Assembly: GCA_016213735.1 (NCBI GenBank)
Contig: JACQZU010000022.1
Location: forward strand, 123,171 to 187,170
DNA from: Acidobacteriota bacterium
GTDB taxonomy: Bacteria > Acidobacteriota > Holophagae > Holophagales > Holophagaceae
DNA: 64,000 nucleotides
Direction of reading: 5' to 3'
The notes beneath the pieces are model-generated. The model was not told the origin of the DNA and searched no databases. It saw nothing but the letters and a program-made list of their open reading frames with translations. Positions 1 through 64,000 of the stretch are shown here, piece after piece (the stretch's first letter is position 1; each line of letters starts with the position of its first letter). The position numbers and the translations under genes are program-made.

Positions 1-1
1 C

Positions 2-178
2 GGCAGCTACGGCGTGCCCGCGGGCCTGGTGTACAGCTACCCCTGCACCGTCAAGGGCGGCCAGGTCTCCATCGTCCAGGGCCTGGACATCAACGAGTAC
101 AGCCGCGCCAAGATGGACGCCACCGCCAAGGAACTGGGCGAGGAGCGCGACGCCGTGAAAGGGCTCGGGCTGGTGTGA
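2..178 (+). CDS. mdh: Malate dehydrogenase, C-terminal end (5' truncated by window)
   Basis: This is the last 58 codons of an open frame that enters from the left edge and stops with TGA at 176-178. The peptide reads [16 protein letters not shown], then a lysine/glycine-containing turn, then [15 protein letters not shown] and a charged C-terminal helix ending in VKGLGLV. This matches the C-terminal lobe of bacterial NAD-dependent malate dehydrogenases of the lactate/malate dehydrogenase fold, where the 'IVQGL.I.E.SR..M..T..EL.EER.AV' helix closes the protein. The enzyme interconverts malate and oxaloacetate in the TCA cycle in the cytoplasm. The NAD-binding and catalytic parts lie outside the window, so the call rests on the tail only. 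It converges on the large kinase gene on the other strand, with hairpins in between. Confidence 0.75.
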
Positions 179-192
179 GACCGTCCATTCGG

Positions 193-250
193 GGCGCCAG
201 GCATCCTGGCGCCTGAAGGCAGCAAGGGCCCGGCACCGCCGGGCCCTTGC
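193..250. terminator. Two consecutive GC-rich hairpins between convergent genes
   Basis: A 9-bp perfect stem lies at 193-201/205-213 with a 3-nt loop. A 12-bp perfect stem follows at 222-233/239-250 with a 5-nt loop. They sit between the end of mdh (plus) and the end of the large hybrid kinase gene (minus), so they could end transcription from either side. Neither has a long T run, so they may act as mRNA 3'-end stabilisers or weak bidirectional terminators. Confidence 0.6.
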
Positions 251-276
251 CGTTCGGGCCGTGACGGCCCCCCGGC

Positions 277-3200
277 CTAGGGGCGGAGCGCTCCCAGGCC
301 GGCGAGGCAGCGCTGGACCTCGGCGAGGGAGAAGGGTTTCGGAAGGAGTTGGGTGCCCCGGATGCGGGCCACCAGGTCCATGGCGGCCTGATCGGCCTTC
401 CCGGTCGCCACGAGCACGGGGAGATCGGGCCGGGCTTTCCGGAGAAGGGGCAGGGTTCCGGCCCCGCCGAGCCCCGGCATGTTCAGGTCGAGGATCACCA
501 CGTCGAACTCCCCACCTTCCTCGATGAGGCGGAGGCCGGCTTCGCCGCTGTCGGCGACCTGCACGGCGTGTCCGAGTTCCTCCAGCAGGGCGGACATGCT
601 TGCCTGCACAAGGTCGTCATCGTCCACCAGCAGGACCTTGAGGGCCGATGACCCCCGGGGTGGGACCGGGGCTTTGGCGCCCTCCCGGGTCTCGGGGGCG
701 CAGGCCGGGAATCGAAGCCTGACCCGGGTTCCCGCCCCCGGATGACTTTCAATCTCCATGCGCCCCCCATGGGACTTGACCGCCCCGTAGACGATGGACA
801 GACCCAGCCCGGTTCCCTGGCCCTGCGGCTTGGTGGTGAAGAAGGGTTCGGTGGCCCGGTCCAGGACCTCCCTGGACATGCCGCATCCGGTGTCCTCCAC
901 CTCGACTTCAACCTCATGGCCGGCGTTCCGGGTGCTCAGCGAAAGGGTTCCGCCCTGGCCCATGGCATCCACGGCGTTCACGCACAAATTGAGGACGGCG
1001 TGGCTCAGGGTGGCGGGGTCGCCCTTGATGGGGCGAAGGCCCGCCTCCAGGTCCAGCCGGATCTGGATTCTCTGCAGCGTGGTCCGTTCCAGCAAATTCA
1101 CCTGCTCCTGCAGGAGGTTGTTCAAATCGAGGGTGACCTCCTCGACCAGTCCCTGGCGGGCAAAGCCCAGCAGGCCCTTGACCAAGGAGCCGCCGCGGTC
1201 GCAGGCCTTGGTGATGGTGTCCATGCTGGCCCGCAGGGAGGAGCCTTCCGGCGCCTGCAGCCGATGCACCGAGGCGAGGGCCATGATCGCCGCCAGGACA
1301 TTGTTCATGTCGTGGGCGATCCCCCCTGCCAGGCTTCCCAGGCTTTCCATTTTCTGACCCCGCTGGAGCTGGAGTTCCAGGTGGCGCCGCTCCTCCTCCA
1401 GGCGTTTGCGGGCCGTGATGTCCCGGGTCAAGGCGATGGTGCACCGCCTGTTCCCCACCTCGATGACCGAGGCCGTGACCTCCACGGGGAAGGTCGTACC
1501 GTCCTTCCTGCGGTGGACGGTTTCGAAGGTGGCCGGCGGCTGGCCGATCAGCCCATCGAAGGTTTCCCTGAACGAGGCCGCCGACTGGTTGGGATCGACC
1601 TCCAGGATGGTCATGCCCAGAAGTTCTTCCTTGGAATAGCCGAGGGCGCGGCAGGTGGCCCCGTTCGCATCGAGGAACCGCCCCTGGTCATCCAGCAGTT
1701 CGAAGCCGTCGCCGGCCTGTTCAACGACCGTCCGGAACCGGGATTCGCTTTCACGAAGCCGCTCCTCCGCTTGCTTGCGATCCGAAACATCCAAACAGAT
1801 TCCCGCCATCCGGATCGGTTCTCCGCCGGGATCGTAGGTGGTGTCCCCCAGGGCCAGGACCCACCGGATCTCGCCCGATCCCAGGACCACCCGGTATTCG
1901 CTGTAGAGGGGTTTGTGGTCCCGGATCGCCTCTTCGATCCGGGTCTCGGCCAGATGCGCATCCAGGGGGTGGATCACCTTCCGCCACAGGTCGAAGCTGG
2001 GAGCCTCCTTCTGCTCGAGGCCGAACAGCGCGAACAGCTCGGGGGACCACTCGATCCGCCCCGTGCGGACGTCCCAGTCCCAAATCCCCTCCCCGGCAGA
2101 GCGCTGGGCCAGGGAGAGTTGTTCATTGGTGCGCTGGAGGGACTTCTGGGCGGACACGCGCTCCGAAATATCGGTGCAGAGCACCAGCAGGTGCTGCACC
2201 CCTTTGGCGAGGAAGGTCGAGAACTGGCAGGCCGCCCACACCTCTTTCCCGGCCGTGGAGACCATGTTCACCTCGAGGAGGCGTTTCTCCCCGGTCCGGA
2301 GCACGAATTCAGCCGTCTCCAGCATCCCCGACCCTCGCCAGGACTCGATGGTCCTGAAATTCTGCGCCAGGTGGGCCTCCACGGTGGAACCCGTGAGGGC
2401 GGCGAGGGCATCGTTGGCCAGCACGCACTGGCCGGTTTCCCCGATGTAGGCCACCGCCCCGATCGGCATGCCCTGGAGGAGCATGTTCTGGAAGTCCAGG
2501 GCAGCCTTCTCGGCTTCCCTGGCCTCCACCGACGCGGTGATGTCCAGGGTGAGGACCGCGAACTGCCCCGGCGAAGGGGAAAAGGCCAGCACCTTGTACC
2601 AGCGCCCCAGGGGTTCCGCAAAGTCCTCAAGGACCATGGGCTCCCCGGTCAGGGCGACACGCCCGTAGGCCTCGATCCACTTCTTCTCCAGCCCGGGAAT
2701 CACTTCCGAGACCCGCCGCCCGACCCATTCCTCCCTGGGGATCCCGGTGGCCTTCTCGAAGGCGGGGTTGACATCCAGGAACCGGTAGTCGGCCGGCCGG
2801 CCGGAGTCGTCGGTGATGATCTCGTGGAGGGCGAATCCCTCCTGCATGCTCTCGAACAGTCCCCGGAAGCGGCCCTCGCTCTCCACCAAGGCCTGCTCCG
2901 AGCGCTTTCGCTCGGAGATGTCCACCATGATCCCGCGCAGCCATCGGGCCACGCCGGATTCGTCCGCGACCACCGCCACGATGTCCCGGAGCCACAGGTA
3001 CCGCCCATCCTTGGCCTGGAAACGGTATTCGAAATCGTGGTCTTCCAGGCGCTTCGTGCAGGACAGGCAGAAATCCATGGCCCAGTCCCGGTCCTCGGGG
3101 TGGAGGTGGTCCACCCAGAATCCCGGGGCCTTCCAGTCTTCCAGCGCGTACCCCAGGAGCCGCTCTGCCTGGGCGCTCACGTAAGTGAAACAGAAGGTCC

Positions 3201-5376
3201 TGACATCGAATTCCCAGACGATCCCGTCCACGGAGTCCACCATGTTCTGGAACCGCCGTTTCTCCGAGGCGATCTGCTCCTCCGCGGCCTTCCGCTCGCT
3301 GATGTCCCGGAGAAAGACCACTTGCTGCTTCGACTCGGGCAGGAAGGTCACGGAGATCTCCACCGGGAAGGCGGTGCCGTCCTTCCGCCGGTGGCGGGTC
3401 TCGAACAGGTCGAAGCCCCGTTCGATGACCCTGGCCACGTGGGCCGCGGTTTCCTCGGGGGTCTCCGCGGCCTCGAGGTCGGGAATGCTCATCCGCTGGA
3501 GTTCATCCCGCGAATATCCCGACATCCTGCAGGCGGCGTCGTTCACCTCCAGGAGCTTGCCCCGGTCGTCGAGCAGCCAGATCCCTTCCAGGGCGGTGCG
3601 GAGCATGGTCCGGGCCCGGAGTTCGCTCGCCTCCAGGGCGTCCCTGATCCGCTTCTTCTCCGTGATGTCGACGAAAGACACCTGCACCCGGGCCCAGGTG
3701 TCCTCGAAGCCAGGGCGGACCGAGAGGGCCAGGTCGAACACGATCGCTTCGCCGCGGAGGTTGACCAGGGGAATTTCGCTCCGGAACCTGCGGTGGCCCG
3801 CGGCGAGGGCCAGGATCTCCTCGCGGAACACATCCAGGGAGGCGGGAGTGAAGTAGGCCGGCAAGGTCCGAAGGATTTCCTCCTTGGTCGGGGCACCCAG
3901 GAGCTCCACGCTGGCCTGGTTGACTTCCAGGACTTTCACAAGACCCGCCCATTCCAGAACCGCCTCGGGATGATCCTTCAAGTGGCCCCGGAGGTCCTCC
4001 ACCCCCGAAGCCCTGAGGCGCTCGATCCGTCCCTGAATCTCGGAAAAATCCTCCTCCCAGATACCCAGGGGGGATTCGTCGAACAGGGCCCGGAATTTGG
4101 CTTCCTTTTCTTGAAGGTCCTGTTCGTCCCGCTTGCGCGCCGTGATGTCCTCGAAGGTGGCGACGAGTTCCTCCGGGGCGGGGCTGAACGCCCGGACCGC
4201 GATCCAGATTCCCAGTGGAGGCACGAAACTCTCGAAGGTCTCCGGAACGCCTATCCGAGCGACCCGGCCGAAGGTTTCGAACAGGTCGGGGGCGGCCTCC
4301 TGGATCGCGGGGATCAGCTGGCTGACCCGGCGACCCGCGGCTCCCTTCAGGCCGGTGATGGCCTCGAAGGCGGGGTTGACCGACAGGAAGGACCAGTCCA
4401 CGGGACGATCCCCCTCGTAGATCATCCGGCAGTGTGCGTAGCCTTCGGTCATGCTCTCGAACAGCGTGCGGAACCGCTCCTCGACCAGGACCAGGGAGGC
4501 CTGGCGGCGCTTGCTCTCCGCGGTGTCCCAGGCCAGGTCGGCGAGGCGCTGGACGTGTTCCACGTCCCGGGGGCCGTAATTGAAGGGTTTGTTTCCCACG
4601 CCCAGGAGGGCCACGACCCGCCCCGCCCGCAGCACGGGCACCACCAGTTCCCGCTTCACTTCCGCGTGTCCCTCGGGCAAACCCTTCCGATGGGGCAGGG
4701 AGGCGTAGTCGTTGTGAATCACAGGCCCTTGGCACCGAAGGGCGTCCACCCAGACCCCAGCCTGATCGACGGGGTAGTGGAGTCCGGCTCCTTCGGCCCG
4801 GCAGAATTCCCGGGCGGTGCGGGTGCTCCACGCCTGCAGGGTGAGGGTGTTCTGGTCCGGGTCCACGAAGTGGAAGAATCCGATGCAACTCCCGCTCAGC
4901 CGTTCCGCCTCGTCCAGGGTGGCCCGCAGGACCTCCTCGAGGGAACCCCGGACCGCCACCTCGACAATCCGGGCCCGGGCCCCCAGGATCCGCTCGGTGC
5001 CCAGGCGCTCGGTGACGTCCTCGAAGGAGACGATGGCGCCTCCCCCTGGAAGGGGCCCCGCCGAAGCCTCCAGCCAGAGGGTGTCCCCGCTGGGCTGGAC
5101 GAGGCCGATGCTCTTCTGAAGGGCGGGCTGGCCGGTCAGGACGGGCAGCAAACCTGGGAATTCCTCCACGGGCATGAGGGTCCCGTCGGGACGCAGGGCC
5201 TTCCAGCGTGGGTCGAAGAGACTGAGAGACAACAGGGTCTCCCGTTCCATGCCCAGGATCTTGAGCGCCCCCCCGTTCGCCTCGAGGATGCATCCTCCCT
5301 GGTCCACGACGAGGACCCCCTGAGGTAGGACATCCAGGACGGGCGCCCAGAAAGGACCATGTTCGGTTTGGGGCAT
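277..5376 (-). CDS. Giant soluble hybrid histidine kinase: PAS, GAF, eight PAS, HisKA, HATPase, receiver
   Basis: The protein is about 1699 aa with no signal peptide or membrane segment, so it should sense in the cytoplasm. In order it has a PAS (about 10-125), a GAF (about 130-290), eight further PAS modules, a HisKA dimerisation helix with phosphoacceptor His1355 in GGIAHDMNN, a HATPase_c with N box (LCVNAVDAM) and G boxes (DTGCGM, GQGTGLGL), and a C-terminal receiver (about 1579-1699) with Asp1630 in VVILDLNMPG and the KPF lysine. Each PAS ends with the typical 'DIT.RK' or 'DISERK' linker. I chose ATG at 5376 because the first PAS begins just after it. The frame also runs to a GTG at 5484, which has AGGA upstream, but the added 36 residues look non-coding. 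It lies at the distal end of the signalling block. Its ligands and output partner cannot be read from the sequence. Confidence 0.9.
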   Translation of the reverse strand: MPQTEHGPFWAPVLDVLPQGVLVVDQGGCILEANGGALKILGMERETLLSLSLFDPRWKALRPDGTLMPVEEFPGLLPVLTGQPALQKSIGLVQPSGDTLWLEASAGPLPGGGAIVSFEDVTERLGTERILGARARIVEVAVRGSLEEVLRATLDEAERLSGSCIGFFHFVDPDQNTLTLQAWSTRTAREFCRAEGAGLHYPVDQAGVWVDALRCQGPVIHNDYASLPHRKGLPEGHAEVKRELVVPVLRAGRVVALLGVGNKPFNYGPRDVEHVQRLADLAWDTAESKRRQASLVLVEERFRTLFESMTEGYAHCRMIYEGDRPVDWSFLSVNPAFEAITGLKGAAGRRVSQLIPAIQEAAPDLFETFGRVARIGVPETFESFVPPLGIWIAVRAFSPAPEELVATFEDITARKRDEQDLQEKEAKFRALFDESPLGIWEEDFSEIQGRIERLRASGVEDLRGHLKDHPEAVLEWAGLVKVLEVNQASVELLGAPTKEEILRTLPAYFTPASLDVFREEILALAAGHRRFRSEIPLVNLRGEAIVFDLALSVRPGFEDTWARVQVSFVDITEKKRIRDALEASELRARTMLRTALEGIWLLDDRGKLLEVNDAACRMSGYSRDELQRMSIPDLEAAETPEETAAHVARVIERGFDLFETRHRRKDGTAFPVEISVTFLPESKQQVVFLRDISERKAAEEQIASEKRRFQNMVDSVDGIVWEFDVRTFCFTYVSAQAERLLGYALEDWKAPGFWVDHLHPEDRDWAMDFCLSCTKRLEDHDFEYRFQAKDGRYLWLRDIVAVVADESGVARWLRGIMVDISERKRSEQALVESEGRFRGLFESMQEGFALHEIITDDSGRPADYRFLDVNPAFEKATGIPREEWVGRRVSEVIPGLEKKWIEAYGRVALTGEPMVLEDFAEPLGRWYKVLAFSPSPGQFAVLTLDITASVEAREAEKAALDFQNMLLQGMPIGAVAYIGETGQCVLANDALAALTGSTVEAHLAQNFRTIESWRGSGMLETAEFVLRTGEKRLLEVNMVSTAGKEVWAACQFSTFLAKGVQHLLVLCTDISERVSAQKSLQRTNEQLSLAQRSAGEGIWDWDVRTGRIEWSPELFALFGLEQKEAPSFDLWRKVIHPLDAHLAETRIEEAIRDHKPLYSEYRVVLGSGEIRWVLALGDTTYDPGGEPIRMAGICLDVSDRKQAEERLRESESRFRTVVEQAGDGFELLDDQGRFLDANGATCRALGYSKEELLGMTILEVDPNQSAASFRETFDGLIGQPPATFETVHRRKDGTTFPVEVTASVIEVGNRRCTIALTRDITARKRLEEERRHLELQLQRGQKMESLGSLAGGIAHDMNNVLAAIMALASVHRLQAPEGSSLRASMDTITKACDRGGSLVKGLLGFARQGLVEEVTLDLNNLLQEQVNLLERTTLQRIQIRLDLEAGLRPIKGDPATLSHAVLNLCVNAVDAMGQGGTLSLSTRNAGHEVEVEVEDTGCGMSREVLDRATEPFFTTKPQGQGTGLGLSIVYGAVKSHGGRMEIESHPGAGTRVRLRFPACAPETREGAKAPVPPRGSSALKVLLVDDDDLVQASMSALLEELGHAVQVADSGEAGLRLIEEGGEFDVVILDLNMPGLGGAGTLPLLRKARPDLPVLVATGKADQAAMDLVARIRGTQLLPKPFSLAEVQRCLAGLGALRP

Positions 5377-5561
5377 TGGGATCGATCCAGCCTCGACCCC
5401 CCGGACTTGGGGGTTTGAGGGTGTTATCGTCCCGACGCCATGGAGGATAAGAAAGTGTGGCTGCTGCAGGATCTCGCCCGGCACGGAATCCTGGAGGCCC
5501 CTAGGTGATAAACATGCAGGCGATGGGCCTGCAGCGGGAGGGACGTTCCGCCAAGGAGTGG

Positions 5562-5942
5562 CTAGGCCTTCTTCCGGATCCCTAGGTGGTCGTGGAATTC
5601 CTGTTCGATGCGTTCCGTGTCGACGGCGTTGTAGAGCACCAGGTTCCGCAGGTGTTCATAACTCTCCACGCCAAGCAGGCAGGTGAACTGGATCGCGAAT
5701 CCGTCCTCGTAATCGCGCACCACCGTGCCTTCCGCGCGAATCTCGGGGAGGCCCTCCCCCAGGGTCAGCCGCACGATGCAGGGCGTTCCGGCCGGCAACC
5801 GTTCGTCGGTGCGAACCAGCATGCCCTTCATGCTCAGGTCCTGGGAGAGGGAGCTGTGGATGACCCTCCCCAGAGCGGACACTTCGGTCTGGACCTGGAG
5901 GTGGACCCGAGTGAATTCCCGCTGGTTGGGAGCCTGGTCCAT
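5562..5942 (-). CDS. PilZ domain protein
   Basis: This 126-aa protein has a PilZ-like layout: REFTRV near the N terminus (the arginine-rich c-di-GMP-binding segment, RxxxR-like but imperfect) and DLSMKGML about 35 residues later (the D/NxSxxG motif), followed by beta strands. PilZ domains bind cyclic di-GMP and modulate motility, secretion or polysaccharide output. The start at 5942 is preferred because GGAGGG lies five bases upstream. An earlier in-frame ATG at 5984 lacks a ribosome binding site. It lies directly downstream of a CheY-like receiver and CheR/CheB, which suggests it joins second-messenger signalling to the chemosensory output. The first arginine of the motif is imperfect, so c-di-GMP binding is likely but not certain. 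Confidence 0.8.
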   Translation of the reverse strand: MDQAPNQREFTRVHLQVQTEVSALGRVIHSSLSQDLSMKGMLVRTDERLPAGTPCIVRLTLGEGLPEIRAEGTVVRDYEDGFAIQFTCLLGVESYEHLRNLVLYNAVDTERIEQEFHDHLGIRKKA

Positions 5943-5990
5943 GTTTTCCCTCCGCTCCGGTTGGATCTCCCTCGCCCGTGCCATGCCGTC

Positions 5991-6371
5991 TCAGAACCCC
6001 AGGCCCAGGCAGGAGGCGATTTTGGCCGTAAGGTCGTCGTCGGAAAAGGGCTTCATCAGGTAATTGGCGGCCCCTGCCTGGATGAAGCCGAGCACCCGGG
6101 TTCCCTCCGATTCGGTGGTCAGCATCATCACGGGAATGTGCTGGAACCGGGGGTCGCCCTTGATCCGGTGGAGGGCGGTTTCTCCGTCCATGACCGGCAT
6201 GTTGACGTCCAGGATGATCAGGGCCACCTCCGCGGAATGGGTCTCCAGGGTGTCGAGGGCCATCTGACCGTCCTCGGCCTCCAGGAGTTCGTAACCCAGC
6301 ACGGCGGCCACCTGGCCCACGATTTTTCGGATCGTGGATGAATCGTCGACCGTCAGAATCGAGTTCGGCAT
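5991..6371 (-). CDS. CheY-like single-domain response regulator
   Basis: This is a 126-aa stand-alone receiver with no output domain. It has the acidic pair after strand one (VDD), phosphoacceptor Asp55 in LIILDVNMP, the conserved Thr in MMLTTES and Lys107 in YLMKPF. GAGGAG precedes the ATG by seven bases. It follows cheR by 11 bases and precedes the PilZ gene, so it is probably part of the same transcript. It is the only free CheY-type protein in the cluster and is therefore the best candidate acceptor for phosphate from CheA. Whether it binds a flagellar switch, a pilus motor or another target cannot be told. Confidence 0.9.
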   Translation of the reverse strand: MPNSILTVDDSSTIRKIVGQVAAVLGYELLEAEDGQMALDTLETHSAEVALIILDVNMPVMDGETALHRIKGDPRFQHIPVMMLTTESEGTRVLGFIQAGAANYLMKPFSDDDLTAKIASCLGLGF

Positions 6372-6382
6372 GGCGGGACTCC

Positions 6383-7228
6383 TCAGGGCCGGCACTGGTA
6401 GTAGGTGCCGCCCCCATGAGAAAGGGCGTCGAAGGCATTGGTGACGTTCAGCAGGCTCTCCACCGCGCTGATGACCAGGAATCCATCCGGAGCCAGGAGC
6501 TTCGCGAATCCCTCGTAGACCCGCCGCTTGAAGTCCGGCGCGAAGTAGATCGTCACGTAGCGGCAGAAAATGATGTCGAAGCGGCCGAGGGGGTCCATGG
6601 AGTCCTGGAGGTTGAACTTGCGCAGGGTCACGAGCTTCTTCAGGTCGTCGGACACGCACCAGACCGAGCCCTGGGGCACGAAGTACCGCTCCTTCATGCC
6701 GGGCGGAAGGCCGCGCCCGATGGCCGCGTCGTCGTAGCGCCCCGCCTTCGCCAGGAACAGCGCCGAGGGTGAGATGTCCGTGGCCAGGATCTCGAAGTGT
6801 TCCGGGCGGATCCCGGGGTGGGTCCGGCAGTACTCGTGGATCTCCATGGCGATGGAGTAGGGTTCCTGTCCGGTGGAACTGGCCGCGGACCAGATCCGGA
6901 TCCGGAACCGGCGCCCTTCCAGGATCTGCGCAGCCAGCGGAGGGATCAGCTGCTCCCTCAGGATGGTGAAGGGGTGGGTATCCCGGAACCACAGCGTCTC
7001 GTTGGTGGTCATCGCGTCGACGATCTTGTCCCGGAGGTCGGTTCCCGACCCGTTCGCCGCGAGGCGGTAGAAACTCCCGTAGTCGCTGCAGCCCGTCTCG
7101 GCCAGGAGGCCCGCCAGCCGCGTCTCCACCAGGTAGCCCTTCTCTTCCCCCAGGGCGATGCCGCAGTGGGTTTCGATGTAGTCGCGCAGCAATCGGAATT
7201 CTGCGGCGCTCAACGCTCCGACGGCCAT
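6383..7228 (-). CDS. cheR: Chemoreceptor glutamate methyltransferase CheR
   Basis: A 281-aa S-adenosylmethionine-dependent methyltransferase that adds methyl groups to glutamates of chemoreceptors for adaptation. The N-terminal all-alpha CheR domain (FRLLRDYIETHCGI, then the TTNETLWFRD segment) is followed by the SAM-binding fold with RIWSAASSTGQEPYS and a FDIIFCRYVTIYF segment. The latter matches the family 'DvIfCRNVlIYF' motif, with V instead of the usual N-V pair. The frame extends upstream to 7312, but the ATG at 7228 sits one base after the cheB stop codon and fits the family N terminus. It is presumably translationally linked to cheB. There is no TPR or other extra domain. Confidence 0.95.
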   Translation of the reverse strand: MAVGALSAAEFRLLRDYIETHCGIALGEEKGYLVETRLAGLLAETGCSDYGSFYRLAANGSGTDLRDKIVDAMTTNETLWFRDTHPFTILREQLIPPLAAQILEGRRFRIRIWSAASSTGQEPYSIAMEIHEYCRTHPGIRPEHFEILATDISPSALFLAKAGRYDDAAIGRGLPPGMKERYFVPQGSVWCVSDDLKKLVTLRKFNLQDSMDPLGRFDIIFCRYVTIYFAPDFKRRVYEGFAKLLAPDGFLVISAVESLLNVTNAFDALSHGGGTYYQCRP

Positions 7229-7229
7229 C

Positions 7230-8360
7230 TCAACGCCCCCTCTGGACGATCTGGATGATTCGGGGCGCGATGAGGTGCAAGGGAACTTGCTCGTCCGAGA
7301 GGCCCGCCTCATCCACCGCCAGCGGCATCCCGTAGACCACGCAACTGGCCTCGCTCTGGGTGATGCAGTGACACCCGTGACGCCGCATGGTCCGCACCCC
7401 CTCGCAGCCGTCGCTGCCCATCCCGGTCATCACCACCGCCAGGAGACCTCCGTCGTACTGGGCGGCCACGGAACGGAACAGCACGTCCACCGAGGGGCGG
7501 CAGCTGTTCTCGGGCGGGTTCTCGTTGAGCCCGACCAGGTGCACCCGCGCCCCCGAGGGGTCGGTCTTGCTGCGCACCACCATGTGCTTGCCCCCCGGGG
7601 CGATGTACACGCAACCCGCCTCGAGGACTTCCCCCTCCACCGCCTCCTTGACCGCGATGGCCGACCGCCTGTCCAGGTGCTCGGCCAGCGAGGCCGTGAA
7701 CCCTGCCGGCATGTGCTGGACCAGGACCACGGGCACGGGGAGGTTCTTGGGCAGCCCAGGGATGACCTCCCCCAGTGCGTTGGGTCCCCCGGTGGAGACC
7801 CCGATGGCCACCACCTCGATCCTTCCCGGAACCTGGGCCGCTGCCCGGACCGGGGGGGCCGTGAGCCTTGGCGGTGCGCTGGGGGCTTCCACAGTGGTCC
7901 GAGGGCTAGGGGCGACGACGGTTCCCGGGGACGCGCCTTTGAGGTTGCGCTTCATCCGGACATGGCGGAGCAGCGGGCGCAGGGATTCCCGGAGTTCGCT
8001 CCGGCTGGTCTCGGGGTCCTGCCCCTCCGGTTTCCGGATGAAGTCCAGGGCACCTTGGTCCAGCGCCTGGATGGTGGCGTTGGCCGCCAGCGTGTTGGAA
8101 CCGCTGATCATCACCACCGAAACGCCCGGGAAGCGGACCCGGATGTGCCCCAGGGCTTCCAGGCCGTTCATTTCAGGCATCTCCACGTCCATGAGGACCA
8201 GGTCCACCTGCGTCTGTTCCAGCTTGGCGAGGGCCAGCCTGCCCTGGGGGGCGCTGCCCACCACTTCCACCCCGTCATGGGCTTCCAGGGCCTCGGTCAA
8301 TAGACGGCGGTACAGCACGGTGTCGTCGACCACCAGCACTCGAAGGGGGGTGTCAGTCAT
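7230..8360 (-). CDS. cheB: Chemotaxis methylesterase/glutamine deamidase CheB
   Basis: This 376-aa protein has the standard CheB layout: an N-terminal receiver with phosphoacceptor Asp58 in LVLMDVEMPEMNG, a proline/threonine-rich linker (about 140-178) and a C-terminal methylesterase. The catalytic triad is visible: Ser189 in GVSTGGPNA, His216 in VQHMPAGF and Asp317 in MTGMGSDG. It removes methyl groups from receptors and is activated by CheA-dependent phosphorylation. It lies between the c-heme chemoreceptor gene and cheR in one strand-oriented run. All key residues are present. Confidence 0.96.
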   Translation of the reverse strand: MTDTPLRVLVVDDTVLYRRLLTEALEAHDGVEVVGSAPQGRLALAKLEQTQVDLVLMDVEMPEMNGLEALGHIRVRFPGVSVVMISGSNTLAANATIQALDQGALDFIRKPEGQDPETSRSELRESLRPLLRHVRMKRNLKGASPGTVVAPSPRTTVEAPSAPPRLTAPPVRAAAQVPGRIEVVAIGVSTGGPNALGEVIPGLPKNLPVPVVLVQHMPAGFTASLAEHLDRRSAIAVKEAVEGEVLEAGCVYIAPGGKHMVVRSKTDPSGARVHLVGLNENPPENSCRPSVDVLFRSVAAQYDGGLLAVVMTGMGSDGCEGVRTMRRHGCHCITQSEASCVVYGMPLAVDEAGLSDEQVPLHLIAPRIIQIVQRGR

Positions 8361-8399
8361 TGGAGGATCCTGGATCGGGGTCCGGCCCCGCGGAAGAGG

Positions 8400-9692
8400 C
8401 TACAGCCTGAACTTGGAGACATTGGCCTGGAGGCGCTCGGCGAGCCGGGCGAGCTCCTTCGCCGCAGCGTTGGTGTCGGTCGCCCCCCGGGTGGTATCCT
8501 TCGCGGCGCCGCTCACCGATGCCACGTTCCGCGCCACGTCGTTCATCCCCCTGGCGGCCTCGCCCGCGTTCCGGGCCACGTCCGTGGCCCCCGCCGCCAG
8601 CTGGTTGATGTTCCGGGCAATGTCCGTCACCCCCTTCACCGCCTCCTGGACGTTTCGGGACACCTCGTTCGCCCCCACTGCCGCCTGGGTCACGTTCCGG
8701 GTCACGTCCCCCGCTCCCCTGGCCGCGGTTCCGACGCTTCGGGTGATCACCGCCGTGGTGGCGGTCTGTTCCTTGACGCTGGATTCGATGTCCTCGCTGA
8801 TGGAGTTGATCTGGTTGATGATCTGGACGATCTCGTCGATCGCCTTCACCGCGCCCCGGGTGTTGCTCTGCATCCCCTCCACCTGTGCGCGGATCTCGTC
8901 GGTGGCGGCGGCTGTCTGCTTGGCCAGCTCCTTCACCTCGTTGGCCACCACCGCGAAGCCCTTGCCTGCCTCGCCGGCGCTCGCGGCCTCGATCGTCGCG
9001 TTCAGCGCCAGCAGGTTGGTCTGCGCCGCGATCCCCTTGATCATGTCCACGACCTTGCCGATCTCCTGCGCGCTCTTGCCCAGCTTGTCCACGATCTGGG
9101 CGGTGCTCCCCGCCGACTGGGCCGCCTGGCCCGCCACCGTCGCCGCCTGGCCGGAACTCTTCGACACCTCGTTGAGCGACGCCGACATCTCCTCGATCGC
9201 CGTGGCCACCGAGTTCACGGAAGACTGCATCTGCTCCGACGCCGAGGCGATCGTCCGCATGTTCGCGGACATCTGCTCCACCGCGGCGCCCACCGTCCGC
9301 AGGTTCGTGCTGACCTCCTCCGACGCCGAGGCGACGGTGTTGGCGTTGGCGCTGATCTGCTCCACCCCCGCCGCCATGTTCTTCACGTTGGCCGAGGCCT
9401 GTTCCGACGCCGCCGCCGCGGTGTTCGCCTGGTTGGTCATCTGTTCCGCGGTTCCAGCCATCACATCGGAACTCGCCGTCAGCTGGTCTGCGGAGGAGGC
9501 CACCGTGTTCGAGGCGCCGCTGATCTCCGTCAAGGCCTGGGCCAGCTTCGCCGCGCTGTTGTTGATGGCTTCCGCCAGCTTCTGGAAATCCCCCTGGTAG
9601 GCGGTCGCGATCCGCGCGGTCAGGTCTCCCTTCTCCATGGAGCCCATGACCCGGATCACCTCGTTCACCGGCCCCACCACCGCGTCCACGGC
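8400..9692. repeat. Direct repeat copy A (MCP signalling domain, about 1.29 kb)
   Basis: This segment encodes the signalling rod of the c-heme receptor and aligns without gaps to 10805-12097 (offset 2405). Most of it is identical at nucleotide level, including synonymous positions. Similarity ends abruptly near 9692, where the HAMP-proximal part diverges. A more diverged patch lies around 8700-8810. Confidence 0.85.
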
Positions 9693-10676
9693 CTCGTTGA
9701 GACCCTCCACGATTCGTCCGTAGGCCCCCCGGTAATTCCTGGAATCCCCCCGGACGTCGAGGCGCCCCTCCCGGGCGGCTTTGCTGACCCTGGAAGTCTC
9801 CTCGGACAGCCCGTTCAGCACCTCCGTGACCCGGATCATGTTGCGGGAAAGGAGGTCGTTCTCGCCCTTGGGGGCCAGGGATACCTTGAGGTTGCCGTCG
9901 CCCAGCCCATCCGCGGCCGCGGCGATCCCCTTGATGTAGGCGACGAGGTCCCGGAAGGAATCCGCCAGGACGCCCAGCTCGTCCCGGGACCGATGTTTGA
10001 GGTCCTGGTTGACCTCTCCCTTGGCGATCCCGGTGGCGGCGGAGGCGATCTCCCCGAGCGGCCGGGTGATCCAGCGCAGCATCAGGAACACGCTGAGCGC
10101 CACCAGGAGAACCACCACCAAATTGAAGGCGACGAGGCTCCGTTTCGAGGCGGAGGTTTCCTTGAAGTCCTTGTCGGCCCAGGGCTCGACCCCCAGGTAG
10201 CCGAGCTGCTCCCCGACCTTGATCCCCGCATGGCAGTCCACGCACGCCCGTTCCATCAGGATCGGCGCGACGGTCCTTGAATAGGGCCGGCCTTCGTCCT
10301 CCAGGATTTTGAAGGTCTCCTGGGCGCCTCCCTTCAGCAGGGTCACCTCTTCCGCGGCGTAGGGCCGGTCGATCAGATTCTTGTCCGAGGCGAGGAAGGC
10401 CCTCCCATCGGCCCGCAGGACGAACACCCGCCGGACCGCCTGGGAATTCCCGACCTCCGCGGTCATGACCTGGGCGCCCTCGTTGTCGCCCTTGAGCATG
10501 GCGTTGTGGAGGGACGCAGCCAACACGGTGGTGAGGGCGGTGCCCCCGTCCTTCAGGCGGCGGGTGGTCTGGTCGTTCATCTGCCGCCACTGGATGGTCA
10601 TGGCGACCCCGAAGATCAGCACCAGCACCCCAATGACCGGGGGCAGCGTCTTCCCCAACACGGTGTTCCTGCTCAA
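8400..10676 (-). CDS. Methyl-accepting chemotaxis protein with a periplasmic c-type heme sensor domain
   Basis: A 758-aa receptor with TM1 at about 12-28, a periplasmic domain (about 30-180), TM2 at about 182-202, a HAMP ([10 protein letters not shown] onward) and a long cytoplasmic signalling rod containing the conserved [16 protein letters not shown] tip. The periplasmic domain carries one CVDCH motif (145-149), a covalent c-type heme attachment site, inside a PAS/Cache-like fold ([18 protein letters not shown]). Heme-c chemoreceptors are known in Geobacter; such proteins are thought to sense redox potential or small ligands of heme iron. Translation appears to start at TTG 10676, with GGAGAAGGG just upstream. 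The C terminus (VSKFRL) lacks the NWETF-type CheR/CheB tether. Its signalling half is almost identical to that of the neighbouring receptor. Confidence 0.93.
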
Positions 10677-10750
10677 GACCCTTCTCCCTGGAGGCTGGAC
10701 CCTGCTGGGTCCCGGACGGCGAGCTGACGCTCGGCCGTCCGATTGGAGTC

Positions 10751-10806
10751 AAAACCCCCTGTCCAAGGGGGCGGGCCGGCGGAGGTCCGCCGGCCCGGAT
10801 TTTTTT
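10751..10806. terminator. Back-to-back terminator hairpins between the two receptor genes
   Basis: Read on the minus strand just after the downstream-facing receptor gene, there is first a 12-bp GC stem (about 10773-10796). It is followed by a second stem, 10755-10760/10766-10771, which is trailed by TTTT (10754-10751). Read on the plus strand, the larger stem is followed by a T-rich run at 10800-10806. It should reduce or end transcription between the 4HB-type receptor and the c-heme receptor, so cheB, cheR and the genes below may form their own unit. Confidence 0.7.
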
Positions 10807-12097
10807 ACAGCCTGAACTTGGAGACGTTGGCCTGGAGGCGCTCGGCGAGCCGGGCGAGCTCCTTCGCGGCCGCGTTCGTGTCGGTCGCCCCCCGGGTGGT
10901 GTCCTTCGCGGCGCCGCTGACCGAAGCCACGTTCCGGGCCACGTCGTTCATCCCCTTGGCGGCCTCGCCCGCGTTCCGAGCCACGTCCGTGGCCCCCGCC
11001 GCCAGCTGGTTGATGTTCCGGGCAATGTCCGTCACCCCCTTCACCGCCTCCTGGACGTTTCGGGACACCTCGTTCGCCCCCACCGCTGCTTGGGTCACGT
11101 TCTTGGCGACGTCCCCGGCGCCCTGGGCGGCGCTCCCCACATTCTTGGAGATCTCGTTGGTGGTGGCGGTCTGTTCTTCCACCGCGGCGGCGATGGTGCC
11201 GCTGATGGAGTTGATCTGGTTGATGATCTGGACGATCTCGTCGATCGCCTTCACCGCGCCCTGGGTGTTGGTCTGCATCCCCTCCACCTGTGCGCGGATC
11301 TCCTCGGTGGCGCTGGCCGTCTGCTTGGCCAGCTCCTTCACCTCGTTGGCCACCACCGCGAAGCCTTTTCCTGCCTCGCCGGCGCTCGCGGCCTCGATCG
11401 TCGCGTTCAGCGCCAGCAGGTTGGTCTGCGCCGCGATCCCCTTGATCATGTCCACGACCTTGCCGATCTCCTGGGCGCTCTTGCCCAGTTTGTCTACGAT
11501 CTGGGCGGTGCTTCCCGCCGACTGGGCCGCCTTGCTCGCCACCGTCGCCGCCTGGCCGGAACTCTTCGACACCTCGTTGAGCGACACCGACATCTCCTCG
11601 ATCGCCGTGGCCACCGAGTTCACGGAAGACTGCATCTGCTCCGACGCCGAGGCGATCGTTCGCATGTTCGCCGACATCTGTTCCACCGCGGCGCCCACCG
11701 TCCGCAGGTTCGTGCTGACCTCCTCCGACGCCGAGGCGACGGTGTTGGCGTTGGCGCTGATCTGTTCCACCCCCGCCGCCATGTTCTTCACGTTGGCCGA
11801 GGCCTGTTCCGACGCCGCAGCCGCCGTGTTCGCCTGGTTGGTCATCTGTTCCGCCGTTCCGGCCATCACGTTGGAACTCGCCGTCAATTCGTCCGCCGAC
11901 GACGCCACCGTGTTCGAGGCCCCGCTGATCTCCGTCAAGGCCTGCGCCAGCTTCGCCGCGCTGTTGTTGATCGCTTCCGCCAGCTTCTGGAAATCCCCCT
12001 GGTAGGCCGTCGCGATCCGCGCGGTCAGGTCCCCCTTCTCCATGGAGCCCATCACCCGGATCACCTCGTTCACCGGCCCCACCACCGCGTCCATGGT
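10805..12097. repeat. Direct repeat copy B (MCP signalling domain, about 1.29 kb)
   Basis: Partner of the repeat at 8400-9692. The match is gap-free over the whole signalling domain, including the stop codon region, and breaks near 12097. The flanking sensor-coding parts are unrelated. This pattern fits duplication of a receptor with later sensor replacement, or repeated gene conversion. Confidence 0.85.
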
Positions 12098-13108
12098 GTC
12101 GTTCACGCCCTGGACGATGGCCCGGTATTCACCCTGGTACTTGCTGGCATCGGCCCGGGTCGCGAGTTTCCCTTCCACCGCCGACTTGGCGAGCATCTTG
12201 GCCTCGCTGGACATGGCGCGGAGGGTCTCGGTGGCCTTCTTGAGGGCCGGGGCGATCTCGTCCTGGGCGTCGTGGGCCTGGAAGTCCCGGGACAGGTCGC
12301 CCGCGGCGATCTGCTGCAGGCCCTGCACCACGCTCTGCAGGTCGTCGGTGAAGCCGTCCATGGCCTTGGCCAGGGCCCCGATCTCGTCCTTGCGGTCCAT
12401 CTTCAGGCGCATGCCGAGGTGGCCCTTGGCCATCTCGTTCATCATTTCGACGCCCTTGGCAAGGGGACGGGCGATGGATCGGGAGATGACGATTCCCAAC
12501 CCGGCGGCAAGGAGGGCGCCCAGGGCCATCAAGATGTACATGGCCTTCTCGGCCCCATGGGCGTCGGCGGTGTTTTTTTCCGCCAGGTTTTTGGCGAATT
12601 TCACCTTTAGATCCGCCATTTCATCAAAGATCTTGTTCTGGTCCGCCTGAAGCTTTTCCCCTTCGCCGTAGAGGAGTTTCTGGGCCTCCCCCTTGCTGCC
12701 CGCGGCCAGGAGTCTGGCGATCTCCTTGTTCGTCTCCCCGATTTTCGCTTGATTCTCGACGTAGGATTTCCACAAGGCCCGACCGGCATCGGTGGCCAGG
12801 GACTTCTCGAAAATGGGCAGGTTCTTTGCGCGCTCCTCCTGTCGCGCGGCGATGCGTTTGTTGTAGGCCTCGACATCGCCGGTGATGTACATGTCCCGAA
12901 TGTTCGCCCGGATCCGGTAGGTGGCCTGCTGGATGTCCGCCCAGACCATGAGGGGTTCGGTTCCCTTCTCGAACAGCATCGTGTCGGCCTCATTCGCGGC
13001 GGCTAGTTTCGCAACCGCGAAAAACCCCAGGAATACCGCGATGGCCGCCGTGAAGAGGAACGAGACGATGAGCTTGGGTCCCATCTTGATGTTGTCGAGG
13101 AATTTCAT
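10805..13108 (-). CDS. Methyl-accepting chemotaxis protein with four-helix-bundle sensor
   Basis: A 767-aa receptor with TM1 at about 13-33, a helical periplasmic domain (about 35-190) of the 4HB_MCP type (a conserved '[10 protein letters not shown]' helix and long charged helices), TM2 at about 190-210, a HAMP starting at [11 protein letters not shown], a second HAMP-like/linker segment, and a long signalling rod with the [16 protein letters not shown] tip and [11 protein letters not shown] adaptation helix. It should bind a small ligand outside the inner membrane and control CheA through CheW. GGAGG lies seven bases before the ATG. It follows cheW directly. From the [16 protein letters not shown] segment onward it is nearly identical to the c-heme receptor, so the two probably share one array and differ only in sensing. 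Confidence 0.95.
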
Positions 13109-13145
13109 GGTGTGCCTCCGAGGCAGGAAAGGGGGTCCAGGGGTT

Positions 13146-13619
13146 TCAATGGCTGAAGAGGAGATCGTGCATGTTGAGGAGGATCAGGAGCCCGGCGTCG
13201 GTCTTGACCACGCCGGACAGGAAGCGCTCCTCGGTTTCGTTGAGGTTGGCCGGGGGTGCTTCGGTGTGGCCCGATTCGGCCTCCACCACGTCGCTGATGG
13301 CGTCCACCAGGAGGCCGACGGGCTCGTTGGCTCCCTGGGGCGGACCGCCGCTGCCGCGGCTGAGGGCGGTTCCGATCTCGGCGGCGGTCTTGAGGACCAC
13401 GATGTGGCTGTTGTCCGTGATCTCAGGGCGGTCCATGCCCAGCCGGACCGCCAGATCCAGGATGGTGACGATCTGGCCCCGGAGGTTGATGAGGCCGCGG
13501 ATGTGCCCGTCGGTGCGGGGGACCGGCGTGATGTCGAAGACCCGGATGATTTCCCGGACCGAGAGGATGTCGGTCCCGTAGAGCCGGTCGTTGACTCGGA
13601 AGGTGGCGTACTGGGTCAT
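13146..13619 (-). CDS. cheW: Chemotaxis coupling protein CheW
   Basis: A 157-aa single CheW domain. It has the family features: an N-terminal [15 protein letters not shown] strand pair, [17 protein letters not shown] (the NLRG motif contacting receptor tips and CheA), and [13 protein letters not shown]. It links receptors to the kinase CheA in the array. Its ATG overlaps the cheA stop codon as ATGA (13616-13619), so the two are probably translated together. The next gene downstream is the 4HB-type receptor. Confidence 0.95.
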
Positions 13620-16330
13620 GGCGCGACTCCTGCGGCCGACCCGGCCAGGGCCACGGGATCAAGGAACAGGGTGAGGTGGTCCTGGACCATGGCGGACCCA
13701 AGCAGCCCCGGACCCTTGATCTCCACCGGTTTGAGGTCCACTTCCACGTCCACGGCATCCAGGATCGTGGAGATGAGGATGCCGGCGGGGGGAGGGGATT
13801 CGCTTCCCAGCACCTTTGGAATGATCACGTAGAGTTCCTCCGTGCCGGGAGCGATGGGGCTGACCTCCATCACCCCGTCCAGGCGGATCAGGGGCAGGCC
13901 CTCCCCGCGGTAATCGATGTACTCCCGGTCCCCCACCCGCTCGATGGCCCCGGCCTGGATGCGCTCCAGACGCTGGACCTTGTCCTGGGGAACCGCGAAA
14001 TGCTCGCCCACGGCCGCCTTGAACAGGATCACGGAACGCAGGCGGCTCGCCTTCAGGGCCCGGGCTTCCAGTTCCTTCTCCGCGCGCTTCTTGCCTTCGG
14101 CCTGAAGGTCGGTGAAATGCAGCCCGGCCAGGTTGGACAGGCCGGAGGCGTCGAGGATCATGATCACCCGTCCGTCGCCGAGGATGGTGGCGCCGCTGAA
14201 GCACTTGGTGTCGTGGAGGAAGCTGGAGAGGGGCTTCACCACGATTTCCTCGATGTCGAAGAGCTCGTCGACGATCACCCCGAACTGGTTGGGGCCCTGC
14301 CGGAGGACCACGACGTTGTAGTCGCTGCGCCAGTCCTTCCTGCGGTCCTCGGCCCGGAGGCTTTTTCCCTCCCCCGGCCCGCGCCGGTCCGCCAGGCTCT
14401 GGCGGCGGTCCTCGGCGGCTTCCCCGGAGTCGGGGTCCACATAGATCCTGGGCAGGTCGAGGGCGTCCGCCAGACGCACCAGGGGGAGCAACTGGTCTCT
14501 CAGGCGCAGCACCTCCGCACCCTGCACCCGTTCGACCTTGGTCCGGACCTCGGATGCCTTGACCCAGACGAATTCGACGACGTTCACCTGGGGGATGGCG
14601 AAGCGCTGGTTGCTGACCCCCACGATCATGGAGGGAATGATGGCCAGGGTGAGGGGGAGCTGCAGGCGGACCGTGGTGCCCTGGCCCACGACGCTTTCCA
14701 TCTCCACGTGCCCGCCGAGCTTCTCCGTGTTGGTGCGAACCACGTCCATGCCGACGCCCCGGCCCGAGATGTCCGAGATCTTTTCCGCCATGGAGAACCC
14801 GGGGGCGAAGACCAGGTTGACGATCTCGCGCTCGCTCATCTCGGCGAGCTGGGCCTGGGTGATGAGCCCCTTGGTCACGGCCTTGGCGCCCACCTTCTTG
14901 GGGTCGATGCCTCGCCCGTCGTCCCGGATGACGATGTTGACCTGGCCCCCTTCGTGATAGGCATCGAGGTAGATGGTTCCGGTGGGGTTCTTGCCCTTGC
15001 TGCGGCGTTCCGCGGGGTCCTCGATGGCGTGGTCGGCGCAGTTCCGGATGATGTGGGTGAGGGGGTCGGTGAGCAGCTCCACGATGGACTTGTCCATCTC
15101 CACCTCCGCCCCCTGGATCTGGACCTCGATCTGCTTGGCCAGCTGGCGGCTCATGTCGCGGATGATCCTGGGAAAGCGGCTGAACACCATGCCGATCGGC
15201 TGCATGCGGGTCTGCATGATGCCTTCCTGCATTTCGGTGGTGACCTGGTTGAGGTTCTGCAGGATCCCGTTGAGACCGGGAATGTCCCGCCGCCGGTCTC
15301 CGACGGCGAGCATGAGCTGGTTCCTGCCCAGGACCAGTTCTCCCGCAAGGTTCATCAGGTTCGTCAGCAGTTCCACCCGGACCCGGAGGGTCTCGGAACC
15401 GGCCTCGCGGGAGGCCTTGGAGGCAGACTTCTCCTCCGGGGATCCCTCCGGAGCCGGATCCGCCCCCCCCGCCGCGGGCACCGGGGAGAATTCCGGGGTC
15501 CCGCCCACGGGCTGGGGTTCCGGGGCTTGGAGGGGGTCCGCCTTTTTGGGATCCGCCACCTTGGCGGATTTCTTCAAGGCGTCCATGTCCAGGGGCTTGA
15601 GCTGGGAGGGGGGCAGCTTGAGGGCCAGGGCCGCCAGTTCCGGTTCAAGCACCGTCCCGAACAGCAGGGTGACCGGAAGGTCCTGCTCCAGGCAGCCCTC
15701 GAGGTCGGCGATGGCCATGACGTCGATGAAGGCGTCCAGGCAGGTTCCCACCGACAGGGCGTTGTTGAGGAAGGCGAGCGGGGTGAGGCCCTGGTCGCGC
15801 ACATCCCGGTGCAGGTAGGCGATGGCGTGGTAGAGGGTCATCCCCCGGCGGAGGGCCGATCGCACACCTTCGGCATCCAGGTCGAAAAGCGGGCCCCCTC
15901 CTTTCGTCTTCGCCTTGACCGTCTTCCCGGTGGCCACCCCCTGCCGGTCCAGGATCCCCTTGAGGGCCTCCAGTTCCTTCTCGCAGGGGACCGAATCGCT
16001 GCTCTGGATGTCGTCCAGCATGGCCCGAAGCCGGTCCAGGGCCCCGAAGACCACGTCCATGATGGCCGGGGTCACGGACAGCTTCCCGTCCCGCACCTGC
16101 ATGAGAACGCTTTCCATGGCGTGGCTCAGGCGCTTCAGGTTCTCGAAGGCGAAGAACCCCGCCCCCCCCTTGATGCTGTGGATGGCGCGGAACACCCGGT
16201 TGATGACCTCTCCCACCGCCGCGGCTCCATCCTGTTCCATGGCCAGCAGATCGGGCTCGATCGAACTGAGATGCTCCCGGCTTTCCGCGACGAAATCCGA
16301 GATGATGCTTTCGTCGGCAAAACTGCTCAT
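13616..16330 (-). CDS. cheA: Chemotaxis histidine kinase CheA with two C-terminal CheW-like domains
   Basis: About 904 aa. The P1 Hpt domain carries phosphoacceptor His51 in RAIHSIKGGAGFF. A linker with a variable middle region follows. The P3 dimerisation domain includes LMNLAGELVLGRNQL, and the P4 ATPase has IRNCADHAIE (N box), RDDGRGID (G1) and SDISGRGVGMDVV (G2). A P5 CheW-like domain (TLAIIPSMIVGV to about GLHFTD) contains a charged insert. A second CheW-like domain at the C terminus (SVILFKAAVGEHFAVP to the end) is unusual beside the single P5 of the classical enzyme. The ATG at 16330 overlaps the STAS gene stop as ATGA; the frame extends upstream but reads through the STAS gene. It should phosphorylate the CheY-like protein and CheB. 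Confidence 0.95.
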   Translation of the reverse strand: MSSFADESIISDFVAESREHLSSIEPDLLAMEQDGAAAVGEVINRVFRAIHSIKGGAGFFAFENLKRLSHAMESVLMQVRDGKLSVTPAIMDVVFGALDRLRAMLDDIQSSDSVPCEKELEALKGILDRQGVATGKTVKAKTKGGGPLFDLDAEGVRSALRRGMTLYHAIAYLHRDVRDQGLTPLAFLNNALSVGTCLDAFIDVMAIADLEGCLEQDLPVTLLFGTVLEPELAALALKLPPSQLKPLDMDALKKSAKVADPKKADPLQAPEPQPVGGTPEFSPVPAAGGADPAPEGSPEEKSASKASREAGSETLRVRVELLTNLMNLAGELVLGRNQLMLAVGDRRRDIPGLNGILQNLNQVTTEMQEGIMQTRMQPIGMVFSRFPRIIRDMSRQLAKQIEVQIQGAEVEMDKSIVELLTDPLTHIIRNCADHAIEDPAERRSKGKNPTGTIYLDAYHEGGQVNIVIRDDGRGIDPKKVGAKAVTKGLITQAQLAEMSEREIVNLVFAPGFSMAEKISDISGRGVGMDVVRTNTEKLGGHVEMESVVGQGTTVRLQLPLTLAIIPSMIVGVSNQRFAIPQVNVVEFVWVKASEVRTKVERVQGAEVLRLRDQLLPLVRLADALDLPRIYVDPDSGEAAEDRRQSLADRRGPGEGKSLRAEDRRKDWRSDYNVVVLRQGPNQFGVIVDELFDIEEIVVKPLSSFLHDTKCFSGATILGDGRVIMILDASGLSNLAGLHFTDLQAEGKKRAEKELEARALKASRLRSVILFKAAVGEHFAVPQDKVQRLERIQAGAIERVGDREYIDYRGEGLPLIRLDGVMEVSPIAPGTEELYVIIPKVLGSESPPPAGILISTILDAVDVEVDLKPVEIKGPGLLGSAMVQDHLTLFLDPVALAGSAAGVAP

Positions 16331-16656
16331 TTCGCAGCCTCCTCGATGGGAAAGAAGCGCGTCAGGTTGAACAGGCGGAAGACCCGGAGAATGTCCGGGC
16401 TGACCCCCTCCACCGAGAATCCGATTCCCTTCTTCTGGCAACTCTTGAACAAGCCCAGGGTGAGGGTGATGCCGAGGGAATCGATCTGCCGGGCGGTTCC
16501 CAGGTCCAGGACCACCGGCCCCTGCGCACCGTCGATGGCCTTCAGCATTCCGCTCCGCAGGGACTCCACCGTGCTGGCCACCAGGTCCCCGCGGGGGCTC
16601 AACCTGAGGGCTTCCTCGGATTTCTGGACTTTCAGGGCCCCGGGTTTGGTTGCCAT
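16327..16656 (-). CDS. STAS-domain anti-anti-sigma factor-like protein (RsbV/SpoIIAA type)
   Basis: A 109-aa single STAS domain with the family pattern: beta strand (LRLSPRGDLVAS), VVLDLG, then IDSLGITLTLGLFKSCQKKG. Ser60 in IDSLG is in the place of the serine that RsbW-type kinases phosphorylate and SpoIIE/RsbU-type phosphatases dephosphorylate. The gene starts one base after the stop of the large kinase/phosphatase gene and overlaps cheA by ATGA. It is therefore the obvious substrate of the phosphatase and ATPase domains of that neighbour. It could release a sigma factor encoded elsewhere, or act on the chemosensory proteins. Confidence 0.9.
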   Translation of the reverse strand: MATKPGALKVQKSEEALRLSPRGDLVASTVESLRSGMLKAIDGAQGPVVLDLGTARQIDSLGITLTLGLFKSCQKKGIGFSVEGVSPDILRVFRLFNLTRFFPIEEAAK

Positions 16657-16657
16657 G

Positions 16658-19600
16658 TCACGCCTCCCATTCGAAGACCAGTTCCAGTTCTCCGCCCACC
16701 ATGACCACCCGGGACGCGCAGTGCCGGATGTAGGGAATGCCCCGACCGCGTTCGGACAGGGGATCTTCGGGGGGCGCGAGGTTTTCGAGGTCGAACCCCA
16801 ATCCCTCGTCGACCACCGCCAGGCGGAAGGACGGGGGACTCACACTCCAACCCGCCGAAAGGACGATGCCCTTGCTCGGGTCCCCGGCATTGCCGTGCGC
16901 GGCGGCGTTGGTCAGGGCCTCCCGGGCGCAGGTCAGGATGTCGAAGGCGCGGGAACGGGTCAGGGGGATGGAACGGGGGCCGGCCTGCACCCGGGCCTCG
17001 AGCTGTTCGACGGCAGCATCGATGGCTTCGGGACTCGAATCGAGCTCCACCCGCAGGTCCCCGGTGGCCAGGGCGGGCTGTTCGAAGCCGACCGCCAGGA
17101 GATCGTCCTTGAGCACCCCGCCCGTCATGGCGCGGGCGGCGTCCGCCATGTGGGCCACCGCCGCGTCGACCGACAGGGTGGTGCGGACCGCACACCAGGC
17201 CTCACCGGCGGAGTCCTCGAAGAACCTCCCATCCCCGTCCTGGGCCTCGAACACCCCGTCGGAACCGAAAAGGATGCGATCCCCTTCCTTCAGCATCAGG
17301 ACCTTTTCCTCCACGAGGGGCTGGTCGAAAATCCCCAGGGGAGTGCCGTTCAGGGCGATCCGGCGGCACCCGCTCGGGCCCGAGATCAGGCCGTGGGGGA
17401 GGCCCGCGTTGAGCACGTGGAGCCGGCCCGTCGCGGGGGTCCAGAAGCCGATCGCGGCGCAGATCGGAACCTCGGAGAACGGCCCTTCCAGGATTCCTCG
17501 GCTGAGCCGGCGGGCCAGCTGGAGGGGGCTTCGGAAATCCCCCACGAGGCTGGACAGCAGGCCCAGGAAGGCCGCGACCGCATAGCTGCTGATGACCGAA
17601 TGGCCGGCCACATCGGCGAGAATGAACAGGATCGAGCCATCGGCCTGTTTGAAGCACCTGAACACGTCGCCACCCGCGTCGGTCAGGGACTGGTGGACCG
17701 AATAGATCGGCATGTCCCGTTCGGGTTCCGCCACCAGGGCCTTCTGGGCCCTGCGCACCGCCTGGACCGTCTCGGTGGAGCGCTTCCTCGCCCCGGCCCC
17801 CGAGAGGAGTCGCTCCACACAGGCGACCAGGGCCTCGGCCTCGAAGGGCTTGGCCAGGAATTCGTTCACCTGGAGGTGGAGGGCGGCCGCCAGCGATTCC
17901 TTTTCGACGTTGGAGGACAGGAGGACCAGGGGGATCTCTCCGTCGACCTCGCGGATCCTCTCCACGAGCTGCATCCCGTCCATCCGCGGCATCACGAAAT
18001 CCGTCAGGACCATGGCGAAGGCAGAAGCCCCCCGCTCCGTGAAGATCTCCCAGGCTTCCCGTCCGTCCCGCGCCGGGAAGACCGTGAAGCCCGCCTTGCC
18101 GAGCCAGGAACTGAGCAGAGAAAGGGTGACGGCGCTGTCCTCCGCCACCAGCACCGCGCCCCGTTGCGTTCCGGCCTTGGGGGTGGGATCCAGGACCGGC
18201 TTCTGCTCGGGGGCCTTGGAATCCAGGGTTTCCCGCAGGGCACGGCCGATCTGCTCGATGCCGAAGGGCTTGGGCACCACCCGGTCGAAGAGGGTTTCGG
18301 TCCGACCCACCTCCTCCAGGGCCGCGGCGCTTCCGGAGGCCAGCAGGATTGGGATCCGGGGCCGGAGTTTGCGGATCGACCGCGCCACTTCCTCGGCCGG
18401 AATGGGTCCCTGCCGGTAGCTGAGGATCACCGCGTCGAAGATGGCTGGGTGTTCCCGGAACGCGTCCAGGGCCTCCCGGGGGTGGCCCTTGGCGGTGACG
18501 TGGTAGCCCAGGGTCTGCAGGCCCTCCTTGGTGAGAGCCACGCGGACATCTTCCAGGTCCACCACCAGCAGGTGCTCCTTCCCCTGGACGCTGGCCAGGT
18601 TGGATTTCTTCTCGCCGGTGGGTTGTGCCGCCGCGGAGGGAAGTTCCACGGTCACGAGGGTGCCCCTTCCCGGGGCCGATTCGATGTGGATCCGCCCCCC
18701 CTGCTGGCGGACGATGCCGTGGACAACCGACAAGCCCAGGCCCGTGCCCTCCCCCGGGTCCTTGGTGGTGAAGAAGGGCTCGAAGACCTTGGCCAGAACG
18801 GCTTCCTCCATGCCGGTGCCGTCGTCCCGGATGCGCAGCACGGCGCACATCGCACCCGCCTCGCCGCTCGGCTCCAGGACGAGGGTCGAGGGGGCTTCCA
18901 CCAGGGTGATCTCCAACTTTCCGCGGCCGCCGGAGAGGGCCTGGAATCCGTTGAGCGCCAAGTTCATGACCACCTGATGGACCTGGCCCGGGTCGCCCAC
19001 GGTCCAGATGGAGGAACCCGCATTGACCTGGAGGACCACGCTCCTGGGAAGGGTGTTCTGGAGCAGCTGAGCGCATTCCCGGACCACCGCCGAGAGGTCG
19101 AAGGGAATCCTCTTCTCCTCCGCGGGGCGGCTGAAGGTGAGGATCCGGCGGTTGAGCTCCTTGGCCCGGTTGGCGGCCTGGAGGATGATCTGCAGCTTGG
19201 GCCGCAGGGGGCTGTCCTCCGGGAGTTTCCAGTCCATCAACTCCGCCGAACTGAGGATCGCGGTGAGGATGTTGTTGAAATCGTGGGCGATCCCCCCGGC
19301 CAGGGCCCCCAGGGCGTCCATCTTCTCCACCTGACGAAGGTGCTTCTCCATCTCCTTTTCCTGGGTCACGTCCCGGATGACCACCAGGAGGTCCTGGCCT
19401 TCCCCCCCGGGCTCCGCCACCAAGGATGCGGAGATGGCCAGTGCCAGCGCTTTCTCCTCCATGTTCCGGATCCAGGTGGTCCGAAGGCGCAGGGGCTGGG
19501 CCGCGGTGAGGCCCCCCTCCTGGATGGCGTCGAGGATCTCCTTCCCGGGTCCTCGGAAGAACCGAAGGAGACGGCACTTGCCATCCTCCATGCCCTGGGT

Positions 19601-20482
19601 TGGGCAGACCTCGCATTCGCAGCCAAGGATGTGATGAAAGGCCTTGTTGGCCTGGATCAGCCTCCCATCCGTGGTGCACACCGCGACCGACTCGTCCGCG
19701 AACTCGAGGGCGGAAATGAGTCGCCGCTGGCTCAATTCGAGCTCCCGGCGCGCGGTGATGTCCTCCTTCACCGCGAGGAAATGTGCGATCCGGCCGCCCC
19801 GGAAGATGGGGCCGATCAGGGCCTCTTCCCAGAACAGGGTTCCGTCCTTCCGCCGGTTGGAAAACTGTCCCCGCCAGGTCCCTCCGGCCGTGATGGTCTT
19901 CCACAGTTCTTCATAGACGCTGTCCGGCTGCAGGCCGCTCTTCAGGATCCGGGGATTCGCCCCGAGAACCTCTTCCGGGGCGTACCCGGTGAGCTCGGAG
20001 AATTTCGGATTGACGTATTCGATGGCTCCGGAGGTGTCCGTGATGACGATGCTGGCCGGACTTTGTTCCACCGCGGCCAGCATGAGATCCGCGCGCTCCT
20101 CGCTGTTCGCCAGGAGGGCCGGGGTTCCTCCCTGTTGGGTGAGGTCCTGGACCAGGATCAGGACACCCCCCACCCCGCCGCCGGAGTCACGGAAGGGCCT
20201 GGCCTCGATCCGGACCCTGGCGACGCATCCGTCCGCCCCCCGGAGGCATTTTTCCAGAGGAACCCGGGCGCCATCCCCCGGATCAGTGGCCCATCCCAGG
20301 CCATCCCGGAAAGGTTCGCCCTCTGGGGAGAACTCGGACCAGTTCCGTCCAAGGACGTTTGATTCCTGGGCGTGAAGGAGGTCGCAAAGGGGACGATTGG
20401 CCGCCGTGACCCTTCCCTGGGCATCCAGCACAGCCGCACCCACCAGGGAGGTGTCCAAGGCCCGGAAAACCGATTCCGCCAT
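16658..20482 (-). CDS. Hybrid histidine kinase fused to SpoIIE phosphatase and RsbW-like ATPase
   Basis: Numbered from ATG 20482 (1274 aa): three PAS domains (about 1-120, 125-245, 250-375); HisKA with His400 in GGIAHDFNN; HATPase_c (about 505-615, GEGTGLGL); a degenerate receiver (about 637-745) where the phosphoacceptor position is Ser688 (VILSYRQ); an intact receiver (about 776-890) with Asp828 (VLTDFVMPRMDG); a PP2C/SpoIIE phosphatase (about 925-1135) with DAGGDVF, LADVAGHS, GSDGVFEA and LKDDLLAV; and a second HATPase_c of RsbW type (about 1155-1274) with EALTNAAAHGN, DEGLGFD and ERGRGIPYI. No membrane segments are seen. The frame runs to ATG 20686, but the extra 68 residues are proline/glycine-rich and no start there has a good ribosome site; ATG 20500 is also possible. 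The STAS gene follows after one base. The likely job is to set STAS phosphorylation in response to PAS input. Confidence 0.9.
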   Translation of the reverse strand: MAESVFRALDTSLVGAAVLDAQGRVTAANRPLCDLLHAQESNVLGRNWSEFSPEGEPFRDGLGWATDPGDGARVPLEKCLRGADGCVARVRIEARPFRDSGGGVGGVLILVQDLTQQGGTPALLANSEERADLMLAAVEQSPASIVITDTSGAIEYVNPKFSELTGYAPEEVLGANPRILKSGLQPDSVYEELWKTITAGGTWRGQFSNRRKDGTLFWEEALIGPIFRGGRIAHFLAVKEDITARRELELSQRRLISALEFADESVAVCTTDGRLIQANKAFHHILGCECEVCPTQGMEDGKCRLLRFFRGPGKEILDAIQEGGLTAAQPLRLRTTWIRNMEEKALALAISASLVAEPGGEGQDLLVVIRDVTQEKEMEKHLRQVEKMDALGALAGGIAHDFNNILTAILSSAELMDWKLPEDSPLRPKLQIILQAANRAKELNRRILTFSRPAEEKRIPFDLSAVVRECAQLLQNTLPRSVVLQVNAGSSIWTVGDPGQVHQVVMNLALNGFQALSGGRGKLEITLVEAPSTLVLEPSGEAGAMCAVLRIRDDGTGMEEAVLAKVFEPFFTTKDPGEGTGLGLSVVHGIVRQQGGRIHIESAPGRGTLVTVELPSAAAQPTGEKKSNLASVQGKEHLLVVDLEDVRVALTKEGLQTLGYHVTAKGHPREALDAFREHPAIFDAVILSYRQGPIPAEEVARSIRKLRPRIPILLASGSAAALEEVGRTETLFDRVVPKPFGIEQIGRALRETLDSKAPEQKPVLDPTPKAGTQRGAVLVAEDSAVTLSLLSSWLGKAGFTVFPARDGREAWEIFTERGASAFAMVLTDFVMPRMDGMQLVERIREVDGEIPLVLLSSNVEKESLAAALHLQVNEFLAKPFEAEALVACVERLLSGAGARKRSTETVQAVRRAQKALVAEPERDMPIYSVHQSLTDAGGDVFRCFKQADGSILFILADVAGHSVISSYAVAAFLGLLSSLVGDFRSPLQLARRLSRGILEGPFSEVPICAAIGFWTPATGRLHVLNAGLPHGLISGPSGCRRIALNGTPLGIFDQPLVEEKVLMLKEGDRILFGSDGVFEAQDGDGRFFEDSAGEAWCAVRTTLSVDAAVAHMADAARAMTGGVLKDDLLAVGFEQPALATGDLRVELDSSPEAIDAAVEQLEARVQAGPRSIPLTRSRAFDILTCAREALTNAAAHGNAGDPSKGIVLSAGWSVSPPSFRLAVVDEGLGFDLENLAPPEDPLSERGRGIPYIRHCASRVVMVGGELELVFEWEA

Positions 20483-20867
20483 GGACCCTTCGAATTCCAT
20501 GGGGAGAGCGGGCCTTTCCGGAGACCGTCCCCCCGGGTGGCAACCCGCGGTGACGAGGACAGGCTCCGGAGGGGGCACAGGGTTCCTGGAGGTGGTCTCA
20601 GGGGATCCGAGAAGGCCCGGGCCCGGGATCAGGGTCGATGACGCTCCCTGTTCCAAGCCGACGGCCTGTCCAGATAGGCGTTCCATCCCAAGGAGGGAAC
20701 CTGGACCCCCCCGGAATCGACCCCAGGGTCATGAACTTTAATTTTGTTGGGAAACGGTTTTACCAGGTGGAAATTGCCGTGGTGACCCCTCGAAGGAAGA
20801 GGCAAGGGCGCACGGGTTCGTTTTCGGGGGAGAGGTCCGTTCCACCCGGGCGGCTCAGGGTCCCCCC
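20483..20867. other. Upstream region of the signalling block
   Basis: About 385 bp between the large kinase start and an exported-protein gene on the same strand. It holds an AT-rich patch at about 20735-20780, the only such patch nearby, which is a reasonable place for the promoter of the signalling block. I could not assign confident -35/-10 or sigma-28 elements. The part at 20483-20686 stays in frame with the kinase and could be N-terminal coding sequence. Confidence 0.4.
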
Positions 20868-22076
20868 TCACTTCATCCGATGAAAGGCTCCCCGCCCGAT
20901 CCAGAGGATGCCGTTCTCCGAGCCGGGACTGGAGCCCAGCATCCCGCTGAAGGCCACCTGTTTCTGTCGGCCGTCGGCGTAGCGGAGGAAGAGGGTGAAG
21001 TCCCGGATCTCGTAGGTGCCTTGGCCCGGGGAGTCGTCGCCGCCGAAGAAGGTGAGGTAGCTGCGGAAGACGCCCTCGTCGCTGAAGCGGCCGTCCCGGG
21101 TGAAGCGGAAGAGGGGGCGCTGTCCTGCGGGGCGCTGGAGCACGGTGGTGTCCCCGGCGGCGTAGGTGCTCCAGGCGCCCTCCAGGCGCAGGCCGTTCAC
21201 GGGGGCGCAGCGGTGGAAGCGCTCCCCGTCCACCAGCATGGAATCCGCCCGGTCGACCTCCAGGCGCGTGGTGAACCGGCTGCCCTCGGACAGGATCTCC
21301 CCGCTGCGTCCGGACACCCGGTAGGTGGCCCAGTAGGGCTGCAGGTTCGGGTCCGCCTGGGCGGCGGCCCGGTCGAAACCCGCGGGGCCGTTTCGAGGCA
21401 GGTCCTTGAACACCTGCCCGTCGTCGTAGAAGAGGTACCAGCGGGGCTGGGGCTCGTGGCTGCCGGAGGCGGGTAGGTACTTGAAGCCCATCCAGACGCC
21501 GGAGATGCCGCCGCCCTTCCAGGGGCCCTCCCGCCCGGACGATGCCGGGGGAGCCTGGGGGGAGGCAGGGACGGGTCCAGGGGATCCCAGGCGAAGGCTC
21601 CCGAAGAAGGCCGACAGGGCGGCCTGCCGGGCGGCCAGGGCCTGGGAGCTGGGGGCCAGCATCAGGACGCTGAACACGCGGTTCCCGAAGGAGAACACCC
21701 GGAGGCGCGCCAGCAGGTCCCCCCCACTGAAGGCGCCGGTCCCGGAGCCTTCGAGGTAGGCCAGGCCTCCGGGCGTGTTGCCCCGCACCGGCCTCGGGGT
21801 TGGCCCGCCGCGGTAGGTCGCCTGGACGATGTCCCGCCACTCCCGGGCGAAGTCCTGGGTCCCGTCCCCGCCGCCGGGGCGGCTTTCGTACAGCACGAGC
21901 ATGCAGTAGGTGCCGGCGGTCCGGTCGATGTGGGTGAAGCCGAGGTGGTCCCCCTCCCGGGCTGCCTTCCAATCGGCGGGCGGCTGGAAGCTGGCGGCGT
22001 CGAAGCGGGACTGGGCCTGGAGGGGGCCCAGGGGGAGGCAGAAGGCGAAGAGGGCTGCGAGCCCGGGGGTGTTCAT
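20868..22076 (-). CDS. Exported protein of unknown function
   Basis: This 402-aa protein starts with a Sec signal peptide (MNTPGLAALFAFCLPLGPLQAQ, cleavage near QAQ-S). The mature part has an N-terminal alpha/beta region (about 25-165) resembling proteins that test for small changes in lipoprotein-like folds, a proline/serine linker (about 167-190) and a C-terminal region rich in beta strands and aromatic residues (GTYEIRDFTLFLRYADG). I do not recognise a catalytic motif. It is followed on the same strand, after a gap, by the signalling block and preceded by an amidohydrolase. Its location should be periplasm or outer membrane surface. Confidence 0.7.
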   Translation of the reverse strand: MNTPGLAALFAFCLPLGPLQAQSRFDAASFQPPADWKAAREGDHLGFTHIDRTAGTYCMLVLYESRPGGGDGTQDFAREWRDIVQATYRGGPTPRPVRGNTPGGLAYLEGSGTGAFSGGDLLARLRVFSFGNRVFSVLMLAPSSQALAARQAALSAFFGSLRLGSPGPVPASPQAPPASSGREGPWKGGGISGVWMGFKYLPASGSHEPQPRWYLFYDDGQVFKDLPRNGPAGFDRAAAQADPNLQPYWATYRVSGRSGEILSEGSRFTTRLEVDRADSMLVDGERFHRCAPVNGLRLEGAWSTYAAGDTTVLQRPAGQRPLFRFTRDGRFSDEGVFRSYLTFFGGDDSPGQGTYEIRDFTLFLRYADGRQKQVAFSGMLGSSPGSENGILWIGRGAFHRMK

Positions 22077-22127
22077 GGCGGCTCCAAGAATGGGATCCGG
22101 GGTGTCCGGCCGGGCCTCCCGGGGGCC

Positions 22128-23378
22128 CTACCGCCCGGCGCCTTTCATCACCTTCCCCCGGGCCATCACGAACGCGACTTTCTCCAGCACGGTGATGTCC
22201 TCCAGGGGATTCCCCTCCACGGCGATGAGGTCGGCGGACCTTCCGGGCTCCAGGGTCCCGACCTCTGATTCCAGGCGCAGCAGGCCCGCGGCGTTGAGGG
22301 TGGCGGCCTGGATGGCCTGCAGGGGGCTGAGGCCGTAGGCGACCAGGTAGCGGAAGTCCGCGGCGGCCCGGGCGTGGTCGAAGACGCCGATGTCCGTCCC
22401 GTAGGCCACGGGCACGCCCAGGGCCACCGCCTGGCGGAAGGCGGCCTCCCGCCTGGGCTGGATCACCTTGGCCTTCTCCACTGAGCCGGCCGGGAAGCGT
22501 CCGGGGTTGCCCGGCACGATGATGCACTCCAGGGCGTAGAGGGTGGGCACCATCCAGGCGCCCCGGGACTTCATCTCCCTGGCGGTGGAGGCGCTGGCCA
22601 GCGAACAGTGCTCCAGGGAGCGCACGCCGGCCCGGGTGGCCTCCAGGATCCCGGCGTCCCCGTGGGCGTGGGCGGCCACGTCCATCCCGCGCCGGCCCGC
22701 CTCCTCGACGATGGCCTTGAACTCCTCGGGGGAGAAGCTGGCGGCGGCGGGGTCGTCGTGGTTGGAGAGCACGCCGCCCGTCGCGTGGATCTTGATGAGG
22801 TCCACCCCGCGCTTCTTCCATTCCCGCACCCTGGCCACCGCCTCTTCGGGAGAATCCACGATGTTCTCCCGCTCCACGTGGAGGTGGCAGGGGTAGCCGT
22901 TGAGGTCCCCGTGGCCCCCCGTGATGGACAGCGCGGGGCCCGAGACCAGCATCCGGGGCCCGGGAACTGTCCCGGCGGCGATGGCGTCCCGCAGGGCCAC
23001 CTCGCCGAACTGGCTGTTGGAGCCCAGGTCCCGCACCGTGGTGAAGCCTGCCTCGAGGACGGTGCGGGCGTTCACCACCCCCGCGATCACCATCTCGGCC
23101 CGGCTGAGCTTGAGGTGCTGCAATTCGGTCAGGCCGGCGGGGAACATGAGGTGGGTGTGGGCGTCGATCAGGCCGGGGAGGATCGTGCGGTCCCCCAGGT
23201 CCAGCACCCTGGCATCCCTGGGAACGGGACCCGCCACCACGCGGTTCCCCTGCACCAGGACCTGGCCCGGGGACTGGATCTTTCCGGTGCGGACATCCAA
23301 CAGCCGGGCGGCCTTCACAAGGAGGGGGGACTCGGCGGCGAGGCTGAGGGCGAGGCAGGCCATGAGGGCGAGGCGCAT
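22128..23378 (-). CDS. Secreted metal-dependent amidohydrolase (imidazolonepropionase/prolidase-like)
   Basis: A 416-aa amidohydrolase-superfamily enzyme with a short signal peptide (MRLALMACLALSLAAES). The metal-site motifs are visible: DAHTHL after strand one, the lysine in LIKIHATGG (candidate carbamylated ligand), HAHGD, LEHCS and the late aspartate in YGTDIG. The C terminus has the composite beta-sandwich ending (TLEPGRSADLIAVEGNPLEDI). Members of this group hydrolyse cyclic amides or X-Pro dipeptides in the periplasm; the substrate cannot be predicted. The start is supported by the hydrophobic leader. The gene faces away from the Tat-exported asparaginase-like gene. Confidence 0.88.
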   Translation of the reverse strand: MRLALMACLALSLAAESPLLVKAARLLDVRTGKIQSPGQVLVQGNRVVAGPVPRDARVLDLGDRTILPGLIDAHTHLMFPAGLTELQHLKLSRAEMVIAGVVNARTVLEAGFTTVRDLGSNSQFGEVALRDAIAAGTVPGPRMLVSGPALSITGGHGDLNGYPCHLHVERENIVDSPEEAVARVREWKKRGVDLIKIHATGGVLSNHDDPAAASFSPEEFKAIVEEAGRRGMDVAAHAHGDAGILEATRAGVRSLEHCSLASASTAREMKSRGAWMVPTLYALECIIVPGNPGRFPAGSVEKAKVIQPRREAAFRQAVALGVPVAYGTDIGVFDHARAAADFRYLVAYGLSPLQAIQAATLNAAGLLRLESEVGTLEPGRSADLIAVEGNPLEDITVLEKVAFVMARGKVMKGAGR

Positions 23379-23677
23379 GGAAGCTCCGGGATTGCCTCCA
23401 GGATGCCTCTTCGAACGCCGGGACTCATGCGAATTTGCGAAAAATTAAAGGTTCGCACCTCCGTGATTCCAGGCTCCCTTTGCTTTCCGTTGTTCGGCAC
23501 GGCCGAGGCCGAATGGACGCCAAGAATAGAAAAACCGTCACCCAATCCGTTCCTGGCGTGCTTGGGGCCTTGGCGGTGGGGGGTGGCTTGTTGGTGGGCT
23601 TGAACGCCCCTTGGGATCAAGGATCCGGCGGGTCCCCAATGCGGCTAACCTGGGCGCATCCCCCTCTGGAGGTGACC
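23379..23677. other. Divergent intergenic region with a dispersed-repeat copy
   Basis: About 300 bp between the divergent amidohydrolase and asparaginase-like genes, so it must hold promoters for both. An AT-rich stretch at about 23428-23452 is the best promoter candidate for the leftward gene. At 23551-23578 there is a 28-nt element that matches 24 of 28 bases of an element at 29009-29036. No coding sequence is evident. Confidence 0.5.
23551..23578 (+). repeat. Dispersed intergenic repeat, copy 1
   Basis: The core is made of imperfect 'cTTGGcG' units ending in cttggcggtg. It differs from copy 2 at 29009-29036 in only about four positions and, like it, lies outside genes. Similar 'ttggcgtcttggcggt' strings are familiar intergenic repeats in several phyla. 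Confidence 0.5.
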
Positions 23678-24792
23678 ATGCGGACTCCCTTCGACCGCCG
23701 GGATTTCCTGACCGCCGCCGCCGCGGGCCTCGGGGCCGCGGCCCTTCCCGCCGCCCAGCCCGCCCAGGCTCCCGCCGTGAGGCGCGGCGGCCCCAGCCCG
23801 GTGGTCATCGCCAGCGCCAACGGGAACCGGTTCACCCACGGCGGCAGCCTCACCTGCGTGGCCCAGGCCTTCGCCTTGATGGAGAAGGGGGGCGATGTCC
23901 TGGAGGCTCTTGTCGCCGGGGTCAACATCGTGGAGCTGGACCCCCTGGACGACAGCGTGGGGTACGGTGGCCTTCCGAACGCCGAGGGGGTGGTGCAGCT
24001 GGATTCCTGCTGCATGCACGGCCCCCTGAAGCGGGCGGGGGGCGTGGCCTGCCTGGAGGGCATCCGAACCCCTTCCAGGGTGGCCCAGGCGGTGATGCAG
24101 CATACCGACCACCACCTCCTCGTGGGCCGGGACGCCCAGGCCTTCGCCCGTCAGATGGGCTTCACGGTGGAGGCGGACCTCAACACCGAGCACAGCCGGT
24201 CGAGGTGGCGGGAGTGGAAGCGCCGCGTGGATCCCGAGCATTGGCTGGACCCCGCCAAGCGCAGCGCCGCCAGCCTGGCCGCGGGCCTGTCCATGGTCCG
24301 GGACGGTCTGTTGGACGGCGAGCACCTCTACGGCACCATCAACTGCAACGGCGTGAACGCCAAGGGCGAGGTCTGCGGGGTCACGACCACCAGCGGCCTG
24401 GCCTGGAAGATCCCGGGGCGGGTGGGGGACAGCCCCATCCTGGGGGCCGGGCTCTACGTGGACAACGCCGTGGGTGCCGCCGGCAGCACGGGCCGGGGCG
24501 AGGCCAACCTGTACGGCCTGAGTTCCTTCCTCATCGTGGAGCTCATGCGCCGGGGACTGCGCCCCAAGGACGCGGGGATGGAGGCCCTGCGGCGGATCAA
24601 GGCCAACACCGTGGAGAAGCGCCTTCTGAACCGGCGGGGCCTGCCCAACTTCAACGTGGCTTTCTACATCCTGGGGGCCCAGGGGGAGCCCGCCGGGGTC
24701 TCCCTCTACGGAAGCCGCTACGCGGTCTGCGACGCCCAGGGCCCGCGCACCCTGCCCACCGAGGCCCTCCTGGAGGGCAAGGCGCTGGACGA

Positions 24793-24796
<4 letters not shown>
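23678..24796 (+). CDS. Tat-exported N4-(beta-N-acetylglucosaminyl)-L-asparaginase family enzyme
   Basis: This 372-aa Ntn-hydrolase precursor has a Tat signal ([20 protein letters not shown]). The mature part follows glycosylasparaginase: VVIASANGN, the [15 protein letters not shown] substrate segment and, at the expected autocleavage site, a Gly-Thr pair in [10 protein letters not shown] whose Thr would become the N-terminal nucleophile, then [20 protein letters not shown] and [13 protein letters not shown]. Such enzymes cleave the GlcNAc-Asn bond of glycoasparagine or release aspartate from related amides. ATG 23678 has GGAGGTGACC directly upstream; the open frame further upstream reads intergenic sequence. 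Its TAG stop overlaps the convergent acr3 stop within one CTAG (24793-24796). Confidence 0.9.
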
Positions 24797-25851
<1,055 letters not shown>

Positions 25852-25885
25852 GGAACCTCCTTCGGGAACGGGGGAGAGCCTGGGG

Positions 25886-26551
25886 TCAGTGGCATCCGCA
25901 GCCTCCGGTGAAATCAGGCCTCCGGGCCGCCCGGATCCCCGAGATGCCCTCCCGGGCGATGAAGGCGGAGAGGACCAGCGCCGCCACGGCATCGGCCCAC
26001 CACAGGGCGGGGACCAGCAGGTACAGCAGGCTTCCGGCCAGCAGCACCCCGGAGAGCTGGATGCAGACGAGGCTGCAGGCGGCGTCCCCCTCCAGGGTGC
26101 GGCTGTCCAGGGCCGAGGCGGCCTTCCGCTTCGACACCCAGAGCCAGGCCATGAAGGCCAGGCTCAGCAGGCTCACCACCACCCCCGGGAGCGTGGTGCC
26201 CGGAGGGTGGCGCTGGATCAGATGGAACATGGCCCCGGCCGCGGTTCCCAGCGCGAGGAGAACGAAAAGCGCGCCGATGCCGAGGGCGGCCTTCCGCTCG
26301 CGGTTCAGGCGTGCGCCGGAACACCCGTCCTCATCCCCGCGCAGCCTCCAGAGCACCAGGAGGGCCGACCCGACCTCGATGAAACTGTCCGCGCCGAAGC
26401 CGAAGAGGGCCATGGAGTCGTCCGTCCACCCGAAGCCCATGGACACAAGACCCTCGGCCAGGTTGTACAGCACCGTGAACAGGGCCAGGAAGCGGGCATA
26501 GGACAGCCATTCCCCGCGAGAGGCACTGCCGGAGGGTCGTCGCCAAGCCAT
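25886..26551 (-). CDS. CDF-like cation transporter membrane protein in the ars operon
   Basis: A 221-aa protein with about six membrane helices. The [19 protein letters not shown] and [19 protein letters not shown] helices mirror the metal-site TM2/TM5 pair of cation diffusion facilitators. The C-terminal cytoplasmic domain usual in that family is absent and replaced by a short tail ending in GGCGCH, a possible thiol metal ligand. It lies between arsR and acr3 (gaps of 16 and 34 bases), so it is probably co-regulated by arsenite. A role in metal(loid) export or in supplying thiol/metal to the efflux system is plausible; transport substrate unknown. Confidence 0.8.
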
Positions 26552-26567
26552 GGAGGCCTTCCTCAGG

Positions 26568-26975
26568 TCACCGCGGGGCCGCTGCCCGCCGGGCCCGCTC
26601 CGGGCGGGGCTGCGGGCCGGGGCGGCAGACGGTCCCCACGGGCCGTCGAAGGACTTCCGCGCAGGCCCGCCGGTCCTGGGCGACCTGGGGGATTCCTTCC
26701 AGAAGGGACCACAGCCCGTCCAGGAAGGCTTTCGTTCCGTCCGGGGACTTCAGACGGTAATAGACCCACCGGCCTTCCCTCCGCTCCTCCAGCAGGTCCG
26801 CACGCCGGAGGCCCGCCAGGTGCTCGGACACCGTGGAGGTGGCCATGCCCAGCACCTCCCGGACCTGGCACACGCACAGCTCTTCCTCCCGGAGGAGGGC
26901 CAGGATCCGGAGCCGTGCGGGATGGGCGAGGGCCTTCAGGCGGTCCACGGCGGGGCGAACGGTGGAAGGGCTCAT
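26568..26975 (-). CDS. arsR: ArsR-family metalloregulatory repressor
   Basis: A 135-aa winged-helix repressor. ALAHPARLRILALL begins the DNA-binding domain. ELCVCQV holds Cys34 and Cys36, the arsenite-binding pair of the classical ArsR alpha-3 site. MATSTVSEHLAGLRRADLLEERREGRWVYYRL forms the recognition helix and wing. The C-terminal 30 residues are an arginine/proline-rich tail. It represses its own operon until As(III) or Sb(III) binds the cysteines. It leads the set arsR, CDF-like and acr3, and a good promoter lies upstream at 26992-27022. Confidence 0.93.
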   Translation of the reverse strand: MSPSTVRPAVDRLKALAHPARLRILALLREEELCVCQVREVLGMATSTVSEHLAGLRRADLLEERREGRWVYYRLKSPDGTKAFLDGLWSLLEGIPQVAQDRRACAEVLRRPVGTVCRPGPQPRPERARRAAAPR

Positions 26976-26991
26976 TTCGTCATTCTCCGAA

Positions 26992-27022
26992 ATATTGTTT
27001 TTCCCCCTCCGCCGATTGTCAA
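26992..27022 (-). promoter_or_regulatory. Predicted ars operon promoter
   Basis: On the minus strand a perfect TTGACA (-35) is at 27022-27017 and CAATAT (-10) at 26997-26992, with a 19-base spacer, just before arsR. The AT-rich -10 region next to arsR is where an ArsR operator would be expected; I see only a weak inverted repeat there. Confidence 0.6.
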
Positions 27023-27074
27023 GGATCCCTCATGTCCCGCCCCCCACCTGCCGATGACCCTTCCAGGAGCACCC

Positions 27075-27392
27075 GTGGCCGCCTATGGTCCCAGCTTGTC
27101 CGGCCTGAGCGCCGCCGCCCTGCAGGTGGCGGCGGCGGCGGGCAACGTGGCCAACCTCAACAGCAAGGACTACCGGGCGCGGCGGGTGGACTTCAGTTCC
27201 TCTCCGGATGGCGGAGTCCACCTCGGGCAGGTGTCCGAGAGCCAGGAGACTCCGGTGGAGGGGAGCTCCAACGTGGACCTGGCCACGGAAATGGTGCAGC
27301 TCCTCAGCGGCTCCTTCTATTTCCGCGCCAACGCCGCGGCCTTCCGGGCCCAGGACAAGCTCCTGGGCGCCACCCTGGACCTGAAGGCCTGA
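27075..27392 (+). CDS. Small flagellar basal-body rod-like protein
   Basis: A 105-aa protein built from the two ends of flagellar axial proteins. The N-terminal helix has the NVANLNSKDYRARRV motif (family consensus 'NiANsnT.gYk...') and the C-terminal helix is VDLATEMVQLLSGSFYFRANAAAFRAQDKL (FlgB/FlgC-type ending). GTG 27075 is chosen because AGGAG stands five bases upstream; an ATG at 27054 is in frame without a site. The protein is shorter than FlgB or FlgC and no other flagellar genes are nearby. It may be an accessory rod subunit or a stand-alone paralogue. Confidence 0.75.
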   Translation: MAAYGPSLSGLSAAALQVAAAAGNVANLNSKDYRARRVDFSSSPDGGVHLGQVSESQETPVEGSSNVDLATEMVQLLSGSFYFRANAAAFRAQDKLLGATLDLKA

Positions 27393-27439
27393 GGCGGTTT
27401 CCGAGGGGAGTACCCTGGGGCCTCTGAGAGGAGGATCCC

Positions 27440-28135
27440 ATGGCGGCACGCACGGCGGCGGGAACGGCCCCCTTCGGACCAGGGCTGTTCAAGTTCCTGA
27501 AGGAGTTGAAGGCCCACAACGACCGGGAATGGTTCCAGGTCCACAAGGCCCGCTACGAGGCGGATGCCCGGAACCCCCTGCTGACCTTCATCGGCGCCTT
27601 CGCCCCCGAGCTGCACCGCATCAGCAAGCACTTCGTGGCGGACCCCCGTCCCGTGGGAGGCTCCATGTTCCGCCTCCACCGCGACACCCGCTTTTCCAAG
27701 GACAAGAGCCCCTACAAGACCCACCTCGGGGCCCACTTCCCCCATCGCGGGGAGGGCGCGGAGGGCGTCCACGGGCCGGGCTTCTACCTTCACCTGGAGC
27801 CCGGGGGCAGCTTCGCGGGCGGTGGCCTCTGGCACCCCGAGCCCGCCACCCTCCGGATGGTCCGGGAAGCCATCGCCGCCCAGCCCAAGGCCTGGAAGGC
27901 CATCCGGGATTCCGGCCAGGAGATCCTCGGCGACACCCTGAAGCGCGTGCCCCAGGGCTTTCCACCGGATCACCCCTGGGCCGAGGACCTCAAGCGGAAG
28001 GACTTCTACTTCGGCACCGACTTCACGGACGCCGAAGTGCTCTCGCCGGACTTCCTGGAGCGCGTCACCGCCGCCTGCCGCCAGGCCGTGCCCCTGGTGA
28101 AATTCATCTGCGGGGCGGTGGAGCTGCCGTTCTGA
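27440..28135 (+). CDS. DUF2461 family protein
   Basis: This 231-aa cytoplasmic protein matches the DUF2461/TIGR02453 family from its start (FLKELKAHNDREWFQVHKARYE) through MFRLHRDTRFSKDKSPYKTHLGAHF and GFYLHLEPGGSFAGGGLWHPEP to KDFYFGTDFTDAEVLSPDF. The family is widespread in bacteria and of unknown biochemical function. GAGGAGGATCCC precedes the ATG. It stands between a flagellar-rod-like gene and a haloacid-dehalogenase gene on the same strand; no functional link is evident. Confidence 0.85.
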   Translation: MAARTAAGTAPFGPGLFKFLKELKAHNDREWFQVHKARYEADARNPLLTFIGAFAPELHRISKHFVADPRPVGGSMFRLHRDTRFSKDKSPYKTHLGAHFPHRGEGAEGVHGPGFYLHLEPGGSFAGGGLWHPEPATLRMVREAIAAQPKAWKAIRDSGQEILGDTLKRVPQGFPPDHPWAEDLKRKDFYFGTDFTDAEVLSPDFLERVTAACRQAVPLVKFICGAVELPF

Positions 28136-28222
28136 AAGAGGTGCCGCGGCCGCTTCCCGCGAGTCCTTCGGCCTGATCGAAAGCACCGGCACCAGTCCCT
28201 CCCTCCCCTTCAGGAACGCCCC

Positions 28223-28891
28223 GTGGCAAACCCCATCCAGGCCCTGGTCTTCGACGCCTACGGCACCCTCTTCGACGTGCATTCCGTGATCACGGCGTGC
28301 GAATCGCGCTTCCCGGGAAGAGGAACCGAGCTGTCCCGCCTCTGGCGGTCCAAGCAGCTGGAGTACACCTGGTTGCGGAGCCTCATGGGCCGCCACGCGG
28401 ATTTCGCCCAGGTCACGGCGGAGGGCCTGCGCTTCGCCTGCAGGACCCTCGGTCTCTCCTGTCCTCCGGAGACGGAGGCAGTCCTCCTGGCGGCGTACCA
28501 GGCCCTGGACTGCTTCCCCGAGGTGAAGGACGCCTTGGAAGCACTGGCGCCCCGGCCCCTGGTCATCCTCTCCAATGGCAGCCCGGCCATGCTGGCGGCG
28601 GTGGTGCGCCACCAGGGCCTGGAGCCGCGCTTCGCGGCCGTGCTCTCCGTGGAGGCCGCCGGGATCTTCAAGCCCCACCCCTCGGTGTACGCCCTCGCCC
28701 CGCAGCGGCTCGGCCTGCCTCCGGAGGCCATCGGCTTCGTCTCCGCCAACGGCTGGGACGTCGCCGGAGCGGCCGCCTTCGGCTTCACCACCTTCTGGGT
28801 CAACCGCGCCGACGCCCCGGAGGAGGTGCTGCCCGCCTGTCCCCGTCACGCCATCCGGAGCCTGGCCGAGATCCCAGGGCTGCTGGGCTGA
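28223..28891 (+). CDS. (S)-2-haloacid dehalogenase-type HAD hydrolase
   Basis: A 222-aa HAD-superfamily protein of the haloacid dehalogenase type II group. The nucleophile Asp is in LVFDAYGTLFDV, the cap has LWRSKQLEYTWLRSLM (active-site Arg region), then ILSNGSPAML, Lys in GIFKPHPSVY and the NGWDVAGAAAFGF loop. These match the L-2-haloacid dehalogenase signature rather than a phosphatase (no DxD). The enzyme would convert L-2-haloacids to D-2-hydroxyacids in the cytoplasm; the natural substrate here is not known. Start is GTG 28223 with AGGAA upstream. Confidence 0.88.
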   Translation: MANPIQALVFDAYGTLFDVHSVITACESRFPGRGTELSRLWRSKQLEYTWLRSLMGRHADFAQVTAEGLRFACRTLGLSCPPETEAVLLAAYQALDCFPEVKDALEALAPRPLVILSNGSPAMLAAVVRHQGLEPRFAAVLSVEAAGIFKPHPSVYALAPQRLGLPPEAIGFVSANGWDVAGAAAFGFTTFWVNRADAPEEVLPACPRHAIRSLAEIPGLLG

Positions 28892-29008
28892 TCCGGGGTT
28901 GCGGCAGAAGGAGTCCCCACCAAGGCACCAGACTCCATCTTGTCTCGCGTATCGGCGCAGCCGGTACCGAGAAGACGCCGGGAACGTCAAACCTAGTATT
29001 CATGGGCT

Positions 29009-29036
29009 TCTTGGCGTTCTTGGCGTCTTGGCGGTG
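29009..29036 (+). repeat. Dispersed intergenic repeat, copy 2
   Basis: Made of three 'cttggcg' units ending in gcggtg, in the gap between the haloacid dehalogenase gene and the nrdJ 3' end. It matches copy 1 (23551-23578) at about 24 of 28 positions. Confidence 0.5.
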
Positions 29037-29044
29037 ATCTTTCC

Positions 29045-32000
29045 CTAGCTGCACCCGGTCGTCGCCCCGCAGGTCTGGCACTTGAGGCAGGCGCCGTTGC
29101 GGACGAGCGTGAGGTGGCCGCACTCGGGGCAGGGGTCCCCCGTGTAGCCCTTCTCCCGGGCCGCCTGGGCGGCGCTGGGAGCCGGCCGGCCCGCGGCCAT
29201 CACCTGGGCGAAGGCGGGCTGGGGCACCGGGACGGGGGCCGTGGGGGCCTCGCTCTCGTTGAAGAGGGGGGTCATGCCGCCCTCGGGGGCGGGCTTGACG
29301 CCCGCGGCCTGGCTCATGGGCTTGGTGGTGACGGTCATGAGCTGCTCGGGCTCCACCTGGGCCAGCTCGTAGCGGCCCAGGTAGCTGATGGCCAGCTCCC
29401 GGAACACGAAGTCGATGATGGAGGTGCTGAACTTCACCGTGTCGCTGCCCTGAACCATGCCGTTGGGTTCGAAGCGGGTGAAGAGGAAGGCGTCGCAGTA
29501 CTCCTCCAGGGGCACGCCGTGCTGGAGTCCCATGCTCACGGCGATGGCGAAGCAGTTGAGCACCGCCCGGAAGGCCGCACCCTCCTTGTGGATGTCCAGG
29601 AAGATCTCGCCCAGGGCGCCGTCCTCGTATTCCCCGGTGCGCAGGTAGAGCTTGGTGCCCCCCACGGTGGCGCTCTGGGTGTAGCCCCCCCGCCGGTTGG
29701 GCAGGCGGCGCCGGTAGGTGCGGACGATCTGCTGGGAAAGGGCCTGGGTCTGGGCCGCGGCCATGGCCGCCACCTTGTCCGCCTGGGGGGCGTCCTCGGT
29801 GAGGGCCTCGGTCTCCACGCCGTCCAGGAGGTCCAGGCTGGTGGCCAGGGCCTGGCTCATCTTGGATCCGTCGCGGTAGAGGGCGACCGCCTTCAGCATG
29901 AGGCGCCAGCTCTCTTCGTAGATCTTCCCGATCTCCGCCACGGTGCATTCCGCGGGGAGGTTGATGGTCTTGCTGATGGCGCCGCTGAGGAAAGGCTGGG
30001 CGGCGGCCATCATGCGGATGTGCCCCATGGGGCTGATGTAGCGCTGGCCCCTTCGGCCGCAGCGGTTGGCGCAGTCGAAGATCGGCAGGTGTTCGGGCTT
30101 GAGGTGGGGCGCCCCCTCCACGGTCATGGACCCGCTCAGCGCATCGAGGAAGGCCTCGACGGAGGGCTGGCTGAAGTCCCGCTTGAGCCGTTCCACGTCC
30201 AGCACGAAGGAGGGATCGAAGGCGGTGGGGAGCTTGTGGTCGATCTCCTCCAGCTCGGCCTCCAGCCAGCCCTTCTGAAGGAGCATGGCGCGGGTGATGC
30301 CGGGGGTCTCGTCGCTGATCTCCTGCCAGCCCACCACGTAGCGCTCGATGTCGCGGATCTGGGCCGGCGTGTAGCCCAGGCGCATGAGGGCCTCGGGAAT
30401 GGCCGAGTTCACGAGCTTGAAGTAGCCGCCGCCGGCCAGCTTCTTGAATTTCACCAGGGCGAAATCGGGTTCGACGCCGGTGGTGTCGCAATCCATCAGG
30501 AGGCCGATGGTGCCCGTGGGGGCCAGGACGCTCACCTGGGCGTTGCGGAAGCCGTGGGCCTCCCCCATCTCCTGGGCGCGGTCCCAGGCCTCCCGGGCCG
30601 CGTCGAGGAGCGTGCGGGGCACCCCCTTGCCGTGGAGCCCCCGCGGGGTCACGGAGAGGCTTTCGTATTCCCCGGCGGGGGCGTCGTAGGCCGCGCGCCG
30701 GTGGTTGCGGATCACCCGGAGCATGTGCTCCCGGTTGCGCGGGAAGCCCGGGAAGGGGCCCAGTTGCCGGGCCATCTCGGCGCTGGTGGCGTAGGCGTCG
30801 CCCGTGAGGATGGCGGTGAGCGCCGCGCACCACTGCGTGCCCTCCTCGCTGTCGTAGGGGATGCCCAGGCGCATGAGCATGGCGCCCAGGTTGGCGTAGC
30901 CCAGGCCCAGGGTCCGGAACTCGTAGGAGAGCCGGGCGATGGATTCACTGGGGAACTGGGCCATCAGCACGCTGATCTCGAGGACGACGGTCCAGAGGCG
31001 GACCGCGTGCCGGTAGCCCGCCAGGTCGAAGCCGCCGTCCGGGGTGAGGAAGGTGCACAGGTTGATGCTCGCCAGGTTGCAGGCCGTGTCGTCCAGGAAC
31101 ATGTATTCCGAGCAGGGGTTGCTCGCGTTGATGCGGCCGTCCTCGGGGCAGGTGTGCCAGTCGTTGATGGTGGTGTCGTACTGCAGGCCGGGATCCGCGC
31201 AGGCCCAGGCTGCGCCGTTGATGCGGCGCCAGAGGTCCCGGGCCCGGAGCCTCTTCGAAACCTTGCCGTCGGTGCGGCGCTTCAGTTCGAAGTCGCCGTC
31301 CGCCTCCAGGGCCCGCATGAAGCTGTCGGGCACCCTCACGGAGTTGTTGGAGTTCATGCCGCTGACGGTGTAGTAGGCCTCTCCGTCCCAGCTGGTGTCG
31401 TAGAGCTTGAGATCCCGCTCCATGTCCCCGTCCTGGAGCCGCGAGAGGCACTGGGACAGGAAGGCCGCCGGGACCCCTTCCTTCCGGGCCAGGGCCAGGG
31501 CTTTCTTGAGCGCTCCGTTGGTCTTGGGGCTGGTGTCCCGGGAGGTGCTGCCCTCCACGGCGTCGCAGAGGGCGTTCCAGTGCTTGCGGAGCAGGACGCT
31601 GCCCGCGGCGAGCATGGCGACCTTCCGCTCCTCGGCCACCTTCCAGTCCACGAAGGCCTCGATGTCGGGGTGGTCCAGGTCCAGGCAGACCATCTTGGCG
31701 GCGCGCCGGGTGGTGCCGCCGCTCTTGATGGCCCCGGCGGCCCGGTCGCCCACGGCGAGGAAGCTCATGAGGCCGGAGCTCCGTCCGCCGCCGCTGAGCG
31801 GCTCCTCGGCGCCCCGCACCCGGCTGAAGTTGGTGCCGGTGCCCGAGCCGTACTTGAAGATCCTGGCCTCCCGGGTCCAGAGGTCCATGATGCCGCCCTC
31901 GTTCACCAGGTCGTCGTTCACGGACTGGATGAAGCAGGCGTGGGGCTGGGGGCGCTCGTAGGCGGAGGTGGACCTGCGCATCTCGCCGGTGGCGGGATCC

Positions 32001-32437
32001 ACGTAGCTGTGGCCCTGGGCGGGGCCCGAGATGCCGTAGGCGAAGTGCAGCCCCGTGTTGAACCACTGGGGACTGTTGGGGGCGGCCATCTGGCGCGCCA
32101 GCATGCAGGCCAGTTCGTCCTCGAAGGCCTGGGCGTCCGCCGGGCCGTCGAAGTAGCCGTGGGTCTCGCCCCAGTGGCGCCAGCACCCGGCCAGCCGGTG
32201 GAAGACCTGCCGCGCGTCCCGCTCGCCCCCTCCGTCAGCGTCGGTCCCCTTCCGGCGGAAGTACTTCTGGGCCAGGATGTCCACCGCCACCTGGGACCAA
32301 CCCTCGGGCACCATCACGTCCTTCGCCTCGAAGACCACGGTCCCGTCCAGCTTCGTGATGCGGCTGGTGCGGGGCACGAAGAGGATCCCTTCGAGGGGAT
32401 CCCGGCCTTCCCGAGTGAAGTGGCGGCTGATCTGCAT
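29045..32437 (-). CDS. nrdJ: Adenosylcobalamin-dependent (class II) ribonucleotide reductase
   Basis: A 1130-aa class II reductase that reduces ribonucleotides to deoxyribonucleotides with or without oxygen. Family hallmarks are GTGTNFSRVRG, NSNNSVRVPDSFM, the active-site region NPCSEYMFLDDTACNLASINL, LAPTGTIGLLMDCDTTGVEPDF, SGAISKTINLP and a C-terminal domain ending in a four-cysteine zinc ribbon (CPECG...CLKCQTCG) followed by GCS, likely the redox-active tail. ATG 32437 has AGGA upstream. Upstream sits a paired palindrome fitting NrdR boxes. No other ribonucleotide reductase is in this window, so this may be the main one, and B12 would be needed. Confidence 0.95.
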   Translation of the reverse strand: MQISRHFTREGRDPLEGILFVPRTSRITKLDGTVVFEAKDVMVPEGWSQVAVDILAQKYFRRKGTDADGGGERDARQVFHRLAGCWRHWGETHGYFDGPADAQAFEDELACMLARQMAAPNSPQWFNTGLHFAYGISGPAQGHSYVDPATGEMRRSTSAYERPQPHACFIQSVNDDLVNEGGIMDLWTREARIFKYGSGTGTNFSRVRGAEEPLSGGGRSSGLMSFLAVGDRAAGAIKSGGTTRRAAKMVCLDLDHPDIEAFVDWKVAEERKVAMLAAGSVLLRKHWNALCDAVEGSTSRDTSPKTNGALKKALALARKEGVPAAFLSQCLSRLQDGDMERDLKLYDTSWDGEAYYTVSGMNSNNSVRVPDSFMRALEADGDFELKRRTDGKVSKRLRARDLWRRINGAAWACADPGLQYDTTINDWHTCPEDGRINASNPCSEYMFLDDTACNLASINLCTFLTPDGGFDLAGYRHAVRLWTVVLEISVLMAQFPSESIARLSYEFRTLGLGYANLGAMLMRLGIPYDSEEGTQWCAALTAILTGDAYATSAEMARQLGPFPGFPRNREHMLRVIRNHRRAAYDAPAGEYESLSVTPRGLHGKGVPRTLLDAAREAWDRAQEMGEAHGFRNAQVSVLAPTGTIGLLMDCDTTGVEPDFALVKFKKLAGGGYFKLVNSAIPEALMRLGYTPAQIRDIERYVVGWQEISDETPGITRAMLLQKGWLEAELEEIDHKLPTAFDPSFVLDVERLKRDFSQPSVEAFLDALSGSMTVEGAPHLKPEHLPIFDCANRCGRRGQRYISPMGHIRMMAAAQPFLSGAISKTINLPAECTVAEIGKIYEESWRLMLKAVALYRDGSKMSQALATSLDLLDGVETEALTEDAPQADKVAAMAAAQTQALSQQIVRTYRRRLPNRRGGYTQSATVGGTKLYLRTGEYEDGALGEIFLDIHKEGAAFRAVLNCFAIAVSMGLQHGVPLEEYCDAFLFTRFEPNGMVQGSDTVKFSTSIIDFVFRELAISYLGRYELAQVEPEQLMTVTTKPMSQAAGVKPAPEGGMTPLFNESEAPTAPVPVPQPAFAQVMAAGRPAPSAAQAAREKGYTGDPCPECGHLTLVRNGACLKCQTCGATTGCS

Positions 32438-32533
32438 GGGGGGTCCTTCTCGGCATGGGGATTCAGGCCACAGGGCCCGGGCGGACAATGCTGGGAAAAG
32501 GCCCCATGGTCATTGGGGAATTTTTCCGCCCGA

Positions 32534-32549
32534 ACTCAAAATCTTGTGT
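32534..32549 (-). promoter_or_regulatory. nrdJ: Candidate NrdR box, proximal to nrdJ
   Basis: A 16-bp imperfect palindrome, actcaaaatcttgtgt on the plus strand, close to the NrdR consensus type 'acaC.A.AT.TtGtgt'. It shares the core CAA.ATCTTG with the box at 32566-32581, and the two start exactly 32 bp apart (about three helical turns), the spacing known for tandem NrdR boxes. Confidence 0.6.
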
Positions 32550-32565
32550 CGGGACAAAAGAATCA

Positions 32566-32587
32566 CCCCAACATCTTGGGGTGTCAA
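32566..32587 (-). promoter_or_regulatory. nrdJ: Candidate distal NrdR box with overlapping nrdJ promoter -35
   Basis: The palindrome ccccaacatcttgggg spans 32566-32581. Immediately next to it, read on the minus strand, is a perfect TTGACA at 32587-32582. A weak -10 (GATTCT, 32564-32559) would be 17 bases downstream, which places the palindrome in the promoter spacer, as expected for repression by NrdR-ATP/dATP. Confidence 0.6.
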
Positions 32588-32697
32588 GGGGATTCAGGGG
32601 GGAAATTCCCGCCCCTTTATAAGCCCTGGTAAAAACAAGACTTGCTCCCTGCCGAGCCGCGCCGTTCCTGGCCTCCGGGGCCCCCTACGTGTAAGCT

Positions 32698-32803
32698 TGG
32701 GGCAAGCCGGGCCCCATGCATCGCGCCCCGTCGAACCTGGTCAGGTCGGAAGAAGCAGCCATAAGGCGAAGGTTCGAGTGCCGTGGTCAGCCCGGCCCTT
32801 TCA
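32698..32803 (+). ncRNA. ffs: Signal recognition particle RNA, small bacterial (4.5S) type
   Basis: The Ffh-binding core reads ggtcaggtcggaagaagcag, then cc, at about 32739-32760. It has the GGAA tetraloop and the asymmetric/symmetric internal loops of domain IV, in the form of E. coli 4.5S RNA with one closing base pair fewer. The ends pair: GCCGGGC at 32706-32712 with GCCCGGC at 32790-32796. The length of about 100 nt fits the small form without an Alu domain. The RNA forms the SRP with Ffh for co-translational targeting of membrane proteins. Exact ends are estimated from the terminal helix. Confidence 0.9.
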
Positions 32804-32806
32804 TGT

Positions 32807-32827
32807 CCCTGGCACGCCATGCCAGGG
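32807..32827 (+). terminator. Hairpin downstream of SRP RNA
   Basis: An 8-bp perfect stem, 32807-32814 with 32820-32827, and a 5-nt loop immediately after the SRP RNA. There is no T run, so it could be a processing or weak termination structure. Confidence 0.5.
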
Positions 32828-32914
32828 CTGGAGAAGGGGCACCGGATGGGTCGGCCCCATTCCCGCGGCGCATCCACCGCGCCCGCGCATCTTCCAGCAC
32901 GGGATTCCCAGGTC

Positions 32915-33550
32915 TCAACCACCGGAATCCGGGCCGCGGCTCCTGGACCGGCGGAATTCGAGGGCCAGGACCCCGGCGACCCCCAGGGCCCCCAGGACCC
33001 AGACCCATCCCACCCGGATCAGGGAAAGGCTGGCCCAGAGGGCGAAGATCAGACCCCCCTTGAGGTTCCGGCGGTGCACCCCGAGGGCCTCCGCCTCGCC
33101 CACCGCCGGGTCCACCAGGCCCCGCCGCCGGGCGTGGGCGAAGAAGGACACCTGGCAGAGCAGGATGCCCATCACCGCCGGCATGTAGATCGCCAAGGAG
33201 GCCGGGTTCATGGGGTAGCGCCCCAGGAGCGCGGCCGCGAAGGGGAAGAAGGACACCAGGCACAGGAAGCACAGGCTGAGGGCCACGAGGGTGCGGTCCA
33301 GGCGGGACACTTTGGCGGCGAGGCGGTGGTGCCAGAGCCAGAAGGCGGCCAGCATGCCGAAGCTGAAGAAGTAGGCCAGGAGGGTGGGCAACCCATCGCC
33401 GAGGCGCCGGAACAGTTCCCCGGGGTCCCGGCGGGTGGCGAGATCGGGCACCTTCAGTTCCAGCACCAGGATGGTCATGGCGATGGCGAAGACCCCGTCC
33501 ACCAGGGCTTCGAGCCGGGCCTTGGGCAGGATGGGGACGGAGGTTGGCAT
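32915..33550 (-). CDS. TMEM175-like (DUF1211) membrane protein, probable potassium channel
   Basis: A 211-aa protein with about six hydrophobic helices. The first helix has the family signature RLEALVDGVFAIAMTILVLEL, the position of the pore-lining 'FSD/VDG' motif of bacterial TMEM175 channels, followed by the FFSFGMLAAFWLWHHR helix. Bacterial members form tetrameric potassium-permeable channels in the inner membrane. The gene stands alone between the SRP RNA (other strand) and the TIGR02757 gene. The C-terminal tail is arginine-rich. Ion selectivity is not shown here. Confidence 0.85.
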   Translation of the reverse strand: MPTSVPILPKARLEALVDGVFAIAMTILVLELKVPDLATRRDPGELFRRLGDGLPTLLAYFFSFGMLAAFWLWHHRLAAKVSRLDRTLVALSLCFLCLVSFFPFAAALLGRYPMNPASLAIYMPAVMGILLCQVSFFAHARRRGLVDPAVGEAEALGVHRRNLKGGLIFALWASLSLIRVGWVWVLGALGVAGVLALEFRRSRSRGPDSGG

Positions 33551-33653
33551 CCTCCCACCCTAGTGCACCCCGCCCGGATGGACGGCCATGAATCTGGCGG
33601 GAGGGGGGGCGCACGGCCCTGGGGCAGGGTCCCACCCTCGCCCGGGGAGTTCC

Positions 33654-34520
33654 TCAGTCCCCGGCCCGGCAGAGGTCCACGAGGGGACAGGCGCCGCAGG
33701 CCGGCAGGGTGCGAACCCCGGGGCAGTCCCCCAGGATGCCGAGGTGCGACAGCGCGAAGTCGTATTTCAGGGGGTCGCGGGGATCCAGGCTCCGCAGGGC
33801 CTCCGTGATCTCGGCGGCCATCCGTCCGTCGGCGGTGGTCCGGCGGGTGAGGCCCAGGAAGCGGGAGACACGGGCCACGTGGGTGTCCAGGGGAATGCGG
33901 AGTTCCGCGGGGTCCAGGCTCCGCCAGAGGCCGAGGTCGGGCCAGCCCGGGCGCACCATCCACCGCAGGAACATCCGCCACCGCTTGCACGCGGCCCCGG
34001 CCAGGGGGTCTGGAAGCGTGAAGCGGGTTCCATAGCTGCCCGGAAGGCCGGCCCGAAGCTGGTGGATCATGCGCGAAAGGGCCCAGTCCGCGGATTCACC
34101 GGCGGCGGGGATGAAATGCCGTTCCAGCCCTCCTCCGGCCTCCAGGTCCTTCCAGGCAAGGATCCAGGCCACCAGGTCCGGAGCCGTGTGGAAACGCCAG
34201 ACCCAGTCCCGAAGAGCCTTCGCCAGGTCCCTGGAGGCCGCGGCCCGGGACCGGGAGCGGAGCCAGGAGGCCGGCTGAGGCCCCAGGGGCTCCAGGGCCC
34301 GGCGGATGGCTCCCAGCATGGGCGCCACCCTGCCGTAGGCCAGGTGGGCCGCCACCCAGGCCGCCAATTCCCGGTCCCCGGGGTCCCGGTAGGCCAGCAC
34401 GGCGGAGATCGGGTCGGCCGCCAGGGCCCCGGGTTGGTCGTACCGGGCCCGGAGGGCCTCGAGGCCGAGGCGGAGGGCCTGGGTTCGGTGGGCCAAAGGG
34501 TTCCTTCGGGTGAAAGCCAT
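33654..34520 (-). CDS. TIGR02757 family protein with C-terminal Cys cluster
   Basis: A 288-aa protein of the TIGR02757 (DUF2400) family. It shows DPISAVLAYRDPGDRELAAWVAAHLAYGRV near the start, FLRWMVRPGWPDLGLW and LRIPLDTHVARVSRFLGLT in the middle, and DPLKYDFALSHLGILGDC followed by three more cysteines (CGACPLVDLC). The last part resembles the helix-hairpin and 4Fe-4S end of endonuclease III relatives, so an iron-sulfur cluster is likely. The biochemical role is unknown. Start 34520 is the nearest ATG to the conserved region; 34538 is also possible, and neither has a clear ribosome site. It diverges from the small basic protein gene. Confidence 0.8.
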   Translation of the reverse strand: MAFTRRNPLAHRTQALRLGLEALRARYDQPGALAADPISAVLAYRDPGDRELAAWVAAHLAYGRVAPMLGAIRRALEPLGPQPASWLRSRSRAAASRDLAKALRDWVWRFHTAPDLVAWILAWKDLEAGGGLERHFIPAAGESADWALSRMIHQLRAGLPGSYGTRFTLPDPLAGAACKRWRMFLRWMVRPGWPDLGLWRSLDPAELRIPLDTHVARVSRFLGLTRRTTADGRMAAEITEALRSLDPRDPLKYDFALSHLGILGDCPGVRTLPACGACPLVDLCRAGD

Positions 34521-34604
34521 CTGACAGATTCGGGTCATTCGGCCGGCGGGGGAATCCGTTATCCTCGAAGGTTGGGCCACCGCCCCCAGGAGACCGACCC
34601 CCCC

Positions 34605-34997
34605 ATGAGCAAGAAGACACTCGGAAGCCTTGCGGATCTCGCGCGCATCCTCGAGGAGGCCTCGAATCCCGAATCCGAGCTGCGGGAAGACCGCAAGCCC
34701 ACGCCCAAGGCGGGCCGGAAGGCCACCGCCCACACCAAGACCCGAATCGTGGATCCCAAGCGGAAGGCCTGGTACGAGCGGCGGCTCCGGGAGCAGATGG
34801 AGAAGGAGGGCGGTCCTGGGGAGGGCGTGGCCGCCGGCGCCGCCCCGGCGGTGAAGCCCTCGACCACCAAGGCCGTGGCCACCAAGGTCGGCGGGAGCCT
34901 CCTGGACACCCTCGCCGCCGCCAAGACCGCCAAGCCCAAGTCGGAGAGCAAGCGCCCGGAGGCCTGGAAGCGCAAGCCGGGCGACCCGATCTTCTGA
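34605..34997 (+). CDS. Small lysine-rich protein of unknown function
   Basis: A 130-aa, strongly basic protein. An N-terminal helix (SLADLARILEEASNPESELRED) is followed by low-complexity Lys/Ala/Pro/Thr sequence and a conserved-looking basic stretch (KRKAWYERRLREQMEKEGG). No domain is recognised. AGGAG lies 13 bases upstream of the ATG, which is far. Its charge would allow nucleic-acid or ribosome association, but that is only a guess. It is transcribed divergently from the TIGR02757 gene. Confidence 0.65.
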   Translation: MSKKTLGSLADLARILEEASNPESELREDRKPTPKAGRKATAHTKTRIVDPKRKAWYERRLREQMEKEGGPGEGVAAGAAPAVKPSTTKAVATKVGGSLLDTLAAAKTAKPKSESKRPEAWKRKPGDPIF

Positions 34998-35012
34998 CCC
35001 CCTGGGGGCCGG

Positions 35013-35516
35013 TCAAGCCTCGTCGGCGCTGGGTCCGTAGAGGGCCGGCACGGGCACGTCCAGCATCCGCAGGTACACGGTGGCCTGGGCGCGGTGGTGG
35101 ATCATGTGGTTCAGCACCATGCCGCGGATCACGGCGATGCGGGGCAGGGTGAACAGAACTTTTCCGCCGTTCTTTCCGCTCCAGGGCACCAGGTACGCCT
35201 CGTCCGAGGCGGAGGCGAGCCGTTCCCGGGCCACGGGCAGCCCCTCGTCCAGGATCTTCACGAGCCCCGCTGCGGAATCCGCGGGAGTGGGGCGCATGGC
35301 CTGGACCTCGGGGGAGCTGAACTCCAGCTCGGTGGTCTCCATGGTCGCCGTGGCCCAGCGGGGCACGAAGGCCAGGTGGTTCGCGAGCTCGTGGAGGCTG
35401 AAGGACTTGGGGTGGGGCCGGAAGTCCATCCGGTCTCCGGGGATTCGCTCCAGGAGGCGTCGGAGTCCAGCCATCTCGTGGTCGAACTCGGGGAGAAGGG
35501 AGTGGGCAATGGACAT
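35013..35516 (-). CDS. DinB-like four-helix protein
   Basis: A 167-aa protein with the DinB/YfiT fold pattern: four long helices, with the usual metal-binding histidines visible as His47 (LANHLAFVP) and the LNHMIHHRAQ motif in the last helix. Members bind a divalent metal and some act as thiol transferases (bacillithiol or mycothiol dependent), but most are uncharacterised. The N terminus MSIAHSLLPEFDHEMAGLRRLLERI is typical of the family. It converges on the small lysine-rich gene. Confidence 0.85.
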   Translation of the reverse strand: MSIAHSLLPEFDHEMAGLRRLLERIPGDRMDFRPHPKSFSLHELANHLAFVPRWATATMETTELEFSSPEVQAMRPTPADSAAGLVKILDEGLPVARERLASASDEAYLVPWSGKNGGKVLFTLPRIAVIRGMVLNHMIHHRAQATVYLRMLDVPVPALYGPSADEA

Positions 35517-35600
35517 GGGGGCTCCTTGGATGCCCGAGAATAACGAAAAAAAAACGAATGAACAAGATCTATTTAGGAAACCCCGGTTCCGGGTCCTTGC

Positions 35601-36107
35601 TCAGGAGGCGGCGTGCAGCCCGTATTTCCGGCCGGCCCAGGTGGCCGCCAGGGGGCGTTCCAGGCGACCCCCCCTGAGCTGCCCGAGGTGGGTGAGACCC
35701 AGGTCAAGCAGGGGCGTGGCGCCGGAGATCCGCCCCGCTTCGAGCCAAGCGCCCAGGTCGGCGCGGGGCAGGGCGGTGAGGATGTCTCCCGTGCGGAGCA
35801 GAAGGTGGTCCTCGGGCAGGGGCCTGAGGTCCAGGCCCTCCAGGAGGCCCCGGACCCTGCGCAGCATGCCGTCAATGGCGCAGCCGCTGGGTTCCTGGGC
35901 CATCGAGGCCTCCGCCACCAGGAGGAGGCGGGCTTCCCGGAACTCCCACGCGGCCTGGTAGGCCTGGCCCTTGTGGCGCCACCCTCCCAGGACGGAACCC
36001 AGGCCGGCCCGGAGGGCTTCAGCCTGGGCCGGCAGCGCGGCCTCGGCGAGGGCCAGGACCCACAGCCTGGAATCGTCGGGCAGGGAGGCGAAGGGATCCG
36101 GGGCCAT
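35601..36107 (-). CDS. Conserved-looking protein of unknown function at the end of the his operon
   Basis: A 168-aa cytoplasmic protein, mostly helical, with a His/Lys-rich GGWRHKGQAYQAAWEFREARLLL segment and a C-terminal half built of short Leu-rich helices ending in AGRKYGLHAAS. No known domain is recognised. ATG 36107 is eight bases below the hisG stop codon, so it is probably co-transcribed with hisG as the last gene of the histidine operon. That placement suggests, without proof, a link to histidine or purine metabolism. Confidence 0.6.
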   Translation of the reverse strand: MAPDPFASLPDDSRLWVLALAEAALPAQAEALRAGLGSVLGGWRHKGQAYQAAWEFREARLLLVAEASMAQEPSGCAIDGMLRRVRGLLEGLDLRPLPEDHLLLRTGDILTALPRADLGAWLEAGRISGATPLLDLGLTHLGQLRGGRLERPLAATWAGRKYGLHAAS

Positions 36108-36115
36108 GGCCCATT

Positions 36116-36769
36116 CTACTTCCTGTTGAGAACCTGTATCAGAATCTTCACCAGGGGCTGGATCCGCTCGGGTTGGCTCAGGAAGGCCCCCCGGCTGGCG
36201 ATGAGACGGCCCGAGCAGCGGGCCAGGGTGGCCACTTCCCGCAGCCCGTGAGCCCGCAGGGTGGAGCCGGTCTGGACGAGGTCCACGATGGCGTCCGCCA
36301 GGCCCAGGAGGGGCGCGAGTTCGGCGCTGCTGGAGAGGGGCACGATCTCGGCGGTGAGGCCCTCCCGTTCCAGCCAGGCCTCCGTGGCCACGGGGAACTT
36401 GGTGGCGAGGCGCAGGTGCGGCCGGCGCCGGAGGCTCTCCAGGTCCTGGGGTTCCGGGGCGCAGAGCGAGAGGCGGCAGAGGCCGAGGCCCAGGTCCGCC
36501 AGCTCCAGCACGTCCACGGGGGTTTCGTCCAGGGTGTCCGAACCGACGACCCCCAGGGCGGCGACGCCCCCGGCCACGTAGCGGGGCAGGTCCGAGCCCT
36601 TGAGGAGGAGCGCCTCCACCCCCGGGGTGGCCGTGGGGATGCGCAGGGCCCGGGTGCGGAGCGCCTCCCGGTCCAGGGCCAGGGGGCTTTGTTCCAGCAG
36701 GGGCATGAGGTCGTCGCCGAGACGGCCCTTGGGGAGCGCCAGGAGGAGGGGGGCGGGGGTAAGGGTCAT
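36116..36769 (-). CDS. hisG: ATP phosphoribosyltransferase, short form catalytic subunit
   Basis: This 217-aa enzyme catalyses the first step of histidine synthesis, ATP + PRPP to phosphoribosyl-ATP. It is the short HisG, lacking the C-terminal regulatory domain: LLLALPKGRL opens the fold and DAIVDLVQTGSTLRAHGL is the PRPP-binding signature. Short HisG needs the partner HisZ, whose gene is immediately upstream and overlaps it as ATGA (36766-36769). The frame continues further upstream but inside hisZ. Feedback by histidine should act through HisZ. Confidence 0.95.
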   Translation of the reverse strand: MTLTPAPLLLALPKGRLGDDLMPLLEQSPLALDREALRTRALRIPTATPGVEALLLKGSDLPRYVAGGVAALGVVGSDTLDETPVDVLELADLGLGLCRLSLCAPEPQDLESLRRRPHLRLATKFPVATEAWLEREGLTAEIVPLSSSAELAPLLGLADAIVDLVQTGSTLRAHGLREVATLARCSGRLIASRGAFLSQPERIQPLVKILIQVLNRK

Positions 36770-37734
36770 GGCAGGGGCTCGAAGAGTTCCGGACGGGTCT
36801 CGGCCAGGTCCAAGAGGCGGGAAAGGCGCACGCAGAAGCCCGCCGCGAACCAGGGCCGCCCCAGCTCCGGGAAGAGCCCGTCGTAGCGCCCCCCGGCGGC
36901 GAGCTCCTGCTGGGCGCCGGGGGCCCACAGGCGCAGCGTGGGACCGGTGTAGAAGGGCAGGCCATGGACGTCCGCCGGATCCACCCGGAGGGTCAGGCCC
37001 GCGGGCAGCAGGGGAAGGAGGGCCTCGAGGGTCCCGTGCAGGTGCTCCAGTTCCCGGGTGAGGGCGCCGGCGTAGGGGCTTCGGGAGAGTGCCTGGAGGC
37101 CGCCCGCCCCGTCCAACTGCTCCAGGAGCGTCTCGGCGTGAGCCAGCAGCCTGGGGGCCGCGGGGTGGTCCGCCAGGGCCTCGGCGGCGCGGTGGGCACT
37201 GCGCCGCGAGATGGCCCGGACGAGCGCGTCCCGGAGGGCGGGGGGGAGGCCCTCCTGGTCCATGGGAACCCTCAGCAGCGCGGCGTGGCCCAGCTGGAGG
37301 ATGCCGCCCCGGAGGCCCAGGGCGCCGGGCACGGCCAGGAGCAGTCGGGCCAGCTCGACGTCCGCGCCGGGCCGGCCCTCCGGGTCCTCATGGATCCGCT
37401 CGCAGCCGACTTCGAAGCGCTCCACGGGTTCCCAGGGCTGGAGGGGCCGCCGGAAGATCGCCCCCGCGTAGGCCACACGCGGCGGCGGTTCGGGGAAGCG
37501 CTGGCTGAGCAGCCGCGCCAGGGACACCGTGAAGTCTGAACGAAGGGCCACCAGCTCGTTCCCGTCGAAGAAACGGAGGCAGTCGGCCTCGTGGGGTTCC
37601 CTGAGCACCAGCGAGGGATGGAGCTCCTCGTATCCATGGCGTTGGAGGAGGGCCATCAGGGCGCCCTCCCACCTGCGCAGACGGCGGGCGGCGTCGAAGA
37701 GGAGGTCGGGGAAGTGGGGGGTGCGGATGGGCAT
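36766..37734 (-). CDS. hisZ: ATP phosphoribosyltransferase regulatory subunit
   Basis: A 322-aa HisRS-like protein with no tRNA anticodon-binding domain. Motif-2-like sequence is seen as FFDGNELVALRSDFTVSLARLL and RVAYAGAIFRRP, with the histidyl-tRNA synthetase-type ELAAGGRYDGLFPELG near the end. HisZ forms a hetero-octamer with short HisG, is required for its activity and carries histidine feedback inhibition. Its overlap with hisG supports joint translation. Confidence 0.93.
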   Translation of the reverse strand: MPIRTPHFPDLLFDAARRLRRWEGALMALLQRHGYEELHPSLVLREPHEADCLRFFDGNELVALRSDFTVSLARLLSQRFPEPPPRVAYAGAIFRRPLQPWEPVERFEVGCERIHEDPEGRPGADVELARLLLAVPGALGLRGGILQLGHAALLRVPMDQEGLPPALRDALVRAISRRSAHRAAEALADHPAAPRLLAHAETLLEQLDGAGGLQALSRSPYAGALTRELEHLHGTLEALLPLLPAGLTLRVDPADVHGLPFYTGPTLRLWAPGAQQELAAGGRYDGLFPELGRPWFAAGFCVRLSRLLDLAETRPELFEPLP

Positions 37735-37765
37735 GGTTCGGGGTTTCGGTTCTCGGCGGGCGCGC

Positions 37766-38470
37766 CTAGGTTTTCGGTTTTCGGGTGCCGGGTTTCGATT
37801 GGGGGGCCTCGGGCCTGGATTTCACGAGGACAGGAGCCGCCCGCTCGACGTGCCGCCGCTGGAGGACCGCGACGGCGTCGGCCAGGCCCAGGCCCTGGGA
37901 GACCAGGAGCAGCTCCAGGTGGAAGAGCAGGTCCGCCGCCTCCTCCAGGAAGTCGGTCCGGTGTCCGGGTGTGCGGGCGTGGTCCAGTTTCTGGGCGGCC
38001 AGGGCCGCCTCCCCGGCCTCCTCCACGACCTTCTTGGCGATGCGGCCGGGTCCCCGGGCGAAGAGCTTCTGGGTGTAGCTGCCTTCCATGCTGGCGCTGG
38101 CCTTCCGTTCCTGGAGCAGGGCCTCCAGGCGGCCCAGCCAGGGCAGGGGCGCCGTGGCCCCCTCGCCGTCGAAGCAGCTCGGGGATCCCGTGTGGCAGGT
38201 GGGCCCCTCGGGCTCGGCGGTGACCAGGAGGGCGTCCCGGTCGCAGTCGGGGGAAAGTCCGCAGAGGCGCAGGACGTGTCCGCTCTCCTCCCCCTTGGTC
38301 CAGAGTTTCCGCCGGGAACGGCTCCAGAAGGTGACGCGCCGGGAGGCCAGGGTCTTCTCCACGGCCTCCCGGTTCATCCAGGCGAGCATGCGCACCTCCC
38401 CGGCCGGGGTCTGGACGATGGCGGGGATCAGTCCCTGGGCGTCGTAGGACAGGCTTTCGGGATCGAACAT
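37766..38470 (-). CDS. hisI: Bifunctional phosphoribosyl-AMP cyclohydrolase/phosphoribosyl-ATP pyrophosphatase
   Basis: A 234-aa HisIE fusion. The N-terminal HisI part (VRMLAWMNREAVEKTL, GHVLRLCGLSPDCDRDALLV, TCHTGSPSCF) holds the zinc and magnesium ligands of the cyclohydrolase. The C-terminal HisE part (about 110-205; SYTQKLFARGPGRIAKKVVEEAGEAALAA, DLLFHLELLL) is the all-alpha pyrophosphatase. It carries out steps two and three of the pathway. The C terminus (after LQRRHVERAAP) is a proline/lysine-rich tail. ATG 38470 is chosen at the HisI start; the gene follows hisF by eight bases. Confidence 0.94.
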   Translation of the reverse strand: MFDPESLSYDAQGLIPAIVQTPAGEVRMLAWMNREAVEKTLASRRVTFWSRSRRKLWTKGEESGHVLRLCGLSPDCDRDALLVTAEPEGPTCHTGSPSCFDGEGATAPLPWLGRLEALLQERKASASMEGSYTQKLFARGPGRIAKKVVEEAGEAALAAQKLDHARTPGHRTDFLEEAADLLFHLELLLVSQGLGLADAVAVLQRRHVERAAPVLVKSRPEAPQSKPGTRKPKT

Positions 38471-38478
38471 GGGGGACC

Positions 38479-39231
38479 TCAGAGGCGGACGAGCACGCCG
38501 TGCTCGGCGAGGAAGGACTTCAGGCGGGGAATGGGCAGACGCCCTTCGTGGAAGAGGGTGGCGGCGAGCACCGCGTCGGCGCCGCACTCCAGGGCCTCCT
38601 GGAAGTGGGCCTCCGTGCCGGCCCCTCCGCTGGCGATCACGGGCACGGGCAGGCGGGCGGCGGCCATCAGGAGCTCCGTGTCGAAGCCGTCCTGGGTGCC
38701 GTCCCGGTCAATGCTGGTGAGGAGGATCTCCCCGGCGCCCAGGTCCACGGCCCGTTCCAGCCAGGGCAGGGCGCCCAGCTCCGTGCGCAGCTTCCCGGCG
38801 TGGGTGAAGACCCGCCACCCCAGGGCCGGGTCCCGGGCGACATCCGCGGCCAGAACGATGCATTGCCGCCCGAAGATCCCTGCGGCCTCCTCCAGGAAGG
38901 GGGGGTTGGCCACGGCGGCGGAGTTGATGGCCACCTTGTCGGCCCCCGCCCGGAGGAGGTTCCGGATGTCCTCCAGGTCCCGCACGCCGCCCCCCACCGT
39001 GAAGGGGATGCCGAGCTGGCGCGCGGCCTCCCGCACCCAGTCGAGGCGGGTCTTCCGGGCCTCCAGGGTGGCGCTGATGTCCAGGAAGACCAGTTCATCG
39101 GCGCCTTCCAGGTCGTAGCGCCGAGCCAGTTCCACCGGGTGGCCGATGTCCCGGAGCTGCTTGAAGTTCACCCCCTTCACCACGCGGCCGTCCTTCACGT
39201 CCAGGCAGGGGATCACGCGCTTGGCGGGCAT
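38479..39231 (-). CDS. hisF: Imidazole glycerol phosphate synthase, cyclase subunit
   Basis: A 250-aa TIM barrel. VIPCLDVKDGRVVKGVNF contains the catalytic Asp on strand one, and LLTSIDRDGTQDGFD the second catalytic Asp; VGGGVRDLEDI and ASGGAG bind the phosphates. It uses ammonia from HisH to form imidazole glycerol phosphate and AICAR. It begins one base after the hisA stop codon. All catalytic residues are present. Confidence 0.97.
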   Translation of the reverse strand: MPAKRVIPCLDVKDGRVVKGVNFKQLRDIGHPVELARRYDLEGADELVFLDISATLEARKTRLDWVREAARQLGIPFTVGGGVRDLEDIRNLLRAGADKVAINSAAVANPPFLEEAAGIFGRQCIVLAADVARDPALGWRVFTHAGKLRTELGALPWLERAVDLGAGEILLTSIDRDGTQDGFDTELLMAAARLPVPVIASGGAGTEAHFQEALECGADAVLAATLFHEGRLPIPRLKSFLAEHGVLVRL

Positions 39232-39232
39232 C

Positions 39233-39943
39233 TCAGGAGCCTCCCAGGGCGGCGCGGGTGCGCGGGTCGTCGAGGGAGATGCGGCCGTCCAGCAGCGCCT
39301 TCCCGCTGATGGCGCCCGTGACTCCGGGGACCGTGGCGCAGGCGGCCAGGTCTTCCAGGTCCCGGAGGCCGCCGGAGGCCTGCACGGAGAAGCCGGCGCG
39401 GGCGACCAGATGCAGCGACTCCAGACCCGGTCCTTCCAGGCCTCCGTCCCGGTCCACGTCGGTCACCAGGGCCCGGTCCAGGCCAAGGTCCCGAAGTTCG
39501 CGGAAGATCTTGTCATGGGTCCGCGCCGCGGCCTCGGTCCATCCCCGGGTGGCGACCTGGCCGGACTTCAGGTCCAGGGCCGCCAGGATCCGGTCTCCGG
39601 GCAGGTCCCGGAGTGCGGAAGGGCTCTCCACGGCCAGGGTGCCCACCACCGCGTCGAAGCCTTCGGCCAGGACGGAATCCACGAGCTCCTTGCTGCGCAG
39701 GCCCCCCCCCAACTGGAAGCGGACTCCGGCCCATCGCCCGGGGAAACTCCGGAAACGGTTTTGGCGAGGGCGGCCGAAGGCGCCGTCCAGGTCCACCAGG
39801 TGGATGCGCGTGGCCCCGGCCTCCACCAGGCGCTGGATCCAGGCTTCCGGTTCCAGATCGTAGAAGGTGCTTCGGGCGGGGTCCCCCTTCCGCAGGCGCA
39901 CCACCCGGCCGTCCATCAGGTCCATGGAGGGAATCAATTGCAC
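39233..39943 (-). CDS. hisA: Phosphoribosylformimino-5-aminoimidazole carboxamide ribotide isomerase
   Basis: A 236-aa TIM barrel of the HisA/HisF family. LIPSMDLMDGRVVRLRKGD holds the strand-one catalytic Asp, with VDLDGAFG, QLGGGLRS, VTDVDRDGGLEG (second catalytic Asp) and ASGGLRDLEDL. It performs the Amadori isomerisation before HisF/HisH. I place the start at GTG 39943 because GGAGGTCGC precedes it; this start overlaps the end of hisH by ten bases. The frame upstream of it reads through hisH. Confidence 0.94.
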   Translation of the reverse strand: MQLIPSMDLMDGRVVRLRKGDPARSTFYDLEPEAWIQRLVEAGATRIHLVDLDGAFGRPRQNRFRSFPGRWAGVRFQLGGGLRSKELVDSVLAEGFDAVVGTLAVESPSALRDLPGDRILAALDLKSGQVATRGWTEAAARTHDKIFRELRDLGLDRALVTDVDRDGGLEGPGLESLHLVARAGFSVQASGGLRDLEDLAACATVPGVTGAISGKALLDGRISLDDPRTRAALGGS

Positions 39944-40566
39944 GCGACCTCCCGGGGACCCCGGGGACCCTCGCCCGTCCAGAGAAGGGCACGCTCCAGG
40001 AGGAGCAGGCCGAAGGCCCCGGACTTCTCGGGGTGCGGCTGGAAACCCAGGACTCGGCCCCGTCCTTGGACGGCCGCAAAGCTGCGCCCGTGCTCCGCCA
40101 CGTAATTGGTCTCGGGTCCCGCCTCCAGGGCGTAGCTGTGGACAAAGTAGAGCCAGCCCCCCTTGGGATCCGGGAGGGCGGGGTGGGCCAGGCGGGCCCG
40201 CACCCGTGACCATCCCATGTGGGGCACCTTGACCCCCGGCCCGAGGCGGCGGACCAGGCCCGGCAACAGGCCCAGACCAGAACTCCTGGGGGCCTCCTCG
40301 CTCCCCTCCGCGAGGAGCTGCAGGCCCAGGCAGATCCCGAGGAGATGGCGGCCCCCCGCCACCATCTGAGGCAGTTCGTGCCACCAGCCGGCCTTCCGGA
40401 GGGCTTTCGCGGCCGCCTCGAAATGGCCCACGCCAGGGAGGACCAGGGTCCCCTGCGGGGCCGCCTGGTCCGGGCGCTCCGCGCGGAGGTGGTCCAGACC
40501 GAGACGGTCCAGGGCTCCTTCGAGGGAGGCCAGGTTGCCGGCGCCGTAGTCGATGAGGGTGATCAT
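39934..40566 (-). CDS. hisH: Imidazole glycerol phosphate synthase, glutamine amidotransferase subunit
   Basis: A 210-aa class I glutamine amidotransferase. The nucleophile Cys is in GICLGLQLL and the catalytic His-Glu pair in FQPHPEKSG; the oxyanion-strand region is LPGVGHFEAAA. It supplies ammonia to HisF. ATG 40566 overlaps the hisB stop by four bases. The final C-terminal residues (GPRGPREVACN) overlap the hisA ribosome binding region. Confidence 0.96.
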   Translation of the reverse strand: MITLIDYGAGNLASLEGALDRLGLDHLRAERPDQAAPQGTLVLPGVGHFEAAAKALRKAGWWHELPQMVAGGRHLLGICLGLQLLAEGSEEAPRSSGLGLLPGLVRRLGPGVKVPHMGWSRVRARLAHPALPDPKGGWLYFVHSYALEAGPETNYVAEHGRSFAAVQGRGRVLGFQPHPEKSGAFGLLLLERALLWTGEGPRGPREVACN

Positions 40567-41147
40567 GCGGTCAGGGTCCCCTTGGTGCTGGGCACGGCGT
40601 CGCCCTCCCGGCGCACCGCAGTCCGCAGGGCACGGGCCAGGCCCTTGAAAAGGGCCTCGAGCTTGTGGTGGGCGTTCTCCCCGTAGAGCACCGCCGCGTG
40701 GAGGTTGAAGCGGCCGCGGGAGGCCAGGGCGTGAAAGAATTCCCGCGCCATCTCCGACTGGAAGCCGTCCCCGAGGACCACCGAGGGCAGCTCGGCCTGG
40801 AAAACGCAGTAGGGGCGTCCCGACAGATCCACCACCACCCGGGCCAGGGTCTCGTCCATGGGAACGAGGGCCTCGCCCCAGCGGGCAATGCCCGCGCGGT
40901 CGCCCAGGGCCTCCCAGAGGGCTTCGCCCAGGCAGAGGCCCACGTCCTCCACCAGGTGGTGGCTGTCCACATGGAGGTCTCCCTTCGCCTCCAGTAGCAG
41001 CCCCATCCCGCCGTGGCGGGCCAGCTGCTGCAGCATGTGGTCGAAGAAGCCTAGCCCCGTGGCGATGCGGGCCTCGCCGCCTTCGAGGCAGAGCTCCAGG
41101 CTGATCCTGGTTTCGGCGGTGGTCCGTTCGATGGCGGCGCGTCTCAT
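40563..41147 (-). CDS. hisB: Imidazoleglycerol-phosphate dehydratase (monofunctional)
   Basis: A 194-aa dehydratase, one domain only. GLGFFDHMLQQLARHGGMGL, GDLHVDSHHLVEDVGLCLGEAL and LYGENAHHKLEALFKGLARAL hold the manganese-binding histidines. It removes water from imidazole glycerol phosphate. The N-terminal phosphatase domain found in E. coli HisB is missing, so histidinol-phosphate dephosphorylation must come from another protein. Its ATG overlaps the stop of the upstream hisC/HAD gene as ATGA (41144-41147). Confidence 0.96.
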   Translation of the reverse strand: MRRAAIERTTAETRISLELCLEGGEARIATGLGFFDHMLQQLARHGGMGLLLEAKGDLHVDSHHLVEDVGLCLGEALWEALGDRAGIARWGEALVPMDETLARVVVDLSGRPYCVFQAELPSVVLGDGFQSEMAREFFHALASRGRFNLHAAVLYGENAHHKLEALFKGLARALRTAVRREGDAVPSTKGTLTA

Positions 41148-42901
41148 GGCTGCTCCCGCGACAAGGTGGGCAACAAGTCTCTCAGGGTGGGCGCCTCGTA
41201 GGCCGCCCCGGCGGCGAAGCGGGCCCGGTCGGGGCCCACGGCCGCGAAACGCCATTCCACGGCGGGCTGCTCGGCCCGGGCCCGCTGGACGCACTCCGCG
41301 TCGTCCCGGGTGTCCCCCACGAAGGTGACGCGCTCTGCCCGGAATGCGTCCGCGAGCTGCAGGAGCCCCGCGGGTTCGGGCTTGCGGAGGTGGGGCCCTC
41401 CGTCCGCGATGGCGGGCAGGCTCCAGCCGAGCACATTCCAGGCCAGCTCCAATTCCTCGGGGGGCCTTCCCGTGAGGACGGCCAGATCCCCGGGGAAGAT
41501 CCGCAGCTCCTCCAGGTTCACCAGGGGGCGCTCCAGGTGGATCGTGTCGGCGTAGTGACGCTGCACGGTGGCCTTGGCTTCCGGCTCGCGGGCCGCGACG
41601 AGATCCTCGATTTCTGAGAAGGTGCGGCCCTCGAAGACCCGCTCCAGTTGCCCCCGTTCCGCCAGCACCCAGGCCGCGGCCGCCAGCCGGAAATCGTTGT
41701 TGAAGCCGCCGATGCGCTTGAAGGCGGTGAAGTGGTCGTCCCGCCAGGCGATCCCAGGGATCCGTTCCTCCAGGGCGCGGCGGACGGCCTCCATGAAGCT
41801 GCGGTCGGCCTCGATGAGCACCCCGTCCACGTCCAGCACCAGGAGTTGCCGGAACGCGCGCGGTCCCGGGGCGGGCAGCTGTCCCCCGAGGCTCCGGGCG
41901 GTGACGACGGCCTCGGCCTCCGTGCCCACCGTCACCCGGGCGCAATCCCCTTCCGCAAAGGTCCGCACGAGCTGGCCCGCGGCCCGGAGGGCCGGGCCCG
42001 GATCGGGGCGCACCAGCAGGAAATTGGCTGCGCTGGGCGGGGCCGGAGGCGTCAACGCCTCGGACAGGCGGACCCGGCGCGCAGCCACCTCGCGCACCCT
42101 GGCGTCGAAGGCGGAGGCGTGGTCCAGGGCCACGTCCAGCGCCTCCAGGCTGGCGGCAGGAATGGAATAGGGCAGCTGGAGGGCCGCCAGGCGCCCCACC
42201 AGGCCAGGGGCCCCCACCAGGTAGCCCAGGCGCCAGCCCGCCGAGGCCAGGGCCTTGCTGAAGGTGCGGAGCAGCAGGACGTTGGGCCACCGCTCCGGGG
42301 CCAGGCGGTGGGTGCGGGGCGCGAACTCGGCGTAGGCCTCGTCCAGCAGCACCAGGGGGGGATCGGGCCGGGTGGCGGCGGCGTCCAGCAACGGCTCCAG
42401 CTCCTCCGGCGGAATCCAGGCGCCGGTGGGGTTGTTGGGAAGGGTCACCCAGAGCTGGCGGGCCCCGGCCTCCAGGGCCTCGAACCACGGATCCATGGGA
42501 AAGGTGTCGCCCACGGGAACCCGCTGCAGGCGGCCCCGGTGGCGGGTCACCAGGAGGGGATAGAGCGAGAAGCCCGGCTCGGGCACCGCCACGCCATCCC
42601 CCGGCTGCAGACCTCCCAGGGCCACCAGGTCCAGCAGCGCGCCGCTGCTGGGCCCCAGGAGGACGCCCCCTTCCGGCGCGCCCAGGCGCCGGCGCAGGCG
42701 CTCGGTGAGGTCCCCCTGGCGTTCGGGGTAGACCCGGAAGTCCAGGGCCTGGAGGCGCGCCAGCAGGGCCTCCCGCGCCGCCGGGGGCCAGTCCTCCGCG
42801 GCCTCATTCATGTGCAGGCGGGCCAAGGGAATCCCCCCGCCCTCTCCCGGAGGACGGGTGTAGGCCGGAAGCTGCTGGAGGTCGGGTCTCAGAAGGGGCA
42901 T
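41144..42901 (-). CDS. hisC: Histidinol-phosphate aminotransferase fused to a HAD phosphatase
   Basis: A 585-aa fusion. Residues 1-345 are a fold-type I PLP aminotransferase of the HisC kind: LPNNPTGAWIP, LLDEAYAEF, PLP lysine Lys216 in FSKALASAGWRLGYLVG, ANFLLVRP. Residues about 350-585 are a complete HAD domain with Asp357/Asp359 (LVLDVDGVL), Thr477 (VLTGRP), Lys507 (RKPEPAGL) and the acidic loop Asp530 to Asp534 (VGDTRDDAE). Since the adjacent hisB lacks a phosphatase part and no hisN or hisJ lies in the operon, the HAD domain is the natural candidate for histidinol-phosphate phosphatase, acting on the aminotransferase product. That role is inference; fusions of HAD domains to histidine enzymes are known elsewhere. 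Confidence 0.92.
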   Translation of the reverse strand: MPLLRPDLQQLPAYTRPPGEGGGIPLARLHMNEAAEDWPPAAREALLARLQALDFRVYPERQGDLTERLRRRLGAPEGGVLLGPSSGALLDLVALGGLQPGDGVAVPEPGFSLYPLLVTRHRGRLQRVPVGDTFPMDPWFEALEAGARQLWVTLPNNPTGAWIPPEELEPLLDAAATRPDPPLVLLDEAYAEFAPRTHRLAPERWPNVLLLRTFSKALASAGWRLGYLVGAPGLVGRLAALQLPYSIPAASLEALDVALDHASAFDARVREVAARRVRLSEALTPPAPPSAANFLLVRPDPGPALRAAGQLVRTFAEGDCARVTVGTEAEAVVTARSLGGQLPAPGPRAFRQLLVLDVDGVLIEADRSFMEAVRRALEERIPGIAWRDDHFTAFKRIGGFNNDFRLAAAAWVLAERGQLERVFEGRTFSEIEDLVAAREPEAKATVQRHYADTIHLERPLVNLEELRIFPGDLAVLTGRPPEELELAWNVLGWSLPAIADGGPHLRKPEPAGLLQLADAFRAERVTFVGDTRDDAECVQRARAEQPAVEWRFAAVGPDRARFAAGAAYEAPTLRDLLPTLSREQP

Positions 42902-42967
42902 GGTCGTGTCGGGGGTCGCCAGGGAGGGGGCCGGGTGGGCCCGGGTCGGGTCTCCAGGGGGAAAAGG

Positions 42968-44275
42968 TCAGCGGGGGGCGCGGAGGCGGGCGCTCTGGGC
43001 GTGGTGGGGCAGCCCCTCCGCCACCGCCAGTTCCGCGACCCAGGGAGCCAGGGTGGCGGCATCGTCGGCAGACAGCCGGATCAGGCTCTGGCGTTTCAGG
43101 AAGGTGGCCACCCCCAGGGGGCTGGAGAAGCGCGCGCTCCGGTTGGTGGGGAGCACGTGGTTGGGGCCCGCGCCGTAGTCCCCGAAGGCCTCCGCGCTGT
43201 CGGAGCCGATGAACACGGCCCCCGCGGTGAGCAGGCCGGGCAGCCAGGCCTCAGGGTCCCGCACCTGCAGTTCGAGGTGCTCCGGGGCCCAGAGCCGGGC
43301 CAGTTCCACGGCGGTCTCGCGGTCCGCGAGGACCAGGCGGCCATGGCGGGAGAGGCTGGCCCGTAGGATGTCCCTCCGCGGGGAATCCTCCACCCGGGCC
43401 GCAAGCCGCCGGGCCACGGCCTGCAACAGGCCTTCGTCGTCGGAGACCAGCACCGAGGCGGCGTCCGGGTCGTGTTCCGCCTGGGCCAGGAGGTCCTCCG
43501 CCACCCGGTCGGGGTCCGCGCCCCCGTCGGCCAGCACCAGCACTTCGGTGGGCCCCGCCACGCTGTCGATGCCGCAGGCCCCCTGGATCTGACGCTTGGC
43601 CTCGGCCACGAAACGGTTGCCCGGGCCCGCCACCAGGTCTACCTCTTCCACGAAGGCCAGCCACCCCACGGCCTGGGCCCCGCCCAGGGTGACCAGCACC
43701 TCCAGGCCCAGCAGGGCCGCGGTGGCCAGGACGAGGGGGTCCGCACCCTCCGGACGGGGCGGGGTGACGGCCACGATGCGCGGGACTCCGGCCACCTGGG
43801 CCGGAATCACCGTCATGGCCAGGGTGGAGGGGTAGAAAGCGCGCCCACCGGGAACGTAGACCCCCACCGAGCCCAGGGGAACCCACCGCTCTCCCACGGT
43901 GCCCCCGCCCGGGAGGGACAGGGTCACGTCCTGGAGGGCCGCCCGCTGGGCCTCGGCGAAGCGCCGGATGCCGCGCGACATGTCTTCAAGGGCCGAGATG
44001 AGGGCGGGCCGCTCTTTTCGGAGGCGCTCCAGGCTCTCCCGGCACCTTTGGGGGGGAACCCGAAGGGTCCCGGGCTCCAGGCACACCCCGTCGAGGCGCT
44101 GGCTGTGGCGCAGCACGGCGGGCAGCCCCTCGGCCCGGACCTCCGCAAGGATCGCAGCCACCGTGGCCTGGGTGTCCCGCTCCGCTTCCCCGTCCCTGGA
44201 CAAGGCCGCCACCCAGCCGGGCAGCTCAGCCCGGTCAAGCGCCTGGATGGAAGGGATGAAGCAACACCTGTGCAC
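42968..44275 (-). CDS. hisD: Histidinol dehydrogenase
   Basis: A 435-aa zinc enzyme that oxidises L-histidinol to L-histidine with two NAD. Typical motifs are PLGSVGVYVPGGRAFYPSTLAMTVIPAQVAGV, DSVAGPTEVLVLAD, LLAQAEHDPDA (zinc/catalytic), LWAPEHLEL and GAGPNHVLPTNRSARFSSPLGV. It is the first his gene in the run and probably leads the operon; a promoter must lie in the 56 bp upstream or further up in the cytochrome gene. The start is taken as GTG 44275, whose ribosome site is poor, so the real start could be slightly different. Confidence 0.93.
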   Translation of the reverse strand: MHRCCFIPSIQALDRAELPGWVAALSRDGEAERDTQATVAAILAEVRAEGLPAVLRHSQRLDGVCLEPGTLRVPPQRCRESLERLRKERPALISALEDMSRGIRRFAEAQRAALQDVTLSLPGGGTVGERWVPLGSVGVYVPGGRAFYPSTLAMTVIPAQVAGVPRIVAVTPPRPEGADPLVLATAALLGLEVLVTLGGAQAVGWLAFVEEVDLVAGPGNRFVAEAKRQIQGACGIDSVAGPTEVLVLADGGADPDRVAEDLLAQAEHDPDAASVLVSDDEGLLQAVARRLAARVEDSPRRDILRASLSRHGRLVLADRETAVELARLWAPEHLELQVRDPEAWLPGLLTAGAVFIGSDSAEAFGDYGAGPNHVLPTNRSARFSSPLGVATFLKRQSLIRLSADDAATLAPWVAELAVAEGLPHHAQSARLRAPR

Positions 44276-44331
44276 CTCGTTCGGTGGAAGGCCCAGTGTG
44301 GCAGGCGGGACGCGAAGGGGGCAAGGAGAAT

Positions 44332-45372
44332 TCAGCGCGCCTTCTTCAGATCCTCCGCGACCCAGGCCCTCAGGAGCGCCAGGGCCTGTTCGTCGACCAG
44401 CACGCTCCCGAGGGGCGGCATGGAAACCGCGCTTCGGCGGTGCGCCATCCGGTAGAGGAGGGAACTGCGGGCCGGTTCCCCCCGGGCGATGCGCCGGGTC
44501 TGGCCCGCGGGCAGTTCAGGGATTCCCCAGCGGCCCCGCTGGTCCACCGTGCTCGCCAGGCCCGGCGCCGCCTCCGGGTCCTTCGCGCCCGTGAGGTGCC
44601 GGAGAAGGAGTCCCTGCTTGGCGTGAGGTCCTTCCGCCTGGTGACAGCTGCCGCAGTTCGAGGAGAGGTAGCCCAGGGCGGCGCGGGCCCGGGGGGACCG
44701 GGCCGGGATGCGGGGAGGGGTCCGAAGCAGGCCGGGCTGGGGCGGGTCCAGGAGGTTGCCCTCCACGAGGGTCTTGAGGTTGGCCATGCCGGGGGCGAAG
44801 GGTTCGGCGTGGGGAGCCAGCGGATCACGATCGGTGGAGAGCTGGAGCGGCGTGAACCCCAGGACTTCGGGGCGGCCCGTTTCGTGGCAGGCCTTGCAAT
44901 CTTCCACGGAGGGGACCGAATGGCGTTTCCCGCCCGGAAGGGGGTGGTGCTCGGGAAGGCCTTCGACGGGGACCCGGAGGGCGTCGGTCTGGGCCTCGTT
45001 CCATGCGTAGCTGGCGTAGCTCCAATTCCTCGCGTCCACCTTCTCCATGAGCCGGGTCTCCACCTTGCGGCCCCCGAAGGAGAATTCCTTCCAGAACTTG
45101 GTCCCCACCGGGAAGTCCCAGGCGTCGGGGTCCTTCGCGTCGATGCGGGTTCCGGGGGGGAGGAAGATCCAACGGTGCTTGGCGGCCCCGTCGGACCAGA
45201 GGGGGTACTGGGGGCTGTAGGGACGGTTGACGGGATCCACGTTCAAACTCCCGGCTTTGTAGAGCCCCGTCTCGGACAGCAGCTTCGGAGGTTCTGCCAA
45301 GAGCGGGCAGCCCAGGAGGGCGCCCAGGAGCAGCGTCAGGTGCACCCGGCTTTCTCGAGGGGTGAGATTCAT
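44332..45372 (-). CDS. Exported diheme cytochrome-like protein (TIGR03806-like)
   Basis: A 346-aa protein with a signal peptide (LTLLLGALLGCPLLA). It has two c-heme motifs, CKACH and CGSCH, and a late methionine in SMPPLG that could be an axial ligand. The N-terminal part (YSPQYPLWSDGAAKHRWIFLPPGT, FPVGTKFWKEFSFGGRKVETRLMEK) matches a conserved family of secreted heme proteins (TIGR03806 type). It probably works in the periplasm or at the cell surface in electron transfer, perhaps as an oxidase of an unknown compound. It lies upstream of hisD on the same strand with a 56-base gap. Confidence 0.8.
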   Translation of the reverse strand: MNLTPRESRVHLTLLLGALLGCPLLAEPPKLLSETGLYKAGSLNVDPVNRPYSPQYPLWSDGAAKHRWIFLPPGTRIDAKDPDAWDFPVGTKFWKEFSFGGRKVETRLMEKVDARNWSYASYAWNEAQTDALRVPVEGLPEHHPLPGGKRHSVPSVEDCKACHETGRPEVLGFTPLQLSTDRDPLAPHAEPFAPGMANLKTLVEGNLLDPPQPGLLRTPPRIPARSPRARAALGYLSSNCGSCHQAEGPHAKQGLLLRHLTGAKDPEAAPGLASTVDQRGRWGIPELPAGQTRRIARGEPARSSLLYRMAHRRSAVSMPPLGSVLVDEQALALLRAWVAEDLKKAR

Positions 45373-45466
45373 GGTGGGTCGCTCCGGAATTGGGTAAATC
45401 CAGACTCATTCGCTGGAATTCCACTATGGCTCCGCCCGGCCGATCCCGCCACCCCCAGGGGATGTT

Positions 45467-46381
45467 TCAGGCCGGGACGGGGTGGTGGACCAGGGCGGGG
45501 AAGGGGCGAACCCGGGAGGGTTCCGGGGCTTCCGACCATGCCCAGGCGCCGGGCTCCGCCAGGAGTTTCTGGGTCAGGGCCACATGAAGGGCGTGGCCGG
45601 CGGCGTGGGCCTCCACCAGGCCCAGGAGCGGGGCCCCGAGGAGGCTCAGGTCCCCGACCAGGTCCAGCATCTTATGGCGGACGGCCTCGTCCTGGAAGCG
45701 AAGGGCCTCGGGGTTCAGGGGGCCCTGGGGTCCGAAGACGACGGCGTTCTCCAGGCTCCCCCCCAGGGCCAATCCCCGGGCCTGCATCCATTCCACCTCG
45801 TGGGCGAGGCAGAAGGTCCTCGCCGCCGCCAGTTCGGCCCGGTACTTGGAGGGCGAAAGGCTCATTTCACGGGTCTGGCGACCGATGGCGGGATGCTCGA
45901 ATTCGATGGTGTAGCGGATCCGGAGGCCGGGGAAGGGCGACACACGGACGCCCCGGGCCCCATCGCCCACTTCCACGGGCTTCAGGACCTGGATGAAGCG
46001 CCGCTGCCCTGGAAGGGTCTGGACCCCGGCGGCCTGGATGGCCTCGACCCAGGGGGCGGCGCTGCCGTCGAGGATCGGAAGCTCCTCTCCGTCCACCTCG
46101 ATGCGGAGGTGTTCGACCTCCAGGCCGTTCAAGGCCGAGAGCAGGTGCTCCACCGTCTGGAGCCGGATGCCGTGGGAGACCAGGGTGGTGGCCAGCTGGA
46201 GGTCCCCGGCGCGGCTGGCGTGGACCGGGATCTCGGTGGCGCTGGGAAGGTGGATGAAACGCAGGCCCGAGGCCTGGGACACGGGGACGAGGCGCACGGA
46301 GCAAGGCCGATTCCCATGCAGCCCGCGGCCGGAAACCGAAACGGCTCCTTGCAGGGTCTGGGGGTGTCTGGCGCGGGTCAC
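45467..46381 (-). CDS. lpxC: UDP-3-O-acyl-N-acetylglucosamine deacetylase
   Basis: A 304-aa LpxC, the committed step of lipid A synthesis. The duplicated fold starts with QGAVSVSGRGLHGNRP. The zinc ligands are in TVEHLLSAL and HKMLDLVGDLSLLG, and EVDGEELPILDGSA and the FEHPAIG segment fit. It implies a lipopolysaccharide-bearing outer membrane. GTG 46381 is chosen since GAGG stands five bases upstream; the frame runs to a TTG at 46420 with no site. The C-terminal residues (WSEAPEPSRVRPFPALVHHPVPA) are an added tail. Confidence 0.93.
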   Translation of the reverse strand: MTRARHPQTLQGAVSVSGRGLHGNRPCSVRLVPVSQASGLRFIHLPSATEIPVHASRAGDLQLATTLVSHGIRLQTVEHLLSALNGLEVEHLRIEVDGEELPILDGSAAPWVEAIQAAGVQTLPGQRRFIQVLKPVEVGDGARGVRVSPFPGLRIRYTIEFEHPAIGRQTREMSLSPSKYRAELAAARTFCLAHEVEWMQARGLALGGSLENAVVFGPQGPLNPEALRFQDEAVRHKMLDLVGDLSLLGAPLLGLVEAHAAGHALHVALTQKLLAEPGAWAWSEAPEPSRVRPFPALVHHPVPA

Positions 46382-46420
46382 TTTCACCTCGGACCCAGGC
46401 CTAAGCGGGTTTTGTGCCAA

Positions 46421-46480
46421 TCCAAAAAATCAATTAAAACAAAAATTAGAATATCCAATCGGTCGAGAGCCGTGGCGGCC
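46421..46480 (-). promoter_or_regulatory. AT-rich upstream region of lpxC
   Basis: About 40 bases at 46425-46465 are almost pure A/T in an otherwise GC-rich window, located between ispD and lpxC, which point the same way. This is the most likely lpxC promoter. Several -10-like hexamers are possible and none stands out. Confidence 0.4.
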
Positions 46481-46500
46481 GGGCCACACCACGTGGAGGA

Positions 46501-47172
46501 TCAGGGAGACCAGTCTCCGGGAAGGGTGATCTTCCGGTTGGAGGGGGCCCCGGGAACGGCCAGGACCTTGAATCCAAAGCGTTCGAGCAAGGCCGAATCG
46601 TCCGTGGCCTGGAATCCGGTCGTCAGGGCCTGCTGGAAGGCCTCCCGCCAGGTTCCCAGGAGGGCCACCTGAGGCGTCTGGGCCCGAAGGATCCCCTCGC
46701 GGTGCAGGGTCTGGAGCACCCGTCCGCTCCGGTCCACCTGTTTGAGGGTGTCCGTGCTGGGTTCGGTGAGCAGGGCCCCGTCCCACTCCCCGAGGGCCTC
46801 GAGGGCCTCCAGGACTCCCTGGGCGGGAGGGAAGGGGCGCACCGCGTCATGGATCATCACCGCGGCCTCCGGCCGGTCCGGGAGGAGCTCCAGGGCCGCC
46901 CGGACAGAGTCCTGGCGTGTCTCCCCTCCAGGCCCCACCCGGAGGGGGACCGGCAGCTTCCAGGTCGGGGGAAGGTCCACGAATTCCGGGGGCACCGCGA
47001 GGGCGATCCCATCCAGGGGAGGCATGCCCGGGGAAAAGAAGGCTTCCAGGGTGGCCAGGAGCAGGGGCCGTCCACCCCAGTCGCGGAACTGTTTCGGAAC
47101 CCCCCCGCCCAGGCGGAGCCCGCGTCCGCCGGCGGGAACCACCAAAAAAATCTCTCCGGGAATCTTCCCCAT
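46501..47172 (-). CDS. ispD: 2-C-methyl-D-erythritol 4-phosphate cytidylyltransferase
   Basis: A 223-aa cytidylyltransferase of the non-mevalonate isoprenoid pathway. FLVVPAGGRGLRLGGGVPKQF is the CTP-binding P-loop with its Arg and Lys, GGETRQDSVRAAL the second motif, MIHDAVRPF the metal Asp region and ATDDSALLE the late motif. It makes CDP-methylerythritol. The frame reaches upstream to 47409, but ATG 47172 matches the family start. It is transcribed away from acs. Confidence 0.92.
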   Translation of the reverse strand: MGKIPGEIFLVVPAGGRGLRLGGGVPKQFRDWGGRPLLLATLEAFFSPGMPPLDGIALAVPPEFVDLPPTWKLPVPLRVGPGGETRQDSVRAALELLPDRPEAAVMIHDAVRPFPPAQGVLEALEALGEWDGALLTEPSTDTLKQVDRSGRVLQTLHREGILRAQTPQVALLGTWREAFQQALTTGFQATDDSALLERFGFKVLAVPGAPSNRKITLPGDWSP

Positions 47173-47411
47173 GCCGGAATCATAGCCGCCAACCTGACGG
47201 CAACCATTCACCGCGCATCCATGCCTGGACAACCCGACAGGGGGGTCCCAAAATGGGCCCACTCCATTCCCACCCTCGCCACCCGCTCCTCCGCCCGCTG
47301 GAGGTCGGACGTTCTCAACGAGCCCCAGCCCGGGCCCATGCCTACCCCAGGTAGCTTGAGTGCCGGCGCCCTCGCGCCCCCAGCGCCGTCCCCCTAATAG
47401 GAGACCCACCG

Positions 47412-49364
47412 ATGAGCCAGGACATCTACCCGGTCAAGCCCGACATCGCAGAGCGGGCCCACATCAAGTCCATGGAGGAGTACAAGCGCCTCTACCGGCT
47501 TTCCCTGGACAACCCCGAATGGTTCTGGGGGGAGCAGGCCAAGGCCCTCACCTGGTTCCATCCCTGGCAGTCGGTCTTCGACGCGGACTACGACGAGGTG
47601 GATTTCTCCTGGTACCTGGGGGGCCGGCTGAACGCCTCCTTCAACTGCATCGACCGGCACCTTCCGGCCCTGGGCGACCGCACCGCGATCATCTGGGTCC
47701 AGGATGAGCCGGGGGTCTACACGCACATCACCTACCGGGAGTTGAAGCATCAGGTCTGCCGGGTGGCCAACGTGCTGCTCCACCACGGGGTGAAGAAGGG
47801 CGACCGGGTGTGCGTCTACCTGACCATGATGCCGGAGCTGATCTACACGATGCTGGCCTGCGCACGGATCGGGGCGATCCACTCCGTGGTCTTCGGGGGC
47901 TTCTCCGCCGAATCCCTCAGGGACCGGATCGTGGACGCGCACTGCAAGGTGGTCGTGACGGCCAACGAGGGCCTTCGCGGCGGGAAGCGGGTGCCCCTGA
48001 AGCGCACGGTGGATCGGGCCGTGGAGGGCATGTCCATGGTGGAGACCGTCCTCGTGGCGCGCCGGACGGACGTGGATGTCCCCATGGAGTCTGGCCGGGA
48101 TCTGTGGCTCGAGGAAGAGTGCGGCCGTCAGCGTTCCACCTGCACCAATGAGTGGATGGGGTCCGAGGACCCGCTCTTCATCCTTTACACGTCCGGCAGC
48201 ACGGGCCGGCCGAAGGGGCAGCTCCACACCACGGGCGGGTACATGACCTACGCCGCCTACACCCACAAGCTGGTCTTCGACTACCACCCGGGGGACATCT
48301 ATTTCTGCGCGGCGGACATCGGCTGGATCACGGGACACAGCTACATCGTGTACGGGCCCCTGGCCAACGGCGCCACCTCCGTGATCTTCGAGTCCACGCC
48401 CCTCTATCCTGATGCGGGCCGCTACTGGCAGGTCGTGGACGACCTGGGAGTGAACATCCTCTACACGGCCCCCACGGCCCTCCGGGCCTTGGCCCAGGCC
48501 GGCGACGAGTGGGTGAAGAAGTACAAGCGCACCTCCCTGCGGATCCTGGGCACGGTGGGGGAACCCATCAATCCGGAGGTCTGGCGCTGGTACCACGACG
48601 TCTGCGGCGACGGTCGCTGCACCATCGTGGACACCTGGTGGCAGACCGAGACCGGAGGCATCCTCATCACTCCCCTGCCCGGGGTCACGCCCACCAAGCC
48701 CGGTTCGGCGACCCTCCCCTTCTTCGGGGTCAAGCCCGTCATCGTGGATGCCTCGAACGGGCAGGTCCAGGAGGGCAACGATGTCCGGGGCGCCCTCTGC
48801 CTCGCGTCCCCTTGGCCGGGCCAGGCCCGCAGCATCTGGGGCGACCACCGCCGCTTCCGGGAGACCTACTTCACCCAGTACCAGGGCTACTACTTCACCG
48901 GCGACGGGGCCCGCCGGGACGAGGACGGCTACTACTGGATCACGGGCCGCATCGACGACGTCATCAACGTCTCCGGCCACCGTCTGGGCACGGCGGAAGT
49001 GGAGAGCGCCCTGGTGGCCCACGAGGCCGTGGCCGAGGCCGCGGTGGTGGGCTACCCGCACCCCATCAAGGGGCAGGGCATCTACTGCTATGTGCTCCTG
49101 AACTCCGGCTTCGCCAAGGAGGACAAGAACCAGCTGGTGGGCGCCCTGAAGGAGCAGGTGCGGCAGGTGATCGGGGCCTTTGCAGCTCCGGACGTGATCC
49201 ACATCGCCTCGGGCCTTCCCAAGACCCGAAGCGGCAAGATCATGCGGCGCATCCTCCGGAAGATCGCCAGCACCGAATACGAGGGGATGGGCGACATCAG
49301 CACCCTGGCCGAACCCGATGTGGTCGAGCGCCTCATCACGGAGCACCAGGCCGCCAACAAGTAG
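47412..49364 (+). CDS. acs: Acetyl-CoA synthetase (AMP-forming)
   Basis: A 650-aa adenylate-forming enzyme converting acetate, ATP and CoA to acetyl-CoA. Motifs are [22 protein letters not shown] (P-loop), [10 protein letters not shown] (the Trp that limits the acyl pocket to acetate), [32 protein letters not shown] (hinge) and [17 protein letters not shown] with the lysine that is acetylated for control in other bacteria. GGAG stands upstream of the ATG. It is a single-gene unit, ending with a strong terminator. Together with the cytochrome operon downstream it fits acetate-fuelled respiration. Confidence 0.96.
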
Positions 49365-49393
49365 CCGGGCCACCGCGCTCCGGACCCAATGCG

Positions 49394-49429
49394 CCGAGGG
49401 CCCCAGAGGGGCCCTCGGCTTCTTTTTTT
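49394..49429 (+). terminator. Rho-independent terminator after acs
   Basis: An 11-bp perfect stem (49394-49404/49408-49418) with a 3-nt loop is followed by a T-rich tract (49420-49429). This is the clearest intrinsic terminator in the window. Confidence 0.93.
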
Positions 49430-49800
49430 CGGATGTCTCGAACCCTGAGCACCTTCCTGCTCGGGGAGCCTCCCCTTGCGTCAGGGTGTCGGTTCTCCGT
49501 GATGGGGATCACGATGCTGCGGTCCATTATAAAAAAGAAATCGTTTTCAACTCGAAGTAGGTTCCATGACACCAACATGACGTGCATTCAATACGAACTG
49601 AAAAAAATGAACCCTTTTTGGCGGAGAACATTTTCTGACAACGGCATGTCATTCCTTGTTGAAGTTCTTTGGAGTTTTATTTCACAGCGAATTTGCTTGA
49701 TTGCGCTCGGATTCAACCCTCCTAGGATCGCGACCGACGGGTGGTTATGCCACCCAACAAATCCCCCATTCCCTTGGGTCCCTGACAAAGGAGGTCCTGC
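49430..49800 (+). promoter_or_regulatory. Low-GC upstream region of the cytochrome operon
   Basis: About 370 bp without a convincing gene, clearly lower in G+C than its surroundings, especially 49525-49700. It contains a CRP/FNR-type palindrome at 49499-49512, an AT-rich TATAAA at 49528-49533, a second possible promoter (TTGCGC 49701-49706, TAGGAT 49723-49728, 16-base spacer) and a small hairpin at about 49739-49755. Its length and composition suggest a long regulated leader. I looked for a GEMM-type riboswitch and saw none. Confidence 0.5.
49499..49512. promoter_or_regulatory. CRP/FNR-family operator-like palindrome
   Basis: A perfect GTGAT-N4-ATCAC inverted repeat. It keeps the TGAT-N4-ATCA core of FNR-type sites (TTGAT-N4-ATCAA). 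It lies about 25 bp upstream of a TATAAA element, near but not exactly at the class II activation position. Confidence 0.35.
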
Positions 49801-49902
49801 GTGGGCAAGAAAACGCTCAATGCGCCGGCGGCGGAATCGCGGCTGGCCTGCCCGGGGGTCGCGGCGCGGCCCGGCCGGGAGACGGGAGGAGGCGCACCAT
49901 GA
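49801..49902 (+). CDS. Short leader ORF translationally coupled to the porin
   Basis: A 33-codon frame beginning with GTG 49801 directly after an excellent ribosome binding site (AAAGGAGGT, six bases before the GTG) and ending in TGA that overlaps the porin ATG as ATGA (49899-49902). The peptide begins MGKKTLNAPAAES and continues with Ala/Gly/Arg-rich sequence. It has no recognised domain. It could be a real small protein or a leader whose translation sets access to the porin start. It is too short for most gene callers. Confidence 0.5.
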   Translation: MGKKTLNAPAAESRLACPGVAARPGRETGGGAP

Positions 49903-51308
49903 AGACCCGCTTCCGCCTGCTGCCGCTCTTCGCCCTCGCGGCGGGTGCGGCCTCGGGCCAGGAGGTCAGCGTCTACGGCTCCACCCTGGCCCAGTTGTGG
50001 AAGTCGGAAACGCCCGGCTTCGACAAGGCCACCTACGCCCCGGCCACCCAGTTCCTCGGGATCGACGCCCTCAACCTGGGGACGGAGCGGCTGTCGCTCC
50101 ATCTCTTCGGCTGGGGAATGGCCGACCTGGCGGACCAGAGCCGCTACAACGGGGCCAACGGGAGCAAGACCCAAGGGGACCTCAGCTTCGGATACCTCCA
50201 GTACCGCTTTCCCACGGCCAATGCCGAATTGAAGGCTGGCCGCTTCTCCGTGAACCAGGCCGTGGGGATCGAGCAGGTGGACGGCCTGAGCGCCAGGGCG
50301 GACCTTCGGGGCGGCTTCACGGTGTCGGCCTTCGCCGGCCAGCCCGTCCTCTACAAGAATCCCCTCCAGACGGGCCATGAGAAGAACGACTACGCCTTCC
50401 AGCGGAACTGGATCGCGGGGGCCCGGATCGGGCTCCGGGTGCCCAAGGTCGGTGAGTTCGGCCTCTCCTACCTGCAGGATGGGCAGAACGCCGCCAAGGA
50501 CCTGCCCAGGCCCTCGGAGACGGACTACACCCGCCGCCAGGTGGGACTGGACCTCCGCATCTCTCCGGTCGCGGCCTTCGACCTGAGCGGGAGGACGGTC
50601 TTTGACGTCGCCAAGCATCCCGAGACCCCGGCCGGCGAAACGAAGCCGTCCAACATCGCGGAGCACGACTACCAGGTCTCGGTGAGGCCCACGGACCTCT
50701 TCGCCCTCACGGGCACCGTCACCGAGCGCAACTACCGGGCCTTCTACGCCGGGACGAACCTCCACTCCCTGTTCAATCAGCACGAGAAGGGCAAGTTCAG
50801 CGCCTACGGCGCCGGGCTGGTGTTCGGGACGGCGGCGAAGCTCCAGGTGACGGCCGACTTCCGCCACACCAAGCGCGAGATCTACGGCGAGGCGAACCGC
50901 TTCGGCGTGGATGCGAAGTGGGCGGTGGCCGGCACCAAAATCGTCGCCGGGGCGGGGATCCACCAGGTGAGCGCCCCCGATGCCGCCGCCTCCCCCGATC
51001 CCGAGAGCCTCCGCTACGGGACCTCCCACTCCGAGGCCCGCCTGTGGGCCATGTGGGAGACGGGCAAGCTGAGCTTCAGCGGCGACGGAATCTATTACAA
51101 GTTCAAGGATTCGACCAACCCGAACCTGTACGGGAAGGACGCGATGTTCGAACTCGTCGTCTCGGCCGGCTACCAGGCCACGCCCGAATTCAAGGTCGCC
51201 GGGGACCTGGCCTACGGCGCCAACGCCTTCGCCAAGTCCGAGACCCGCGGGCTGCTGAGGCTCGAGTACCGCTTCGGGGGCCCGGCCGCCAAGGGAGGCA
51301 AGAAATGA
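49899..51308 (+). CDS. Outer-membrane beta-barrel porin of the cytochrome operon
   Basis: A 469-aa protein with a signal peptide (LLPLFALAAGAASGQ) and a mature part made of alternating amphipathic beta strands (QFLGIDALNLGTERLSLHLFGWG, FGYLQYRF, WIAGARIGLRVPKVGEFGLSYL, LLRLEYRFGG near the C terminus), as expected for a large outer-membrane barrel. No CxxC motif of MtrB is present. GGAGGAGG precedes the ATG. Its stop overlaps the next cytochrome gene as ATGA. In porin-cytochrome conduits such a barrel holds a multiheme cytochrome so electrons cross the outer membrane; that is the likely role, given three cytochrome genes downstream. Confidence 0.85.
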   Translation: MKTRFRLLPLFALAAGAASGQEVSVYGSTLAQLWKSETPGFDKATYAPATQFLGIDALNLGTERLSLHLFGWGMADLADQSRYNGANGSKTQGDLSFGYLQYRFPTANAELKAGRFSVNQAVGIEQVDGLSARADLRGGFTVSAFAGQPVLYKNPLQTGHEKNDYAFQRNWIAGARIGLRVPKVGEFGLSYLQDGQNAAKDLPRPSETDYTRRQVGLDLRISPVAAFDLSGRTVFDVAKHPETPAGETKPSNIAEHDYQVSVRPTDLFALTGTVTERNYRAFYAGTNLHSLFNQHEKGKFSAYGAGLVFGTAAKLQVTADFRHTKREIYGEANRFGVDAKWAVAGTKIVAGAGIHQVSAPDAAASPDPESLRYGTSHSEARLWAMWETGKLSFSGDGIYYKFKDSTNPNLYGKDAMFELVVSAGYQATPEFKVAGDLAYGANAFAKSETRGLLRLEYRFGGPAAKGGKK

Positions 51309-51787
51309 GCGGAAAAGGCTCCCTCCTCACCCTGCTCCTCGCCCTCGTGCTCGGGACCTTCGCCGCCTGCGGTCTGCTCTCCCCGCAGGCCAGCTTCGCC
51401 CGGACCCATCCCGAAGGGCTGAGCGCCGGACGGCCCCTGTGCTCCGAGTGCCATTCGAACGAAACGATGAAAGGCGGCTTCAAGACCTTCGCCTCCTTCG
51501 ATCACACCCCCAGCTTCGTGGGGAACCACCGCAGCCAGGCGATCCAGGATTCCGCCTCCTGCGCCACCTGCCACGCGCCGGCCTTCTGCACCGACTGTCA
51601 TGGCGGCAAGGTGGCCATGAGCCCCTCCGTGAAACTTGGGGACCGGCCTGACCGGATCTCTCCCCACCGGGGCTCCTACCTCAGCCTGCACCGCCTGGAG
51701 GCCCGGATGGATCCGACGGGCTGCTACAAGTGCCACGGCCGCGCCAACAACGACAAATGCGCCGCCTGCCACAGGAGGCCGCAATGA
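51305..51787 (+). CDS. Exported pentaheme c-type cytochrome
   Basis: A 160-aa protein with an N-terminal hydrophobic leader (LLTLLLALVLGTFAACGLLS; possible lipoprotein Cys, the -3 residue being atypical). Five CxxCH motifs are seen: CSECH, CATCH, CTDCH, CYKCH and CAACH, with further His residues (FDHTPSFVGNH) that can be second axial ligands. Short multiheme proteins of this kind shuttle electrons in the periplasm or plug the porin from inside. It overlaps the porin gene upstream and the next cytochrome gene downstream, both by ATGA, so the three are translated as a unit. Confidence 0.88.
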   Translation: MSGKGSLLTLLLALVLGTFAACGLLSPQASFARTHPEGLSAGRPLCSECHSNETMKGGFKTFASFDHTPSFVGNHRSQAIQDSASCATCHAPAFCTDCHGGKVAMSPSVKLGDRPDRISPHRGSYLSLHRLEARMDPTGCYKCHGRANNDKCAACHRRPQ

Positions 51788-52401
51788 GCGCCCGCCAGCA
51801 TCTCATGCGCATCGCCCTGGCCGCGGCCTGGACCCTCCTGACCCTGGCCTGCGCCTCGGCCAACAACCAGTCCCCCAGGTTCGAGCCCGCCAAGGGCGCC
51901 CATCCCGAGAACTGGAAGGAGGTCCACTGGGCCGAGTACCTCAAGACCCCCGAGCAGTGCAGGAGCTGCCACGGCTCCACCACGGTCAAGGAAGGGGCCG
52001 GCGGGGTTTCGGGCGTCTCCTGCTTCTCCTGCCATCCCGACGGGGTGGGCCACGGTCCGAACTGGGACCAGGGGCTGCAGCACGGCCGCCTCGGCGCCCA
52101 GGCTGTTCCTTCCGATAGCGCCGGCATGGGCTCCTGCTTCAAGTGCCACGGCGCGGGCGGGTCCAACGGGACCTTCATCCCCACCTGTGTGGCCTGCCAC
52201 ACCAAGGCCCCGCATCCCAACAGGCCCTGGAACGGTGCCACGTCCGGCACCTCCAACCACACCTTCACCCAGATCGGGAACGCCACAGCCTGTGCGCAGT
52301 GCCACCTGAACGGCGCGAACTCGACCAAGAAGCCAGGCACCCCCACCGGGACCACCCCGGGCTGCTTCAACAACACGCTGTGCCACGGCACGAGCATCTA
52401 G
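51784..52401 (+). CDS. Multiheme c-type cytochrome with five CxxCH and one CX5CH motif
   Basis: A 205-aa exported protein; leader LMRIALAAAWTLLTLACASA (possible lipoprotein). It has CRSCH, CFSCH, CFKCH, CVACH and CAQCH, plus near the C terminus CFNNTLCH, a CX5CH arrangement that could bind a sixth heme. The repeated pattern 'SCFKCHG..G...G.FIPTCVACHTKAPH' is like Geobacter-type multiheme proteins, where CX4CH variants are known. It is the last of the ATGA-coupled set; the decaheme gene starts 85 bases later. It probably relays electrons between the porin and the decaheme protein. Confidence 0.85.
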   Translation: MSARQHLMRIALAAAWTLLTLACASANNQSPRFEPAKGAHPENWKEVHWAEYLKTPEQCRSCHGSTTVKEGAGGVSGVSCFSCHPDGVGHGPNWDQGLQHGRLGAQAVPSDSAGMGSCFKCHGAGGSNGTFIPTCVACHTKAPHPNRPWNGATSGTSNHTFTQIGNATACAQCHLNGANSTKKPGTPTGTTPGCFNNTLCHGTSI

Positions 52402-52486
52402 GGGAGGTGCGCTATCTGTTCGAAAGGAAACCCCATCCCCGTCGTCCACGAACACGTTGCACGCATCTTCCGAAGGAGAACCTAGA

Positions 52487-55360
52487 ATGCAACACCCAAT
52501 CCTGAGAAAAATCACCGGACTCATCGCCACCGCCGCCGTGGCCCTGGCCCTCGTCGGGTGCCGCGGGCCCGCGGGCCAGGATGGCGCCAACGGCACGAAC
52601 GGCTCCAACGGCTCCAACGGCTCCAACGGAGGGATCGGGCCCGCGGGCCCCAGCTTCGCCCTGGACGCCTCGACCTTCACCAAGGAGCAGTGGGGGGAAC
52701 TGACCCTCAAGGGCACCATCACCGGCGTCACCATGGGCACCACGCCCATCGTGAACTTCAAGGTGACCGACGGGAACAACACCCCCCTGAAGGGCCTCGG
52801 ATTTAACGGCAAGGGCTCCACCGATGCCTTCCAGGTCTACCTGAACATGGGATTCTCGGTCGCCAAGCTGATCCCCGCGGATCCGGCCACCGGGGCCCCC
52901 AGCCGGTGGGTCAATTACATCGTCACGGCCAACCCCACCGCCGCCGCCCCCAGCACCTGGAACCCTGGCCGTCCCTCCACGGACAGCATCGGAACGCTGG
53001 TGGACAACGGAGACGGATCCTACCGTTACACCTTCCGCCGCGACATCAGCCTGGCCAAGGCCCAGCTGGACGCCTACACCTACACCGGCAACAACGTGAA
53101 GGCTGACCTGGACGATGTGACCTACGATCCAACCAAAGTCCACCGGATCACCGCCTACGTCGGCGGAACGGCCTGGGGCACCGGCAGCAACAACGCCACC
53201 CGCACCGCCACCGGCGTGCCCTCGGTCGTGGCCAAGTTCCCGGCCAATTTCTTCTACGATTTCATCCCGGCCACGGGCGCCCTGGTCACTTCCGCGAACG
53301 AGCAGCGGGAGATCACATCCACCGACAAATGCTTCAGCTGCCACTCCAAGTTCGAGTTCCACGGTGAAGGCCGGCAGGACACACGGTATTGCGTGATTTG
53401 CCACAACGGCCAGCGCAAATACGGCTACGCCAACGCCACCCTCCCCCTGGATCCCGTCGCAGGCCAGCGGAAGTACCAGGACCAGGCCATGGGCGACTTC
53501 CCCTCCTTCATTCACCGCCTGCACGCAGGCGAGGAATTGAAAGTCCAGGGGTGGAGCTATGCCGGGGTCCGCTACAACGAGATCACCTACCCCCAGGACC
53601 ACCGGAACTGCGTGAAGTGCCATACCAACAGCGCAGCCACCCCCCAGGGCGACAACTGGTTCAAGAAACCCAGCCGCCTCGCCTGCGGCGGCTGCCACGA
53701 CAACATCGTGTGGGCCACGGGCGCGGGACACGGCCCCGCCAACGAGGGCGGCCCGCAGCTCAGCGACCAGAATTGCGTGAACTGCCACAAGGAAGCCGAC
53801 ATCAAGACCTACCACGTTCCCGTGGCGCCGCCGAACACCCAGAGCGCCTGGCACGTGGCCGGCGGCAGTTCCAACACCAACGCCGGGTGGATCGCGGCCT
53901 TCCCCAACAACCTCCCCGCCGGCGCCAGCCGCGTCACCTGGGAGATCAAGAGCCTCACCCTGAACAGCAGCGCCAAGCCCGTCATCGTCTTCCGCTTCGT
54001 CAAGGACGGCCAGGCCGTGGTCTTCAACGACCCCGCCACCAAGACGGAGATGATGGACAATTTCATCGGAGGCCCCAGCGTCTATGTCGCTTGGACCGTT
54101 CCCTATGACGGAATCACCACCCCCGCCGACTGGAACGCCACCACCAGCACCTACCTCAAGAACATCTGGCGCGGGGACGGCAAGGACCAGGGGGGCCGGG
54201 CCATCCAGCCCGCCAACGCCGCCACCCTGGCGGCGGGCACGGGCGCCGACGCCGGCTGGTACGTGCTCACCTTCACGGGCGTCGTCATCCCCAACACCGC
54301 CAGCATGATCACCGCGGGCATCGGCTACACCTACGGCCTCGGCTCCGCGACGCCGAACCCGCCCACGCTGCCCTGGACGGACACCCAGCCCCTGACCCAG
54401 ACCAACGTGCCGGGCTTCCCGCTGAGCCAGTCTCCGACCAACCCCAAGGGGAAGATCGGCGGCCTCCTGGTTCCCGCTCCGAACGCCACCAAGGCCCTCA
54501 CGGGCGCCCTGCCCGCCGGCTGGCCGGCCCCCAACCCGGCCACCAGCTCGGTTCCCTACGCCACCGGCCCGGCCCACGAGACCCGCCGCGCCATGGTGAC
54601 CAACCAGAAGTGCAACGACTGCCACGGGGCCCTGGGCGTCTTCACCGCCAAGAGCTACCACGCCGGGCAGCGCAACGACGCCCCCACCTGCGAGTTCTGC
54701 CACAATGGGCAGCGCGTCAACAGCGGCTGGGGCGTGAACACCAAGGACTTCGTCCACGCCCTCCACGGCGCCGGCAAGCGCGTCAACAAGTATTCGTGGG
54801 AAGCCACGGCAGGGGCAAAATACTGGAACATCACCTACCCGAGCGTGCTGAACAACTGCGAGATCTGCCACGTGCCGGGCTCCTACGACTTCGGCAACAC
54901 CACCAACGCCGGGGAAGTGCCCAACCTCAACTGGACCACCGTGGCCTCGGGCAACTACAAGAGCCCCAACGACAACGGCCGCACCGCCATCGTCGTCATC
55001 ACGGGCAACGAAGTGATCGACTCCAAGGACACCGTGGTCTCGCCCTTCGTCCAGCTCAACAACGACTACGGCGCGAACTTCTCCTACAACGCGGGCACCG
55101 GCGCCACCACGCAGGCCGCCACCACCACCCTGGTGAATTCCCCCTATGTCGCGGCCTGCTCCAACTGCCACGACTCCGTGATGGCCATCAACCACATGAA
55201 GGCCAACGGGGGCTCCTTCTACGCCTCCCGCGGGAGCGTCCAGGCCAACCCGGCGGCCCCCGTGGCCGGCGCGCCCCTGGTCAACAAGGAGCAGTGCTTC
55301 CTCTGCCACTCTGCGGGCAAGATCGCGGACGTGCAGAAGGTCCACATGGAATTCCGGTAA
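52487..55360 (+). CDS. OmcA/MtrC-family decaheme surface lipoprotein cytochrome
   Basis: About 957 aa. The signal peptide ends in lipobox LVGC with Cys25. A Gly-X-Y collagen-like run follows (Gly27 to Gly54). Ten CxxCH motifs occur in two clusters of five: CFSCH, CVICH, CVKCH, CGGCH, CVNCH in the first half and CNDCH, CEFCH, CEICH, CSNCH, CFLCH in the second. Each pentaheme block is preceded by a beta-rich domain, the I-II-III-IV layout of MtrC and OmcA. HNGQR follows a heme in both blocks, showing an internal duplication. Such proteins sit on the outside of the outer membrane and pass electrons to minerals, electrodes or shuttles. AAGGAG lies upstream of ATG 52487. Confidence 0.93.
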   Translation: MQHPILRKITGLIATAAVALALVGCRGPAGQDGANGTNGSNGSNGSNGGIGPAGPSFALDASTFTKEQWGELTLKGTITGVTMGTTPIVNFKVTDGNNTPLKGLGFNGKGSTDAFQVYLNMGFSVAKLIPADPATGAPSRWVNYIVTANPTAAAPSTWNPGRPSTDSIGTLVDNGDGSYRYTFRRDISLAKAQLDAYTYTGNNVKADLDDVTYDPTKVHRITAYVGGTAWGTGSNNATRTATGVPSVVAKFPANFFYDFIPATGALVTSANEQREITSTDKCFSCHSKFEFHGEGRQDTRYCVICHNGQRKYGYANATLPLDPVAGQRKYQDQAMGDFPSFIHRLHAGEELKVQGWSYAGVRYNEITYPQDHRNCVKCHTNSAATPQGDNWFKKPSRLACGGCHDNIVWATGAGHGPANEGGPQLSDQNCVNCHKEADIKTYHVPVAPPNTQSAWHVAGGSSNTNAGWIAAFPNNLPAGASRVTWEIKSLTLNSSAKPVIVFRFVKDGQAVVFNDPATKTEMMDNFIGGPSVYVAWTVPYDGITTPADWNATTSTYLKNIWRGDGKDQGGRAIQPANAATLAAGTGADAGWYVLTFTGVVIPNTASMITAGIGYTYGLGSATPNPPTLPWTDTQPLTQTNVPGFPLSQSPTNPKGKIGGLLVPAPNATKALTGALPAGWPAPNPATSSVPYATGPAHETRRAMVTNQKCNDCHGALGVFTAKSYHAGQRNDAPTCEFCHNGQRVNSGWGVNTKDFVHALHGAGKRVNKYSWEATAGAKYWNITYPSVLNNCEICHVPGSYDFGNTTNAGEVPNLNWTTVASGNYKSPNDNGRTAIVVITGNEVIDSKDTVVSPFVQLNNDYGANFSYNAGTGATTQAATTTLVNSPYVAACSNCHDSVMAINHMKANGGSFYASRGSVQANPAAPVAGAPLVNKEQCFLCHSAGKIADVQKVHMEFR

Positions 55361-55367
55361 TGGCCCC

Positions 55368-55433
55368 GCGGAGCCGGAATCCGGCTCCGCACCTTGTGCG
55401 AATGGACCCGGGCGTGCGAGCGCCCGGGTCCTT
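55368..55433 (+). terminator. Two hairpins after the decaheme gene
   Basis: A 10-bp perfect stem (55368-55377/55381-55390, 3-nt loop) is followed by another 10-bp stem (55405-55414/55421-55430, 6-nt loop) and CTTT. They probably end the cytochrome operon. Confidence 0.75.
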
Positions 55434-55508
55434 TGCCTGCCCTCGGGTCGCGCACTCCAGCCCCGTGGATGGGCACAGCCCACGGTAGTCTTGGAGGAGA
55501 GGATTCCC

Positions 55509-56021
55509 ATGGCCCGCCCCCTGCATTCCCTGTTCCTGGCCCCCCTGTTGGCCCTCGCGGCCGCGGCCCAGGAAAACCCCAGCCGGAACCAGGCTGCACC
55601 CACGACTCCGCCTCCCGCCTCCGGGGCCAAGGGGAAGGGCACGGTGAAGGCCCCGGCGTCGCCCAAGAGCGACCCGCGGGGAACCCGGAAAAAGCTCCCA
55701 TCCCTCCACGAACCCGACCCCAAGACGGGGCTGGACCCGGTGGTGGCCGCCCAGGCCCAGATCAAGAAGCAGATGAAGGCCCAGACGCCGCGTTCCAAGC
55801 CTCGACCCCCCGAGAGCTACCTGGACATCAACACCGCCTCCCGGGAGGAGCTGAAAAAGCTCCCCGGCGTCACCGACGAACTGGCGGGAAAGATCATGGC
55901 CGGGCGCCCCTACCCGACCAAATCGAAGCTCATTTCCGGAAACATCCTCTCCATGGATGTCTATGCAGGGATCAAGGACCGCATCGCGGCCGTGCAACCC
56001 GGGGCTCGCAAGGCGCCCTAG
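55509..56021 (+). CDS. Exported helix-hairpin-helix (ComEA-like) protein
   Basis: A 170-aa protein with signal peptide (LHSLFLAPLLALAAAAQ), a long Pro/Lys/Ser-rich disordered region (about 20-100) and a C-terminal helix-hairpin-helix domain (YLDINTASREELKKLPGVTDELAGKIMAGRPY, then a second partial repeat SKLISGNILSMDVYAGIKDRI). This HhH is the ComEA type that binds DNA in the periplasm, but here it is attached to a basic linker and not a membrane anchor. ATG 55509 is chosen for the leader; AGAGGA is upstream. The TAG stop is shared in a CTAG with the convergent rlpA stop. Confidence 0.8.
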   Translation: MARPLHSLFLAPLLALAAAAQENPSRNQAAPTTPPPASGAKGKGTVKAPASPKSDPRGTRKKLPSLHEPDPKTGLDPVVAAQAQIKKQMKAQTPRSKPRPPESYLDINTASREELKKLPGVTDELAGKIMAGRPYPTKSKLISGNILSMDVYAGIKDRIAAVQPGARKAP

Positions 56022-56734
56022 CGCACCCGGGTGACGAAGGGATCCACGCCGAGGCCCCGCAGGCGGCGGGCCAGGTCCCGCGCGGCGCGCTCGGCCTCCT
56101 CCCGGGACTCGAAGCGCCCCGCCCGGATCCGCTTCACGCCGGGCCGGGCGGACACCTCCTGGTGGGTCACCTCCAGACCGAGGTTTCGCAGCTCTTCGGA
56201 AAGCCGTCCGATGTTGGCGGGGTCAGAGAGGGCCGCCACCTGGACGGTGAAGGGATCCTCCCGGTCCGCGCGGGGGTCCAGGGCGGCGGGGGCTCCGCCG
56301 GCATCCACGCTGCGGATGCGGACCCGGGCGATCCCGGCTCCGAGGAAGCCGAGTTCCTGCGCTCCAGCCCTGGAGGCGTCCAGGATCCGGCCGTGGGCGA
56401 AGGGGCCGCGGTCGTTCACGCGAAGCACGGCCCTGCGCCCGTTGGCCAGGTTTTCCACTTCAAGGTACGTCCCCAGGGGGAGGGTCCGGTGGGCGCAGGT
56501 GAGCTTGGAGGGATCAAAGATCTCCCCGCTGGCGGTGGGCCGTCCGGCGAAGCCGTCGCCGGCGCCGCCGTACCAACTGGCCTCTCCCACCTCCTCGTAG
56601 GCGCCCCCGGGGGAGCCGCTCCGGAGCCCCCGGGGGCCGCTGCGGGGGCGGGCGCAGGCGGCCATGAGAAGGATGCAGGCCAGGATCCCCAGGGTCGCGC
56701 AACACCGGAGCCGCAGGGTGGGCCCGGGGTTCAT
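56018..56734 (-). CDS. RlpA-like lipoprotein with DPBB and SPOR domains
   Basis: A 238-aa lipoprotein (LMAAC lipobox). The double-psi beta-barrel part (GEASWYGGAGDGFAGRPTASGEIFDPSKLTCAHRTLPLGTYLEVEN...VRVNDRGPFAHGRILDAS) is that of RlpA, a lytic transglycosylase cleaving denuded peptidoglycan. A C-terminal SPOR domain (DPFTVQVAALSDPANIGRLSEELRNLG) binds such glycans at the septum. The conserved Asp of the NDRGPF motif is present. It is the last gene of the run tyrS, DUF4388 gene, rlpA. Confidence 0.9.
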   Translation of the reverse strand: MNPGPTLRLRCCATLGILACILLMAACARPRSGPRGLRSGSPGGAYEEVGEASWYGGAGDGFAGRPTASGEIFDPSKLTCAHRTLPLGTYLEVENLANGRRAVLRVNDRGPFAHGRILDASRAGAQELGFLGAGIARVRIRSVDAGGAPAALDPRADREDPFTVQVAALSDPANIGRLSEELRNLGLEVTHQEVSARPGVKRIRAGRFESREEAERAARDLARRLRGLGVDPFVTRVR

Positions 56735-56756
56735 GCGGCCCGGCCTCTTCCGGATC

Positions 56757-58439
56757 TCACTCCGGGATCTCCGCGATCTGGAAGGCCCGGGGGGGGTCGG
56801 AGCGGAAGGCGGAGGGCAGTCCGGGAACCACTTTCTCCGCCGCCGCCCTGGAGGAATAGTGGCCCAGGAAGACCTGGTAGCAGGTGCGGCCGTCCCGCAT
56901 CTTCAGGGGTCTGAGGAAGAGATCGGCCTTGCGCCCCTCCAGGAGACCCGCCGCCTTCTGGAGGGTCTCCTTCTGGCAGGCGATCTCCAGGCGGAGGGAC
57001 CAGTCGGAGCGAGGCAGGGTCCTGAGGTAGCGGGTTCCCTGCTCCAGCGCGGTCTCCAGATCCCCGTCCCGAAGGGCCGCCAGGCGCGCGGCCTCCGTGA
57101 TGGATACGGGCCGTGCGGGCTTTTCCGCGGGCGGCGGCTCAGGTCTGGTTTCGGGTCGGGCCTCGGGCTTGGGCTCCGGGTTTGCCGGGGCCGGGGCCGG
57201 GACCGCAGGCACGGGGGGTTCCGAAGCGCGGGGGGCCGGGGCGGGCGCAGGCCTCGGTTCAGCGGGGGAAGCGGGCCGGGCCCGGCCTCGGCGCATGAAC
57301 CACAGGCCTCCGAGGACCCCCGCCGCGAGGAGGACCAGGGCGGCCAGGATCAGCCCGGGGCGACGGCGGGCCGGTGGCTGGGCTTCCGGGAGGGGTTCGG
57401 AGGCGGGGGGCTCGGGAGGTTGCACGGGCAGAGGCGGCTCCTCCTCCGCGGGAGGGGTCCAGGAATCCTGAGCGGGGGGAGGGTCCAGGAGTTCGGTGGG
57501 TACCTCGATGCGCCCCGTGATGATGTTCCAGGCGGGGGCCTCCTCGCCGGCGAGGAATTCCTCCTCCGCATCCGCGTCGGAGCCTCCGGGTTCGGGAAGC
57601 CGGTCCAGGGACTCGGAGAGGTGCTCCAGGTTCGTCGTGGGCCGCTCGGCGGCCTGGATGGCGGCCACGAGGGTCGGGGGGGCCTCCTCCTGGGGCAGGG
57701 GAAGCGGGGGCGTCATGGCCTCGGGCTCGGCCGCCAGGGCGAGGTCCAGGGCCGTCCGGTCCAGGGGCGGCAGTTCGTGGAGCCGGGCCCAGCCCATTTC
57801 CCGCAGGAAGAGGGCGAGGGCCCCCACCCGCATGGGCTCGCTTCCGCTTTCCCGGGACAGCTCCAGGAGGGTCCGCGCCCCGTCCAGCAGGGGTGGAAGC
57901 CGGGACAGGTCGGGAGGCAGGGTGATGTCGGAAAGGCGCCGCCCCTCCAGCACGACCACCTGGTTGAGGGGCCCCAGGAATTCCAGCAGACGCTCGCGGT
58001 CCTGGAGGGCCAGGATGCCATTGAGGAGCAGGCTCGGTGTGTCGAAGGGAAGGCGGACCACATTGGGTTCCAGTTCCTTCGCCTCGAAATCGGGCTCCAG
58101 GTCCGGGGTCCCCAGGGCCGAGCCCACCACGCGCTCCACCTGGGCCCGGGCCACTTCCAGCAGGTCCCGCTGGGTGATGAAGCCCATGTCGATGAGGTTC
58201 TTACCGATGGAAAGGCCCGCCTTGAGGTTGGCCATGGCGTAGTCCAGCTGGGCCTGGGTGATCTTGCCCCGCTCCACCAGGAGGTTCGTGAGACGGTCCC
58301 GCTGGTGGGTGCTCTGGGCGAAGACGATGTCCCCCGAGTCGAGGAACACGCTGCGGACGGGCTCCTTCCCAAGGCGCCACACCCCCGTGGCCCTGGCACG
58401 GTGCCGGGCGCAGAGGTCCTTGAGGGCCAGGAGACTCAT
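56757..58439 (-). CDS. DUF4388-domain membrane protein with SPOR-like C terminus
   Basis: About 560 aa. The N-terminal region (about 1-110; [44 protein letters not shown]) is the DUF4388/PATAN type found in bacterial signalling proteins, with a repeated 'GKIT..QLDYAM' segment. An acidic/proline linker follows, then one transmembrane helix ([20 protein letters not shown]), a Pro/Ala-rich stretch and a C-terminal SPOR-like domain ([19 protein letters not shown]). The proline-rich part after the helix suggests a periplasmic arm. It overlaps tyrS as ATGA (58436-58439) and precedes rlpA by 22 bases, so it may connect cell-envelope or division state with cytoplasmic signalling. Confidence 0.8.
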
Positions 58440-59626
58440 CGCACCACCCAGCGTTCCAGGCGGAGCTTTCCGACCTTCACGAGGTGCCTGGAACCCGGGA
58501 GGAGTCCCAGGCGCAATCCGGGGTCCTCGACCTTCAGTCCGTCCAGGGTCACTGCCCCCTGCTGCACGAGGCGCTCGGCCTCCTTGCGGGAGGCCGCAAG
58601 ACCGCGCTCCACAAGAAGCTTCACCAGGGGCACCGCGCCGTCGGTGGGAGGCACCTCCACCTCCGGGGCGTCGCCCAGGGTGCGTTCCGAGAAGCGTCGC
58701 ACCCATCGTTCCTCAGCCTCCCGCCCGGCAGCGGCGCCGTGGAACTGGCCCACGATTTCCCGGCCCAAGGCCTTTTTCGCCTCCATGGGGTGCCCGGCCT
58801 TCATCGCATCGATCTCCGCGGGGAGGCGGTCCGTGAGCAGGAGCCACCAGTCCCACATCACGGCGTCCGGAATGCTCATGGCCTTGCCGAACTGGGTGTC
58901 GGCGTCCTCCAGGAAGCCGATGTAGTTGCCCAGGGACTTGCCCATCTTCTCGATCCCGTCCGTGCCGACCAGCAGCGGCACGGTCAGGACGATCTGGGGC
59001 GGCTGGCCGTAGGCCTCCTGGAGGATGCGGCCCTGCATGAGGTTGAAGAGCTGGTCGTTGCCCCCCAGCTCCACGTCGGCCTCCAGGGCCACGGAATCGT
59101 AGGCCTGGGAGATGGGGTAGAGCAGTTCGTGGATGGAGATGGGCTCCCGGGCGTCCAGCCGCTTCTGGAAATCCTTGCGCTCGAGCATCTGCGCCAGGGT
59201 GAAGCGGGAGGTCAGGCGGATCCACTGTTCGCCCCGGAATTCCCCGAACCACTCGCTGTTGAAGCGGATGACCGTCCGCTGGGGATCCAGAACCTTGAAG
59301 ACCTGGGCCTTGTACGTTTCGGCGTTGGCGAGGACCTCCTCCCGGGACAGGGGCGGACGGGTGGCCTTTTTCCCGGTGGGGTCCCCGATCAGACCCGTGA
59401 AGTCCCCGATGAGGAAGGTGACTTCGTGCCCCAGCTGCTGGAACTGCGCCATCTTGCGAAGAAGCACGCCATGCCCCAGGTGGAGGTCCGGGGCCGTGGG
59501 GTCGAAACCGGCCTTCACCCGAAGGGGGCGCCCTCCCCTGAGGCGCGCCTCCAGCTGCTCCGGGGAATGACACGTGACGGAGCCCTTGAGGAGCAGGGCC
59601 AGGGCGTCCTGGGCGGCGGTCGGCAT
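58436..59626 (-). CDS. tyrS: Tyrosyl-tRNA synthetase
   Basis: A 396-aa class I synthetase. The HIGH-like motif is in [18 protein letters not shown], tyrosine-binding and AMP-binding residues in [27 protein letters not shown], and the KMSKS loop is KMGKS. The C terminus has an S4-type RNA-binding domain ([20 protein letters not shown]). It charges tRNA-Tyr. ATG 59626 fits the family; the frame extends to 59941 through non-coding sequence. It heads the transcription unit with the DUF4388 gene and rlpA. Confidence 0.95.
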
Positions 59627-60007
59627 TCCACATCTTCGCGTAAAGAGGAGGGGGAATCCAGGCGGCACCGGGTCGGAGCACCGAGGCCGTGGCCCGACCA
59701 TGGTGGCCGGCCCCCAGGTGGAGGTGTCCCCTCCGAGGGCAAGGGGAACGGGCCTTCCCCGGTGTCCCGGCGGATCGAAACGCCAGCGACCTCCTGAGGA
59801 AACGCGGGTACCGGGAGGCGGGTGAGGCAGGACCACCAAGGTAAGGTTCGGAAGGGCGGGCTGGGCAGGATCCGAACCCACAATCCCTTCCACCCTTTCA
59901 TGAAACATTCGAAAAAGGGCTCTCCGGCATGTCCGGGCCACGCCTGGACGAGGGGGCTGGGGAATGCGGCGTTCCCGGCGGCCCTCCCCGGACGAGGGCC
60001 GGCGACT
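59627..60007. other. Upstream region of tyrS, no gene seen
   Basis: About 380 bp between tyrS and the small membrane protein gene on the same strand. A minus-strand stretch at about 59860-59900 resembles the T-arm end of a tRNA (GGGTTCGGATCC), but the rest of a tRNA is absent. No T-box leader could be recognised. The tyrS promoter must lie here; no clear hexamers. Confidence 0.4.
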
Positions 60008-60493
60008 TCACTGCACCCGGATCATCACCAGTTGCCCGTTCTCCCACTGGGAATCGATCCGCGTTCCCCGGTCGTTCCGGTAGCCCAACTCGACGTTCCG
60101 GAAGCCTCCGGAGGCCTCGATGGTCATGCTGATCCGGCCGGTGAAGACGCTGGGGGCCTTCTCCGGCAGGGGCTCCAGGCGCGGCCGCCAGGATTCGGCG
60201 GCGGCCAGGAAGGCCTCCTCGGTGGGGTGATCCCGGGCCAGCCGGGGATTCTGTCGGTACAGCTCCGCGGCTCCCGCCTCGGTCCGGAGCTGGTCCACCG
60301 CCTTGCGGAGGGCCGGCCACTCCCTGGCCTCCATCTGCCGCCCCACCACCGTGGCGCCCACCCCCGCGGCCACGGCGCAGCTTCCGACCACCAGCAGCAG
60401 GACCACCCCGCAGCCGATGGCCACCTTGGCCCCGGTGCCCAAACCCTTCTTCGGGGCGGGCAGGCCCGCGTTGTCCCAGCTGGAGTCCACCAT
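60008..60493 (-). CDS. Small single-pass membrane protein of unknown function
   Basis: A 161-aa protein with a cytoplasmic N terminus (about 20 residues), one transmembrane helix (VAIGCGVVLLLVVGSCAVAAGVGATVV) and a soluble C-terminal domain outside (about 55-161) ending in beta strands (FRNVELGYRNDRGTRIDSQWENGQLVMIRVQ). No known domain is recognised. ATG 60493 is chosen over TTG 60499 because GAGG lies at a good distance. It follows the PhoH-family gene by ten bases and is probably co-transcribed with it. Confidence 0.65.
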   Translation of the reverse strand: MVDSSWDNAGLPAPKKGLGTGAKVAIGCGVVLLLVVGSCAVAAGVGATVVGRQMEAREWPALRKAVDQLRTEAGAAELYRQNPRLARDHPTEEAFLAAAESWRPRLEPLPEKAPSVFTGRISMTIEASGGFRNVELGYRNDRGTRIDSQWENGQLVMIRVQ

Positions 60494-60503
60494 CCTCAAG
60501 CCC

Positions 60504-61835
60504 TCAGAGCAGGTTGCTCGCCAACTCGGCCATTCGGCTGCGTTCCCCCTTGAGCAGGGTCACGTGGCCGCTCAGGTCGAGCTCCTTGAAGTGCTCCGCC
60601 AGGAAGCTGAGGCCGTTGGTGGCGGAATCCACGTAGGGGTTGTCGATCTGGTAGGGGTCCCCCGTGAGGACCACCTTGGTGCCGTCCCCGGCCCGGGTGA
60701 GGATGGTCTTCACCTCGTGGGGCGTGAGGTTCTGGGCCTCGTCCACGATGATGTACTGGTTGGGGATGCTGCGGCCCCGGATGTAGGTGAGGGGCTCCAC
60801 GCTGAGGTAGCCTCCCTCTTCCAGCTGGCCCGAGGTCATGGAGGCCCGGCGGCGCATCTCCATGTTGGCTGCCACGATGAAGTCCAGGTTGTCGTAGATC
60901 GGCTGCATGTAGGGCCGCAGCTTCTCGCCGATGTCCCCCGGAAGGTAGCCCAGGTCCCGGCCCATGGGCATGACGGGACGGCTGACCAGGAGGCGGTTGT
61001 AGCGCTCCTCGTCCACGACCTGCTGGAGGCCCGCCGCGATGGCCAGGAGGGTCTTGCCCGTGCCCGCCTTGCCCACGAGGGTCACCACCTGCACCGAGTC
61101 GTCCAGGAGCAGGTCCAGGGCGAACTGCTGTTCCCGGTTCCGGGCCTTCACCCCCCAGGGGGGCATCTCCAGGCGCCGGAGGGGCTTGAGGGTCCGGTCG
61201 GAGGCGTAGTAGCGGCCCAGGGCGGTGTGGCTGGGGTTGGTCTGGTCCACCAGGGTCACGAACTGGTTGGGGTGGAGCTCCAGTTCCTCCCCGGGGGCCA
61301 CCCCGCCGTCGAAGAGCAGGTTCATCTTCTCCGGGCCCACCTCCCAGGTGGCCATGCCCGAGTAGAGCTCTTCCACGTCCACCCGGTCCGTGGTGTAGTC
61401 CTCGGCCTTGAGGCCCATGGCGTCGGCCTTGATCCGGAGGTTGGTGTCCTTGGTGACCAGGACCACCTTCTCCTTGCGCACCTTCAGCAGTTCCTGCGCG
61501 CAGCCCAGGATGTGGTTGTCCACCTTGTGCTTGTCCAGGCTGAAGAAGCTGATGTCCGAGAGGTGCGTGGTGACGTCCACCTTGAGGGAGCCGCCCCCCT
61601 CCAGCTTCACGCCCTGGCTGAGGCTGCCCTGGGCCCGCAGGCGGTCCATGACCCGGGACACATTGCGGGCGTTGCGTCCGATCTCGGTCTGGTCCTTCTT
61701 GAAATGGTCGATCTCCTCGATCACGACGATGGGGATGACCACATCGTGCTCCTGGAAATGGAAGATCGCCTTGGGATCGTGCAACAGGACATTCGTGTCC
61801 AGGACGAAGACCTTCTTGCTGGAAGCGGCCACCAC
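60504..61835 (-). CDS. PIN-PhoH (PhoH2-type) ATPase/ribonuclease
   Basis: A 443-aa protein. The N-terminal PIN nuclease domain (about 5-150) begins KVFVLDTNVLLHDP, with further acidic residues in VVIEEIDHFK and LVTKDTNLRIKA. The C-terminal PhoH domain has Walker A GKAGTGKT, Walker B VDEAQNLTP and LTGDPYQIDNPYVD. PhoH2 proteins are sequence-specific RNA helicase/ribonucleases, sometimes part of toxin-antitoxin systems; no antitoxin gene is seen here. It is transcribed away from the prolyl oligopeptidase gene. Confidence 0.92.
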   Translation of the reverse strand: MVAASSKKVFVLDTNVLLHDPKAIFHFQEHDVVIPIVVIEEIDHFKKDQTEIGRNARNVSRVMDRLRAQGSLSQGVKLEGGGSLKVDVTTHLSDISFFSLDKHKVDNHILGCAQELLKVRKEKVVLVTKDTNLRIKADAMGLKAEDYTTDRVDVEELYSGMATWEVGPEKMNLLFDGGVAPGEELELHPNQFVTLVDQTNPSHTALGRYYASDRTLKPLRRLEMPPWGVKARNREQQFALDLLLDDSVQVVTLVGKAGTGKTLLAIAAGLQQVVDEERYNRLLVSRPVMPMGRDLGYLPGDIGEKLRPYMQPIYDNLDFIVAANMEMRRRASMTSGQLEEGGYLSVEPLTYIRGRSIPNQYIIVDEAQNLTPHEVKTILTRAGDGTKVVLTGDPYQIDNPYVDSATNGLSFLAEHFKELDLSGHVTLLKGERSRMAELASNLL

Positions 61836-61948
61836 GGACCTCCGAGAAAGACCACAGAACCTGGAGGGAGCCTATCACTGCCTTCAGGGGGCATCCAGGA
61901 ACATTGGCATCATGTTGCGAGGGTGGCATCCTGGGGGGCGGGGGCCCC

Positions 61949-64000
61949 ATGCCGTCCAGTTTCCTTGTCACCATCCTGACCTTGCTGATCGGAGTTTCCG
62001 GCATGGCCCAGACCCCCCCGAAATACCCCCCCACCCGTCAGTCCGATGTGGGGGACGATTATTTCGGCACCCGGGTCCCGGACCCCTACCGGTGGCTGGA
62101 GGACGACAACGCCCCGGAGACCGTGGCGTGGGTGGAGGCCCAGAACAAGGTGACCTTCGCCTTCCTGGAAACCATCCCGGAGCGGAAGGCCATCCGTGAT
62201 CGGCTCACGAAGCTCTGGAACTACGAGAAGTTCAGCAACCCCTGGAGGCGGGGGAGGCGCTATTTCTACACCCACAACAGCGGCCTCCAGAACCAGGCCC
62301 TCCTCTTCGTCACGGAGGATCTGAAGCGGCCGGGGCGTCTGCTCCTCGACCCCAACGCCCTCAGCAAGGACGGCACGGTGGCCCTGTCCGGCCTGGCGGT
62401 CACCGAGGATGGGCGGCACCTTGCTTATTCTCTCTCCGAGGCCGGCAGCGACTGGCAGACCTGGAAGGTCCGGGACGTGGACACCGGGAAGGACCTCCCG
62501 GACGAGATCCGCTGGTCCAAGTTCAGCGGGGCTTCCTGGCTGAAGGACGGCAGCGGGTTCTTCTACAGCCGCTACGACGCTCCCGCCGCCAAGGACGCCC
62601 TCACGGCGGTGAACCGGTTCCAGAAGCTCTATTTCCACAAGCTTGGAACCTCCCAGGCCCAGGACACCCTCATCTACGAACGGAAGGACCAGCCGGACTG
62701 GGGCTTTTCAGGGGAGGTGAGCGAAGACGGGCGCTGGCTCGTCATCACCCAATGGGAGGGCACGGAGCCGAAAAACCGGATCTTCCTCAAAGACCTCTCC
62801 CGGCCGGGAACGGCCGTGGAGCCCTTCCTGGAGGCCTTCGACGCGGCCTACGGGATCGTGGACAACGAGGGGGAGACCTTTTTCGTCCGGACAGACCACG
62901 AGGCCCCCCGCTACCGCCTCGTGGCGGTCCAGCGGAACCGTCCCAAGCCCCGCGAATGGAAGGTCCTCATCCCCCAGGACCCCGGAGGGGATGTCCTCGA
63001 AGGGGTCAGCCTGGTGGGCGGGCGCTTCGTGGCCCAATGGATGAAGGACGCCCGGAGCGTGGTGACCTTCCATCGCCTGGACGGGCAGAAAAGCGGAGAC
63101 CTCGCGCTTCCGGGGATCGGCAGTGCCACGGGCTTTGGCGGCCGGCGGGAGGATTCGGAGACGTTCTACACCTTCCAGTCCTTCGTCCACCCTCCCACGG
63201 TCTTCCGCTACGACTTCAAGGGGGGGCGGAGCGAAGTCCTCCGGGCCCCGAAGGTGGATTCCGATCCGGCGGCCTACGACTCCCGACAGGTCTTCTACAC
63301 CAGCAAGGACGGCACCCGGATCCCCATGTTCATCGTGCACCGCAAGGGCATCGTCCTGGACGGGAGCCACCCCACGCTGCTCTATGGCTATGGGGGCTTC
63401 AACATCTCCGAGACCCCGGCCTTCTCGCCGCGGATCCTGGCCTGGCTGGAGATGGGGGGCGTCTTCGCGTTGCCCAACCTCCGGGGGGGCGGGGAGTACG
63501 GGAAGTCCTGGCATGACGCGGGGCGCCTCGACAAGAAGCAGAATGTCTTCGACGACTTCATCGCCGCCGCCCAGTGGCTGATCGAGAACAAGGTCACCTG
63601 TCCATCCAAACTCGCCATCAACGGCGGCAGCAACGGGGGCCTGCTCGTGGGCGCCTGCATGACCCAGCGCCCGGACCTCTTCGGCGCGGCCGTTCCCGAA
63701 GTGGGCGTGATGGACATGTTGAGGTACCACCGCTTCACCATCGGCTGGGCCTGGAAGAGCGACTACCTGGTCTCGGACACCCGGGAGGGATTCCTGGGCT
63801 TGATGAAGTACAGCCCCCTCCACAATCTGAGGGCCGGGGTGGCCTACCCCGCCACCCTGGTCACCACGGGGGATCATGACGATCGGGTGGTGCCCGCCCA
63901 CAGCCACAAATTCATCGCCACCCTCCAGGCCCTCCAGGCGGGCCCGGCGCCGGTGCTCACCCGCATCGAGACCAAGGCCGGTCACGGGGCGGGAAAGCCC
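61949..64000 (+). CDS. Prolyl oligopeptidase (S9A), 3' end cut by window
   Basis: This open frame of 684 codons runs to the right edge with no stop. The signal peptide (FLVTILTLLIGVSGMAQ) suggests periplasmic location. The beta-propeller part begins with YFGTRVPDPYRWLEDDNAPET. The hydrolase part has catalytic Ser561 in NGGSNGGLL, the Asp region DHDDRVVP (about 642-648) and His679 in AGHGAGKP, so the whole triad is inside the window and only a short C-terminal end is missing. It cleaves peptides after proline. The start is supported by the leader and the conserved N terminus; the upstream G-rich sequence is a weak ribosome site. Confidence 0.93.
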   Translation, partial: MPSSFLVTILTLLIGVSGMAQTPPKYPPTRQSDVGDDYFGTRVPDPYRWLEDDNAPETVAWVEAQNKVTFAFLETIPERKAIRDRLTKLWNYEKFSNPWRRGRRYFYTHNSGLQNQALLFVTEDLKRPGRLLLDPNALSKDGTVALSGLAVTEDGRHLAYSLSEAGSDWQTWKVRDVDTGKDLPDEIRWSKFSGASWLKDGSGFFYSRYDAPAAKDALTAVNRFQKLYFHKLGTSQAQDTLIYERKDQPDWGFSGEVSEDGRWLVITQWEGTEPKNRIFLKDLSRPGTAVEPFLEAFDAAYGIVDNEGETFFVRTDHEAPRYRLVAVQRNRPKPREWKVLIPQDPGGDVLEGVSLVGGRFVAQWMKDARSVVTFHRLDGQKSGDLALPGIGSATGFGGRREDSETFYTFQSFVHPPTVFRYDFKGGRSEVLRAPKVDSDPAAYDSRQVFYTSKDGTRIPMFIVHRKGIVLDGSHPTLLYGYGGFNISETPAFSPRILAWLEMGGVFALPNLRGGGEYGKSWHDAGRLDKKQNVFDDFIAAAQWLIENKVTCPSKLAINGGSNGGLLVGACMTQRPDLFGAAVPEVGVMDMLRYHRFTIGWAWKSDYLVSDTREGFLGLMKYSPLHNLRAGVAYPATLVTTGDHDDRVVPAHSHKFIATLQALQAGPAPVLTRIETKAGHGAGKP

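Follow-up and report, generated by a model that had tools for sequence, protein, structure and literature searches.

A histidine kinase and partner-switch fusion at the head of a conserved chemosensory operon in Holophagaceae

Overview

A chemosensory operon found in several genera of Holophagaceae begins with a single gene that joins a hybrid histidine kinase to a serine phosphatase and an RsbW-like kinase of the partner-switch type, and continues with genes for a STAS protein and CheA. The order fused module, STAS, cheA is present in 14 of 93 genomes of the class, distributed over five genera, including the genome that supplied the window (the whole 64,000-nucleotide stretch of DNA analysed here). 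We put at roughly 55% the probability that the operon is a chemosensory system with a partner-switch output, in which the CheA array and, where it is intact, the fused kinase act through the receiver REC2 on the balance between the PP2C and RsbW-like domains, and through that balance on Ser60 of the STAS protein. What is new is the arrangement, namely the fusion to a hybrid histidine kinase and the fixed position at the operon head; the regulator itself is of a known kind. The operon provides a compact, conserved system for testing chemosensory control of an output other than the flagellar motor.

Organization of the Fused Regulator and its Operon

The fused open reading frame encodes 1342 amino acids from the ATG at 20686 and 1274 from an alternative ATG at 20482, with an identical domain set from either start. 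Pfam bears out the proposal of an earlier note, made from the letters of the window, that two-component input, a PP2C phosphatase and an RsbW-type kinase share one chain; the layout is PASx3-HisKA-HATPase_c-REC1 (degenerate)-REC2-SpoIIE/PP2C-HATPase_c_2 (RsbW-like). PAS domains are called at residues 78-185 and 202-312, with PAS_8 giving three stretches, followed by HisKA (459-521), HATPase_c (564-684), a single strong receiver (845-957), SpoIIE (1016-1197; 1.2e-22) and HATPase_c_2 (1225-1330). The top profile match in PDB is Rv1364c (3ke6). An AlphaFold model of the REC2-PP2C-RsbW portion (mean pLDDT 82) contains a helix of about 34 residues (113-146), partly of low confidence, that bridges REC2 and PP2C, and its best Foldseek matches are Pseudomonas aeruginosa RssB (REC-linker-PP2C) and the RsbU-RsbW domains of Rv1364c. 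A long plus-strand frame (13676-20362, 2228 codons), antisense to cheA, the STAS gene and the hybrid kinase, was rejected as a high-GC mirror of these genes.

The genes that follow are listed in Table 1. As the earlier note had described, the STAS gene begins one base after the fused gene, whose TGA stop occupies 16660-16658, with the STAS ATG at 16656; the 3' end of the STAS gene, GCGAAATGA, shares an ATGA overlap with the cheA ATG at 16330. After cheA come genes for CheW, two methyl-accepting chemotaxis proteins, CheB, CheR and a CheY-like receiver, orthologues of which are 54-64% identical and occupy the same position in related loci. Beyond it lie a PilZ gene and then another large PAS hybrid kinase. 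The PilZ-domain protein (5562-5984, minus strand), encoded close to where the che operon ends, has RxxxR and DxSxxG motifs that suggest a link to c-di-GMP; the gene was dropped as a component of the system, being absent from orthologous loci. A second CheA of the same genome is encoded on contig C23, which also has flagellar genes, and the operon in the window is therefore likely to be an additional, non-motor chemosensory system.

Table 1. Genes of the operon and output domains of the fused protein, in window coordinates.
Feature	Position	Strand	Basis
Hybrid histidine kinase and partner-switch fusion	16658..20686	-	Pfam, alignments
REC2 receiver, aa 843-957; acidic pocket, Asp, Ser, Lys intact	17816..18160	-	Alignment A3
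SpoIIE/PP2C phosphatase domain, aa 1003-1205	17072..17680	-	Alignment A1; fold like RssB, RsbU
RsbW-like HATPase_c_2 domain, aa 1213-1342	16661..17050	-	Alignment A1; PDB profile matches RsbW, SpoIIAB
STAS protein, 109 aa; predicted phospho-site Ser60 (QIDSLGI)	16327..16656	-	Pfam; SpoIIAA and RsbV structures by profile
CheA (Hpt, dimerisation, HATPase_c, CheW-like); catalytic motifs intact	13616..16330	-	Pfam; orthologue motifs
CheW	13146..13619	-	Pfam; position conserved
Methyl-accepting chemotaxis protein, 4HB sensor	10805..13108	-	Pfam
Second methyl-accepting chemotaxis protein	8400..10676	-	Pfam
CheB	7230..8360	-	ORF; orthologues at same position
CheR	6383..7312	-	ORF; orthologues at same position
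CheY-like receiver	5991..6371	-	Start placed at MPNSILTVDDS within longer frame

Distribution and Conservation of Gene Order

Orthologues of the C-terminal module, at approximately 45-63% identity, were recovered from 13 further genomes belonging to genera g3, g4, g7 and g9, and at all 13 of these loci the module, the STAS gene and cheA stand in that order. Genes for CheW and a methyl-accepting chemotaxis protein come next wherever the contig extends far enough, and CheB, CheR and CheY are found at the longer loci. Because the order recurs in 13 other genomes and four further genera, it is more than a product of chance; the earlier note had named conservation across genera as support for a functional unit, and a strain-specific fusion or an assembly artefact is ruled out by the 14 genomes, several of which are single-contig assemblies. 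The orthologue of the operon's CheA (61-73% identity) is confined to the same 14 genomes as the fused module, so that across the 93 genomes the two are never found apart. Genus g3 has an extra CheR-like protein between the methyl-accepting chemotaxis protein and cheB (L050:3805-4425; L049 around 3461-4036).

A scan of GTDB contigs found the fusion only in Holophagaceae-like loci, at an identity of at least 46%, and none was found beyond the family in a sample of 396 genomes of the phylum, where the rest were weak SpoIIE matches. These surveys thus gave no sign that the fusion spans several phyla. One of the weak matches (L116) is, as judged by eye, a chain of membrane sensor, SpoIIE and RsbW that has neither a receiver nor a histidine kinase.

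Active-Site Residues and Proposed Mechanism

The motif residues of REC2 and of the output domains are strictly conserved. In REC2, E12, D13, D59, S88 and K109 are invariant in all 14 proteins (alignment A3). The same holds in alignment A1 for the PP2C domain (GGD, D36 of AD(V/I)AGH, D154 of (S/T)DG, and the D205/D206 pair) and for the RsbW-like domain (E267 and N271 of the N-box, D304xGxGF with G306 and G308, and GRGI). Every motif residue being of the active type in 14 of 14, an inactive C-terminal kinase or phosphatase is ruled out. The Asp59-Ser60 pair of the STAS protein is invariant in 17 of 17 aligned sequences, and in the CheA orthologues the P1 His and the N, G1 and G2 boxes are present as far as each locus extends over them. 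REC1 is more variable. Its description as degenerate holds for the window, where the phospho-acceptor Asp is replaced by Ser (VILSYRQGP), and not for the family as a whole: the position is Glu in g7 and Ala or Thr in g3, but g9 retains the Asp (TDLSMP).

With the active sites and the STAS serine both invariant, the adjacent STAS protein is most likely the substrate of the fused PP2C and RsbW-like domains, as had been suggested; the case for this, from homology and residue conservation, is strong. The PP2C domain would dephosphorylate Ser60 and the RsbW-like domain would phosphorylate it at the expense of ATP. Which of the two prevails would be decided by the phosphorylation state of REC2, transmitted through the helical linker. 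Gating of the balance by REC2 is strongly suggested by homology and conservation, namely by the helix between REC2 and PP2C, by the fold matches to RssB and Rv1364c, and by linker-mediated dimerisation, which has been proposed as a general mode of control for PP2C phosphatases of this kind (PMC12143880). The STAS protein, in its phosphorylated or unphosphorylated form, would then bind or release a partner, which may be the RsbW-like domain (together with a sigma factor) or a different protein, FlgM being one candidate.

Source of Phosphate for REC2

Two histidine donors would be available to REC2, the PAS-controlled kinase core of its own chain and the CheA array of the same operon. It is conceivable that the former is the only input, with HisKA passing phosphate to REC2 in cis or in trans, and that the che genes only share its transcript or signal alongside it through CheY. 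The embedded kinase, intact in most carriers, could serve as sole donor: HisKA, HATPase and REC2 are all intact in the proteins of the window, g7, g9 and g3, and the operon has a CheY of its own. We nevertheless judge this arrangement unlikely in view of the natural variants, and in view of the inseparability of the module and the operon's CheA across the 93 genomes.

In genus g4 (L047:9880-13410 and L048:1134-3827) Pfam recognises neither HisKA nor HATPase_c, and the proteins have lost the N, G1 and G2 motifs. Despite this decay of the histidine-kinase core, REC2, PP2C, RsbW and the STAS protein are intact. The two g4 proteins are 76% identical in REC2, 66% in PP2C and 70% in the RsbW-like domain, as against 32% in the first HATPase region and 36% in REC1. 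CheA is the likely donor to REC2 in this genus, because it is the only histidine kinase that could be recognised among the ORFs of the g4 cluster and the surrounding 20 kb. A second variant is provided by the sister family f2 (L054, L057, L058), whose operons run STAS-CheA-CheW-CheB-CheR-HEAT/REC and then continue with REC-SpoIIE and RsbW-like proteins, each encoded by a gene of its own. Here the parts of the partner switch are unfused and lie at the opposite end of the operon, and the REC-PP2C protein remains within a che operon with no histidine kinase attached. By the gene-fusion argument, the presence of the split genes in a cheA operon implies that the parts are functionally linked. The simplest reading of the decay in g4 and the split layout in f2 is that CheA feeds REC2, and on these two grounds we infer, with moderate confidence, that CheA is the phosphate donor. 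A more elaborate proposal is that a single receiver with a Ser kinase-phosphatase output collects signals both from the array and from the PAS histidine kinase joined to it covalently, that either can drive the switch, and that the fused kinase has been lost in one lineage. A chemotaxis-like array would in that case record its signal by phosphorylating a serine of a STAS protein. This proposal we hold tentatively, at somewhat short of even odds. The g4 decay and the split version in f2 make the choice between CheA and the fused kinase as donor directly testable.

The deep branches of the CheA tree do not resolve whether the STAS-linked CheAs of the two families form one clade. A STAS gene also precedes other CheAs in clusters that contain no PP2C gene (L055, L122), so that adjacency of STAS and cheA is not in itself proof of a partner switch. 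At L122 (genome G072) a STAS-cheA pair occurs twice in nearly identical form, with some 10 kb between the copies (4841-7331 and 14823-17316); in both, Asp-Thr replaces Asp-Ser in the STAS protein, and the locus has no SpoIIE-RsbW profile match. The HEAT-repeat protein of f2, which has a terminal receiver (L054:14157-15974, L057:3994-5622, L055:14817-16436), has CheR or CheB on one side and the REC-SpoIIE gene on the other, the latter being absent from L055.

Possible Outputs

The earlier note had remarked that no sigma factor is encoded nearby, and this is correct: neither a sigma factor nor FlgM was seen among the Pfam matches and ORFs of the cluster, and all matches to sigma-70 region 2 in the window genome are on other contigs. 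The further step taken there, that the STAS protein may act on the array, has fared less well. Set by the fused protein, the STAS protein would bind CheA, CheW or the receptors and tune the array, and the partner switch would lie upstream of chemosensing. The ATGA overlap, which suggests translational coupling of the STAS gene and cheA, and the lack of a sigma factor in the cluster both suit such a role. We know of no partner-switch STAS protein that acts on CheA, however, and the natural variants favour the opposite direction, with CheA feeding the switch: separate REC-PP2C and RsbW genes in f2 fit CheA as donor, and in g4 there is no longer a fused kinase whose signal could be passed on to the array. 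The Shewanella precedent likewise runs the other way (PMC9855816). Tuning of the array by the STAS protein thus appears improbable.

A narrower form of the preferred reading, in which the array sets the switch, specifies a sigma factor as the target. The STAS protein would free sigma-28/FliA or another sigma factor, with the RsbW-like domain serving as the anti-sigma factor (as for CrsR) or with the STAS protein binding FlgM (as for HsbA). Both modes have precedents (PMC6482189), and among the 14 carriers a FliA-like sigma factor is present in all and FlgM in 13. FliA is also present in 72 of the 93 genomes, however, which makes the association a weak one. The window genome has eight matches to sigma-70 region 2, classed by eye as RpoD, RpoH-like, FliA-like and five ECF-like, and none of the eight is RpoS- or SigB-like. 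It also has a FlgM gene, outside the cluster; since most flagellated relatives have both FliA and FlgM, their presence is compatible with an HsbA-like output through FlgM but does not discriminate in its favour. With no gene for either kind of partner in the vicinity of the operon, we regard a sigma factor output as possible but on the doubtful side.

Comparison with Known Systems

The earlier note regarded partner-switch components as normally separate and the system as undescribed, and both statements need revision. HsbR, CrsR, SypE and Rv1364c all unite such components in one chain (PMC6482189, PMC8256260, PMC12143880), and the window genome has a further example on contig C18 (L101:11631-13682), a stand-alone REC-SpoIIE-HATPase protein of 555 amino acids, of the HsbR/CrsR type, with an adjoining STAS gene; it is 26% identical to the fused protein over the aligned part. 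A third partner-switch locus of this genome, on contig C7 (L102:7175-9563), has separate SpoIIE, RsbW-like and STAS genes. Single chains with both kinase and phosphatase are therefore a known class, and CrsR and CrsA had already been found with CheA in the Shewanella che1 locus (PMC9855816). A review of STAS-only proteins had also noted such proteins in motility and chemotaxis operons. In a search of largely open literature, no published description was found of a histidine kinase-SpoIIE-RsbW fusion, or of its fixed position as the first gene of such an operon.

The window module differs from the classical RsbU-RsbV-RsbW-sigma-B and SpoIIA operons in being a single chain with no adjoining sigma gene. 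In Bacillus cereus the kinase, the phosphatase and RsbW are separate proteins that act on sigma-B, and RsbY is a REC-PP2C phosphatase. RsbK-RsbY of this organism resembles the present system in that two-component input enters a partner switch; the input is reported to drive the RsbY response regulator, which activates SigB (PMC9912610). Rv1364c of Mycobacterium tuberculosis shares with the fused protein PAS input, RsbU and RsbW domains in a single chain. It also carries its anti-anti-sigma (STAS) domain in that chain (PMC12143880), whereas the STAS protein of the window is a separate ORF past a stop codon, and it has no histidine kinase or receiver. SypE of Vibrio fischeri combines opposing kinase and PP2C activities with a receiver in one protein directed at the STAS protein SypA (PMC8256260, PMC12826045), and in this it is like the window protein. 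The two differ in that the order in SypE is kinase-REC-PP2C, with no fused histidine kinase. To our knowledge, SypE is not located in a che operon.

A close likeness in domain order is to HsbR-HsbA of Pseudomonas aeruginosa and CrsR-CrsA of Shewanella oneidensis, in which a receiver, a PP2C phosphatase and an RsbW-like kinase form one chain with a separate STAS protein as target (PMC6482189). Shared features are the intact receiver directly before PP2C, the metal-binding Asp residues of PP2C, the Glu and Asn of the RsbW N-box, and a neighbouring STAS gene with a phosphorylatable Ser. HsbR and CrsR are stand-alone regulators, whereas the window module is fused to PAS-HisKA-HATPase-REC and so has an extra, often degenerate, receiver. 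In Shewanella, Che3 serves chemotaxis, while Che1 has been proposed to act on RpoS. CrsR and CrsA are encoded together with CheA in the che1 locus; the link from array to partner switch, including phosphotransfer from CheA to the receiver, is there a proposal (PMC9855816). The setting differs in that no RpoS-like sigma factor was seen in the window genome. The gene content of the two loci is nonetheless alike, with a STAS protein and a REC-PP2C-RsbW module clustered in each with CheA, CheW, a methyl-accepting chemotaxis protein, CheB and CheR.
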